Both the position numbers and the translations under genes were made by a program. From assembly GCA_027011225.1 (NCBI GenBank), contig JALVAK010000022.1:1-38406 (forward strand): 38,406 nt of DNA, in the 5' to 3' direction. This document shows positions 1 to 38,406 of the stretch, one piece after another (the stretch's first letter is position 1; every line of letters starts with the position of its first letter). The stretch comes from Nautiliaceae bacterium (GTDB lineage Bacteria; Campylobacterota; Campylobacteria; Campylobacterales; Nautiliaceae). The notes below the pieces were generated by a model. The model had not been told where the DNA came from. It made no database searches and saw nothing but the letters and a program-made list of their open reading frames with translations.

Positions 1-191
1 CAAATTCATAATATTCATATACCGCCCGCAAAAAACCACACTCTAAACTGCAATAAATGGAATATTTTATTATTCTTTAGGTTGACATGATCCATAATCT
101 GAGGGCTTTGTTTTTAATCCATTTTTAAGGGTTTTTGTTTAATATTTTCATACTAAAATAACAAAAATAATTGTTATTAATTGCATTTTTT

Positions 192-230
192 ACTTGACAA
201 TTTGCCAAGTTATACCGATATTTAAGGTAT
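192..230 (+). promoter_or_regulatory. Promoter/operator of the left operon
   Basis: An imperfect palindrome (ACTTGACA-ATT-TGCCAAGT, 192-210) contains a TTGACA -35-like hexamer at 194-199. AT-rich candidate -10 sequences (GATATT at 218, TATAGT near 228) lie downstream, about 65 bases before the first start codon. The same palindrome recurs perfectly at 2555-2573, suggesting a shared DNA-binding regulator. The rest of 1-294 holds no supportable gene. Confidence 0.45.
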
Positions 231-294
231 AGTTATTTAGATTTATTTAATAATATAAGCAGTAGTTAGACAGTAACTACAAGGAGCCTCAAAC

Positions 295-552
295 ATGTTA
301 TATCGAATTTTCACCGAAGATTTAAAACCCAAAACGATTCAAGAACCTGCTTCTAAATATTTTGACAGCTTCACAATTAATAAAGCTGTTGGATATTGGA
401 AAGGGATAAAAGAGAATAGCACTATCCTTGAGTTTGTTTTAGATGGTCCACACGATGCGAAAATTACACAGTTAGCAACCGAGATAAAAATCTCATTAAA
501 TCAAGAAGCCGTTTTAGTTCAGAAAATAGCCAATAATAACTGGCTTGTTTAA
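295..552 (+). CDS. Hypothetical protein, 85 aa
   Basis: First gene of the left rightward cluster. The ATG is preceded by AAGGAG with a 9-base spacer, which supports this start. The protein is small, soluble and mixed charge, with no membrane segment, cysteine cluster or recognisable motif. I do not recognise its family. It lies just downstream of the palindromic promoter region at 192-230 and is followed by several other short genes on the same strand, so it probably belongs to an accessory operon. Whether this operon belongs to the prophage or to an adjacent element cannot be decided here. Confidence 0.6.
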   Translation: MLYRIFTEDLKPKTIQEPASKYFDSFTINKAVGYWKGIKENSTILEFVLDGPHDAKITQLATEIKISLNQEAVLVQKIANNNWLV

Positions 553-608
553 TAACATTACTATTTTTTTATAATCAATTGCTAGTAAGTAGCAATAAGG
601 CGGACACA

Positions 609-764
609 ATGAAACAAATCACTTTTGCATATTATATGCAACTACAAACACGTTTTATAATTTTTAAGGCTTCACAGCTCAAAATATCGGAGTTAGAAGT
701 TGCAACACGTTACGCTTTTTTGATGCGTAAAAAACTAGAACAAAAATACACCCTAATTTTTTGA
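609..764 (+). CDS. Hypothetical protein, 51 aa
   Basis: Start chosen at 609 because AAGGCGG precedes this ATG by a normal spacer; a longer frame from 579 lacks such a site. The product is a short, basic, helix-prone peptide of unknown function. Its 3' part includes one copy of the recurrent GTTACGCTTTTTT motif (709-721), and its stop lies in an 18-base sequence (750-767) repeated exactly at 1167-1184. The repeat overlap leaves open that the reading frame is partly incidental. Confidence 0.4.
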   Translation: MKQITFAYYMQLQTRFIIFKASQLKISELEVATRYAFLMRKKLEQKYTLIF

Positions 765-786
765 AACCATTATATAAGGCTATAAA

Positions 787-1160
787 ATGAAATCTATCAA
801 GAAGCAGCACAAACAGCATTATTTAACAAAACTGGAGCATTTTTTGCATTCAGCAATAAACAATTTGATGAAGCAAAAAAAGAGGGCGTTAAATACTATC
901 ATTTAGGTGCTGGAATGATTTGTCCTAAAGAAAACGCAAAAGAATTCATTGACACTTTGCACAGCATCCACAAAGGAGCTATCAAAAAGGACATTAAAGA
1001 AAATGGTAAAGACGCAATTATTAAACGTGAATTGTATAATCACGAGTGTTTTTATACTGGTGATATTTCTGACGTTGTTGACAAATTAAAGCCTTATGGC
1101 TTTACAATTGAAGAAATAAGAGAGATATACAATATTGAATATCCAAAAGCAGATTTATAA
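787..1160 (+). pseudogene. Small accessory protein (DUF7659-like) with damaged 5' end
   Basis: The frame ending at 1160 is open from 786 and reads EIYQEAAQTALFNKTGAFFAFSNKQFDEAKKEG before its first internal ATG at 915. From memory this resembles the N-terminus of a family seen on Bacteroidota plasmids and phages (DUF7659-like). No in-frame start codon exists upstream of that conserved segment: an in-frame TAA at 783-785 precedes it. A well-placed ATG at 787 (after AAGGC) is in the wrong frame and gives a 39-residue unrelated peptide. A small indel next to the start codon would explain this, as a mutation or a sequencing error. Translation from 915 would give only an 81-residue C-terminal part. 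Confidence 0.55.
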
Positions 1161-1235
1161 AACAATACCCTAATTTTTTGAAACATCACATTACGCTTTT
1201 TTGAGACATCACATTACATTTTTTTTGGAGGAAAT

Positions 1236-1646
1236 ATGTATAATCACACAATTAATACAACTTTAGGAAAATTCCATTTTGGATGGGCTGGCGTAGATTC
1301 TAGCTCAAATTGGATTTCTGGCAGATTCGAGGAACCAGCAAAAGCAAAAAAAGTTTACCCTTGCAACCCTTTTACTGGTAAATATAATTTTCATGGGATG
1401 CCCGATTTTTCAGCAATAGCCCAGCTAATGAATTTTTTAGAGGATTTAAAGACAAGTGGCAGAATCTTAACAAAAAAAGAAGCCTTTACTATTGAACATG
1501 CTAGGAAATATAGTTACGGTTACATTTTGGGCGAAAAGCTAACACCATTTGTAACGGACACAGAGCTATTAACAATAATTAAACTAAAAGATGAATTAGC
1601 CGAAATTCATAATACAGCTTCAGAAAGAAGAAAATTAGCAGTCTAA
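1236..1646 (+). CDS. Hypothetical protein, 136 aa
   Basis: A good ribosome binding site (GGAGG, 5-base spacer) fixes the start. The protein has a Gly/Trp/Ser-rich N-terminal half (GKFHFGWAGVDSSSNW) likely to be beta-rich, and a helical charged C-terminal half ending in ERRKLAV. There are no transmembrane segments or metal-binding cysteines. Function unknown. The gap upstream (1161-1235) holds two copies of the ATTAC..TTTTT motif and the 18-base repeat at 1167-1184. Confidence 0.6.
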   Translation: MYNHTINTTLGKFHFGWAGVDSSSNWISGRFEEPAKAKKVYPCNPFTGKYNFHGMPDFSAIAQLMNFLEDLKTSGRILTKKEAFTIEHARKYSYGYILGEKLTPFVTDTELLTIIKLKDELAEIHNTASERRKLAV

Positions 1647-1673
1647 CTAATGAGATAAAAAAAAGGCTTTAAT

Positions 1674-1856
1674 ATGACTAAATATAAAATATCAACAAAA
1701 ACAGAAACAAATATATTTACAAAAGAAACCCTTTTGAGCATTTATCGTTTTTCAGAGACTATCTGTAAATTATTGAATAAAGAAAGAGACAATTTTGCTC
1801 TAGATATTTCATTAAGCAGCAAAACAACTCATTCAATAGTATTTCAGAAACTATAA
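1674..1856 (+). CDS. Hypothetical protein, 60 aa
   Basis: Short Lys/Thr/Ser-rich reading frame 27 bases after the preceding gene, with only a weak AAGG site before ATG. Composition and spacing fit the neighbouring small genes but nothing identifies its function. It could be a real small accessory protein or a fortuitous frame. Confidence 0.4.
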   Translation: MTKYKISTKTETNIFTKETLLSIYRFSETICKLLNKERDNFALDISLSSKTTHSIVFQKL

Positions 1857-1907
1857 ATATATTTAAAATTAGATTACATTTTTTTAACTTTACAAAGGAG
1901 ATTCAAA

Positions 1908-2261
1908 ATGAAAGCTATTTTTAAGAAAACATCAGACAATGTAAGCACTTACAACCGCTCAACAAATGGTTACGAATTTATTGGAACCGTTGAGACTTTA
2001 GAAGATTTTTACGATAAAATCTTAGAATTAGAGCAAAACGACTATTATCCTCAAAAAGATGGAACCGTTTTAAATGCAAATGGGAATGAAATTTTTGACC
2101 CAAATTACCCAGAAAGGTTTAATGATGTAGATTATAATTATTTTGCTGAAGATGTTGAAAAAATTTCCCCAAACGAATATGACGTTGATGCAGCAAAATT
2201 AAGAGCAATTGAAAATGAGAACCCATATAATTTGGATGAAATTAAACAACAAATAGGCTAA
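1908..2261 (+). CDS. Hypothetical acidic protein, 117 aa
   Basis: AAAGGAG with an 8-base spacer supports the ATG. The product is strongly acidic, with many Asp/Asn/Glu and aromatic residues (NDYYPQKDGTVLNANGNEIFDPNYPERFNDVDYNYF). Acidic small proteins are common among phage and plasmid inhibitors or DNA mimics, but that is only a suggestion. The following XRE regulator gene starts two bases after its stop (stop at 2259-2261, ATG at 2263), so the two are probably co-translated. Confidence 0.6.
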   Translation: MKAIFKKTSDNVSTYNRSTNGYEFIGTVETLEDFYDKILELEQNDYYPQKDGTVLNANGNEIFDPNYPERFNDVDYNYFAEDVEKISPNEYDVDAAKLRAIENENPYNLDEIKQQIG

Positions 2262-2262
2262 C

Positions 2263-2493
2263 ATGGAACAAACACATTTAACGCACATAGGGAAAAACAT
2301 TAAACAACTTCGGGAGTATAGAAATATGACTCCCGAAACTCTTGGCTGGAAAGCTGGGAACACCGAGCATTTTATAAAAGAAGTTGAAAAGGGCAACATT
2401 GCCCTCTCTATAGATCAACTTGTAAAAATTGCAGAAGTTTTAAATTGTGTGCTGGACATCAACTTTACACCAATGGAAAACTTAGAAAAGTAG
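2263..2493 (+). CDS. XRE-family helix-turn-helix protein, 76 aa
   Basis: The sequence matches a Cro/CI-type HTH: IGKNIKQLREYRNMTPETLGWKAGNTEHFIKEVEKGNIALSIDQLVKIAEVLNC, with the helix-turn-helix at about residues 22-42 and the usual following helices. It is essentially a lone DNA-binding domain, like small phage or plasmid regulators and HigA/MqsA-type antitoxins. It is tightly linked to the acidic protein upstream (2-base gap), so a two-gene regulatory or toxin-antitoxin-like pair is possible. The perfect palindrome at 2555-2573 just downstream, also present at the operon promoter, is a plausible operator. Confidence 0.8.
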   Translation: MEQTHLTHIGKNIKQLREYRNMTPETLGWKAGNTEHFIKEVEKGNIALSIDQLVKIAEVLNCVLDINFTPMENLEK

Positions 2494-2509
2494 ATTACTG
2501 TTTTTCTTG

Positions 2510-2529
2510 CACTGAGCGGAGTCGAAGTG
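2510..2529. repeat. Nomadic palindromic repeat (CTGAG..TCGAAG family)
   Basis: CACTGAGCGGAGTCGAAGTG, with CACT/AGTG ends inverted. An identical core is present at 3513-3532 and a variant (AGCTTG in the centre) at 3405-3423. Related forms with TGCTGAG..TCGAAGCA occur at 11283-11363, 15432-15498, 21962-22015 and inside the transposase gene (33219-33234). Confidence 0.75.
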
Positions 2530-2554
2530 TAAAAGTAGGTTACACTTTTCCTTT

Positions 2555-2573
2555 ACTTGACATTTTGTCAAGT
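2555..2573. promoter_or_regulatory. Perfect palindrome, probable operator
   Basis: ACTTGACA-TTT-TGTCAAGT has eight-base arms and contains a TTGACA -35-like hexamer. A near copy overlaps the putative promoter at 192-210, and a half-site (TGTCAAGT, 37700-37707) occurs in the repressor/Ner intergenic region. It lies between the XRE gene and the next gene. Confidence 0.5.
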
Positions 2574-2645
2574 GGTTACTATTTTTCTTTTGCTAAGTTT
2601 ATTAAAATACGCAAAGCCTATTACACTTTTTTTTAAGGAATAACT

Positions 2646-2942
2646 ATGTACCACAACTTAAAAACTTTATACGATCACACAAAAAAACACTATCCAGAGC
2701 TAATAAAGCAATTTAGCACGTTACAAGATTATTGCACGGATAATAAGTTAAACAACAATACTGGCTTTAACTCGCTTAAATGGATAATTTTTACTCTCCG
2801 TGATGAATTAAGCAGCAGTAATATTGAGGATGTTTTTTACTTTCTACTTGCCGAGCTTCAAAATAACGAGCAACTTCTTTACAATAACATCAAAAAAACC
2901 AAGACCTATTTTTTGAATAGGGAACTACTTAAGCAAAAATAA
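2646..2942 (+). CDS. Hypothetical protein, 98 aa
   Basis: Start ATG follows TTTAAGGAATAACT, giving an AAGGA site. The protein is helical and charged with no clear motif (LYDHTKKHYPELIKQFSTLQDYC...). No membrane segments. It lies in the left rightward cluster; its promoter may be in the motif-rich gap upstream. Function unknown. Confidence 0.55.
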   Translation: MYHNLKTLYDHTKKHYPELIKQFSTLQDYCTDNKLNNNTGFNSLKWIIFTLRDELSSSNIEDVFYFLLAELQNNEQLLYNNIKKTKTYFLNRELLKQK

Positions 2943-3035
2943 GCGATGCACCGAGCAAAGCAAAAATGTGATTACGCTTTTTCTTTTCACATTTGACGTT
3001 TCACATTTTTTTACTAACAATTTACAAGGTTCAAC

Positions 3036-3260
3036 ATGGCAATTAAAAATATAGAGGCAGAGGATTTTACAGTTTCCGATTTTGCAGAACTTACCGGCTT
3101 AACTAGGGAAGGACTTTATTATAAAATAAGAAAAGAGACGCTTAAAAAAGACCTCGATTACAAATTACTTAGCAATAACCAACCAGTATTCAAAATTACC
3201 AATAACACAATATTGCTAGTAAAAGAGGAACTACGAGAAAAACTTAACTTTACACAGTAG
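3036..3260 (+). CDS. MerR/excisionase-like small DNA-binding protein, 74 aa
   Basis: The N-terminal half (FTVSDFAELTGLTREGLYYKIRKETLKKDLDYKLL) looks like a winged-helix MerR/excisionase-type HTH: a helix beginning VSDFAELTGLT, a turn and a recognition helix EGLYYKIRKE. The C-terminus (NNTILLVKEELREKLNFTQ) could form the closing helix. Such proteins act as excisionases, antitoxins or small phage regulators. Last gene of the rightward cluster before convergence with the leftward phage genes. A weak AAGG site precedes the ATG. Confidence 0.6.
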   Translation: MAIKNIEAEDFTVSDFAELTGLTREGLYYKIRKETLKKDLDYKLLSNNQPVFKITNNTILLVKEELREKLNFTQ

Positions 3261-3338
3261 GTTACGCTTTTTCTTTTCCCTAAAAGTAGGTTACTGTTTT
3301 TCCCTAACTTCTAACCTTTTACCTTTCACCAAACAAAA

Positions 3339-3375
3339 AAACCACATCCAGAACTAAAAATTCCAAATGTGGTTT
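3339..3375. terminator. Hairpin between convergent gene sets
   Basis: AAACCACAT (3339-3347) pairs with ATGTGGTTT (3367-3375) across a 19-base loop, with an A-run on the left and ACGCTTTTTC on the right. It lies between the rightward left cluster and the leftward phage late genes, where a bidirectional terminator would be expected. The surrounding 3261-3440 gap also has three GRTTAC..TTTTT-type motifs and one nomadic repeat, but no gene. Confidence 0.5.
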
Positions 3376-3440
3376 ACGCTTTTTCTTGCACTCAGCTTGC
3401 ATTGCACTGAGCTTGTCGAAGTGTCGAAGTGTTAAAGTAG

Positions 3441-3854
3441 CTATTCAAGTTTGCTATAAACAATATTCCTTGCAAATAAGGCAATTTTATTTAAGTACAC
3501 TTTTTCTTCTTGCACTGAGCGGAGTCGAAGTGTAGCTACTTCCCAATAATTAACCTTGCATACAGGCAAGACTGTTGCTCCTACATTATAGTTCTTCTTT
3601 AATAGTATCACATTATTAGCTACAACATCTTTATCGGTTGTGGTTAATTTAGATTCCATTAAGCTATTATTTATGGGTATTGGTTTATTCTTTTGCAGAA
3701 CAAACACAAATGTTGATGCCGAAGTAAACTCTAAGTTTTGGCACACTCCAACATCTGTTGCCGTATTATTGTAAGCATTTTCAGCAAACAAGCTCGGCAT
3801 GGTTAAAAATAATGTAAATATGAACATCATCAGTAAGATAAGTTGCTTACGCAT
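3441..3854 (-). CDS. Secreted/periplasmic hypothetical protein, 137 aa
   Basis: Start set at 3854: AGGAGG with a 5-base spacer precedes this ATG, while the longer frame from 3935 overlaps the tail-fibre gene. Residues 1-25 form a typical signal peptide (MRKQLILLMMFIFTLFLTMPSLFA). The mature part has two cysteines (CQN, VCK) that could form a disulfide. A nomadic repeat is inserted in frame near the C-terminus (3513-3532) and encodes LRLRSVQ at about residues 109-115, so the end may not be ancestral. It is distal to the tail fibres; an envelope-directed role is possible but unproven. Confidence 0.65.
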   Translation of the reverse strand: MRKQLILLMMFIFTLFLTMPSLFAENAYNNTATDVGVCQNLEFTSASTFVFVLQKNKPIPINNSLMESKLTTTDKDVVANNVILLKKNYNVGATVLPVCKVNYWEVATLRLRSVQEEKVYLNKIALFARNIVYSKLE

Positions 3855-3931
3855 AACTTCCTCCTTTTTGTTTATGTTATGGCGATTATTTTTTCGCCGT
3901 TGTTTTATAACTATATTTTGGTTATTGTCTA

Positions 3932-5566
3932 TCATGCGTATTGATAAGCACTTGATAAAATACTTTGTTTCATTTCAGTTATCACGCCTATATAAATATC
4001 GCCTTGTAAAATTTCTGTAACTGTTTTAGGGTCGCTTCCACCATCATAATAATTCCTAACATCTGAATCATTCAAATCAATTATATGCGAAGCTCCTAAA
4101 GTGTTACTTCTGCATAAAATTCTTGATGTTTTTTGCTCTGCACCTCTTGTAGTCCAGAATAATCCTAACTTACTTTCTTTGTCTGTTGTGATTGTTAATA
4201 AACCACCGCTTTCAGTTGCAGAGACTATCGAAGGTAAATCGAAATCTTGATAACTTGGAGAAGCAGTCGAGTCTATTTTTATGGCAATCACACCTTCTTT
4301 ATAGTTACTTAAATTGGCATCAACAATAAAATTATCAGTTGAAACTTTTCTAATACCAGCACCATTAGAAGTTATTTCTAATCCAGTTAATCCAGTTCCG
4401 CTTAAATCAAGCTCAAAACTTATCGGCACATTTATTAAATTATAAATTATGTCTTGGTCTAACCCTTCATGAGTAGTTCCTTTATACAAATCTTTTACTT
4501 GTGCAACTATATAAAGACTTCCATTTTCTTCAAAAGCCGAAACTCTATCAATAGAATCTCGCAAGAATCTGTAAGAAACTATATCCCCATAACTCATTCT
4601 GTTCACAAAAGATGTAGAAATTTCTGAATTGATTTGAGAATAAAAAGTATCTAAAAATTCATTATAAGATGGAACATTGTCATAGCAGTTATGCCAATGG
4701 ATAAAGTCGTTATACCAGCCATTTGTAGATATAGCTTCCCCTACTTCGCCTTTAGAGTATGCAAGTGACCCAGATTCAGTTAAGCCATAACTTTTCCACC
4801 CATCCCAAGTCCTTGTAGAACCATTTCTATTTATTGCTCTCCAGCGTGCATCTGGTATTGCTCCGTTTCCCAAAACTGTATAAGGTGGTATTTTAGAAGT
4901 GCCATAACTCGATACACTATCACCAGTATATGTAGCACTTGAATTTCTTCCCCCAAGAAAATGTTTTACCAATAACTCCCTAGCTCCTTTTTCCCCATTC
5001 CTATAACTAAAGCCACTTACATAGCGTCCAACTAAATTATACAACCAATCTTTATGATATTGGACCAATGTGTTAATTTCTGCAAGATTATTACTCCCCA
5101 TTGCATCTGTTACAAAGTCATACCCATAAACGCCACCAGAAATATCATATAATTCTTGTCCGTGATTAGGGTATCTTGATGCTTTTGCATCGCCTAAAAC
5201 CGCACCACTAAACGCTGAAACTCCTTCGGCAGTCCATACATTTGCGTAATAGTCTGGAATTAAATTATAATCCGAACCATCCCACCATCTATCTGTTTGA
5301 AAGTAAATATCAAACTTTGCTCTACCAGTTAAATCCATTTGAGTTCTATCGTTACCACTTGCATCGCTAAATGGAGAATCAAATATCGTTAATCCAATGT
5401 TATTCTTGAACCCAAATAATTCTGCTGCATATCTACTTGTTAGTTTCATCGTGTCTGTTACTTGGCTTACAGATGCTTCTGCACCATGCAAATGATTGCT
5501 TGGATAAACATTTATTGTCGATTTAGGGAATATCATCCCTTTTAGATTACTTGGTAAGTTTATCAT
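3932..5566 (-). CDS. Tail fibre / tail-tip protein, 544 aa
   Basis: The ATG at 5566 overlaps the stop of the upstream fibre gene (TAATG), favouring this start over the longer frame from 5623. The protein is rich in Gly, Ser, Asn, Tyr and Trp, without signal peptide or membrane segments. The N-terminal 300 residues contain aromatic motifs (RWWDGSDYN, GGVYGYDFVTD, NGWYNDFIHWHNCYD) that look like a carbohydrate-active fold. The C-terminal 150 residues look like beta-sandwich modules. Last large gene of the tail cluster, the usual place for receptor-binding or depolymerase proteins. Enzymatic activity is only inferred from the aromatic/His-rich stretch. Confidence 0.7.
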   Translation of the reverse strand: MINLPSNLKGMIFPKSTINVYPSNHLHGAEASVSQVTDTMKLTSRYAAELFGFKNNIGLTIFDSPFSDASGNDRTQMDLTGRAKFDIYFQTDRWWDGSDYNLIPDYYANVWTAEGVSAFSGAVLGDAKASRYPNHGQELYDISGGVYGYDFVTDAMGSNNLAEINTLVQYHKDWLYNLVGRYVSGFSYRNGEKGARELLVKHFLGGRNSSATYTGDSVSSYGTSKIPPYTVLGNGAIPDARWRAINRNGSTRTWDGWKSYGLTESGSLAYSKGEVGEAISTNGWYNDFIHWHNCYDNVPSYNEFLDTFYSQINSEISTSFVNRMSYGDIVSYRFLRDSIDRVSAFEENGSLYIVAQVKDLYKGTTHEGLDQDIIYNLINVPISFELDLSGTGLTGLEITSNGAGIRKVSTDNFIVDANLSNYKEGVIAIKIDSTASPSYQDFDLPSIVSATESGGLLTITTDKESKLGLFWTTRGAEQKTSRILCRSNTLGASHIIDLNDSDVRNYYDGGSDPKTVTEILQGDIYIGVITEMKQSILSSAYQYA

Positions 5567-7200
5567 TATGATAACCTCTGCCTTACTATTGGATGAGTTG
5601 CTGAATCGGTTGTATCTAACCAAAAATCGCCAACGTTTACAGTTGGTGGACTTGCTAATGTTCCACTTGATAGTGAACCAGGAACACTTACAGCACCCGC
5701 TGTTACCGAATTAAATTCAACATCGTCTGATGTATTTAGATTTTGGTCTGAACCACTCGTGCTATTTACAAATTCAATTGCTGTTTCGCTAGAATTAACC
5801 CGTGCTATTTTTAAAGATTGCCCAGAATAAGAAGATGGCGTATCATCTATATCAATAAATTTTCTTATTGTTCTTGCATAACTATCTAATGAATTTGGCT
5901 TTATTATAAATATTGGATCATCTGCTGCCCTATCACTTTCTAACTGTGATGCTTTTGTATCTCGTAACATTTGGTAATCAATTTCTGCATACATGTAAAT
6001 ACTTCCGCTCGAATATGTTACCGTTGTAACTCCGTTGGAATTTTCTGTTACCGCAAAAGCAGAACCAGTGTCAATAAGGGCAGACCAAATTCCGCCAGTT
6101 TTTAATCTTTTATATATCATTATTCTATATTTCTGCGAAGAACTATTCCTACAAAAGAAAGCAAGTTTGTAATAATAACTATCACTCGTTCCATATAATT
6201 TTAATACTTTAAATGCAGAGAACATATCAGACAGTTTATCGTAACCACTATAACTATATGCGTTAACATCGCCAGCAGTAAACCTTTGGAAACAAGGGAA
6301 AGTGTCTTCTTTCCTTGAGCCATAATCCTCTGTGTATGCTTTTTCTAATTTCCCAATTTGTGTATTGCCATCAATACAACTAGGTTTTACAATAAACACT
6401 GCATCATCATTATCTCTATCTGGTTGCATAGCGACTGACAATTCCTCTTCTAATAAGCTCCAGTCTATTTCTGAGTAAAACTTAAAATCTCCAGCAGTAC
6501 CAGTGCCATTAACTTCCAACACACCATCTGGATGGTCAACTACTGTGGCATGTGTATAATTACATAGCACCCAAGTTCCGCCAGTTTTTAGCCTACGATA
6601 AAACTGTAAGGCGTAATCGTTTGCTCCAGTTGTTAACCCTCTTCTTATGAATCCAAGTTTGTAATAATACAATGATGAATCATAAAACCCATCAAAAATT
6701 TTTAATCGTTTGAATGCAGATAGAATATCACCACGTCTTGTGCTACTCCCATATATTGTATTTACATCTCCAGCGATAAATCTCTCGAAACAAGGGAAGG
6801 TATCTTCCTTTCTTGAATTCCTATCAATCACAGCTTTGTTTGTTGGCACAACAGTATCACCATCAGTTGAAAAATCTGTTTCTAAAAATTGAGCACCAGT
6901 GTATTTTAACTTATCATCATCAGCTTCATCAAAATGTTTCATTGCACGGCTTATTTTTTCATCGCCGTGGAACATTTCTTCTTGGTATAAAGTTACACCA
7001 GCTCCTGAATCGTAGTAAAGTTTGTAATTGCCCGAGGGAACTGCGGTGCGTTCGTAAACTGCAGGGCGTGTCGCACTTTCTGTTAATGCTAATTCTGTCC
7101 CATCTCCGTAAACTCCAGGCTCTGGAACTATCCAAGCACTTGCACCAGTTAAAGGTGTTCCTGCAATGTGCATATATTTTTCAAAATTTGAGGTTGCCAT
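5566..7200 (-). CDS. Tail fibre protein with duplicated domain, 544 aa
   Basis: Residues 1-100 form a probable attachment domain (SNFEKYMHIAGTPLTGASAWIV...). Two homologous modules of about 145 residues follow: 130-275, beginning RKEDTFPCFERFIAGDVN, and 296-436, beginning RKEDTFPCFQRFTAGDVN. Both share the order SAFK.LK, YYYKL, YKRLKTGG/YRRLKTGG.W, EID, ..D..FI.KP. The C-terminal 90 residues (DQNLNTSDDVEFNSVTAGAVSV...) resemble the end of trimeric fibres. The product is probably a trimeric side or tip fibre. Translationally coupled to the downstream fibre gene. Confidence 0.75.
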   Translation of the reverse strand: MATSNFEKYMHIAGTPLTGASAWIVPEPGVYGDGTELALTESATRPAVYERTAVPSGNYKLYYDSGAGVTLYQEEMFHGDEKISRAMKHFDEADDDKLKYTGAQFLETDFSTDGDTVVPTNKAVIDRNSRKEDTFPCFERFIAGDVNTIYGSSTRRGDILSAFKRLKIFDGFYDSSLYYYKLGFIRRGLTTGANDYALQFYRRLKTGGTWVLCNYTHATVVDHPDGVLEVNGTGTAGDFKFYSEIDWSLLEEELSVAMQPDRDNDDAVFIVKPSCIDGNTQIGKLEKAYTEDYGSRKEDTFPCFQRFTAGDVNAYSYSGYDKLSDMFSAFKVLKLYGTSDSYYYKLAFFCRNSSSQKYRIMIYKRLKTGGIWSALIDTGSAFAVTENSNGVTTVTYSSGSIYMYAEIDYQMLRDTKASQLESDRAADDPIFIIKPNSLDSYARTIRKFIDIDDTPSSYSGQSLKIARVNSSETAIEFVNSTSGSDQNLNTSDDVEFNSVTAGAVSVPGSLSSGTLASPPTVNVGDFWLDTTDSATHPIVRQRLS

Positions 7201-7228
7201 TTTATTTCTCCATCATCTATTAAACTTT

Positions 7229-7945
7229 TTAACTAACGGATGCTGAATCATCCATTATTACTTGGTTACTTATCAATTCGTTCAAATTACTACTAAGTGG
7301 TGCTTTGGTTAGCATTTCTACACCTTCAAAGCCAAATATTACCCCTCTGTGTCCTTGGTGGTATTTTAATTGTGCAAAGTTTATTGGGTACTCGGGGTCA
7401 ACTTCGCATAGGTAGCTTACCATCATATTATCGAGGCGTGGGTAAAATGTAAAGTTTTTTGCTCTTGCACTATCGTAAATATCTTGTAGTTTGCTTATTA
7501 AATTTAGGTCTGCAAAACTGCTATAATTTAATGCTGTGTAGTAGTAAAAGCCTTCTATCTCTCTAATTTTTTTCTTGTTATGATATAAAGTTTTTGGTGG
7601 CTTCATTACAATTTCTATCTGCTCTTCAAGGCTTTCACAATATGGCAAGTCTATTACTTTATCCTCAATTGTTGCTGCCTTTGTATCGGCTGGAAATAGG
7701 TTGCTAAAACTCTCTACTGTAACTGTGTAGTTTGTTGAGTTGTAGGCTGTAATTTTTCCTATGGTAGCTTCATCACTACTGTTAAGTGATACTAACATTC
7801 TATCTATTACATTGGCTGTTAATACTGGTGTGCCAGTAAGTGTAAATACATGTCCGCTTCGGGAATCTATTGTTCCTGTATAAATAGCAGTTTCATCAAT
7901 TACTATACGTGGTTTCCCTTCGCCGTGTAATACTTTTGTACTCAT
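7229..7945 (-). CDS. Distal tail / baseplate-associated protein, 238 aa
   Basis: Start ATG overlaps the stop of the upstream gene by four bases (ATGA). A beta-rich protein, with residues 1-90 probably an OB- or Ig-like fold (VFTLTGTPVLTANVIDRMLVSLNSSDEATIGKI...) and the rest mixed. It sits between the hub-like protein and the fibre genes, as distal tail proteins do in siphophages. No sequence signature decides the exact role. Confidence 0.6.
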   Translation of the reverse strand: MSTKVLHGEGKPRIVIDETAIYTGTIDSRSGHVFTLTGTPVLTANVIDRMLVSLNSSDEATIGKITAYNSTNYTVTVESFSNLFPADTKAATIEDKVIDLPYCESLEEQIEIVMKPPKTLYHNKKKIREIEGFYYYTALNYSSFADLNLISKLQDIYDSARAKNFTFYPRLDNMMVSYLCEVDPEYPINFAQLKYHQGHRGVIFGFEGVEMLTKAPLSSNLNELISNQVIMDDSASVS

Positions 7946-9138
7946 AATTTTTTCAACACCAATTCAGAACTGTTTTTTATGATATTTTTTGCGGAGTTTA
8001 CAACTTGATAGTTAATAGAATTGATTGATACTTTTTCCATAGCATTAATATCAATTCTATTAATTACACATTCAATTTTTTCTGTTGGAACTATAACATC
8101 CTTATAGGCATTCAGTGTAATCTCTGGGTCTCTAAAATCAAAAACTTTCCAGCTATAACTTGGAGATTGTAATTTTTGCCTTAAATCTAAATATCTGTGT
8201 CTCCCCTCAATATTAGATAGATCAGCATTCACACCTGTAAAAGTTCTAATTTCCCCAGCTTCAAACCATAGTACCCCCCACCCCTCATAGTGTCCATGTA
8301 CATCAGTTCCTAAATTACCATTCCATTCACTCCAATCTCCATATACATTTAGTAAAAGGCTATTGTATTTAGGATCTGTTTTTGTTCTAATTAATGTGTC
8401 ATCTAAAATATCATCATCTATTGCTATTGCTGTGGTGTTTAGTGCTTCCATCCTATTTATAAAATTTGCAACTCCCGAAGTATCAATATAAAAGTACGCT
8501 GCAAAATGCTTTTGAACTTCTTTTAGAAATGCAAACTCGGTCATTCCATCAGTCGCCAACACAACCATTTCGTCATAGTCAAAATTTCTTCCCATTGACC
8601 CAACGTCAATTTCAATAGAAGAAACAAAATAAAGAAGATTTGGCGTGGTATAAGTGCCAACAATATAGCGGAGATATTGAAATAAACTTTCTGCTGGGTT
8701 AACTGTCCCAAGAGGTCTCCCCGCAGTAGTGAGAACCCATGGTATGTATTTTTCTGTTATGAATTTGTTAAAATCAACTGCACCAATTAACCAAGTTTCA
8801 TCAATATGGTCATACGTTGCTGCGTTTATCCACCCATAAAAATGTACTACTGAGTCATCATAAATTTTTAGTGCTAAGAACTGTTCTCTGTCTCCTAAGT
8901 TTTCCATTAAGGCTTCAACTGTTGAAGAAAAATCCCACATTGTTAAATCTATAGATGTGGGGATATAGTGAAAAACCTTTTCGTTCTCTACGCCGTTTTC
9001 AATTAAAACTTCTTCTTCACTATAAATTAAATTAGTCGTTACATCGTGTTCGGTAGTTTTTGTAATTCTATCAATTGCATCTGGTGAAACGGTTTGATAG
9101 ATAATAACAGCTTCCTCTATTTTAATAGTTAGCGACAC
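7942..9138 (-). CDS. Tail tip / baseplate hub-like protein, 398 aa
   Basis: Begins with GTG at 9138, 17 bases inside the end of the tape-measure gene, with a purine-rich AAGGAAAGGGGG site upstream. The protein has long beta-strand runs with acidic and aromatic residues (DLTMWDFSSTVEALMENLGDREQFLALKIYDDS; AAYFYIDTSGVANFINR), a composition like phage hub or tail-associated proteins. It directly follows the tape measure, the standard location of the Dit/Tal genes in non-contractile tails. I see no peptidase motif. Confidence 0.6.
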   Translation of the reverse strand: MSLTIKIEEAVIIYQTVSPDAIDRITKTTEHDVTTNLIYSEEEVLIENGVENEKVFHYIPTSIDLTMWDFSSTVEALMENLGDREQFLALKIYDDSVVHFYGWINAATYDHIDETWLIGAVDFNKFITEKYIPWVLTTAGRPLGTVNPAESLFQYLRYIVGTYTTPNLLYFVSSIEIDVGSMGRNFDYDEMVVLATDGMTEFAFLKEVQKHFAAYFYIDTSGVANFINRMEALNTTAIAIDDDILDDTLIRTKTDPKYNSLLLNVYGDWSEWNGNLGTDVHGHYEGWGVLWFEAGEIRTFTGVNADLSNIEGRHRYLDLRQKLQSPSYSWKVFDFRDPEITLNAYKDVIVPTEKIECVINRIDINAMEKVSINSINYQVVNSAKNIIKNSSELVLKKL

Positions 9139-11179
9139 TATAACCCCCTTTCCTTAATTCTCTATCTGCCGATGCCTTATTAAAATCGGCAACAAAAGAA
9201 TCTTTTTTTGCTCTTATAGAACCGCTAATATTTACATCTACTTTTTGTATTCCCCCATAACCACCACCTCTTGCACCACGGATTAAGCCAAGTAAGTTTG
9301 TTTGGTCTTGCTCGGTTAATATCATCTCTTTTTTGTGCAATATTGCGGGTATGCCTGTGCCAACACCTGCAATGCCACCATTATTATAGTGTGGTGCTTT
9401 TGCAAATACTTTGGGGTTTACAAATTGCATATGTTGTGGTTTTGTAGAGATGCCACCAGAAGAAAAACCGCCTATTAAACCAAGGCCTGGAAACGCAGCA
9501 TTAAGTCCTATTTTAATGGCTTGCACAATTAGCATTTTTGCAATTAAAGCACCAATATTGCTTATCATTTCGCCTATTTGAATGTTGCCTTCCATAAAAC
9601 CATTAACCAACGCATCGGCTGTTTGGTTTATTGCTATTGATGCCAAGTTTGCTTCAAAGCGTAACCCTTGCAACTCTTTTTGTGTTAGTTTTACTTCTGG
9701 TTTTTTTGCTGTGGCTTTTACTGGTTTTAACTTAAAATCATTGTCTGCTAATTCGGCAATCATTTTGAAAACAAATGCTTCTTGAAACGGATTCCATTTA
9801 TAGCCTTTGGCTTCAAAGTGAGCTTTTATTTTTTCTGTTTCATCTAAAATTTTACTTGCTGTATCAGAGTCGCCACCAACTTCTTTAAGTTGCAAAGCCA
9901 TATTTAGGGCAAATGCTTGTGTGCTTGCATTCCACATTATGCCGTTTGTTCTAAAATTCTCTTTTATTTGGTTAAATATTTTTTGCTGTGCTTTTGTTAA
10001 AGTGTTTGGTTCGGCTTTTAAATTAACCTCAATACTATTTCCCTTTTTTGAACTTGATTTTGACTGCTTACCTTCAATTAAAGATAATGCGGTATCGAAA
10101 TGCTTTATTGCGGTAATATTATTTTTATATGCTTGAGTGCTAGTATCTATATCTCTTTTGCTTTCTCTAAACGAGTTTGCCACCACACGCATTTGGTTTT
10201 CTGTTAATTTAAGTGTATTAAGATATGCTGCAAATTCTTTACCACTCATTGCTGTTGCTTGTTTTTCCATTGAGCTTATTAAATCACGAGTGGCTTTATC
10301 AACTTCACGTATTGGCTTAATTTCTGCTTCGAGTAATTTAACTTTTTCTTGTTGCTTTGCTACTTGTTCCCCTGCAAATGCTATTGCTGAACCACCACCT
10401 ATACCAGAACTAGTAGTATTTGTTAAAATTGTAAAATCTCTTTTAAGGGCTTTTAGTTTTACGTTTGCTGCCTTTAGCTCTTTCTCTTTCTTTTCAAGCT
10501 CTAGTTTTTCTAAATCTCTCAAAGTTCCTTGATACTCTCGTAATTTTTTAATTAAAGCATCGGTTTCATCTTTTTGATTTTTAGTAGCAGTTTTTGCTTT
10601 TTGAGAACGCAAAGTATATGCAGTAATGCCAGCAGTAACAAGAGAAACGGCAGTCATAATTCCTAGTGGTCCCATCATTGAGCCAGCTAATGCCTTAAAA
10701 GCTCCTTTTACTCCTCCAGAAGTAGTAGAAAGAGACATCATACTATTAACTAATGGTTCAATGTTGTTAGAGATTGCTATCATTCCAAAAGGAGCATCAC
10801 TAATTACACGATTCATATTTAGTATTGCAAAACCAGTTTTACCACTTGCACCGCCAAATTTGCTCATGTTCATTGTTGCAGTAGCCGTAGATTTTGATAA
10901 ATGATTTTGAAGTATTTGAACTCGTTTTAATGCTCTACCATATTTTGCACTGCTTGGTGGAAGTGCCTCAAAAGTTGTACGTGCAGATTTTAATCTTGTA
11001 TTTAAATCATTAACAGAACCAGTAGCATCTTTAGAACTTTTGCCAACAACTTTATTAAATAGCTTTGCAGCATCGCCAGCAGTTTTAATATTGCCAGTAA
11101 ATTGTTTGCCATCTAAGGTTAAAACTATATTTACTTCGTGTTGTCCTTTTGCCATTGTTTTTTTAATCCAAGTTGTCAT
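9122..11179 (-). CDS. Tail tape measure protein, 685 aa (or 677)
   Basis: Long helical protein. N-terminal QHEVNIVLTLDGKQFTGNIKTAGDAAKLFNKVVG is typical of tape measures. A coiled coil lies at about residues 205-290 (KLREYQGTLRDLEKLELEKKEKELKAANVKLKALK), with hydrophobic segments at about 165-190 (MMGPLGIMTAVSLVTAGITAY) and 535-575. The Gly-rich C-terminus (GIAGVGTGIPAILHKKEMILTEQDQTNLLGL) is found in many TMPs. Length sets tail length, so the tail would be short to medium. An in-frame ATG at 11155 (MAKGQHEV) is a plausible alternative start, since the first residues derive from a repeat-rich leader. Preceded by the frameshifted chaperone pair, as expected. Confidence 0.9.
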   Translation of the reverse strand: MTTWIKKTMAKGQHEVNIVLTLDGKQFTGNIKTAGDAAKLFNKVVGKSSKDATGSVNDLNTRLKSARTTFEALPPSSAKYGRALKRVQILQNHLSKSTATATMNMSKFGGASGKTGFAILNMNRVISDAPFGMIAISNNIEPLVNSMMSLSTTSGGVKGAFKALAGSMMGPLGIMTAVSLVTAGITAYTLRSQKAKTATKNQKDETDALIKKLREYQGTLRDLEKLELEKKEKELKAANVKLKALKRDFTILTNTTSSGIGGGSAIAFAGEQVAKQQEKVKLLEAEIKPIREVDKATRDLISSMEKQATAMSGKEFAAYLNTLKLTENQMRVVANSFRESKRDIDTSTQAYKNNITAIKHFDTALSLIEGKQSKSSSKKGNSIEVNLKAEPNTLTKAQQKIFNQIKENFRTNGIMWNASTQAFALNMALQLKEVGGDSDTASKILDETEKIKAHFEAKGYKWNPFQEAFVFKMIAELADNDFKLKPVKATAKKPEVKLTQKELQGLRFEANLASIAINQTADALVNGFMEGNIQIGEMISNIGALIAKMLIVQAIKIGLNAAFPGLGLIGGFSSGGISTKPQHMQFVNPKVFAKAPHYNNGGIAGVGTGIPAILHKKEMILTEQDQTNLLGLIRGARGGGYGGIQKVDVNISGSIRAKKDSFVADFNKASADRELRKGGYSVANY

Positions 11180-11363
11180 TCCGTGATGCTCTTACACGGA
11201 ATCTTTCACAATTCAAAAAGATTCTGAATCAAGTTCAGAATGACATTGTTTTTATTATGTTAATTACTAAATAGCTCCGTTTTGGTTGCTGAGTAGTTCC
11301 GTTTTGGTTGCTGAGTAGTTCCGTTTTTTTGGAACGTATCGAAGCATGGAACGTATCGAAGCA
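11175..11363. repeat. Intergenic nomadic repeats
   Basis: Holds an inverted repeat ATTCTGAA/TTCAGAAT inside a TGTCATTC..GAATGACA frame (11178-11246). It also holds a tandem of GGTTGCTGAGTAGTTCCG (two copies from 11283) and a tandem of GGAACGTATCGAAGCAT (two copies from 11331). The halves are complementary to the element at 21962-22015. No gene is seen. Confidence 0.7.
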
Positions 11364-11642
11364 TCAGTTTTCCATTGCTTCACTTTCTACCCAATTATCA
11401 TGTTTTTTAAAACCAAGTAGCTTTACTAACTTCCGTAAAGGCATTTGTAAAATTTCTTTTTCTGTGTAGCTTAAACTTTCTGTTGATGAGTATATAAAAT
11501 ACTCTGTGCTAAATTGTTCGGGTAAGCAACTATGCAGATGTTTAATTCGGTTTTTGAATTTATTAGCAGTTTTAGAATTAAATTCATCGGCATAATTAAA
11601 CTCTTTGCTTATAGAAAACTCAGCCCGAACTTGCCGAAAAAA
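11364..11642 (-). CDS. Frameshift extension of tail assembly chaperone (GT-type)
   Basis: The -1 frame is open from the slippery heptamer at 11636-11642 (T TTT TTC on the minus strand, in phase with the upstream gene) to a TGA at 11364-11366, with no start codon of its own near the beginning. A -1 shift would add RQVRAEFSISKEFNYADEFNSKTANKF... and end in ESEAMEN, giving a fusion of about 177 residues with the upstream protein. This matches the G/GT arrangement before tape-measure genes of siphophages, where the minor frameshifted product recruits tail tube subunits to the tape measure. Confidence 0.8.
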   Translation of the reverse strand, partial: FFRQVRAEFSISKEFNYADEFNSKTANKFKNRIKHLHSCLPEQFSTEYFIYSSTESLSYTEKEILQMPLRKLVKLLGFKKHDNWVESEAMEN

Positions 11643-11896
11643 GAGCGTAACGCCTCGTTTATTGCAGGACCAGTTACCTTTGGTTCTATTACTTCTGGAA
11701 TATCTCCTTCAAAAATTAAACCAACCAAAGTTCTCATTTTTTCCATATCTCTAAAGGATTCTAAAAGAACTACACCATAATCGACACCACTTAGTAAATC
11801 AATTCCAAAATCTGCTAAATTTTGTAAATCTTCTGAGTTTGGTAATTTTTTAACGGTTAGTTCTAAGCCCTCGTATAATTTTATTTTACCTTCCAT
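11609..11896 (-). CDS. Tail assembly chaperone (G-type), 95 aa
   Basis: Small acidic helical protein between the tail tube and tape-measure genes. AGGAGAG precedes the ATG. Codons for RSFFGK contain the heptamer T TTT TTC (11636-11642) nine codons before the stop, where ribosomes can slip to the -1 frame that continues to 11364. Established siphophage biology predicts a short abundant chaperone and a rarer long form. Family assignment is from position, size and the frameshift, not from a sequence signature. Confidence 0.8.
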   Translation of the reverse strand: MEGKIKLYEGLELTVKKLPNSEDLQNLADFGIDLLSGVDYGVVLLESFRDMEKMRTLVGLIFEGDIPEVIEPKVTGPAINEALRSFFGKFGLSFL

Positions 11897-11928
11897 TTTA
11901 CTCTCCTAAATTAACGTAAATCGTAAAT

Positions 11929-11967
11929 CGGTAGTCGGAAGTTTTAACTACCTACTTTCGACTACCG
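11929..11967. repeat. Hairpin upstream of the chaperone gene
   Basis: CGGTAGTCG (11929-11937) pairs with CGACTACCG (11959-11967), followed by TTTTTT on the plus strand. It lies between the tail tube and chaperone genes, so on the coding strand it is a hairpin without a T-run. Next to it is CCAAC-AAAAGGC-GTTGG (near 12000), related to the nomadic hairpin at 22036-22060. Confidence 0.5.
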
Positions 11968-12035
11968 TTTTTTCACTTTCGGGTTTTTTAATTACTATCC
12001 AACAAAAGGCGTTGGACTCGCAATGACTTATAGTT

Positions 12036-12587
12036 TTACTCTGCCGTTTCAACACTTACATAATATTTATTTGCTGGTATAACAACATCGGTAGAACCAC
12101 CAAGATGGTGTCCGGCTGGTAAAGCTGCATTTAATATTGTAATATCACTTTCGTTTTTAAGCATTGTAATTTCAAAAGGTAAAAGTTTTGCACCCGATTT
12201 TAATTCAACTTGTGGTGTAAACATTCCTATTGCATAAAAGAACTCTTGATGATTTTTATTTACAATACCTTCGTAACGGTAAACTGCAAAGTATTTATTT
12301 CGGCATCCATCAACTAAAAAGTCTAACAAATCTTTATCACTTTGCATAAACATACCATCAACAATAACTTCACGATCGCCATAAGTGGTTTTAATTACGC
12401 CACCAGTTTCATCGGTTTGTTTTTCAATAGGACTTTTATCCGATAAGCCAGCACCATCATCTATAAAACTTAATAGTTTAAATGTATCTGGTGTGCTTAA
12501 ATCTGTTCCATCGGCATTAACTTCTTTTATCATTATAACGCCACCAGCATGTTTAACTATTGCACCGGCTTTTTTATCCATAGCCAT
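12036..12587 (-). CDS. Major tail tube protein, 183 aa
   Basis: A single beta-rich protein with GGVIMIKEVNADGTDLSTPDTFKLLSFID at the start, a YGDREVIVDGMFMQSDKDLLDFL segment and a mixed C-terminus. Size and location immediately before the chaperone/tape-measure genes are those of siphophage tail tube subunits. No sheath gene accompanies it, so the tail is inferred to be non-contractile. GGAG with a short spacer supports the ATG at 12587; a second in-frame ATG two codons on is also possible. Confidence 0.7.
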   Translation of the reverse strand: MAMDKKAGAIVKHAGGVIMIKEVNADGTDLSTPDTFKLLSFIDDGAGLSDKSPIEKQTDETGGVIKTTYGDREVIVDGMFMQSDKDLLDFLVDGCRNKYFAVYRYEGIVNKNHQEFFYAIGMFTPQVELKSGAKLLPFEITMLKNESDITILNAALPAGHHLGGSTDVVIPANKYYVSVETAE

Positions 12588-12610
12588 AATGTTCTCCGTT
12601 TTTAATTATT

Positions 12611-12841
12611 TCAATTTTGTTTTCTAATTCCGCTAGGCAATTCGCCTTTTATTGCTTTATGAATTGCACCAATAATTCCAGTTGTGCCAAACAATAATGT
12701 AAATCCATAACTTGCTTGATGTGCAAATGTATGGGGTGGGGTAAAGTGTATTAAGGCTGTTGCAATTGGTGTACCCACAGCACCAATTACAGTTTTCCAG
12801 CCATCAAGTTTTTTTAATATTTTGAGCAATTTCTTTTTCAA
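12611..12841 (-). CDS. Holin-like membrane protein, 76 aa
   Basis: Two hydrophobic segments (about residues 17-33 and 45-64) follow a Lys-rich N-terminus (MKKKLLKILKKLDGWK). The C-terminus is polar and basic. The start overlaps the end of the transglycosylase gene by four bases. This architecture and its place next to the muralytic enzyme indicate a holin or other lysis-associated membrane protein. Confidence 0.65.
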   Translation of the reverse strand: MKKKLLKILKKLDGWKTVIGAVGTPIATALIHFTPPHTFAHQASYGFTLLFGTTGIIGAIHKAIKGELPSGIRKQN

Positions 12842-13716
12842 AGTAATTCTATAATTTCTTTTATCTCTAATGCAGCGTTTAACGAATGTTGAACTAACTC
12901 TCTTACTTTTTCATCGTTAGCCCATTCTAGCTCGTCTATAACAAGATTAACTAACTCTGCAACTTCTGTATCTGTTAGGTCGCCAAGTTCTGCAGGCACA
13001 TATTTAATTCCGCCAAGAGCTGCGGGCAGTGATGCAACTGCACTAGCAAAATGAGGTATATCGGTAAATGTAATTTTATCGTCTTTTAACGATAATTTTG
13101 TTGCATTACCGAGCTTTATTATTGTAATAACCAAATCTTTTGTTTCTTTAATACCAAATTCCATTGTAGGTTTTTTAGCATCGTTATTAGTTTTTTCTAA
13201 CTTTTCGGGTGTTTCAATTTTATTTTTATCTTCCATCTCTTTTTTACCTTCATTTTTATAATTATTTAGAAAGCCTCTAATTTTTTTTATATAATTTTGG
13301 GTTTCAATAGGTGTAAAGGATAGTTCTAAAAACCCATGTTTTTTAATTGAACGCTTCACATTGCCAATTCCCCAATTGTATGATGCTAAAACAGCATCAA
13401 GCCGTTGGTAGGCTCCCATATAGTTAAATCTATTGTGTAACCATTTCATATATACAGCTTGCGAGCGGATAGCATGTTCTGGATTGTTTCTACTAAAAGT
13501 TTTTTTAATTAGTTGAATGCCTGGTGTGCTATCTTGCCATTCTTCCCAAGTGGCACGCATAAATTGAGGTAAACCCAATGCACCAACTGGCGATTTTGCA
13601 TCTGGATTAAAGTTGCTTTCTGCTTTAACTTGAGCTTTTAGCAAAAGCCAATCTACATTGTTTTTTTCGCCATAATACTGGAATAAAGAATCATATCTGT
13701 TTGCTTTATTAAACAT
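12838..13716 (-). CDS. Lytic transglycosylase (SLT/GH23) fused to a C-terminal phage domain, 292 aa
   Basis: Residues 1-150 are a classical SLT domain. The catalytic Glu is E33 in VKAESNFNP, followed by SPVGALGLPQFM (the GLMQ-type motif) and ASYNWGIGNVKR (the AYN.G motif). It would cleave the MurNAc-GlcNAc bond during lysis or entry. A Lys/Glu-rich linker (about 155-178) leads to a second domain beginning MEFGIKETKDLVITIIKLGN and ending EIKEIIELL. That domain resembles small stand-alone proteins often encoded beside phage lysis genes, so the gene looks like a fusion. No signal peptide, so export would depend on the holin-like neighbour. Confidence 0.88.
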   Translation of the reverse strand: MFNKANRYDSLFQYYGEKNNVDWLLLKAQVKAESNFNPDAKSPVGALGLPQFMRATWEEWQDSTPGIQLIKKTFSRNNPEHAIRSQAVYMKWLHNRFNYMGAYQRLDAVLASYNWGIGNVKRSIKKHGFLELSFTPIETQNYIKKIRGFLNNYKNEGKKEMEDKNKIETPEKLEKTNNDAKKPTMEFGIKETKDLVITIIKLGNATKLSLKDDKITFTDIPHFASAVASLPAALGGIKYVPAELGDLTDTEVAELVNLVIDELEWANDEKVRELVQHSLNAALEIKEIIELL

Positions 13717-13934
13717 TAGTTGACCAGTTTTGATATTACAATTGTAAAAATTGAACTAATAACACTTACCGCTCCAATAGTAGTCCATCTAAATTTTTCC
13801 AACCCCCTCAGTCTAGTTTCGTGATCACCCATTTGGTTAGCTATGTTGGTCTCTATCATCTGTTTGATGTATTCAACATCCTTTCGGGTTTCTGCAATGT
13901 CAACAACTACTTTATCCAATGTTTTTTCATCCAT
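13716..13934 (-). CDS. Small tail-anchored lysis-module protein, 72 aa
   Basis: Start placed at the ATG at 13934, which has GGTGA upstream, rather than the TTG at 13949. Residues 1-48 are a charged coiled-coil-like helix (EKTLDKVVVDIAETRKDVEYIKQMIE...). A single C-terminal transmembrane segment follows (TTIGAVSVISSIFTIVISKLV). This is the layout of haemolysin XhlA-type and similar phage lysis accessory proteins. Its stop abuts the transglycosylase start. Confidence 0.65.
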   Translation of the reverse strand: MDEKTLDKVVVDIAETRKDVEYIKQMIETNIANQMGDHETRLRGLEKFRWTTIGAVSVISSIFTIVISKLVN

Positions 13935-13964
13935 GATTTTAATCACCAATTGTTAGTTAGAGGG

Positions 13965-14015
13965 TGGAACGGAAACCGATAAAAGCTATCAACCAATTAT
14001 CAAATCTCCGTTCCA
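13965..14015. terminator. Long inverted repeat downstream of the capsid gene
   Basis: TGGAACGGA (13965-13973) pairs with TCCGTTCCA (14007-14015) across a 33-base loop, immediately after the major capsid gene. It may attenuate transcription into the lysis genes or protect the capsid mRNA end. No T-run follows on the coding strand. Confidence 0.4.
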
Positions 14016-14028
14016 TAGAGGGCTATCT

Positions 14029-14994
14029 CTATTTAATGCCACTTATCAAGAATCCTGCTCTTGCAGCAATTATTTTTTCATCAATAGACATTGATGGTCT
14101 AATAACTTTTGCACCTTTAGGACCACCAGCATCTGGATTATTCCAAGTGCTAACTTCAATGTTTTTATATTCAGGAGAAAACCCAAATGTAATTCCATCT
14201 TTAGTATCGGCTAAAGGATCAATGTATGTTAGTGCAACATGAGTATCATCCCATGCTTTAGACATTACTGCTGCTTGACCTTTTTTTGCTGTGTTAAAAA
14301 GACTTTGACCAACTAACACTTTTTGTAATTCAAACAAATCCATAATATCTTGTTTAGAAACTGCACCTTTATCGCCAGATGTTCCGTTTATTGCTTTCAC
14401 AATTACTGGATGTGTTCTTAAAATTCTCCATCCACCAGCACCTATTTGCATTTGTGTTGGTCGCATTATAGGTGCTTCTAAGTATTCAAGAATATCTGCC
14501 AATGGGTCGCCAGTGTGTGCCGAGCCATCCCACCATTTTGTAGAGAGCGTATCTTTACAAGAGGAATGATAGTTGCTAGCATTAAAAACCATATTTGCAA
14601 CTCTTACTTCTCTTCGTAAAAGTATTGCATTGGTTAAACTAATAACTGCACGTCCTTCGGGGTCGTAGTTAGGACCAGCATCATCAATTTCTTCGTAGGG
14701 GATTGTGCTTTTTAATGCGTGGTTTGTGCATTCTGCTGTTTTTTCCTTTCCAGAATACTCAAGTTCTTTTGCTTCGCCTTTTCTTCCTACAGCAGTTTCA
14801 ACGCTTTGAAAAGTTTCTGAAAGTGGAAATTCCATATATTTGTATATCCTTTTACCAACTGGAACAATTGGAAGGGCTTCGTTTGCAATAAGCAATCTGT
14901 TTTCGTACGCAACTGCTAAACCAGTATATTCAGGTTCAATTACAAAAGGTGCCGAATCGCCAGGAGCGAAATCAAGAAAAAATATCTTTTTCAT
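14029..14994 (-). CDS. Major capsid protein, 321 aa
   Basis: Follows the protease/scaffold and DUF2190 genes, in the normal order for a major head protein. The sequence (PIVPVGKRIYKYMEFPLSETFQSVETAVGRKGEAKELEYSGKEKTAECTNHALKSTIPYEEIDD) resembles HK97-fold capsid proteins of Mu-like siphophages: extended N-arm, an E-loop-like acidic/basic stretch, and a P-domain helix (LTNAILLRREVRVANMVFN). C-terminal ISGIK end. The length suits an unprocessed HK97-fold protein or one with limited processing by the neighbouring protease. Family is assigned from context and general pattern. Confidence 0.8.
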   Translation of the reverse strand: MKKIFFLDFAPGDSAPFVIEPEYTGLAVAYENRLLIANEALPIVPVGKRIYKYMEFPLSETFQSVETAVGRKGEAKELEYSGKEKTAECTNHALKSTIPYEEIDDAGPNYDPEGRAVISLTNAILLRREVRVANMVFNASNYHSSCKDTLSTKWWDGSAHTGDPLADILEYLEAPIMRPTQMQIGAGGWRILRTHPVIVKAINGTSGDKGAVSKQDIMDLFELQKVLVGQSLFNTAKKGQAAVMSKAWDDTHVALTYIDPLADTKDGITFGFSPEYKNIEVSTWNNPDAGGPKGAKVIRPSMSIDEKIIAARAGFLISGIK

Positions 14995-15009
14995 TTTTAA
15001 TACCTATTA

Positions 15010-15423
15010 TTAATTAGAGTTAATTTTTATTATTGGATACCAAGCTAACAGTTGGTAATTGGCTAAGTTTGGGTTATCAATTGCGGGGTCGGAGTCTATT
15101 ACTCTTTTTCCATCCCAATAAATAGCGTGTGTTAAATTTTTATTGTATTTACTATTTGTAACAATTAGAGCAGGCAAATCATTTATATGTAACTTTGTGG
15201 TAAGTTGGTTATTTATAAAACGTGGGTTATTAAATATATACCCAACATAAAAACCTTTGCTTAGTGCAAAACGTAAAAACTCGGTTACATTAAAGGTGCC
15301 ATCTTCATTTTTATTTGCAAATTTCTCAAACTCTTTTACTTCACATTCAAATGCTGTTGCAGCAACATGTGCTACACAATTTTTCGAGTTATATTTTTGC
15401 TTTTTGCTTTCCATAGTTTTCAA
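15010..15423 (-). CDS. Papain-like/C39-like cysteine peptidase-fold protein, 137 aa
   Basis: Shows the arrangement of a small papain-like (C39-type) fold: KNCVAHVAAT with a candidate nucleophile C16 at a helix start, THAIYWDGKRVIDSDP with H99, and D110/D112. It sits between the decoration and major capsid genes, an odd place for a protease distinct from the ClpP-type enzyme. It could process capsid proteins, act during lysis or entry, or be a non-catalytic structural relative. The start codon lies in a tandem nomadic repeat (about 15412-15505), and no Shine-Dalgarno is evident. Confidence 0.55.
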   Translation of the reverse strand: MKTMESKKQKYNSKNCVAHVAATAFECEVKEFEKFANKNEDGTFNVTEFLRFALSKGFYVGYIFNNPRFINNQLTTKLHINDLPALIVTNSKYNKNLTHAIYWDGKRVIDSDPAIDNPNLANYQLLAWYPIIKINSN

Positions 15424-15505
15424 TTATATTTGGTTGCTGAGCTAAGTCGAAGCACCATAGTTTTCAATTATATCTGGTTGCTGAACAAAGTAGAAGCACC
15501 ATAGT
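15412..15505. repeat. Tandem duplication containing nomadic elements
   Basis: A unit of about 46 bases beginning CATAGTTTTCAATTATAT is present twice. The copies carry GGTTGCTGAGCTAAGTCGAA (15432) and the diverged GGTTGCTGAACAAAGTAGAA (15476), each ending GCACCATAG. A third partial copy of the start follows. The repeat covers the start codon of the peptidase-like gene. Confidence 0.7.
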
Positions 15506-15567
15506 TTTAATAATGTGCTTCCCAACAGTTAGGGAGTTCTGTTAGGAAGCAACAAGGGAACCAATTT

Positions 15568-15969
15568 TTATTCTCCTTGAATTTGCTGAACACCAATCAT
15601 TACTGGAATTATATCTCCACTAACTCCACTTGCTTCTGCCCGACCAATTACATAATTATTTACACCAGATGCGGGAGCTGCTGCAACACCGTAAGCACTT
15701 GCGTTGGATGTTAGTAACTGCCCACGTGTAACTGTTCCGCCAAGTTTTAGCTCGGCAATACCAGCTTCAATTACATCAACACGGTCGCCAGATACTACAC
15801 TGTTTCCATCTTCTGTTTGGGCAATATCAACAATACCTATTAACAAATCGGTTGCTGCTGCACCTTTTACTACTACTTCATCGGATGAACCGAACTTTAC
15901 AATAGTGCATTGTTCAATTGTTCCGCCAGCTTGGTAATTTTTTGTGAGTAATGCGTTTTTGAAACTCAT
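15568..15969 (-). CDS. Capsid decoration protein (DUF2190 family), 133 aa
   Basis: Small Gly/Ala/Val-rich beta protein with the pattern of DUF2190 proteins: an early GGTIEQCTIVKFGSSDEVVVKGAAATDLLIGIVD, then GDRVDVIEAGIAELKLGGTVTRGQLL and a C-terminal IPVMIGVQQIQG. DUF2190 proteins trimerise on capsids. Position between protease/scaffold and major capsid gene agrees. Start preceded by a GAGG-type site. Confidence 0.85.
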   Translation of the reverse strand: MSFKNALLTKNYQAGGTIEQCTIVKFGSSDEVVVKGAAATDLLIGIVDIAQTEDGNSVVSGDRVDVIEAGIAELKLGGTVTRGQLLTSNASAYGVAAAPASGVNNYVIGRAEASGVSGDIIPVMIGVQQIQGE

Positions 15970-16033
15970 TTTATCCTCTCAATTTATTTATTGTTAAAAT
16001 TTTTACTTTTTGTTTTGCAATAGTTTTCTAAAA

Positions 16034-16600
16034 CTATTTTGCCATTATCGCATTTTTTGCATCTAAATAACTAACTACAATGCCCTCTTTTGCTTTAGCG
16101 GCAATGTGTGCTTTAATTGCATTTGCAATAGCAATTGAATCTGTTCTATCAAAAGTTTCACCAACTTTTAATTTTCCTTTTACTGTATCTTTTGCAATTG
16201 CATCCAACTCAGCTTGAGTTTTATCTGGATCGGCTAAATAAGCAAGAACATAAGTATCTTTTTGAGATGCTAGTATTTTGAAATCGGCAATTGCTGCATT
16301 AACCGAAGTTTCAGCTTTTTCTTTTGCTAATGCCTCAGCTTTTGTTTTTCCATCAGCTTCTAAAGAAGTTTTTAATTCTTCAATCTCTTTTGCTTGTGCA
16401 TCAATTTGAGCTTGAAGAGTATTCTCTGTATTGCCACCTTTCCCATTTGTTGGGGTAGATAAAGCAGCAAGCACATCACTTAACAAAGCATCTTTTGCAA
16501 TGCCTAGTTCTTCAAGTTTTGCGTTGTATTCTGCATCGGAAACACCAGCTTCTATTTGTTCGGGCGTAAAGCCCATGAATGCTAATACTGTGTTTAACAT
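16034..16600 (-). CDS. Scaffold protein from internal start, 188 aa
   Basis: An in-frame ATG at 16600 (codon 199 of the protease gene) is preceded by GTGAGG with a 5-base spacer, a stronger site than most in this window. It lies exactly at the protease/scaffold boundary. Independent translation would give a free scaffold identical to the C-terminus of the fusion, as established for Mu gpZ within gpI and lambda Nu3 within C. Confidence 0.75.
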   Translation of the reverse strand: MLNTVLAFMGFTPEQIEAGVSDAEYNAKLEELGIAKDALLSDVLAALSTPTNGKGGNTENTLQAQIDAQAKEIEELKTSLEADGKTKAEALAKEKAETSVNAAIADFKILASQKDTYVLAYLADPDKTQAELDAIAKDTVKGKLKVGETFDRTDSIAIANAIKAHIAAKAKEGIVVSYLDAKNAIMAK

Positions 16601-17194
16601 TTTTTCCTCACTATTTTTTGAATTTGTTTCGTAATTACCTGTATAAAAAGCAACATAGTTATCTAACTTATTTTTTCCACCAAGTTCTGATATATTATCA
16701 ATTACTTCATCAACAAAACCAGCATCAAATGCTTGCTGAGAATTAAGCATTGTGCCTTTGTCTAGCATTAATTTTAATTCATCTGGTGTTTTATTGGTTT
16801 TTGCTGTGTAAACTTCGATAAGTGTATTTCTAAAATCTTCTAATTCCTCTGCTGATTTGAATTGGTCTTTATAATCGCCCATTGTCATATTCCAAGGATT
16901 ATGAAGATATAAGAACGAGTTTTTATAGATGGATACTTTTTTACCAGCCAAAACAAAGTATGAAGCTATTGAAGCTGCAAGACCATCTATAATTGTATCA
17001 ACATCACGTTTCTGTATGGAATTGTAAATTGAAAATCCCTCAAAAATACTTCCACCATTTGATTTAACATAAATTTGGAACTTGTTAAAACCCGCAGCTT
17101 CAAGATTAGCAAAAGTTTCATCTACCAACTTTGCAGAGATAAAATCTTCGCCTATGTGGTCATACATTTTTATTGGTGGTGCTAACTTTTTCAT
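16034..17194 (-). CDS. Head maturation protease (ClpP/S14-like) with C-terminal scaffold, 386 aa
   Basis: Residues 1-170 are a ClpP-like fold. SNGGSIFEGFSIYNSI forms the oxyanion strand region, GLAAS carries the nucleophile S75, H98 in LYLHNPW is the catalytic His, and QQAFDAGFVDEV matches the C-terminal catalytic region. From about residue 199 the protein becomes a scaffold: MGFTPEQIEAGVSDAEYNAKLEELGI, then a coiled coil (AQIDAQAKEIEELKTSLEADGKTKAEALAKEKAE) and a helical tail. Mu I/Z and other phages use this protease-scaffold fusion. It would cleave scaffold and capsid N-arms during head maturation. The gene starts a leftward transcript diverging from the terminase operon. Confidence 0.9.
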   Translation of the reverse strand: MKKLAPPIKMYDHIGEDFISAKLVDETFANLEAAGFNKFQIYVKSNGGSIFEGFSIYNSIQKRDVDTIIDGLAASIASYFVLAGKKVSIYKNSFLYLHNPWNMTMGDYKDQFKSAEELEDFRNTLIEVYTAKTNKTPDELKLMLDKGTMLNSQQAFDAGFVDEVIDNISELGGKNKLDNYVAFYTGNYETNSKNSEEKMLNTVLAFMGFTPEQIEAGVSDAEYNAKLEELGIAKDALLSDVLAALSTPTNGKGGNTENTLQAQIDAQAKEIEELKTSLEADGKTKAEALAKEKAETSVNAAIADFKILASQKDTYVLAYLADPDKTQAELDAIAKDTVKGKLKVGETFDRTDSIAIANAIKAHIAAKAKEGIVVSYLDAKNAIMAK

Positions 17195-17379
17195 TAACTT
17201 TACTCTTATTAAATTTTCATTGGAAACTTAACTTATAAGTCAAATATGAGAAAGCACTTTCATTCCAAATACGGATTTGGAACAAAAGTTGCTTAGGTTG
17301 AAGGCTCTGAATTGTATCTTTGCATTAGTAAAAGAAGCTATTTTTTTGTTTCACATATATAATAATGCAAGGTGTGGTT
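17195..17379. promoter_or_regulatory. Divergent promoter region between protease and terminase operons
   Basis: Region between divergently transcribed capsid and packaging genes. It contains a perfect hairpin, TTCCAAAT-ACGG-ATTTGGAA (17263-17282), a possible operator for a late activator or an RNA hairpin, and a TATAAT hexamer at about 17358 near the terminase start. I could not identify convincing paired -35/-10 boxes. Confidence 0.5.
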
Positions 17380-17856
17380 ATGGTTTACAGCCCCGATACA
17401 AAAGCCGAAGTAAAAAAAATGTTTGTAATAGAAGGCAAAGGTTTCGATAATATTGCTAATCACTTTAGCAATAAACCTACAAAACAAACAATAGCCAATT
17501 GGGCTAAAAAGAAAAACAGCAATGGTTCTAATTGGTTTAAAGAACGAGACGATTATACACAATCTCAATACGAATCTTTATCGCCCAAAAGGATGGCTAC
17601 AAAAATATTAAAGAAAATTCATGTAATACTTGATAAGCCCGATGAAGATTTTAATGTTAAAGAGGCAGATGCTTTAGCAAAGTTACGTGTAGCACTCGAA
17701 AAAATTACAGACAAAAGATATCAAATTCCAATGATGTTTGAGCTACTTACCGATCTAATAAAGTTTCTACGAAAACACTACCCTGAACTTGCCAACGAAA
17801 AATTTATTAACGCAATTAGGCATTTCAAAAACGAATTAAAAGAACGGTTAGGATAA
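17380..17856 (+). CDS. Small terminase subunit (Mu gp27/DUF1804-like), 158 aa
   Basis: The ATG at 17380 follows AAGGTG; the ATG at 17365 is less likely. An N-terminal HTH (YSPDTKAEVKKMFVIEGKGFDNIANHFSNKPTKQTIANWAKK, with GFDNIANHF..KPTKQTIANW) is followed by helical segments (PKRMATKILKKIHVILD..., LLTDLIKFLRKHYPELANEKF). This is the usual order of Mu-type small terminases. It would bind phage ends and load the large subunit. Followed by a possible overlapping small gene and then the large terminase. Confidence 0.82.
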   Translation: MVYSPDTKAEVKKMFVIEGKGFDNIANHFSNKPTKQTIANWAKKKNSNGSNWFKERDDYTQSQYESLSPKRMATKILKKIHVILDKPDEDFNVKEADALAKLRVALEKITDKRYQIPMMFELLTDLIKFLRKHYPELANEKFINAIRHFKNELKERLG

Positions 17857-18017
17857 TGCTATTTACAAAAATCAATTTTTGCTCTATGGCAAAAACTAAG
17901 GCTACTTGGCTGTGTTGTAAGCATTTTAAGGTTGACTTGCTTAGAATTGAATTTGAACGGCTTTTGAACGGCATACAGCACTGTTTTTTTAAAAGCCTTG
18001 CTCTTGCAAAAACTTAA
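17856..18017 (+). CDS. Possible small protein, 53 aa
   Basis: ATG overlaps the TAA of the small terminase gene (TAATG), and the frame stays open for 53 codons to TAA at 18015-18017, filling most of the gap before the large terminase. The peptide is basic with a CCKH motif. No independent ribosome site is obvious, so it would rely on coupling. It may be a real small phage protein or chance. Confidence 0.35.
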   Translation: MLFTKINFCSMAKTKATWLCCKHFKVDLLRIEFERLLNGIQHCFFKSLALAKT

Positions 18018-18044
18018 TTTTTAACAATTAGAGAAAAACACAAA

Positions 18045-19604
18045 ATGAACACCTCTATAAAGCAGTTAGATGATAATTTTGAAATCTTCCTCGACTCGGT
18101 AATTATCGAGGATAGCAACACAGATTTAACGCCCGAAAAAAGAGCCGAGAGAATTAAACTAGCTAATGTCGATGACTTTGCATTTTGCAATATTTATTTC
18201 CCTCATATATTTAGTGAACCATATAATAAAGTGCATAGGCACATTGAAACATTAACTAAAGGGAAGCATACAATCTCTGGTGCAAGGCGTATTGGCAAAA
18301 CCGCTTTTACTGTTGTATCTAAACTTATAAAACCTATTGCAATAGGTAACAACGGTTTGTTGGGCATTGGTTTAAGAACACAAGAAAATGCTCGTGAACG
18401 TTCTGCAGCACTTGTTAGGTTAATAAAACGTAATAAAAAATTGCAATACGATTATAGTATAAATATCCAACAAGATAAAAAAGGGCATTACATTATTAAT
18501 AACACAACCCTTTTAGCTTTTTCTTACGAAACTGGTTTGCGTAATATTTTGGACGATGACTTTAAAAGATTCAAAGTGCTTGTGCTGGATGATCTTTATA
18601 ATATGACCTCGGTTACTTCCGAACGTGATAACGATAAAGTTACCGACTTTGTCCTTTCAGAAGCAGACGGACAGTTAGAACCAGATGGTTTAAGAATATT
18701 TCTTGGTAACTCTATAAACGAAGATTGCCCCATTGTGCGTATAAAAGAGAAGTTTCCTAAAACTCATTTCTCGTTACCTGCACTAATTAACGATAAAACT
18801 TGTTGGAAAGAGAGCAAAAAATATACAACCAAATATTGGAACCATCTAAAAGAGACTATCCCTTTTTCTGTTTGGATGGGTGAGTATATGGACGACCCCC
18901 TTGTAAAAGGAGAAATGTTAGATATAGATTGGCTTCGCACAATAAATATTAATACTATTAAAATAGTTGCTTCAATTTCTGCAATTGACCCCAGCACTGG
19001 TTCATCGCCATCGGCAAGTTATAAAGGGATTGTTACTCTTGGAATTACTAACAAAGCCCAAGCAGTTATGTTAGAACTCTATTTACGCAAAGAAGGCTAC
19101 CTCTCTGTGTTCGATTATGTCTTTTCAATACGTGCAAAATACACACATTGGAAAACTTTGCTATTTGAAAATAACTTTAACCAATGGTTTAATGCACAAC
19201 CTTATTACGATAAATGGAGAATTGAAAGAGGCAACAATCTTTCAATAATGCCATTTGATGCAAAGCACCTTAAAACAGATTATTACGGTTCCGATAAAGA
19301 TGCTAGAATTATGAATCTTGTTTTCCCACATCAAACTGGTTCGTTTAGCTACTCCGATACAATTTTTTCTGGTGGTGGAAAATCTATCAAAGCTCTTTCT
19401 CAAGATGCAAAAATTTACTTAAGTCAATACTTAGGTTTTGGTAAAGCAAAGAAAAAACTTGACGGACTTGATGCGGCTGCAACAGCATTTATTATGCTTC
19501 CAAGATATTTAGAAACTGGAAGTTTCAAACAACTTAAAGGACGCAGATACGGCAACAACGAGGATAGTTGGTTAAACAGAGATAAATATTCATATAGAAA
19601 ATAA
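18045..19604 (+). CDS. Large terminase subunit (Mu gp28-like), 519 aa
   Basis: ATPase domain first: Walker A GARRIGKT at residues 79-86 and Walker B VLVLDD at about 178-183, with the following SER as a coupling-motif candidate. The C-terminal nuclease of RNase H fold begins ISAIDPSTGSS (D315) and includes an acidic pair near 476-480 (LDGLDAAATAF). It powers DNA packaging and cuts headful ends, in Mu including flanking host DNA. Upstream purine-rich GAGAAAA precedes the ATG. Ordinary length for the family. Confidence 0.93.
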   Translation: MNTSIKQLDDNFEIFLDSVIIEDSNTDLTPEKRAERIKLANVDDFAFCNIYFPHIFSEPYNKVHRHIETLTKGKHTISGARRIGKTAFTVVSKLIKPIAIGNNGLLGIGLRTQENARERSAALVRLIKRNKKLQYDYSINIQQDKKGHYIINNTTLLAFSYETGLRNILDDDFKRFKVLVLDDLYNMTSVTSERDNDKVTDFVLSEADGQLEPDGLRIFLGNSINEDCPIVRIKEKFPKTHFSLPALINDKTCWKESKKYTTKYWNHLKETIPFSVWMGEYMDDPLVKGEMLDIDWLRTININTIKIVASISAIDPSTGSSPSASYKGIVTLGITNKAQAVMLELYLRKEGYLSVFDYVFSIRAKYTHWKTLLFENNFNQWFNAQPYYDKWRIERGNNLSIMPFDAKHLKTDYYGSDKDARIMNLVFPHQTGSFSYSDTIFSGGGKSIKALSQDAKIYLSQYLGFGKAKKKLDGLDAAATAFIMLPRYLETGSFKQLKGRRYGNNEDSWLNRDKYSYRK

Positions 19605-19616
19605 TTAAAAAGCAAT

Positions 19617-19680
19617 TGTGAATGTTGAATTGTGAATTGTGAATGACCATGCTTTTAATTCAACATTCATAATTCATAAT
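19617..19680. repeat. Intergenic inverted repeat
   Basis: GAATGTTGAATT on the left pairs with AATTCAACATTC on the right, within the gap between terminase and portal genes. Similar TTCATAATTCA-type sequence recurs at 21500-21535. Typical of AT-rich nomadic repeats. Confidence 0.6.
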
Positions 19681-19699
19681 TTATAATTTTGGAGAAAAC

Positions 19700-20848
19700 A
19701 TGGCACTAAAAATAAATAAAAGAATTGGCGATATTACACCAAACTTTAACCCTAGGTATTTTAAAGAAGCATACAACAATTATAAACTCGGACGTGTTGC
19801 TAAACTAGTTGCTATGATTGAGTTTGCCGAAATAGACTCGCACGTGGCTGGGTGCTTACTTGGACGTGATGCGGGGTATAAAAAAGAGTGGTCCATAACT
19901 CCAGCATCCGATAATGAACAAGATGTTCAAATTGCCGAGTTCTTTACAGAATACTTCAAATCAATTGGCATGAGAGATTTGTTTGAAGATATAATGGATG
20001 CAAAAAAGAAAAAATTTGTTGTCTTAGAATTTGAAAATTGGGATATATTAAAAGTGGGCAACCAAGAAAAACAAGTTCCAACAGAAATTAGAAAAATGCA
20101 CCAAAAATATTTTAGGCTCGATACTAAAGATAACAACAAACTAAAAATTGATGATGGCAACAACCTTTTAGATATTCCAGAAACTGGTGGCTTTCCTATT
20201 GTTTACAAGCGTAACCCAATAATGCTACCAGTATTACGAGATTTTATACTAAAAGAATTTGGTGTAGAAAGTTGGGCAGCATTTATGGAAACCTTTGGCG
20301 AACCCTTTATTATTGGTAAATATCCACCAGGCTCCGATGCAGCTTTTATTAGCCAGCTCGAAGAAGCTGTAAACTCACTTGGTGCATCAAGTAGAGGCGT
20401 TGCTCCTATGGGTTCCGAAATTGAAATAAAAGAGAGCCATCGTAGCACCGGAGACCACGAAAAGTTTGCGGGATACTCCGATAAAGGAATTGCCATTTCT
20501 CTACTAGGGCATGCAAATGCCGTGCAACAAAGCTCCACAATGCAAATTGGCGAAAACCTTGCACCATACAAAGTAAAGTTAGAACTTGCTGTTGACGATA
20601 TTTATTTTATAGAAACACAAATACAAGCACTATTACGGTTTCTAATTATTCGTAACTATGCAGGAGTTACAAAATTTCCTACTTTTAGCATAGACAAATC
20701 GGAACCAATAAATGTAAAAGAATTTCTTTTGGTTTTAGACCAGGCATACGAGCAAGGTATGGAAGTTAATCCATCGGAATACGCAAAACTTGGGATGCAA
20801 GTAAGTGATAAACAAAAACCTCTTTCAAAAACTGATTTGTTGGATTAA
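19700..20848 (+). CDS. Portal protein (Mu gp29/DUF935 family), 382 aa
   Basis: Good GGAG site before the ATG. The sequence has the DUF935 hallmarks: DSHVAGCLLGRDAGYKKEWSITPASD near the start, then the segment ILKEFGVESWAAFMETFGEPFIIGKYPPGSD and SRGVAPMGSEIEIKES, followed by ISLLGHANAVQQSS. These forms recur in Mu-like portals. The portal ring connects head and tail and is the packaging channel. Somewhat shorter than Mu gp29. The gpF-like minor head gene that normally follows is not here but at 30148-30891. Confidence 0.93.
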   Translation: MALKINKRIGDITPNFNPRYFKEAYNNYKLGRVAKLVAMIEFAEIDSHVAGCLLGRDAGYKKEWSITPASDNEQDVQIAEFFTEYFKSIGMRDLFEDIMDAKKKKFVVLEFENWDILKVGNQEKQVPTEIRKMHQKYFRLDTKDNNKLKIDDGNNLLDIPETGGFPIVYKRNPIMLPVLRDFILKEFGVESWAAFMETFGEPFIIGKYPPGSDAAFISQLEEAVNSLGASSRGVAPMGSEIEIKESHRSTGDHEKFAGYSDKGIAISLLGHANAVQQSSTMQIGENLAPYKVKLELAVDDIYFIETQIQALLRFLIIRNYAGVTKFPTFSIDKSEPINVKEFLLVLDQAYEQGMEVNPSEYAKLGMQVSDKQKPLSKTDLLD

Positions 20849-20852
20849 GATT

Positions 20853-21350
20853 ATGAGTTTTTTGGATAGCAGTAAACGGCAAGTATTCTTAAACAAAATT
20901 GCTCTTGCAATAAGGTTTATTATCCGTAATAGAACCAAAGAGGGCAAGGACGTTGAAGGAAATCCTTTTAAAGCCTACAACCTTAATTATGCTAAAAAAA
21001 GGAAACGCCACGGCTTACCAACATCGCCACCAGATTTAGAGTTTGATGAAAAGTCTGGAATGATACACCGCATAGACCACGAGGTATTTAACGATAATAA
21101 ATCAGTGGAAATTTTTATTAACTCTCCACAAAAAGAACAATTAGCAATTTACCACAACATTATGGGTGCTGGTAAAAGCAAAGTGATAAGAGAATTTTGG
21201 GGGTTAAGTAAAGCAGAAAATGAAAAACTATTTACGCTAATTGACGATACAATGGGCGATTTAGCTATTAAAATGACAGAAGAAGAAGTAGTTGAAATAT
21301 TAAAAGATTTAGAAAAACAATCTACAAAAACAGTTTTTAGAGATAAATAA
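20853..21350 (+). CDS. Phage virion morphogenesis protein (Mu gpG-like), 165 aa
   Basis: Start set at 20853, just after the portal stop; the longer frame from 20805 lies inside the portal gene. Contains the typical gpG/tail-completion segment RTKEGKDVEGNPFKAYNLNYAKKRKRHG and the REFWGLS motif late in the protein. Such proteins act in head-tail joining. Confidence 0.85.
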   Translation: MSFLDSSKRQVFLNKIALAIRFIIRNRTKEGKDVEGNPFKAYNLNYAKKRKRHGLPTSPPDLEFDEKSGMIHRIDHEVFNDNKSVEIFINSPQKEQLAIYHNIMGAGKSKVIREFWGLSKAENEKLFTLIDDTMGDLAIKMTEEEVVEILKDLEKQSTKTVFRDK

Positions 21351-21546
21351 AAAGCATGTCATTTCAAAATGACAGATTAAGATTAAAGAGCTTTTGCTTT
21401 TCAACTTTAGCTCACTTTAGGCACTTTTAGAAAAAGATTAAGAATTAAGAGTAAGATTAAGAAAAACAATGATGAATTATAAACAAAAGCCCTTTGCTCT
21501 TAATTCACAATTCATAATTCAGCATTCATAATTTATTGGAGGAATA
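21351..21546. repeat. Repeat-rich intergenic region
   Basis: Contains a small hairpin GTCATTT-CAA-AATGAC (about 21358-21372), CACTTTAGGCACTTTTAG (related to the terminator at 22543-22587), several GATTAAGA/AATTAAGA runs and TTCATAATTCA repeats near 21510-21530. No gene is seen. Confidence 0.6.
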
Positions 21547-21963
21547 ATGGCACTAGTTACAAACGCATGGGTAAAAGATAATTTTGTTCAATTTAACAGT
21601 TACTATATTGATGAAAATGGAGTTTATCAAGAAACAATTTTAACTAGCGAAATTGAACTTAGCGAAAATAAACTTAACGAATATGTTGATGTAGATGCAG
21701 ATTCTCTTACAAGTTCGTTAAAACTGCACCTACTTAATATTATTAAATATCGTGGTTTTGTGCGTAAACATGGCGATACCGAGTTTGACCGTGATCCGCA
21801 AATTGTAAAAGATTACAACGCTACTATTGAAACTTTAGAAAATATTAAAAGTGGCGAGGGTAAACTTGAAGCTCGTGAAATTGCAACCGAAAACACTGTT
21901 AAAGTTACTGCTAAACCTCGTAGGTTTGGTAATGCCGATGGTAGTAGAAATTGGTTCACCTAA
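21547..21963 (+). CDS. Head-tail connector protein (Mu gp36/DUF1320-like), 138 aa
   Basis: GGAGG precedes the ATG. The helical middle (SLKLHLLNIIKYRGFVRKHGDTEFDRDPQIVKDYNATIETLENIKSGEGKL) with the pattern DRDPQIVKDYNATIETLENIKSG fits DUF1320 connector proteins of Mu-like phages. Residues 1-40 form an N-terminal beta section. C-terminal NADGSRNWF resembles other Mu-like family members. Confidence 0.75.
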   Translation: MALVTNAWVKDNFVQFNSYYIDENGVYQETILTSEIELSENKLNEYVDVDADSLTSSLKLHLLNIIKYRGFVRKHGDTEFDRDPQIVKDYNATIETLENIKSGEGKLEAREIATENTVKVTAKPRRFGNADGSRNWFT

Positions 21964-22085
21964 TGCTTCGATACAATTCCAACATAAAAAACATGTCGGA
22001 ATCACTCAGCAACCGTTGAACTGATAAAAAAAACAAGTGTCATTGCGAACCCAACGCTTTTTGTTGGGTGTGGCAATCTCCAACA
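21962..22085. repeat. Nomadic palindromic repeats
   Basis: TGCTTCGATACAATTCC and GGAATCACTCAGCAACC face each other (21963-22014), the same family as 11283-11363. They are followed by a GTCATTGCGA..GCAATCTCC element (about 22039-22083) with an inner CCCAAC-GCTTTTT-GTTGGG hairpin. Both types are common dispersed repeats in bacteria. Confidence 0.7.
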
Positions 22086-22109
22086 GATTAAGAATTAAGA
22101 GGAAGTAAA

Positions 22110-22535
22110 ATGATAAACATACAAAATGCAATTATAGCAAGGGTTAAAGAAGCAACTAATAGCGATGGTGCTTTAATATTTGATGCAAATTCCGTTGGTG
22201 CTTATACAAATGAGATTAGTAAAAAGGGTATTGAAACATCTAAAAAACTTCCAGCAGCTTTAGTTATGTTCCGCTCTGGCGAATATAAAGAGGGCAAGTT
22301 TGATGTTTTGGTTATTACCGAATCTCAAAGTTTTGATAAACAGACTAATATGAATAATAATTTAAATCAAAGCTCCGAGCTATTAAATTATTTTTCTAAC
22401 TACCCAGGATGGGATTACGAAGCAAAACCTTATGTTATAGACGAAAGTGAACAAAAAAGCCAAATTGGGTTAGTAATGCAATCAGGAAGGCATACGGTTA
22501 TTGGTGTTTCTATTTATGTTAAAAAACTAAGTTAA
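22110..22535 (+). CDS. Connector/tail-joining protein (Mu gp37/DUF1834-like), 141 aa
   Basis: Follows the DUF1320 gene as in Mu. The sequence (NIQNAIIARVKEAT..., LPAALVMFRSGEYKEGKFDVLVITESQSFDKQTNMNNNLN, GVSIYVKKLS end) fits DUF1834 proteins: an N-terminal helix followed by beta-strands. GAGG with a 7-base spacer supports the start. Last gene of the rightward packaging/connector operon, followed by a strong bidirectional terminator. Confidence 0.75.
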   Translation: MINIQNAIIARVKEATNSDGALIFDANSVGAYTNEISKKGIETSKKLPAALVMFRSGEYKEGKFDVLVITESQSFDKQTNMNNNLNQSSELLNYFSNYPGWDYEAKPYVIDESEQKSQIGLVMQSGRHTVIGVSIYVKKLS

Positions 22536-22542
22536 AAGTTTT

Positions 22543-22587
22543 AAGTGCCTAAAGTGAACTAGCTTTTGCTCTTAACTTTAGGCACTT
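22543..22587. terminator. Bidirectional terminator between convergent operons
   Basis: A perfect 13-bp inverted repeat, AAGTGCCTAAAGT (22543-22555) and ACTTTAGGCACTT (22575-22587), lies exactly between the rightward connector operon and the leftward accessory genes. AT-rich flanks supply T-tracts on both sides. Confidence 0.75.
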
Positions 22588-22600
22588 TTAACTTTACACT

Positions 22601-22801
22601 TTAGGCATTTTTTTTAACCTCCACTTTAGTAGCAAAAGACCTCATATTTAATATTACAAAATAAAGCCCTTGGCTTACTACACAATCACTAATGCCAACC
22701 TCGTGTTCAAGCTGCATCACGCCCTGATGTAGCATTGTTAGGTTAGATATCATTAATTCGTAAAAGTAACTAGCCTCTTCTATTTCCACTTCCATTTTCA
22801 T
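22601..22801 (-). CDS. Hypothetical protein, 66 aa
   Basis: Short protein with an N-terminal acidic stretch (MKMEVEIEEASYFYELMISNLTML) and no clear motif. It begins two bases after the stop of the ORF6N-type gene, so the two are probably cotranscribed. Function unknown. Confidence 0.5.
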   Translation of the reverse strand: MKMEVEIEEASYFYELMISNLTMLHQGVMQLEHEVGISDCVVSQGLYFVILNMRSFATKVEVKKNA

Positions 22802-22803
22802 AA

Positions 22804-23454
22804 TTATGCCTCGGCACTAAACAATGTATTTTCGTTTGCTTCAAAACGCCTCTGTTTTTTGCTACCACTTATATACTGATATGGTATTAAGTGAGTTGCA
22901 TTGTAGGGTTTATAAAACCCTAACAGCTTATCCGCTTTTTTCATTTTAGAGTATGGCAAATCTAATGCTTTGCAAAGTTCTTTACGGCTTAAACCTAACT
23001 TTCTGAACTTTTTATACCTTCCCAATTTACGTGGCGGTATTTCGTAAAGCACAGCATCATCCATATTGGCAATTTGTAATTGCTCTTCTAAACTCTCATA
23101 CTTAATTGCTAGTTCTTGATACTCCGATACGTGGATATACTCTTTGGTTCTAATTGCCTTTATCATTTTAGCAAAAACTCTACGAAACTCTTTTGCTTTT
23201 TCAGAACGTGATATCATACAGAGAGTGTAAATTTGTTCTTCACTTAAAAGTAATGTTGGACGACCAACGACATTTTTAAACTTAGAGTTTAAAAACCCTT
23301 CAAATTCATCAATGTTTCTTTTAATAGTTTGATGAATATTTTGGATTGAAATTCCAAGTACTTCTGAAATTTTAGAGATGGAAAGATAAAATTCATTATC
23401 CTTGCGGATAACTTCTGTTTCGGATAAACCGAAATACTGCATTGTGTTTGTCAT
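22804..23454 (-). CDS. Phage regulatory/antirepressor-like protein (ORF6N/Bro-N type), 216 aa
   Basis: Start set at 23454 with a TGGAGG site; the longer frame enters the structured leader. The N-terminal 100 residues (YLSISKISEVLGISIQNIHQTIKRNIDEFEGF..., LLLSEEQIYTLCMISRSEKAKEFRRVFAKMIKAIR) have the layout of Bro-N/ORF6N/Rha-like DNA-binding domains. The C-terminus (YKKFRKLGLSRKELCKALDLPYSKMKKADKLLG) looks like a second HTH. Such proteins are phage antirepressors or regulators. Its leader contains a folded element (23495-23561), suggesting post-transcriptional control. Confidence 0.7.
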   Translation of the reverse strand: MTNTMQYFGLSETEVIRKDNEFYLSISKISEVLGISIQNIHQTIKRNIDEFEGFLNSKFKNVVGRPTLLLSEEQIYTLCMISRSEKAKEFRRVFAKMIKAIRTKEYIHVSEYQELAIKYESLEEQLQIANMDDAVLYEIPPRKLGRYKKFRKLGLSRKELCKALDLPYSKMKKADKLLGFYKPYNATHLIPYQYISGSKKQRRFEANENTLFSAEA

Positions 23455-23494
23455 TTCTGACCTCCAGTAAATTAATTGAACATTAATAAAAAAA

Positions 23495-23561
23495 AGGCAA
23501 CTCTTGTTCACTCCTTTACTGGAAGGGAGCATCCGCACTCACGTAGCGGATAGAGTTGCCT
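23495..23561. ncRNA. Three-way-junction structured element in a leader
   Basis: Outer stem AGGCAACTCT (23495-23504) / AGAGTTGCCT (23552-23561). Inner hairpins are CTCCTTT/AAGGGAG (23511-23517, 23523-23529) and ATCCGC/GCGGAT (23531-23536, 23546-23551). On the minus strand it is followed by eight Ts. A direct repeat CTCCAGTAAATT..TTGAAC flanks the area (23462 and 23613). It could be a terminator-attenuator, a small RNA or a remnant mobile palindrome. No known RNA family is recognised. Confidence 0.45.
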
Positions 23562-23662
23562 AAATCAGTTTCTATTTAAAATAGAAAAATCCGCTTTAGG
23601 GCGGAGCTTTCACTCCAGTAAATTTTTGAACGCTGTAAAAGTAAGTGATATTTTTGATAATG

Positions 23663-24193
23663 TCAAATTTCATCATCATTCTTTATATTTTTATTATAGA
23701 AGTCTTTAAGCCTCTCAAAGTTTGTTTTTGTAAAATATCTTACCAAACTATAATCGGCTCTAATTTTTAGTTCAATTTCTTTTGCATTACATATTTTCTC
23801 TATAAACTTCTTGTTTACTTCATAGCTTGCACCTTCCGAGACCAATCCGCTTAGAACTTCTCTTGCATCAGAACTCCCATCGCCACTTAACTCATGTTTT
23901 TTGCCGTCAATTAATAACACAAGCGATTCGCCTTCGGGGATAAAAATCCAACTGCTACCAATATATCTTAAAATTATAAAATAAGTAGTTGGTGTTGCAC
24001 CACTAGTTTTATATAAATCAAAATACACATGTCCCCTTTGCCCATCGCTTCCCAATAAGTTCCACCTTGTTTGTTGTGTCCGTATATTTTCAAATCTATC
24101 ATAACTATCCATCACCTTATACTTTAGCGTTGCACAACTCTGCAACAACAACGTAGTTAATAAAACGGATAAAATAATAATTAGTTTTTTCAT
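23663..24193 (-). CDS. Lipoprotein, 176 aa
   Basis: N-terminal MKKLIIILSVLLTTLLLQSC is a clear lipoprotein signal with lipobox LQSC (Cys20). The mature domain is mixed alpha/beta (GHVYFDLYKTSGATPTTYFIILRYIGSSWIFIPEGESLVLLIDGKKHEL) with no known family. Its start overlaps the end of the upstream gene by four bases (ATGA), indicating a shared operon. A prophage-encoded surface lipoprotein could alter the lysogen (superinfection exclusion or host-beneficial moron), but this is speculation. Confidence 0.75.
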   Translation of the reverse strand: MKKLIIILSVLLTTLLLQSCATLKYKVMDSYDRFENIRTQQTRWNLLGSDGQRGHVYFDLYKTSGATPTTYFIILRYIGSSWIFIPEGESLVLLIDGKKHELSGDGSSDAREVLSGLVSEGASYEVNKKFIEKICNAKEIELKIRADYSLVRYFTKTNFERLKDFYNKNIKNDDEI

Positions 24194-24729
24194 CTCTCTA
24201 CCTCTTGTTTGTTAATAATGTTATTTATTTTGTTTTGAGCTTTCTCAAATTTATCGGTTTTAATTAAGCCACTAATAAGAGCAAACTCAGTGCTGGTAAT
24301 TTTATTTTTAATTGTGCCAAGTAACTTATATAAATTTGCAATTGTTTGCTTACGTTCATTTGCTTGTCTTATATTTTCTTTTCTACGTTCATTACCAGCA
24401 AGGGCAGCAGTTTTTAATTTAATTTGTGCATAATGGTCTTGTAGCTTTTTATCCTTCATATTGCTAAATATTTTATAAAAATAAGCAAAGTGCATTTTTT
24501 CTGGTTGGTCGGCATAAAGAGCAAATTGCTCTAAAGCCTCACGGAAAATATTAAAAGCAGTTGTAGGTTTAAATCTTTTATCTTTAATACCAGCCACTAA
24601 TTTATTTTGCATATGTATATTGCAAGGCTTATTAGCATAATAATTATAAAAGAGAGTAACGTATTTAAATACTTCGCTATTGTTATTAAAGTTAATTTCT
24701 TCGTTTAATATTTTTGTTGGGTTAATCAT
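24190..24729 (-). CDS. Hypothetical helical protein, 179 aa
   Basis: Mostly helical and Lys/Asn-rich (KPTTAFNIFREALEQFALYADQPEKMHFAYFYKIFSNMKDKK; RRKENIRQANERKQTIANLYKLLGTIKNK). No membrane segment or catalytic motif. It could be a replication- or DNA-associated accessory protein; the family is not recognised. Coupled to the lipoprotein gene downstream and 13 bases after the ribbon-helix-helix gene. Confidence 0.6.
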   Translation of the reverse strand: MINPTKILNEEINFNNNSEVFKYVTLFYNYYANKPCNIHMQNKLVAGIKDKRFKPTTAFNIFREALEQFALYADQPEKMHFAYFYKIFSNMKDKKLQDHYAQIKLKTAALAGNERRKENIRQANERKQTIANLYKLLGTIKNKITSTEFALISGLIKTDKFEKAQNKINNIINKQEVER

Positions 24730-24742
24730 AGTAAAGTTTCAA

Positions 24743-24940
24743 TTATTGCAAAAACCAATCCACGCCCTCAATTAGTTCTTTTACTGGCTCTAAGTTTATA
24801 TTATCTTTTTGTAATTTTTCTTTTATAGCTTCGTTAACAAAATCTGTTAAGTTTCTGTATTTACGTTGTTCCACAAGGTCCTTTATTATTTCAGTATAAA
24901 GAACTGGAGTGTTGAATAATATTTTTTCTTTAACTATCAT
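24743..24940 (-). CDS. Ribbon-helix-helix-like small regulator, 65 aa
   Basis: MIVKEKILFNTPVLYTEIIKDLVEQRKYRNLTDFVNEAIKEKLQKDN fits a ribbon-helix-helix domain: an N-terminal strand, then two helices with the conserved YRNLTDFVNEAI turn. Such proteins are antitoxins or autoregulators. First gene of a leftward trio, with the palindrome-like TATATAAACGTATATACG just upstream (about 24941-24958) as a possible operator. Confidence 0.7.
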   Translation of the reverse strand: MIVKEKILFNTPVLYTEIIKDLVEQRKYRNLTDFVNEAIKEKLQKDNINLEPVKELIEGVDWFLQ

Positions 24941-25026
24941 ATATAAACGTATATACGTTTTAGTTTTACCACTTTGTTAAGTTATTGTTTTACTTACACT
25001 TTTAAGCCTATCTGGTTAGTAGGTAG

Positions 25027-25144
25027 TTATCCAGCACCAAAAAGCGGTGCTGGATAATGGCGGCGGCGATGCTATTCGCTTTTTGGTCTGGATAACCAAC
25101 GATTCAACCCTTCACGCTTGCGTGAGGGTTAATCGCCGCCGCCA
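25027..25144 (+). repeat. 118-bp ORF-less cassette, copy 1
   Basis: First of five identical copies. The 5' half is a perfect hairpin, TTATCCAGCACC-AAAAAGC-GGTGCTGGATAA. The 3' half is a compact attC: R'' GGATAAC at 25090-25096, arm CGATTcAACCCTtCACGC with extrahelical C and T, and arm GCGTGAGGGTTAATCG. TGGCGGCGGCGAT in the middle pairs with ATCGCCGCCGCCA at the end. It starts right after the G of GTTATCC, that is, at an attC cleavage point. Confidence 0.9.
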
Positions 25145-25477
25145 TTATACAACTGTTTCTGGAAATTTTATTAAATGTCCAATATGTCCAATCAATTCAT
25201 TAGTGTCCATTATTCCATCATATTCATCTGCAATTTGTTCATTAAATATATACTCAGCGTCTTTTCCAATGGCGTCCATCACGTCTTTAGTCGTTTTGTT
25301 GCTAATACTCACAGCCAATCCACCCCATCTACATCTAACATAAATCATTCTGCCGTCTTCAAGCCATCCCTCCCATTGTGATGGGCAAGCCTGGCAAGTT
25401 TGGTAAAATCGTTGTATAACCAACGGTTCGTTTTGACCACCTTTTACGCTCGCTTTTTTTGAGAGTTCTTGTTTCAT
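25145..25477 (-). CDS. Cassette protein 1, 110 aa, hypothetical
   Basis: Stop TAA is the complement of TTA in the core at 25145-25147. Translation from 25477 (AGGAA site, about 10-base spacer) begins inside the attC loop and gives a leader MKQELSKKASVKGGQNEPLVIQ, largely attC-encoded. The cassette-specific part follows (FYQTCQACPSQWEGWLEDGRMIYVRCRWGGLAVSIS..., with CQAC and a Trp/Gly-rich beta segment). Function unknown. Its leader is nearly shared with cassette protein 5, which argues that initiation within attC is real or at least recurrent. Confidence 0.7.
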   Translation of the reverse strand: MKQELSKKASVKGGQNEPLVIQRFYQTCQACPSQWEGWLEDGRMIYVRCRWGGLAVSISNKTTKDVMDAIGKDAEYIFNEQIADEYDGIMDTNELIGHIGHLIKFPETVV

Positions 25478-25543
25478 TTTAAGTTATTCCTTTTTTTTAT
25501 TTTTTAGTTCTACGGTGGCAACACAACCGCAAGTCCGTTATCC
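25414..25543 (+). other. attC site of cassette 1
   Basis: R'' GTATAAC (25414-25420) and R' GTTATCC (25537-25543). The 5' arm GGTTcGTTTTGaCCACC pairs with GGTGGCAACACAACC, leaving C and A extrahelical with six bases between. The long loop contains the ATG of the cassette-1 gene on the minus strand. Confidence 0.8.
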
Positions 25544-25655
25544 AGCACCAAAAAGCGGTGCTGGATAATGGCGGCGGCGATGCTATTCGCTTTTTGGTCT
25601 GGATAACCAACGATTCAACCCTTCACGCTTGCGTGAGGGTTAATCGCCGCCGCCA
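25538..25655 (+). repeat. 118-bp ORF-less cassette, copy 2
   Basis: Identical to copy 1 over its full length. It lies between the R' cleavage point of the cassette-1 attC and the TTA that ends cassette gene 2. Confidence 0.9.
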
Positions 25656-25979
25656 TTAGGTGGAAAATTTTTCTGTAAATCCCTTAATACCTTCTTCTGT
25701 CCCCCACACATAAAACCCATCTTCATTATATTCCTCATATTTTGGTGGGTTACTTATTCTAATTGGCTCACTTTTAGGATTAAAGTCTCCTAATGTATCC
25801 AAGCTACCTCTCCACATAGTTCTTACACTTCCCAATACACCAACTGGAGAAGCCATTATTACCAATTTACGTTCGTTTTTTGGCACATCTAAATCATCAC
25901 ATCCTACATCCTCACCATAAATTAAAGTAACAGAATAATTTCCAGCTTGTTTAACTTCTTCTAATTTTTCAAGTAACAT
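25656..25979 (-). CDS. Cassette protein 2, 107 aa, hypothetical
   Basis: Start placed at the ATG at 25979, which has GGAG seven bases upstream; a first ATG at 25991 has no such site. The stop TAA coincides with the core TTA at 25656-25658. The protein is alpha/beta (MLLEKLEEVKQAGNYSVTLIYGEDVGCDD..., VIMASPVGVLGSVRTMWRGSLDTLGDFNP, EDGFYVWGTEEGIKGF) and unrecognised. Typical of small orphan proteins in chromosomal integron cassettes. Confidence 0.75.
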   Translation of the reverse strand: MLLEKLEEVKQAGNYSVTLIYGEDVGCDDLDVPKNERKLVIMASPVGVLGSVRTMWRGSLDTLGDFNPKSEPIRISNPPKYEEYNEDGFYVWGTEEGIKGFTEKFST

Positions 25980-26014
25980 TTCTTTCTCCATTTTTATTTA
26001 TTTTTAAATCATCC

Positions 26015-26102
26015 ACCTAACAACTCACGCAAGCCGACCGATATTACGCTTTGGCTAATTTCAATATTCCATCTCGGACGGCTTCGTTCGAGTCCGTTAT
26101 CC
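26015..26102 (+). other. attC site of cassette 2
   Basis: R'' ACCTAAC (26015-26021, an exact RYYYAAC) and R' GTTATCC (26096-26102). The arm CGcAAGCCGaCCGA pairs with TCGGACGGCTTCG. The extrahelical C and the A six bases on match the canonical attC pattern; the A is opposite an A rather than fully extra. Confidence 0.82.
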
Positions 26103-26213
26103 AGCACCAAAAAGCGGTGCTGGATAATGGCGGCGGCGATGCTATTCGCTTTTTGGTCTGGATAACCAACGATTCAACCCTTCACGCTTGCGTGAGGGTT
26201 AATCGCCGCCGCC
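26097..26213 (+). repeat. 118-bp ORF-less cassette, copy 3 (altered end)
   Basis: Identical to the others through the final GCCGCCGCC. The terminal A is then replaced by GATCC followed by a full GTTATAC core (26219-26225). It is the only copy with a standard G before TTA and may show the ancestral 3' boundary. Confidence 0.85.
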
Positions 26214-26219
26214 GATCCG

Positions 26220-26441
26220 TTATACATGTTTGGCGTTGGCACTCTCGATAACCTTCAATATTCCGAATCTATCATACAGCTTTGTCATTCGACCGCCCCC
26301 ATATTGCAATGCTTTCACTATCCTACCCATTTCATCAACTAATAGTTTGTTCTGTTTCCTCCAATCACCTTCCAGTAATACTGCTTCATCAAATGTGAAA
26401 TCTTCTTCTCTCACCATTCGCAATTCATTAATATTTCTCAT
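26220..26441 (-). CDS. Cassette protein 3, 73 aa, hypothetical
   Basis: ATG at 26441 follows GGAGG with a 6-base spacer. The stop TAA is part of the complement of GTTATAC (26220-26222). Charged alpha/beta protein (MRNINELRMVREEDFTFDEAVLLEGDWRKQNKLLVDEMGRIVKALQYGGG...). No family recognised. A short leader separates it from the R'' of the following attC at 26465. Confidence 0.75.
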   Translation of the reverse strand: MRNINELRMVREEDFTFDEAVLLEGDWRKQNKLLVDEMGRIVKALQYGGGRMTKLYDRFGILKVIESANAKHV

Positions 26442-26464
26442 TTTAATCCTCCACGCCAATAAAC

Positions 26465-26582
26465 GTATAACCAATCGCACAAAACGACAAGTTTTACGCT
26501 TGGCTTTTTAGTTTATTATTTAGTTAGTTTATCAATCATTTTTGCATCTTAAACTTGCGTTTTAGCTCCAATGCCGTTATCC
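26465..26582 (+). other. attC site of cassette 3
   Basis: R'' GTATAAC (26465-26471) and R' GTTATCC (26576-26582). The arm GCAcAAAACGaCAAGTTT pairs with AAACTTGCGTTTTAGC, leaving extrahelical C and A with six bases between. This is the clearest attC of the array. Confidence 0.88.
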
Positions 26583-26694
26583 AGCACCAAAAAGCGGTGC
26601 TGGATAATGGCGGCGGCGATGCTATTCGCTTTTTGGTCTGGATAACCAACGATTCAACCCTTCACGCTTGCGTGAGGGTTAATCGCCGCCGCCA
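26577..26694 (+). repeat. 118-bp ORF-less cassette, copy 4
   Basis: Identical to copy 1. It is inserted between the cassette-3 attC R' and the TTA that ends cassette gene 4. Confidence 0.9.
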
Positions 26695-27033
26695 TTAGCC
26701 ATTTTTACTTGCTAAAAATTTTATTGTCATTTCTATAATATTATCATCATTTGTGCCGTATACACATTTGCCACTATCTGCATATCCTGGTTCAACAACA
26801 TTATACCCCACTTGGGTTGCAATATGCTCCTTAACTTCCGCAAGTAAAAAATCTTTAGTAGTAGCCCTATTAGGCTCTTTTTTGTGGCTAACAATCGCTG
26901 TATTTGAATTGCTAATGTGTTTGTTTATATCACGTCTTAACTCAATTAAGTTTTCTTTTGTCGGTTCAATGTTAAATGTAAGCCACGCTTCTATTTCTTC
27001 TAAAAATTGTCTATCTGTTTCAAAGTTTCTCAT
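26695..27033 (-). CDS. Cassette protein 4, 112 aa, hypothetical
   Basis: ATG at 27033 with AAAGGAG upstream; longer frames enter the attC remnant. The stop TAA lies in the core TTA at 26695-26697. Helical N-terminal half (NFETDRQFLEEIEAWLTFNIEPTKENLIELRRDINKHIS) and a C-terminal region with KDFLLAEVKEHIATQVGYNVVEPGYADSGKCVYGTNDD. Unrecognised. Its own attC is truncated. Confidence 0.75.
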   Translation of the reverse strand: MRNFETDRQFLEEIEAWLTFNIEPTKENLIELRRDINKHISNSNTAIVSHKKEPNRATTKDFLLAEVKEHIATQVGYNVVEPGYADSGKCVYGTNDDNIIEMTIKFLASKNG

Positions 27034-27049
27034 TTTTAATCTCCTTTTA

Positions 27050-27083
27050 TTTACGCAATCAAATAAACTCAAATCCGTTATAC
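27050..27083 (+). other. Truncated attC of cassette 4
   Basis: Only the 3' arm and R' GTTATAC (27077-27083) are recognisable (CAAATCC before the core), with a TTTACGC remnant of the 5' arm at about 27050. No R'' box or full stem can be drawn, so this site is likely unable to recombine efficiently. Confidence 0.5.
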
Positions 27084-27359
27084 TGCTTTAACCTTTGCAT
27101 AAAAAGAGGGATATTCGCACCCTTCTTTTGTTATTTCAAAAGAATCATGTTCCAATACTACGTCCCAGCATCCTGATCTGTGGCTGTAATTAACTCTATG
27201 TATTTCTGCTCCAGCTGGTATATTTGTAATTTTTACTTTGTTGGAAAACAACCCTATTAAGTCCATATCTCCAAGAGATAATATTTTACGCCGTATAACC
27301 AACGGTTCGTTTTGACCACTTTTACGCTTGTTTGTTTTCCTTTCTACTAAATCTTTCAT
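27078..27359 (-). CDS. Cassette protein 5, 93 aa, hypothetical
   Basis: ATG at 27359 inside the attC loop, after AGGAG with an 11-base spacer; the stop TAA is inside the core (27078-27080). The leader (MKDLVERKTNKRKSGQNEPLVIRRK) shares GQNEPLVI with cassette protein 1 and is encoded by the attC arm. The main part is DLIGLFSNKVKITNIPAGAEIHRVNYSHRSGCWDVVLEHDSFEITKEGCEYPSF, a small beta-rich protein of unknown function. A downstream ATG (GGAG, 2-base gap) could give a leaderless form. Confidence 0.7.
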   Translation of the reverse strand: MKDLVERKTNKRKSGQNEPLVIRRKILSLGDMDLIGLFSNKVKITNIPAGAEIHRVNYSHRSGCWDVVLEHDSFEITKEGCEYPSFYAKVKAV

Positions 27360-27423
27360 AATTTTTGTTACTCCTAAATTGTTTAATTTTATCAGTGGCA
27401 ACACAACCGTATTGCCGTTATAA
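27293..27423 (+). other. attC site of cassette 5
   Basis: R'' GTATAAC (27293-27299) and R' GTTATAA (27417-27423). Same arm sequence as the cassette-1 site (GGTTcGTTTTGaCCACT pairing with AGTGGCAACACAACC), with extrahelical C and A. The loop contains the cassette-5 ribosome site and start codon on the minus strand. Confidence 0.8.
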
Positions 27424-27711
27424 AGCATTTATTAAATTACTTTGGTAAAACTGTCTAACATTCTTATTCTTTTTGGGTTTGCCGTCTTTTTTTAATTCAA
27501 GGCATCTATAAAGGCATTCGCCATAATTTCCGAAAGCACCACTTATTGCGGTTATCTCCTCAATTTTGCCTTTCCCAATATGGTCTTCTATCACATCATT
27601 AACCTTATATTTGTTATTGCTCATAGCATATTTGTATTTGAGCTGTTTTATGGCTTTATTTTTAGCATCATTTATTTCTTTAATTTTGTTATCAAATTTT
27701 TCTTTGGTCAT
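27418..27711 (-). CDS. Cassette protein 6, 97 aa, hypothetical
   Basis: ATG at 27711 follows GGGAG with a 6-base spacer. The stop TAA is formed by the core TTA (27418-27420). A Lys-rich helical N-terminus (MTKEKFDNKIKEINDAKNKAIKQLKYKYAM) is followed by a small beta domain (KYKVNDVIEDHIGKGKIEEITAISGAFGNYGECLYRCLELKKDGKPKKNKNVRQF), like short KOW/SH3-type folds. Unrecognised. Confidence 0.75.
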   Translation of the reverse strand: MTKEKFDNKIKEINDAKNKAIKQLKYKYAMSNNKYKVNDVIEDHIGKGKIEEITAISGAFGNYGECLYRCLELKKDGKPKKNKNVRQFYQSNLINAL

Positions 27712-27734
27712 TTTCAACTCCCATTTAATAATCT

Positions 27735-27860
27735 TTATAACCAGCAACTGCACTTGACCGATTATACGCTTAGGCTATTTTGTTTTATGTTTTGTTAATT
27801 AAATTCATTTTATCTATCTTGCATTTTAACATCGGCAAGTAAGTTGCATTGCCGTTATCC
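27735..27860 (+). other. attC site of cassette 6
   Basis: R'' TTATAAC (27735-27741) and R' GTTATCC (27854-27860). The arm CAACTgcACTTGaCCGAT pairs with ATCGGCAAGTAAGTTG, leaving an extrahelical A and one more extra base. The loop carries the conserved TTATACGCTTAGGC. Confidence 0.82.
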
Positions 27861-27972
27861 AGCACCAAAAAGCGGTGCTGGATAATGGCGGCGGCGATGC
27901 TATTCGCTTTTTGGTCTGGATAACCAACGATTCAACCCTTCACGCTTGCGTGAGGGTTAATCGCCGCCGCCA
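27855..27972 (+). repeat. 118-bp ORF-less cassette, copy 5
   Basis: Identical to copy 1. Follows the R' cleavage point of the cassette-6 attC and precedes the last cassette gene. Confidence 0.9.
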
Positions 27973-27991
27973 TTTTAGTTGTGTTTTGTGA

Positions 27992-28183
27992 TTATGACAC
28001 TATTTCTTCCAAAGTCAGTAATAGTTCTTTTATTTGTTCTATTTCCAAATGGGTAGTGATACAGACTCTTTCATCTTCTATTGTATCGTATGTTTCAACA
28101 TCAACCCCACCATTCGCACTCTCAACACTCATTATCACTATACCTTTTTTATCTACAATGCTACCTCTTATTTTGTTATCCAT
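27992..28183 (-). CDS. Cassette protein 7, 63 aa, hypothetical
   Basis: ATG at 28183 with GGGAG five bases upstream. The acidic protein (MDNKIRGSIVDKKGIVIMSVESANGGVDVETYDTIEDERVCITTHLEIEQIKELLLTLEEIVS) looks like a small beta-strand/helix domain. The stop is about 20 bases inside the cassette rather than in the core. Last gene of the array; unrecognised. Confidence 0.7.
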   Translation of the reverse strand: MDNKIRGSIVDKKGIVIMSVESANGGVDVETYDTIEDERVCITTHLEIEQIKELLLTLEEIVS

Positions 28184-28272
28184 TTTATCTCCCACCACAA
28201 AAACTATTGTAGTTGTTAAATTGTAAATTATTTAATTGGTTTTCTTTCTCATTGCCTTCAAGTTTGTAATAA

Positions 28273-28332
28273 AACTAACAAGCAAATGTGCGGAATTAAA
28301 AATAAATCCGCACATTTGCACCTACGTTATCC
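28273..28332 (+). other. Terminal attC-like site (perfect stem)
   Basis: R''-like AACTAAC (28273-28279), stem GCAAATGTGCGGA / TCCGCACATTTGC (28281-28293, 28307-28319) and R' GTTATCC (28326-28332). It has the attC layout but no extrahelical bases, so it may be poorly recombinogenic, or be a terminator that resembles one. It marks the right edge of the array, next to the DUF5131 gene. Confidence 0.6.
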
Positions 28333-28371
28333 ACTCCACAACCCTTTTCCCGCCATCGGGAAGATGGTCTA

Positions 28372-29034
28372 TCAGCTTTCAACCAACTTTATCCTACCCA
28401 AATTCTTTTTAACAACTACATGATTAGAACCATTTAATACTTTTATTAAATTATCTACTTTAACTCTACTTGGTTCTGGAAGATTATTATTGCCACTATC
28501 TGCACCAATGTTTATCCAACTTGCATCTGCAATAGTTATTAAATTCATTAGCTCTAATAAGTCAAAATCCAATATTGGCTCAATGGTAATAAACTTTGGG
28601 TTTGTAATATTAGTCATTGCTTTTGCCCTACTTAAAGGACTTGGAGAGTTGCTATAAATATTCTTATAGTCTCTATTGCTTTCAATGGTTGTGCCTAATG
28701 TAAATCTATCATCCAAATCAAATTCTGAAAATCTGCTAGGATTTTTTGTTTGTAGCAAATATTTATTGTCAAACTTTTTGCAATAATCTAAAACTTTATT
28801 TATCCAATTAGAGCTAACGTTCTCTGCAAACATATCGTTTGAGCTGCCAACAAATATAAAATTACCACTTCCTAAATCTGTGTTCAATTCTTTTTCATCA
28901 AAACGTATTGGGTTAAGTTTTCCCCATCGTTTCATGTAACAATAAGAGCAATTATGATAACACTCTCCTTTAATTACATTCCAAGTGTGAGTTATAAACT
29001 GATACATATTTCCTTTTTGTTTGTTTAGTGGCAT
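28372..29034 (-). CDS. Phage Gp37/Gp68-type radical SAM-like protein (DUF5131), 220 aa
   Basis: CYHNCSYCY near the N-terminus is a CxxxCxxC-type cluster as in DUF5131. The following FVGSSNDMFAENVSSNWI, LLQTKNPSRF and GTTIESNRDYKNIYSNSP resemble known phage Gp37/Gp68 proteins. The C-terminus has WINIGADSGNNNLPEPSRVKVDNLIKVLN. DUF5131 proteins are widespread in phages with unproven enzymatic role; an iron-sulfur enzyme acting on nucleotide or RNA is often suggested. An internal ATG at 29007 with AAGGA is an alternative start. Confidence 0.75.
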   Translation of the reverse strand: MPLNKQKGNMYQFITHTWNVIKGECYHNCSYCYMKRWGKLNPIRFDEKELNTDLGSGNFIFVGSSNDMFAENVSSNWINKVLDYCKKFDNKYLLQTKNPSRFSEFDLDDRFTLGTTIESNRDYKNIYSNSPSPLSRAKAMTNITNPKFITIEPILDFDLLELMNLITIADASWINIGADSGNNNLPEPSRVKVDNLIKVLNGSNHVVVKKNLGRIKLVES

Positions 29035-29047
29035 TCTATTTTCTCGC

Positions 29048-29521
29048 TTAATATTTACATCCGTTTGGGCAAATTGCTCTACCAGTTGTTGTATAGTTTA
29101 CCCAACTAAAGCATTTAGGACACAGACCTACAAAGTGCATAGCTTTAGTGTAGTAATATTTAGTTCTATATTTAATTTTTAATAGTATCATTTTTTTGCT
29201 TTTGGGTGTCGAAGTAAGATAATCCCACAGTTTGCCCGATGTAGATAAATCAACAATTTCATCGTCTTGTGTTACCATGCCATCTTTATATTTTCTGCCA
29301 AAATCTAATTCAAAACAGAAGTATTCTATATCGCATATCCCACCAGGATAAGTAGGGTATTCTGCTTGTAGTAATTTCATTATTTGATTGTTTATTAACG
29401 AGTTGTTGTAACTCTCTATAAAGCCTCCAAAAACTTTGTTAATATGTTTGGTATTGGCTTCATCTATTTTCTGTTGCTTTTCAATAACTTCTATTGTTTC
29501 TATAAATAATTCTTTTTCCAT
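29048..29521 (-). CDS. Hypothetical phage protein with C-terminal zinc ribbon, 157 aa
   Basis: The last 30 residues (CPKCFSWVNYTTTGRAICPNGC) form a four-cysteine zinc-ribbon candidate. The N-terminal part is helical with a Tyr/Gly-rich middle (AEYPTYPGGICDIEYFCFELDFGRKYKDG). No known family. It lies between the DUF5131 gene and a small membrane protein in the leftward early/middle cluster. Confidence 0.6.
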   Translation of the reverse strand: MEKELFIETIEVIEKQQKIDEANTKHINKVFGGFIESYNNSLINNQIMKLLQAEYPTYPGGICDIEYFCFELDFGRKYKDGMVTQDDEIVDLSTSGKLWDYLTSTPKSKKMILLKIKYRTKYYYTKAMHFVGLCPKCFSWVNYTTTGRAICPNGCKY

Positions 29522-29567
29522 TATGCACCATTGTTTTTAATTAGTGTTCTTAAATAATTTTCTCGCT

Positions 29568-29861
29568 TTACCCTTTATTAAGAGATGTTTCCATTTTCTC
29601 TTTTGCTTCTTCTAACAATGCACTAGTAATTCTTAGAGAGATTAAAAGTTTGTTAGTTTTTGCTTCCTGCAGAATTAGTGCATTTGCTTTTTCATCAATT
29701 GCCATACAGAGAGTATCTGTTTTACTCTTAAATAATGTGTAGTTACTACTATTACGTTTGTTCAAATGCGTAACTTCTTTTTGGTGTTTCCACTTCATTG
29801 TGTAGTAAGTGGCAACTATAGAAACAAAAATAAATGATGCTGCAATTGTGTAGTGAATCAT
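29568..29861 (-). CDS. Small membrane-anchored coiled-coil protein, 97 aa
   Basis: An N-terminal transmembrane segment (IHYTIAASFIFVSIVATYYTMKW) is followed by a charged helical region (KALILQEAKTNKLLISLRITSALLEEAKEKMETSLNKG) likely in the periplasm. Layout resembles i-spanin-like or other phage envelope proteins, but it is far from the lysis genes, so that is only a possibility. Start overlaps the upstream gene. Confidence 0.55.
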   Translation of the reverse strand: MIHYTIAASFIFVSIVATYYTMKWKHQKEVTHLNKRNSSNYTLFKSKTDTLCMAIDEKANALILQEAKTNKLLISLRITSALLEEAKEKMETSLNKG

Positions 29862-30076
29862 AATAGCTCCTCAAATAAATCTGTAAATTTTTTCTTGCTC
29901 CACTCAGTAAAAACTTGCCATTTAATTTTTATTAGTATTTTTATAATTGTTGGTATTACTAAACGTGGACGGTTATTTTTGAATGTTATATTACTAACCT
30001 TGTAAATTCCATTTGCTTTAACCTGAATGGTAGATAGCTCTGGATAAGTATGTACCGTAATAGCAGTTGTATTCAT
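29858..30076 (-). CDS. Hypothetical protein, 72 aa
   Basis: Start chosen at 30076 (GGGAG, 10-base spacer) over the longer frame from 30115. Lys/Ile-rich small protein with no motif (MNTTAITVHTYPELSTIQVKANGIYKVSNITFKNNRPRLVIPTIIKILIKIKW). It overlaps the downstream membrane-protein gene by four bases. Function unknown. Confidence 0.5.
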   Translation of the reverse strand: MNTTAITVHTYPELSTIQVKANGIYKVSNITFKNNRPRLVIPTIIKILIKIKWQVFTEWSKKKFTDLFEELL

Positions 30077-30147
30077 AGTTCTTTTCTCCCTATTTGTTTT
30101 TCCATTTTGCTTCATTCTTACTCTTAATCTTAATCTTAATCCTAATC

Positions 30148-30891
30148 TTAATCTTTTGGCGGTTTATAAAACGGATTTGGCTCCCAATCGTGCCTACAGT
30201 TCCAACCACCGCAATAAGTTATTACTGGCTTAAGTTGTTTCTCTTGTCTTGGATCATTATCCATTGCCCTTATTTCATCAATGTGAAAATGATTGCCTAC
30301 TTTTTCTCTGCAAAAATCACGAGTTGTTTCACGGATATTTCCCATATATTTATACCAATAAACCTCTCCTATATTGGCTTTTTGGTGTTTAACTTCACGA
30401 GCATAACCTTTAATTTGTGTTGCAGCTAATACGTTGGCATAATCGGAAACACCACCACCAACTTTTTTAATTCTATGGCGTAATTCATAATAATCTACTT
30501 TTTCAAAAAGAGCTTTACGTGTAACTTTGCTTAGTTTTTTTACCCATTTTTTCTCGTAACTTCCAAGACGTGTTGCGTTAATTTTTTCTATTGCTTGAAT
30601 TTTTTGATGGTCCCTTGTTAAATCAACTCCAAGATCATAGTAAAGTCTGTTAGTTACTTCAATAATATCATCGTATCGCATGAAAAGTTCATTAGAAAAA
30701 CTTTCATACGGCACACCAAATATTTGCGATATCTCTTTTTTTAGTTCCTTTAAATCTGCGTTTGGATTTTGGTTTGCGTAATCAATAATTTTTTGTATTA
30801 CACTCTCTTTGTAGGTATCAAAAGAAACAGAGCTTTGCAATCGCTTAATCCTTTTGGTAAATTCTTTATATCTATTATCAAATTCAGACAT
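30148..30891 (-). CDS. Mu gpF-like minor head protein, 247 aa
   Basis: ATG at 30891 overlaps the stop of the zinc-ribbon gene (ATGTCTGA), so this start is preferred over 30972. The C-terminal 110 residues have the Mu F/SPP1 gp7 head-morphogenesis signature: YANVLAATQIKGYAREVKHQKANIGEVYWYKYMGNIRETTRDFCREKVGNHFHIDEI, then the HxxxCRHDWEPNP-type end (GGWNCRHDWEPNP). In Mu, F follows the portal. Here it is about 9 kb away, on the opposite strand and beyond the cassette array. Confidence 0.82.
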   Translation of the reverse strand: MSEFDNRYKEFTKRIKRLQSSVSFDTYKESVIQKIIDYANQNPNADLKELKKEISQIFGVPYESFSNELFMRYDDIIEVTNRLYYDLGVDLTRDHQKIQAIEKINATRLGSYEKKWVKKLSKVTRKALFEKVDYYELRHRIKKVGGGVSDYANVLAATQIKGYAREVKHQKANIGEVYWYKYMGNIRETTRDFCREKVGNHFHIDEIRAMDNDPRQEKQLKPVITYCGGWNCRHDWEPNPFYKPPKD

Positions 30892-31081
30892 TTGTTTTCT
30901 TATTACTCGCTGTAACTTTTTTATCAAAAATTTCTTTTGTTTTCCACTTAGCACCACATTGTAAACATACATGATACCTATATTTTACCGTTCTAAAACG
31001 TTCTGTTCTATAAATGGTTGTTGCTCTTGGAACTTCTTTGCTCGGCAAAAAACCAGCATTTTTACAATCGGGGCATGGCAT
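30884..31081 (-). CDS. Zinc-ribbon protein (NrdR/Ogr/Com-like), 65 aa
   Basis: N-terminal CPDC (residues 3-6) and CLQC (about 38-41) form a zinc ribbon with a basic region (YRTERFRTVKYRYHVCLQCGAKWKTKE). The pattern resembles the NrdR and phage Ogr/Delta zinc fingers and the Mu Com protein. It may regulate late genes or bind nucleic acid. Its ATG overlaps the MuB stop (TAATG) and its stop overlaps the gpF start, so all three are translationally coupled. Confidence 0.65.
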   Translation of the reverse strand: MPCPDCKNAGFLPSKEVPRATTIYRTERFRTVKYRYHVCLQCGAKWKTKEIFDKKVTASNKKTNV

Positions 31082-32082
31082 TATAAGTTACTCGCTTTGC
31101 TATATGTTTGTTTCTCTTGGCTCAGTGCAATTTTATCTAATGCTTTCATAACTACTTTAGATTTTTTATGGGAATTACCTTGTTTAATTACATCGTGAAC
31201 TGTTGTTTTGCTAATTTGTGTATTGCTAGTTTCGTTAATTTCCTCGGCAATAACTTTGTAGCTTATTGCTTCGGGGTAGCTCTCTTTCATTGCATAATAT
31301 GCTTCGGCTGGAGAGGGTTGCACAACATCATCATCCAAAACAGAACGCCCTGCATTATAAGCCTCTTGCATCTTTTGTTCAACGTAATTTATCATATCTA
31401 GCGGTTGACGTTTACTTATTGCAATCCTTTTACGAACTGTTGGTTTAATTGCACCTCTAAAAACTGTACGCAAAAACTCAATGCGTTCTTCGTAATTTAA
31501 CCATCCAGCAGATTCAGATAGTTCTAATATGTGCGAACGTAAAAAGGCTTCTTCTACTTGGGCTAATTTAACTTTTAATAATGGATGCCCTATTAACACT
31601 ACCGAAAACAAAGGAGAAACTCCTAAATACTCAGCTTCACGTAATTCTTTTAATGCTCGGTAAATAAGTTTGTTTATTCGGTGGGCTTCTTCAATTACTA
31701 AACAAATATTCTTGTTGCTTTTAATATGCAATTCGCCCATAATACGTGCCAATTGTAGCTTTCGTGCGGCACGGCTACCTCGTTTTGTTTCGCCAGATAG
31801 TTTTGTTACCATATCTGTAAGTATTGTTCCAATACTCATAAATTCTTTGCTAGGGTCGTTTGCATATACAAAAATTGTATTATTACTTAACTCGTTCTTT
31901 GCAATTTCAAACAATGTAGATTTACCTATACCACGTTCCCCAACCACAGCAAGCATTTGTTGTTCGTTAATTGCTTCTTTTATAAACTCTTTTCTATCAT
32001 CGCAAGTTTCGCTCCAATAATCCCCCATTTTCTTTACGCCAAAATGTTTTAATAATCTGTTAGATATTTTATACTGTTGCAT
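31081..32082 (-). CDS. MuB-like AAA+ ATPase, target-DNA activator, 333 aa
   Basis: Walker A GERGIGKST (residues 48-56) and Walker B CLVIEEAH (about 127-134) mark an AAA ATPase, with a downstream arginine region. It fits MuB, the ATP-dependent DNA-binding protein that stimulates the transposase and enforces target immunity. The C-terminal 60 residues (YKVIAEEINETSNTQISKTTVHDVIKQGN) contain a probable HTH, whereas Mu B carries its HTH at the N-terminus. Directly downstream of the DUF3164 gene and transposase in the leftward operon. Confidence 0.88.
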   Translation of the reverse strand: MQQYKISNRLLKHFGVKKMGDYWSETCDDRKEFIKEAINEQQMLAVVGERGIGKSTLFEIAKNELSNNTIFVYANDPSKEFMSIGTILTDMVTKLSGETKRGSRAARKLQLARIMGELHIKSNKNICLVIEEAHRINKLIYRALKELREAEYLGVSPLFSVVLIGHPLLKVKLAQVEEAFLRSHILELSESAGWLNYEERIEFLRTVFRGAIKPTVRKRIAISKRQPLDMINYVEQKMQEAYNAGRSVLDDDVVQPSPAEAYYAMKESYPEAISYKVIAEEINETSNTQISKTTVHDVIKQGNSHKKSKVVMKALDKIALSQEKQTYSKASNL

Positions 32083-32084
32083 TT

Positions 32085-32297
32085 TTAGTTCCCTTTAATT
32101 GTTGTTTTATTCAGTTCAATTATTTCAGATAAAACTGCTTTCCAATGCCTACCGTTTTTACTAATTATATATTGAGCTAGCAGAAACGCCAAAACTTCAT
32201 CTTCAATAACCACAAGGCGTTTAGCCAGCTCTTCACTGCATTTTTTCATTTCGCTATCAGTAAGTTCTTTCATTGTATTAACGGTTGGGTTTTGCAC
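32085..32297 (-). CDS. Hypothetical protein, 70 aa
   Basis: Begins with GTG immediately after the TAA of the DUF3164 gene, with GAGGTG upstream, and ends three bases before MuB. Acidic helical protein (KELTDSEMKKCSEELAKRLVVIEDEVLAFLLAQYIISKNG). Function unknown; position suggests a small early/transposition-module protein. Confidence 0.6.
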   Translation of the reverse strand: MQNPTVNTMKELTDSEMKKCSEELAKRLVVIEDEVLAFLLAQYIISKNGRHWKAVLSEIIELNKTTIKGN

Positions 32298-32930
32298 TTA
32301 CACCTCTGCCCCAATAGTGCTAAAGTTAAGATTTACATTTTTCCATTTGCCGTTTTTACTTTTACGTGTTCTTAACATTAGGTATTCTTTTTTGTTGCTA
32401 TAAGTCATTGCATCTTTAATCAATACCGATGCTTCACGCCAATCAACATCATCAATATCCCAATTTGCAAAGTCTATGAGTGCAGACCTTCCAATATTCC
32501 CATTCCCATCCATCTTTAATAACTTTTTAGTAACAGCAACAAGATTTTCATTGGAGCCTTTTTCCCATTTCTTAATACATTGGGCTATTTTGGCTTTCGC
32601 CAATTCTTTCCCTTCATCAAGGTCTTGGACTTTTGGGCTTGTTCTAACGACTTGCATCAAGCCGTCATAACTTGTGATAGTAACGTTCCCAAATTCCGCA
32701 TTCTCTACATTCTTAAATTCGGATAACCATTTGTCGTATTTTGATATTTTCCCAACAATAGTTTTTTTATTGGACACCATTCTTTTACTTAAACGACCAG
32801 CATGTGCAAAAATTTCTTCTACTACCAAATGTCTTTTAAGGTGGTCTTCCCTAATGCTTTCAGTTGGGACTTCAACTCCATCTTTATCTAAGTAAAATTT
32901 TGGAAGCCTTTTTCTGTTTATCTTTCTCAT
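32298..32930 (-). CDS. DUF3164 family phage protein, 210 aa
   Basis: Start placed at 32930 after AAGGAG. Sequence features match DUF3164 as I recall it: FYLDKDGVEVPTESIR near the N-terminus, FGNVTITSYDGLMQVVR, then KIAQCIKKWEKGSNENLVAVTKKLLKMDGNGNIGRSALIDFANWDIDDVDWREA. DUF3164 genes are widespread in the early region of Mu-like phages; function is not established. Sits between MuA and MuB here, an arrangement seen in Mu-like prophages. Confidence 0.82.
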   Translation of the reverse strand: MRKINRKRLPKFYLDKDGVEVPTESIREDHLKRHLVVEEIFAHAGRLSKRMVSNKKTIVGKISKYDKWLSEFKNVENAEFGNVTITSYDGLMQVVRTSPKVQDLDEGKELAKAKIAQCIKKWEKGSNENLVAVTKKLLKMDGNGNIGRSALIDFANWDIDDVDWREASVLIKDAMTYSNKKEYLMLRTRKSKNGKWKNVNLNFSTIGAEV

Positions 32931-32940
32931 TTTGTTCTCC

Positions 32941-34524
32941 TTACCCAAATGCTTTTTTTGGGTTATTTATTGCTGAAATAACTGAGTCTATGTTTCTTTT
33001 TATCAAGCCCTCTTCATCTTCTAAAAATTCGTCAAATATATCTTTGTAATCGGTGTAGTTTTTACCTTTTTTAACCATTTTACCAATGTATGCCTTGGCT
33101 TCGTAAACTGAGTTAAATTTGTAATCTTCGCTATACTCGGCTTCATCAAACTTACTTTTGGGTTCAATAATTTCTTGTGTAGGTGGTATATAATTTATTT
33201 TAGATTTTTTATCGGTCTCTGAGCTAAGTCGAAGATCTTCCTTAATTTCGCCTTCCAGTTTTTCTTTATAAGTTTGATGTTCTCTGTGTTCAAAGTTACC
33301 AAGGGATATAAAGCCTTCGGTTACTTCAAGAGCAAATGGTTTATGATATTCGTCCGATAGTTCGCCCATAAATTCGCCACTGTAACTAATATAAACCCCA
33401 ATCCACTTATCTAATGCAAATGCTGGAGCTTTAAGTTTTACTTGTTCTCCCTTAAAGGTTACAGAAACAACTAAATCGTTATTTACTTTTCGTTTCCAAG
33501 TCTTAAATATATATTCACTTATATCACGTTCTATTCTACGCACAGGATGTGCTGTAATGGATGATAAATAATTGTGTGCTTTACTTCCTGAACGAACTGG
33601 ATGTTCTGTTGCTTGATTTTCAATCATAAACTCGTGTAATAAATCGTTATAATCCGATAGGTGTATTGTTCCACCATTACCTATTTTTAATGCTAAAGGT
33701 AGCTCAAAACGTTGCCACATTAACCGCCATACAGATTCTTGTTTCTGTATTCCACGTTTTTCATAGGGCATTACTAATTCTTTTTTTATCCCTAGTTTTT
33801 CAAGCATTTGGTCGGTTTGCTTGTTATCCAACGGACCATTATCCATTTTAAGAACTTCTGGCAAGTGCATTAAATTTAACTCGTCTTCACTTCTGTTGTA
33901 GGCAAAACGCATAAGTTTTAATCCAAGCAAAGTAGATTCTCCAGTTGCTGCATAAGCACGAGCAACGGCAATTCGTGAAAAACTATCAACAATTCCACCA
34001 AGCCAAAGGCGTAATTTTTTGCCATCTTCTTTATATGCAAGCACACGGCTAACCTTAAGTATTAAATCATCTCCATCTTTTTTATGAATATTAAAATATT
34101 TAGAACGAGAAAAATCTAACTGATGCTGTTGGTTTGCATAATCGGGTTCAACACGCACAATTATATCACGTTGCCTAAAACCTTTTTCTCGTAACCTTCG
34201 GTTTACTGTGCTTACTGTTAAATTTTCTGCACCAACAACCATCTCATTTTTTAAGATATTAATACATACTTCTGTTGATATCTCACGTTCTGTCATCCCT
34301 AAAGCTCTGCCCTCTAGCTTCATTTTGCCTATTTTATCAATAAGCCTATCTTCTATTTTAGGAACTCTTACAATGTTTTTTGATGCTCCAAACTCTTTTC
34401 GCACTACTCTATAAATTGTTGCCTCGCTAACGCCAAATTGCCTTGCAATTCCGGATACAACTTGCCCTCGCATCCCTTTACGAACTCCTTTGAGTTCATT
34501 CTTTATTGCTATTGCGTTAATCAT
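32941..34524 (-). CDS. MuA-like DDE transposase, 527 aa
   Basis: N-terminal HTH (QVVSGIARQFGVSEATIYRVVRKEF) followed by further DNA-binding helices and the catalytic core: D137 in HQLDFSRSKYF, D228 in KMDNGP and E263 in KQESVWRL, a D..D-34-E layout, with VDSFSRIAV between. The C-terminal part contains a nomadic repeat in frame (33219-33234) giving the sequence LRLSS. Shorter than Mu A (663 aa). With MuB it drives integration and replicative transposition. No Shine-Dalgarno is obvious. Confidence 0.92.
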   Translation of the reverse strand: MINAIAIKNELKGVRKGMRGQVVSGIARQFGVSEATIYRVVRKEFGASKNIVRVPKIEDRLIDKIGKMKLEGRALGMTEREISTEVCINILKNEMVVGAENLTVSTVNRRLREKGFRQRDIIVRVEPDYANQQHQLDFSRSKYFNIHKKDGDDLILKVSRVLAYKEDGKKLRLWLGGIVDSFSRIAVARAYAATGESTLLGLKLMRFAYNRSEDELNLMHLPEVLKMDNGPLDNKQTDQMLEKLGIKKELVMPYEKRGIQKQESVWRLMWQRFELPLALKIGNGGTIHLSDYNDLLHEFMIENQATEHPVRSGSKAHNYLSSITAHPVRRIERDISEYIFKTWKRKVNNDLVVSVTFKGEQVKLKAPAFALDKWIGVYISYSGEFMGELSDEYHKPFALEVTEGFISLGNFEHREHQTYKEKLEGEIKEDLRLSSETDKKSKINYIPPTQEIIEPKSKFDEAEYSEDYKFNSVYEAKAYIGKMVKKGKNYTDYKDIFDEFLEDEEGLIKRNIDSVISAINNPKKAFG

Positions 34525-34546
34525 TTTGTCTAGCCGTTTTAGTTAA

Positions 34547-34867
34547 TTAAATTTCTACTTTTAGTTGTTGTAACTCATTAATTCCTAACCAATCAGTTTT
34601 AAGCTCATGTTTAATTGCTCTTTGTAAATCTTTAATAACTTCATTTAATTCTACTTCTGTTGTTATTAACAATTGCATTCCATCTATTAGTTTTAGCACA
34701 TAAATATCTATGCTAAAATCAGTTCTTTTTAACTTTACTACCAAATATTTAGTTTTGCTTAAACCTACAAACCTTAATTCCACTCTTCTACTATACCTTG
34801 TTACATCAACTACCAAATCCCTATGTTCTAATGCTTCTATTGCTTTATATAATTCCAGATTACTCAC
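34547..34867 (-). CDS. Hypothetical phage protein, 106 aa
   Basis: Mixed alpha/beta small protein (MSNLELYKAIEALEHRDLVVDVTRYSRRVELRFVGLSKTKYLVVKLKRTDFSIDIYVLKLIDGMQLLITTEVELNEVIKDLQRAI). Starts eight bases inside the GemA-like gene end. Likely cotranscribed with the transposase. Family unrecognised. Confidence 0.6.
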   Translation of the reverse strand: MSNLELYKAIEALEHRDLVVDVTRYSRRVELRFVGLSKTKYLVVKLKRTDFSIDIYVLKLIDGMQLLITTEVELNEVIKDLQRAIKHELKTDWLGINELQQLKVEI

Positions 34868-35414
34868 AAATGCCCCTCAAATTGTAATTTTTAGTATCAT
34901 TTATAACCGAGTATTCTATTTTTGAATTAATACTTAAAATCCGTTGCATACCTATAATTACCTTTACCGCTTGCCAATTCATTAACATTTCTACACTCGA
35001 TAAATTCTTAGTCTGCTTACCAATAAATTTAACTGTTGTATCTTTATTCCATTTTAGCAAACCCTCTAAAATTTTAATTCTTTCTGCTTGAAGTTTTGTT
35101 AAATGACGTTTATACCCACGTTTCCCACTTCCGTAATATTTCTTTTGCTTCTGAACCGATGGGGAGGGAACTCCGGCAGAGCTAGGGCGAACTCTACCAG
35201 AGTGGGTTTTTGAATCGGCTAGATTCGTAAGATCATTTATTAAAACACCAGCTTGTGTAAAAGTCATTTCCGTGCAACTTTTAACCCCATAACCACTCAA
35301 TGCAGCTCTATATTCATCATCATTGCTAAAAACAATTTTGGATATGGTTTTTATAGCCTTAATCTGCTTTTTGGTAATATCAAAGCTGTGTGTCGAAGTA
35401 TTAGCTGGTTTCAT
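34860..35414 (-). CDS. Mu gp16/GemA-like protein (DUF1018), 184 aa
   Basis: ITKKQIKAIKTISKIVFSNDDEYRAALSGYGVKSCTEMTFTQAGVLINDLTNL (about residues 13-65) fits the N-terminal half of GemA/DUF1018 proteins, and RILSINSKIEYSVINDTKNYNLRGICE the C-terminal half. GemA influences host gyrase and early expression in Mu. A GC-rich stretch (35157-35201) encodes SGRVRPSSAGVPSPS in the middle, unlike the rest of the gene and probably inserted. Ordinary length otherwise. Confidence 0.7.
   Translation of the reverse strand: MKPANTSTHSFDITKKQIKAIKTISKIVFSNDDEYRAALSGYGVKSCTEMTFTQAGVLINDLTNLADSKTHSGRVRPSSAGVPSPSVQKQKKYYGSGKRGYKRHLTKLQAERIKILEGLLKWNKDTTVKFIGKQTKNLSSVEMLMNWQAVKVIIGMQRILSINSKIEYSVINDTKNYNLRGICE
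35157..35201. repeat. GC-rich palindromic insert in GemA-like coding sequence
   Basis: A short GC-rich stretch with CTCCGGCAGAG and ACTCTACCAGAGT hairpins lies in an otherwise AT-rich gene and keeps the frame open (SGRVRPSSAGVPSPS). It looks like a palindromic element inserted in frame. Confidence 0.45.
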
Positions 35415-35423
35415 ATCAATATC

Positions 35424-36281
35424 CTAAAATTGAGATGTAACTGATTGATAATTACTCATAAAGTTAGTGTGTGTGTTGGATATTGATTTTAATAACCCCA
35501 CTAACTTCTTTTGCAAATTTGTTGAATCTTCCGTATCAATATTTGCATTAACAACTAACTTTTGTAAATCTGCTAAAGATTTTTCAGCATCATTTAATAA
35601 TCTTAATTTATTTTCGTAAGTAGATGCTTTTGCACCGTAAAGTTTTTCCTTTTCCTCAGCAGCAGCAACCATATCGGAGTTGGCTTCTATTGTATCTTGC
35701 AGTGCTTGTTTCTCCGAAATAAGCAAATCTATCTGTGCAGCTTGCTTATCAACCTTATGTGAGTATTTCTCTTTAATATTTTTAACAGCTTTTGCCGTTT
35801 CACGTGCTGTCATATCTTTAATTTCATCAAGCGTTATAGTTTCGCCATTTATTTCAGCCATACCGTCTTTTAAGAGATTTTTGAAACCATCATCATCAAA
35901 TTTGGTTAATTCAAGAAGAGTTCTAAAATCAAGTCCAGCCGGCTGGACTTCATGTCCAAACGTTTGGACTTTTGGGTCTGCAGAATCTAATTGATTTGGG
36001 AAAACAGATTCTAATTTATTAGCTACTTTTAAGTAATTAAATGCCGTGCTTCTACCAAAAGGGAGCATACTATTTATATATTCCTCAAAAGATTGACATC
36101 CCAACCCCAAAAAGAGCTTGTCGTCTTTTATTTTCTTTAATGCCATTGCAGTAATTAACGAACCAGCTAATATTTGCTGATGCACATAACCAGCAGTTCT
36201 TTGAGTTTCGGGAGATACAGTTACAAATTTTTCCAACTCTAAATCGTAAACATTGCGTGTTAGTTCTAAATCCTTATCCAT
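35424..36281 (-). CDS. ParB-like/HTH phage protein with long coiled coil, 285 aa
   Basis: ATG at 36281 overlaps the end of the upstream gene (ATGGATAA), with AGGA upstream. The N-terminal 100 residues contain an HTH-like segment (QSFEEYINSMLPFGRSTAFNYLKVANKLESVFP) typical of ParB/DUF3102-like phage proteins. A coiled coil (KEKYSHKVDKQAAQIDLLISEKQALQDTIEANSDMVAAAEEKEKLYG) fills the C-terminal half. It encodes, in frame, two palindromes (35931-35969). Probably a DNA-binding regulatory or partition-like protein. Confidence 0.65.
   Translation of the reverse strand: MDKDLELTRNVYDLELEKFVTVSPETQRTAGYVHQQILAGSLITAMALKKIKDDKLFLGLGCQSFEEYINSMLPFGRSTAFNYLKVANKLESVFPNQLDSADPKVQTFGHEVQPAGLDFRTLLELTKFDDDGFKNLLKDGMAEINGETITLDEIKDMTARETAKAVKNIKEKYSHKVDKQAAQIDLLISEKQALQDTIEANSDMVAAAEEKEKLYGAKASTYENKLRLLNDAEKSLADLQKLVVNANIDTEDSTNLQKKLVGLLKSISNTHTNFMSNYQSVTSQF
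35931..35969. promoter_or_regulatory. Paired perfect palindromes inside coding sequence
   Basis: AAGTCCAGCCGGCTGGACTT (35931-35950, perfect 20 bp) and GTCCAAACGTTTGGAC (35954-35969, perfect 16 bp) share the half-site GTCCA/TGGAC with different 6-bp centres and a 3-base gap. They may form a tandem operator or inserted palindromic element within the ParB-like gene. Confidence 0.6.
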
Positions 36282-36522
36282 TTTTAGTAATCCTATATTT
36301 ATTAATAGCTTCCTTTTGTAAACTTTTAAGTGTTTCATGTTCGTGAAACGGAGAGTTAAGCAGAGCAACTATTTTCAATTTTCTTTCCGCTCTATCTCCA
36401 CTATTTTTAGAAATAGCAATTTGCAGTAAAATATATTGCTTAATTTTTGTTGCAAAACTGTAATCATCGTCCAAAATATTTTTAATCTCATTCATAACAG
36501 ATGTAGTTGTAATTTCAGTCAT
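36274..36522 (-). CDS. Hypothetical protein, 82 aa
   Basis: Helical charged protein (EIKNILDDDYSFATKIKQYILLQIAISKNSGDRAERKLKIVALLNSPF...). Its start overlaps the upstream gene by four bases, and its stop overlaps the ParB-like start. Part of a tightly packed leftward early operon. Function unknown. Confidence 0.6.
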   Translation of the reverse strand: MTEITTTSVMNEIKNILDDDYSFATKIKQYILLQIAISKNSGDRAERKLKIVALLNSPFHEHETLKSLQKEAINKYRITKNG

Positions 36523-36794
36523 ACCTCTATCCCCTTAAAAATTGCTTGTCTTGAAACACCAAATCTATTAGCAGTTGCCTGTCCGCCTTCCCATGCAAAA
36601 CAAAAACCACGAACTGCATTTTCTACATCTTTATCTCTAAGATCATAATTAACAGAAAACTTCACATTCTTATCCATTTCAATCCTTTTCACAATCCTTG
36701 TTACCTGCCGTCTGCTGCAACCCAGCCTATTGGCAATTTCTGTTTTAGTAAAACCAGTTTTCGCCATCTGAAACACTTTTTCACGGTCTATCAT
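36519..36794 (-). CDS. Helix-turn-helix early protein, 91 aa
   Basis: Two HTH-like segments: FTKTEIANRLGCSRRQVTRIVKRIE (about residues 14-39) and GGQATANRFGVSRQAIFKGI (about 72-90). Such double HTH proteins are common among phage early regulators and terminase-like DNA binders. Starts one base before the preceding gene's end (TAATG). Confidence 0.7.
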   Translation of the reverse strand: MIDREKVFQMAKTGFTKTEIANRLGCSRRQVTRIVKRIEMDKNVKFSVNYDLRDKDVENAVRGFCFAWEGGQATANRFGVSRQAIFKGIEV

Positions 36795-37270
36795 TAGTTA
36801 AACTCCATTTCAAACTGACCACTAGCTTTTTTTGCCGAGTATTTATCAATAGCAACCGTTTTTCTTAAAACATCTTTCAAAGCATCATCACAATTCAAAT
36901 AGTTTATTCTCGATGGCTTCTCTAAAAACTCTGTTAATGCTTTTATTGCACCAACTGTAATTAGCTGGTAATCAGAAATCATTTTTGATTCATCATTTTT
37001 AGGCAACGAAGTAACACGAGGCACCTTTACAGAAATTCTACCTCTACGAGCTTCTAAAAAATCTAATATTGCATTGTTGTTAGAAACATTTAATACCGAT
37101 AGCAATCGTCTTAATGGCAAATCTGCAAAACCTACCGAATCTTCCGTTTGGTTCCACCTATAAATTGAATTTACAGACATTCCCAATTCCACCGAAAAAT
37201 CCTCTGCACTCTTTTTTTTGAAATCAAACGTTTCCCTAATAGCTTCGTATAAAGTTCTTGGTGCTGCCAT
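36794..37270 (-). CDS. Phage regulatory CII-like protein, 158 aa
   Basis: N-terminal HTH (KKSAEDFSVELGMSVNSIYRWNQTED) followed by LPLRRLLSVLNVSNNNAILDFLEARRGRISVKVPR, then a helical C-terminus. The layout (HTH plus a LRRLL.V..VS..N..LDFL motif) resembles phage regulatory CII/CP76-type proteins. First gene of the packed early set after the Ner-like gene; it may drive the early operon. Confidence 0.65.
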   Translation of the reverse strand: MAAPRTLYEAIRETFDFKKKSAEDFSVELGMSVNSIYRWNQTEDSVGFADLPLRRLLSVLNVSNNNAILDFLEARRGRISVKVPRVTSLPKNDESKMISDYQLITVGAIKALTEFLEKPSRINYLNCDDALKDVLRKTVAIDKYSAKKASGQFEMEFN

Positions 37271-37424
37271 TTAAGTATTTCCCTATTTTTAATTAGTTCA
37301 AATAAGTTGATTAAAAAAAACTTCATTTATTTTAATAGACATTCACTTGTATTAATTTTATATTCCCAATGTGAATCGGCTATCACATTAACATTTTCTA
37401 ACATTATTGAATTACTATTTCTCA

Positions 37425-37622
37425 TTATGCAGCTTTGCTAAATTTGAATGTAAAAGAAGCTATATCAACCTCTATTAAGGATATTATACGCTTCCTTATT
37501 TCCGTAGCCTTTCTTTTACCCGAAAATATCATTGAGATATACTGAGGCGTAACAGATAACGCTTCAGCAAGTTTAGATTGATTTATATTTACTATACCGT
37601 ATGTTTCTTTAATGGATGACAT
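37425..37622 (-). CDS. Ner-like small HTH regulator, 65 aa
   Basis: MSSIKETYGIVNINQSKLAEALSVTPQYISMIFSGKRKATEIRKRIISLIEVDIASF contains an HTH with QSKLAEALSVTPQYISMIFSGKRKAT as helix-turn-helix. Transcribed divergently from the repressor gene, the place of Ner/Cro in Mu-like phages. Likely counter-regulator of the repressor. Confidence 0.72.
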   Translation of the reverse strand: MSSIKETYGIVNINQSKLAEALSVTPQYISMIFSGKRKATEIRKRIISLIEVDIASFTFKFSKAA

Positions 37623-37808
37623 AATTTGTAAGCCGTTTTATTAAAAAATGTGTTACAGAATTTTAACAAAAATACTAACTTAGGCATACATAAGTAATTT
37701 GTCAAGTGTTAATTATGGAAACATAAGTGATTTTTTGGGAAAATTTGTTTTTAGCCTTTTTTAAGCACAAATAATTAAAAAAAATTTAATAAATAGAGTT
37801 TATTTTAG
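37623..37808. promoter_or_regulatory. Divergent repressor/Ner control region
   Basis: Contains direct repeats ACATAAGTAATTT (37688) and ACATAAGTGATTT (37721), an inverted ACTTA..TAAGT (37678-37695), the half-site TGTCAAGT (37700-37707) and a TTGACA on the minus strand (37698-37703). These suit operators for the repressor (37809 on) and the Ner-like protein, with promoters in both directions. Confidence 0.6.
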
Positions 37809-38183
37809 ATGATTTCGGATAATGAGAAAAATGCCAAGGGAATTGCTGGAAGGCTTAAGAAGTGGGGGAATGATAATTATTCTTCTATTGATGATTTTGC
37901 TAATGCAATTGGAACTACAAAAGGCACATTATATTCATCATACCTTAATGGTAAGCACATGCCAGGATCACCAATGTTAATTAAATTAGCAAAACATGGA
38001 TGTAACTTAAATTGGTTACTTGCTACAAACGAGGATGAAACAACAGAATGGGCAGTAAATGAACCCAAAGCAGAGTATAACAGCCTAGAGGCACAAAACA
38101 AAAAACTAAAAAAAGAAACAGAAGAGTTAAAACAAAAATTAAAAATAGCAAAAGAAACAATTAATAAATTATTAGAGCAATAA
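37809..38183 (+). CDS. Phage repressor-like HTH protein, 124 aa
   Basis: N-terminal HTH (IAGRLKKWGNDNYSSIDDFANAIGTTKGTLYSSYLNGKHMPGSPMLIKLAKHGCNLNWLL) with the classical helix DFANAIGTTKGTLYSS and a conserved NLNWLL end, as in CI/Bet repressors. The C-terminal 35 residues are a coiled coil (NSLEAQNKKLKKETEELKQKLKIAKETINKLLEQ), probably for dimerisation; there is no LexA-like peptidase. Position at the phage end, divergent from the Ner-like gene, fits Mu c. Confidence 0.75.
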   Translation: MISDNEKNAKGIAGRLKKWGNDNYSSIDDFANAIGTTKGTLYSSYLNGKHMPGSPMLIKLAKHGCNLNWLLATNEDETTEWAVNEPKAEYNSLEAQNKKLKKETEELKQKLKIAKETINKLLEQ

Positions 38184-38316
38184 TGGGTTAGCAACAAAAT
38201 TACTCACAAGAGTTTAAAGTTAAGTCAAAAATAGTATAAAAAGTCATTCATTACAAAATGTCCCAAAACTATTGTAATATAACACCTTATCTCTTGCAGT
38301 TTAGTTACTTGTTTGT
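38184..38316. other. Probable phage terminus and host junction
   Basis: Non-coding AT-rich DNA between the repressor gene and the host gene end. In Mu-like phages this end carries the transposase-binding sites and terminal TG/CA. Similar segments AGTCAAAAATAGTA and AAAAGTCATTC are present (about 38223-38255), but I could not fix the exact end. Confidence 0.4.
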
Positions 38317-38406
38317 TTAACCCCCTATATCTTTATCGAGTTTAAATATTTTGTATCCGCTCGAATTGTAACCAGCATATACAATATTTCCTGTGCTATC
38401 AACGGT
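38317..38406 (-). CDS. C-terminal fragment of a host beta-propeller (SBBP-like) protein
   Basis: The minus-strand frame ends with TAA at 38317-38319 and runs off the window. The visible 29 residues (TVDSTGNIVYAGYNSSGYKIFKLDKDIGG) contain the VDS.GN.Y.AGY signature of SBBP beta-propeller repeats, typical of secreted proteins. It is probably chromosomal DNA flanking the prophage, with the phage inserted downstream of its stop. Confidence 0.6.
   Translation of the reverse strand, partial: TVDSTGNIVYAGYNSSGYKIFKLDKDIGG

Follow-up and report, generated by a model that had tools for sequence, protein, structure and literature searches.

A probable integrase-less integron cassette array carried by a Mu-like Campylobacterales phage, with reversed genes and an interspersed gene-less structured cassette

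Clusters of attC sites without an integrase, known as CALINs, have already been published from phages, both temperate and virulent, in which attC sites were recombined with attI1 (Qi et al. 2023, PMC9892861). Gene-less cassettes have been described in Vibrio superintegrons and in oral Treponema; they are bounded by attC cores, contain no gene and, where studied so far, act as promoters (PMC11014356, PMC6557892). In attC sites the choice of strand is directed by extrahelical bases on the R''-L'' arm, which on the bottom strand take the form of a G and then a T 6-8 nt further on (PMC2727003). The locus described here differs from the phages of Qi et al. in that its carrier is a Mu-like phage of the Campylobacterales, in that all its cassette genes are reversed and in that multiple copies of a gene-less, structured cassette are interspersed in the array.

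The window, meaning the whole stretch of 38,406 nucleotides that was analysed, is an entire contig (G000:C22), devoid of a terminal repeat, of a Nautiliaceae MAG comprising 1.64 Mb in 192 contigs. Phage genes flank the array on both sides, as a first-pass annotation of this DNA had stated. Mu-like genes for Portal_Mu, terminase, head protease and major head protein lie to its left, with the terminase large subunit, Portal_Mu and their neighbours occupying positions 17365-22535 of the + strand, and a leftward block on the - strand (28372-37270) encodes DUF5131, a MuB-like ATPase, DUF3164, a MuA-like transposase and GemA. The presence of the MuA/MuB pair (phrog_310, phrog_296), Portal_Mu, GemA and DUF3164 defines a Mu-like transposable phage, which shares Portal_Mu, the MuB-like ATPase, the MuA-like transposase, DUF3164, GemA and the head protease with phages Mu, SuMu and Mushu. 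Its portal is 24-26% identical to those of known phages, and tblastn searches with its transposase against 50,697 phage records did not return any match. Searches for related phages, with or without the array, which the first-pass annotation had proposed, likewise returned none. A genome of the same genus harbors a second Mu-like prophage with a Mu-like portal (G191:C182, L167-L168), for which no tblastn match to the proteins of the window was obtained. Two further genes were observed near the array: one encoding a Bro-N domain protein (22804-23538), in the interval from the portal block to the array, and the DUF5131 gene (28372-29034), a homologue of phrog_2045 that adjoins it.

The array (25026-28334) contains six complete attC sites and a truncated one, in line with the original reading. 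The complete sites present paired R''/R' boxes with AAC/GTT cores around paired L''/L' arms. They were detected with our own search for R''/R' boxes and an arm duplex, run on the array after excision of the repeats described below, which returned exactly these six; in 200 dinucleotide shuffles it did not return any. The same scan identified two sites on the + strand and one on the - strand in the other 35 kb of the contig, and detected attC-aadA1 of plasmid R100 as a positive control; an Rfam search of the array matched nothing relevant. All sites were annotated on the + strand. The first (attC 1, 25414-25543) combines R'' GTATAAC and R' GTTATCC with an unpaired C-N6-A (C-GTTTTG-A). An unpaired C-AAGCCG-A, as in aadA1, is found in attC 2 (26015-26102; R'' ACCTAAC), C-AAAACG-A in attC 3 (26465-26582), C-GTTTTG-A in attC 4 (27293-27423) and GC-ACTTG-A in attC 5 (27735-27860), while attC 6 (28272-28334), at the right end of the array, forms a perfect stem in which extrahelical bases are not clear. 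The truncated site (27057-27083) consists of an R' core only, GTTATAC at 27077-27083. In five of the six sites, the + strand arm adjoining R'' thus has a C and an A that are unpaired and separated by 5-6 nt, in agreement with the observation of such bases in several sites made from the sequence at the outset.

The six sites cluster within 3 kb, where two or more clustered attC sites without intI define a CALIN, and the absence of an integrase from the array holds for the whole MAG (91% complete), in which no integron integrase (TIGR02249) scored above cut-off. The suggested look-up of a host intI therefore returned none, and none above the family cut-off was detected in the 20-21 genomes of its family either; among 200 Campylobacterales genomes, 25 do encode an intI above cut-off. 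We therefore read the region as a CALIN located inside a Mu-like phage. It comprises seven cassettes with genes and five copies of one that has no gene, here designated E.

Seven small open reading frames lie between the sites, as had been annotated, and all of them are encoded on the - strand. Gene A (25145-25477, 110 aa) has its stop at the core TTA and its start inside attC 1; genes B (25656-25991, 111 aa) and C (26220-26441, ending on the core TTA) belong to no family; gene D (26695-27033) weakly matches a phage tail-tube or virion protein family; gene F (27078-27359) starts inside attC 4 and ends on the core TTA, as does gene G (27418-27711) at its end; and gene H (27992-28183) completes the set. 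Altogether, six of the seven genes have a TAA stop codon complementary to the core TTA, and in two the start codon falls inside an attC site. The genes are intact and tightly spaced, with ribosome-binding sites. Distant homologues of gene A (31-32% identical) were found in Brevundimonas and Caulobacter jumbo phages, and these homologues, together with the weak tail-tube match of gene D, give the cargo a phage-derived appearance; an AlphaFold prediction for gene A, with a pLDDT of 40, was left out of the evidence. No homologues of the cassette genes were detected in 299 genomes of the order, matches outside the window reaching only ~14 bits, at noise level. With no such homologue in the order and no intI in the MAG or its family, the proposal that the phage spreads cassettes between hosts, or serves as a cassette sink, did not find support.

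Cassette genes known so far generally run along the top strand of attC. On the coding strand of aadA1, the R''-L'' arm presents an unpaired C, six bases and an unpaired A, and phage sites 1-5 follow the same order. Given this order and the location of the extrahelical bases on its R''-L'' arm, the + strand is the attC top strand under the published rule (PMC2727003), and the seven genes, lying on the - strand, are consequently all reversed with respect to normal cassettes. None of the seven shows the canonical arrangement of a gene on the top strand with attC 3' of its stop codon. The genes are co-directional with the leftward block of the phage, and no excess of promoters was detected in the phage region (17 sites, against 16.2 expected).

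Beyond the features annotated at first, the array presents, in addition to this reversed orientation, five gene-less repeats with counterparts in chromosomal integrons. The repeats (118-122 nt) are interspersed in the array and 100% identical, whereas the attC sites differ from one another. They lie on the + strand at 25026-25146 (E1, the left end of the array), 25537-25657 (E2), 26096-26213 (E3), 26576-26696 (E4) and 27854-27974 (E5), with fold z-scores of -8.7/-9.4 for E1, and the repeat is absent elsewhere in the MAG. Each copy begins at a GTTATCC core, directly 3' of an attC site in E2-E5. Within each, a GTTATCC...GGATAAT hairpin is accompanied by a GGCGGCGGCGAT...ATCGCCGCCGCC GC stem, an inner box reading GGATAAC and an arm that resembles attC and has an unpaired C-N5/6-T. 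Cassette boundaries at G|TT cores can be read directly from the sequence. The right-hand core of E is A|TT in four copies, and in E3, identical over 118 nt, the right end differs and reads GATCCG|TTATAC, giving a GATCCG|TT core. With A|TT instead of G|TT as the right core in four of the five copies, E may now be unable to move alone. Folded as DNA, the phage repeat reaches -42.2 kcal/mol on the bottom strand and -41.0 on the top strand, a small gap.

Two models were used: R1, which included the phage sequence, and R2, a covariance model derived from 20 copies, all of them chromosomal. R1 gave matches in 34 of 399 genomes, distributed over 14 of 87 genera; the MAG of the window is among the 34, leaving 33 others. 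The elements sit in intI-bearing genomes of the order, the named carriers being mostly Sulfurimonas, and their starting point is either attI (…TTGAATAAATA|GTT) or an attC of 64-72 nt, at its R' core. Copies inside one genome are mostly 93-100% identical, with at least 12 copies in one case (G365). A 27-sequence alignment revealed compensatory changes in 32 of 55 predicted pairs, and the bottom strand is the more stable fold in all 34 chromosomal copies and in the phage copy, with a mean over the 35 copies, as DNA, of -55.9 kcal/mol against -46.2 for the top strand. The Campylobacterales have a gene-less cassette family with a conserved three-way-junction fold, compensatory changes and a bottom-strand bias, features that distinguish it from the promoter cassettes of Vibrio and Treponema. 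No matching family was found in Rfam, and the family was not found in the literature searched.

Other origins considered for E were discarded. For chromosomes, a sense-strand leader RNA of riboswitch type is at odds with the poorer fold of the + strand in 34 of 34 copies; E is not an obligate part of attI, since several attI-like sites run straight into other sequence; and an IS200/IS605-like origin is incompatible with flanks that match G|TT cores and show no fixed target. Several isolated observations were also made. Additional attI-like sites with E occur at positions 5199 and 11902 of one contig (L077, G152:C1), distant from the intI locus of that genome, suggesting that it carries duplicated attI platforms. 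Strong E elements (148-162 bits) were found in two contigs labelled Candidatus Gracilibacteria (L128 and L144), which are probably mis-binned Campylobacterales DNA. A contig from the same genus as the MAG (L065, G211:C5, positions 1-4667) carries methyltransferase-like genes, an attC-like stretch at ~1010-1043 and, where the contig ends, a partial E element (position 4421); the occurrence of this cassette-like contig with a partial E element indicates that the genus meets integrons. In other viral contigs, 27 pattern matches to E were all attributed to chance by the model, as was the occurrence of a 17-mer of attC 1 in four such contigs, where attC is absent.

The phage repeat has the layout of this family, in that it starts at an attC core, ends at the next core and encodes no gene. 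Matches of R1 in the window are circular, because the phage sequence is part of that model, and were set aside for the question of membership. R2 with default filters returned no match in the window; with filters off, its full-length matches to the phage repeats, E1 among them, lay on the expected strand and reached 33.8 bits (E 1.9e-7 in 3.5 kb), or 25.3 bits for E3, compared with 24.6 bits at best on the opposite strand. The phage repeat is shorter, and at most 60% identical to any chromosomal E. It is likely, though not proven, that it belongs to, or derives from, the gene-less cassette family of chromosomal integrons in the order.

The empty default-filter search would also fit an unrelated phage or host repeat, such as a REP-like sequence or an element for RNA stability or termination between operon genes, that resembles the family through convergence of GC-rich hairpins. 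Also in its favor, the hairpins come directly after stop codons, and the transcribed minus strand, taken as RNA, has a very stable fold (-68.8 kcal/mol). Against such convergence, the repeats start exactly at attC cores, maintain the order of hairpin, GC stem, inner AAC box and attC-like arm with its unpaired bases, score higher in unfiltered searches on the expected strand and occur nowhere else in the MAG, and we regard it as decidedly unlikely. The position of E also bears on whether the array could be a normal forward array on the minus strand, in which every gene precedes its own attC and E forms part of each gene cassette. The stop codons overlap the TAAC core, as is frequent in ordinary cassettes, and palindromic attC sites score on both strands in the scan, but five of the six sites carry the strand-setting bases (PMC2727003) on the R''-L'' arm of the + strand and in the order known from aadA1, and the orientation of E, whose hairpin adjoins the attC core, matches that in chromosomes. 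A forward array thus appears very improbable. The gene following an E-like element is forward in 31 and reversed in 3 chromosomal cases, against 0 forward and 5 reversed in the phage.

It is also conceivable that the phage carries the array as a fossil, no longer active, in which repeat identity stems from homologous recombination or gene conversion and not from IntI. The lack of intI nearby, in the MAG and in its family would be expected under this scenario, as would the degenerate A|TT cores, the truncated attC and the fusion of the E3 end to another core. The intact state, tight spacing and ribosome-binding sites of the genes and the retention of extrahelical bases in most attC sites speak against decay, making a fossil array unlikely.

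The explanation that we favor, with reasonable confidence, is a CALIN built by IntI acting in trans, read by the phage and containing a cassette of the E family. The array would have entered the phage within its leftward operon, with some Campylobacterales host supplying the IntI that cut and joined bottom strands at AA|C cores. By such bottom-strand recombination, this trans-acting IntI may have introduced E as well as the gene cassettes and multiplied E along the array in a copy-and-paste manner. The very stable bottom-strand fold of E may make it a preferred substrate. The cassette genes would be expressed by read-through from the minus-strand phage operon; only left-pointing genes would then be useful, which would explain the reversal of all seven. 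The phage could subsequently transport the array from host to host. More tentatively, and with considerable doubt on our part, E might be a minimal selfish mobile element of integrons, whose three-way-junction fold, conserved on the bottom strand, makes it a preferred IntI substrate, which multiplies through chromosomal arrays of Campylobacterales, often in first position at attI, and which hitched onto a Mu-like phage moving between hosts.

Phage-borne CALINs (PMC9892861) and gene-less cassettes were known; the Mu-like carrier, the complete reversal of the genes and the interspersed structured cassette with chromosomal counterparts are new. If its attC sites are active, a transposable phage could bring cassettes to almost any chromosomal place or host, linking two gene-transfer systems, and the reversed genes suggest that cassette arrays can be tuned to the transcription of the phage itself. 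The gene-less family, with a one-strand fold conserved by compensatory changes, a frequent location beside attI and its high copy number in a single genome, provides a clear test of cassette success.
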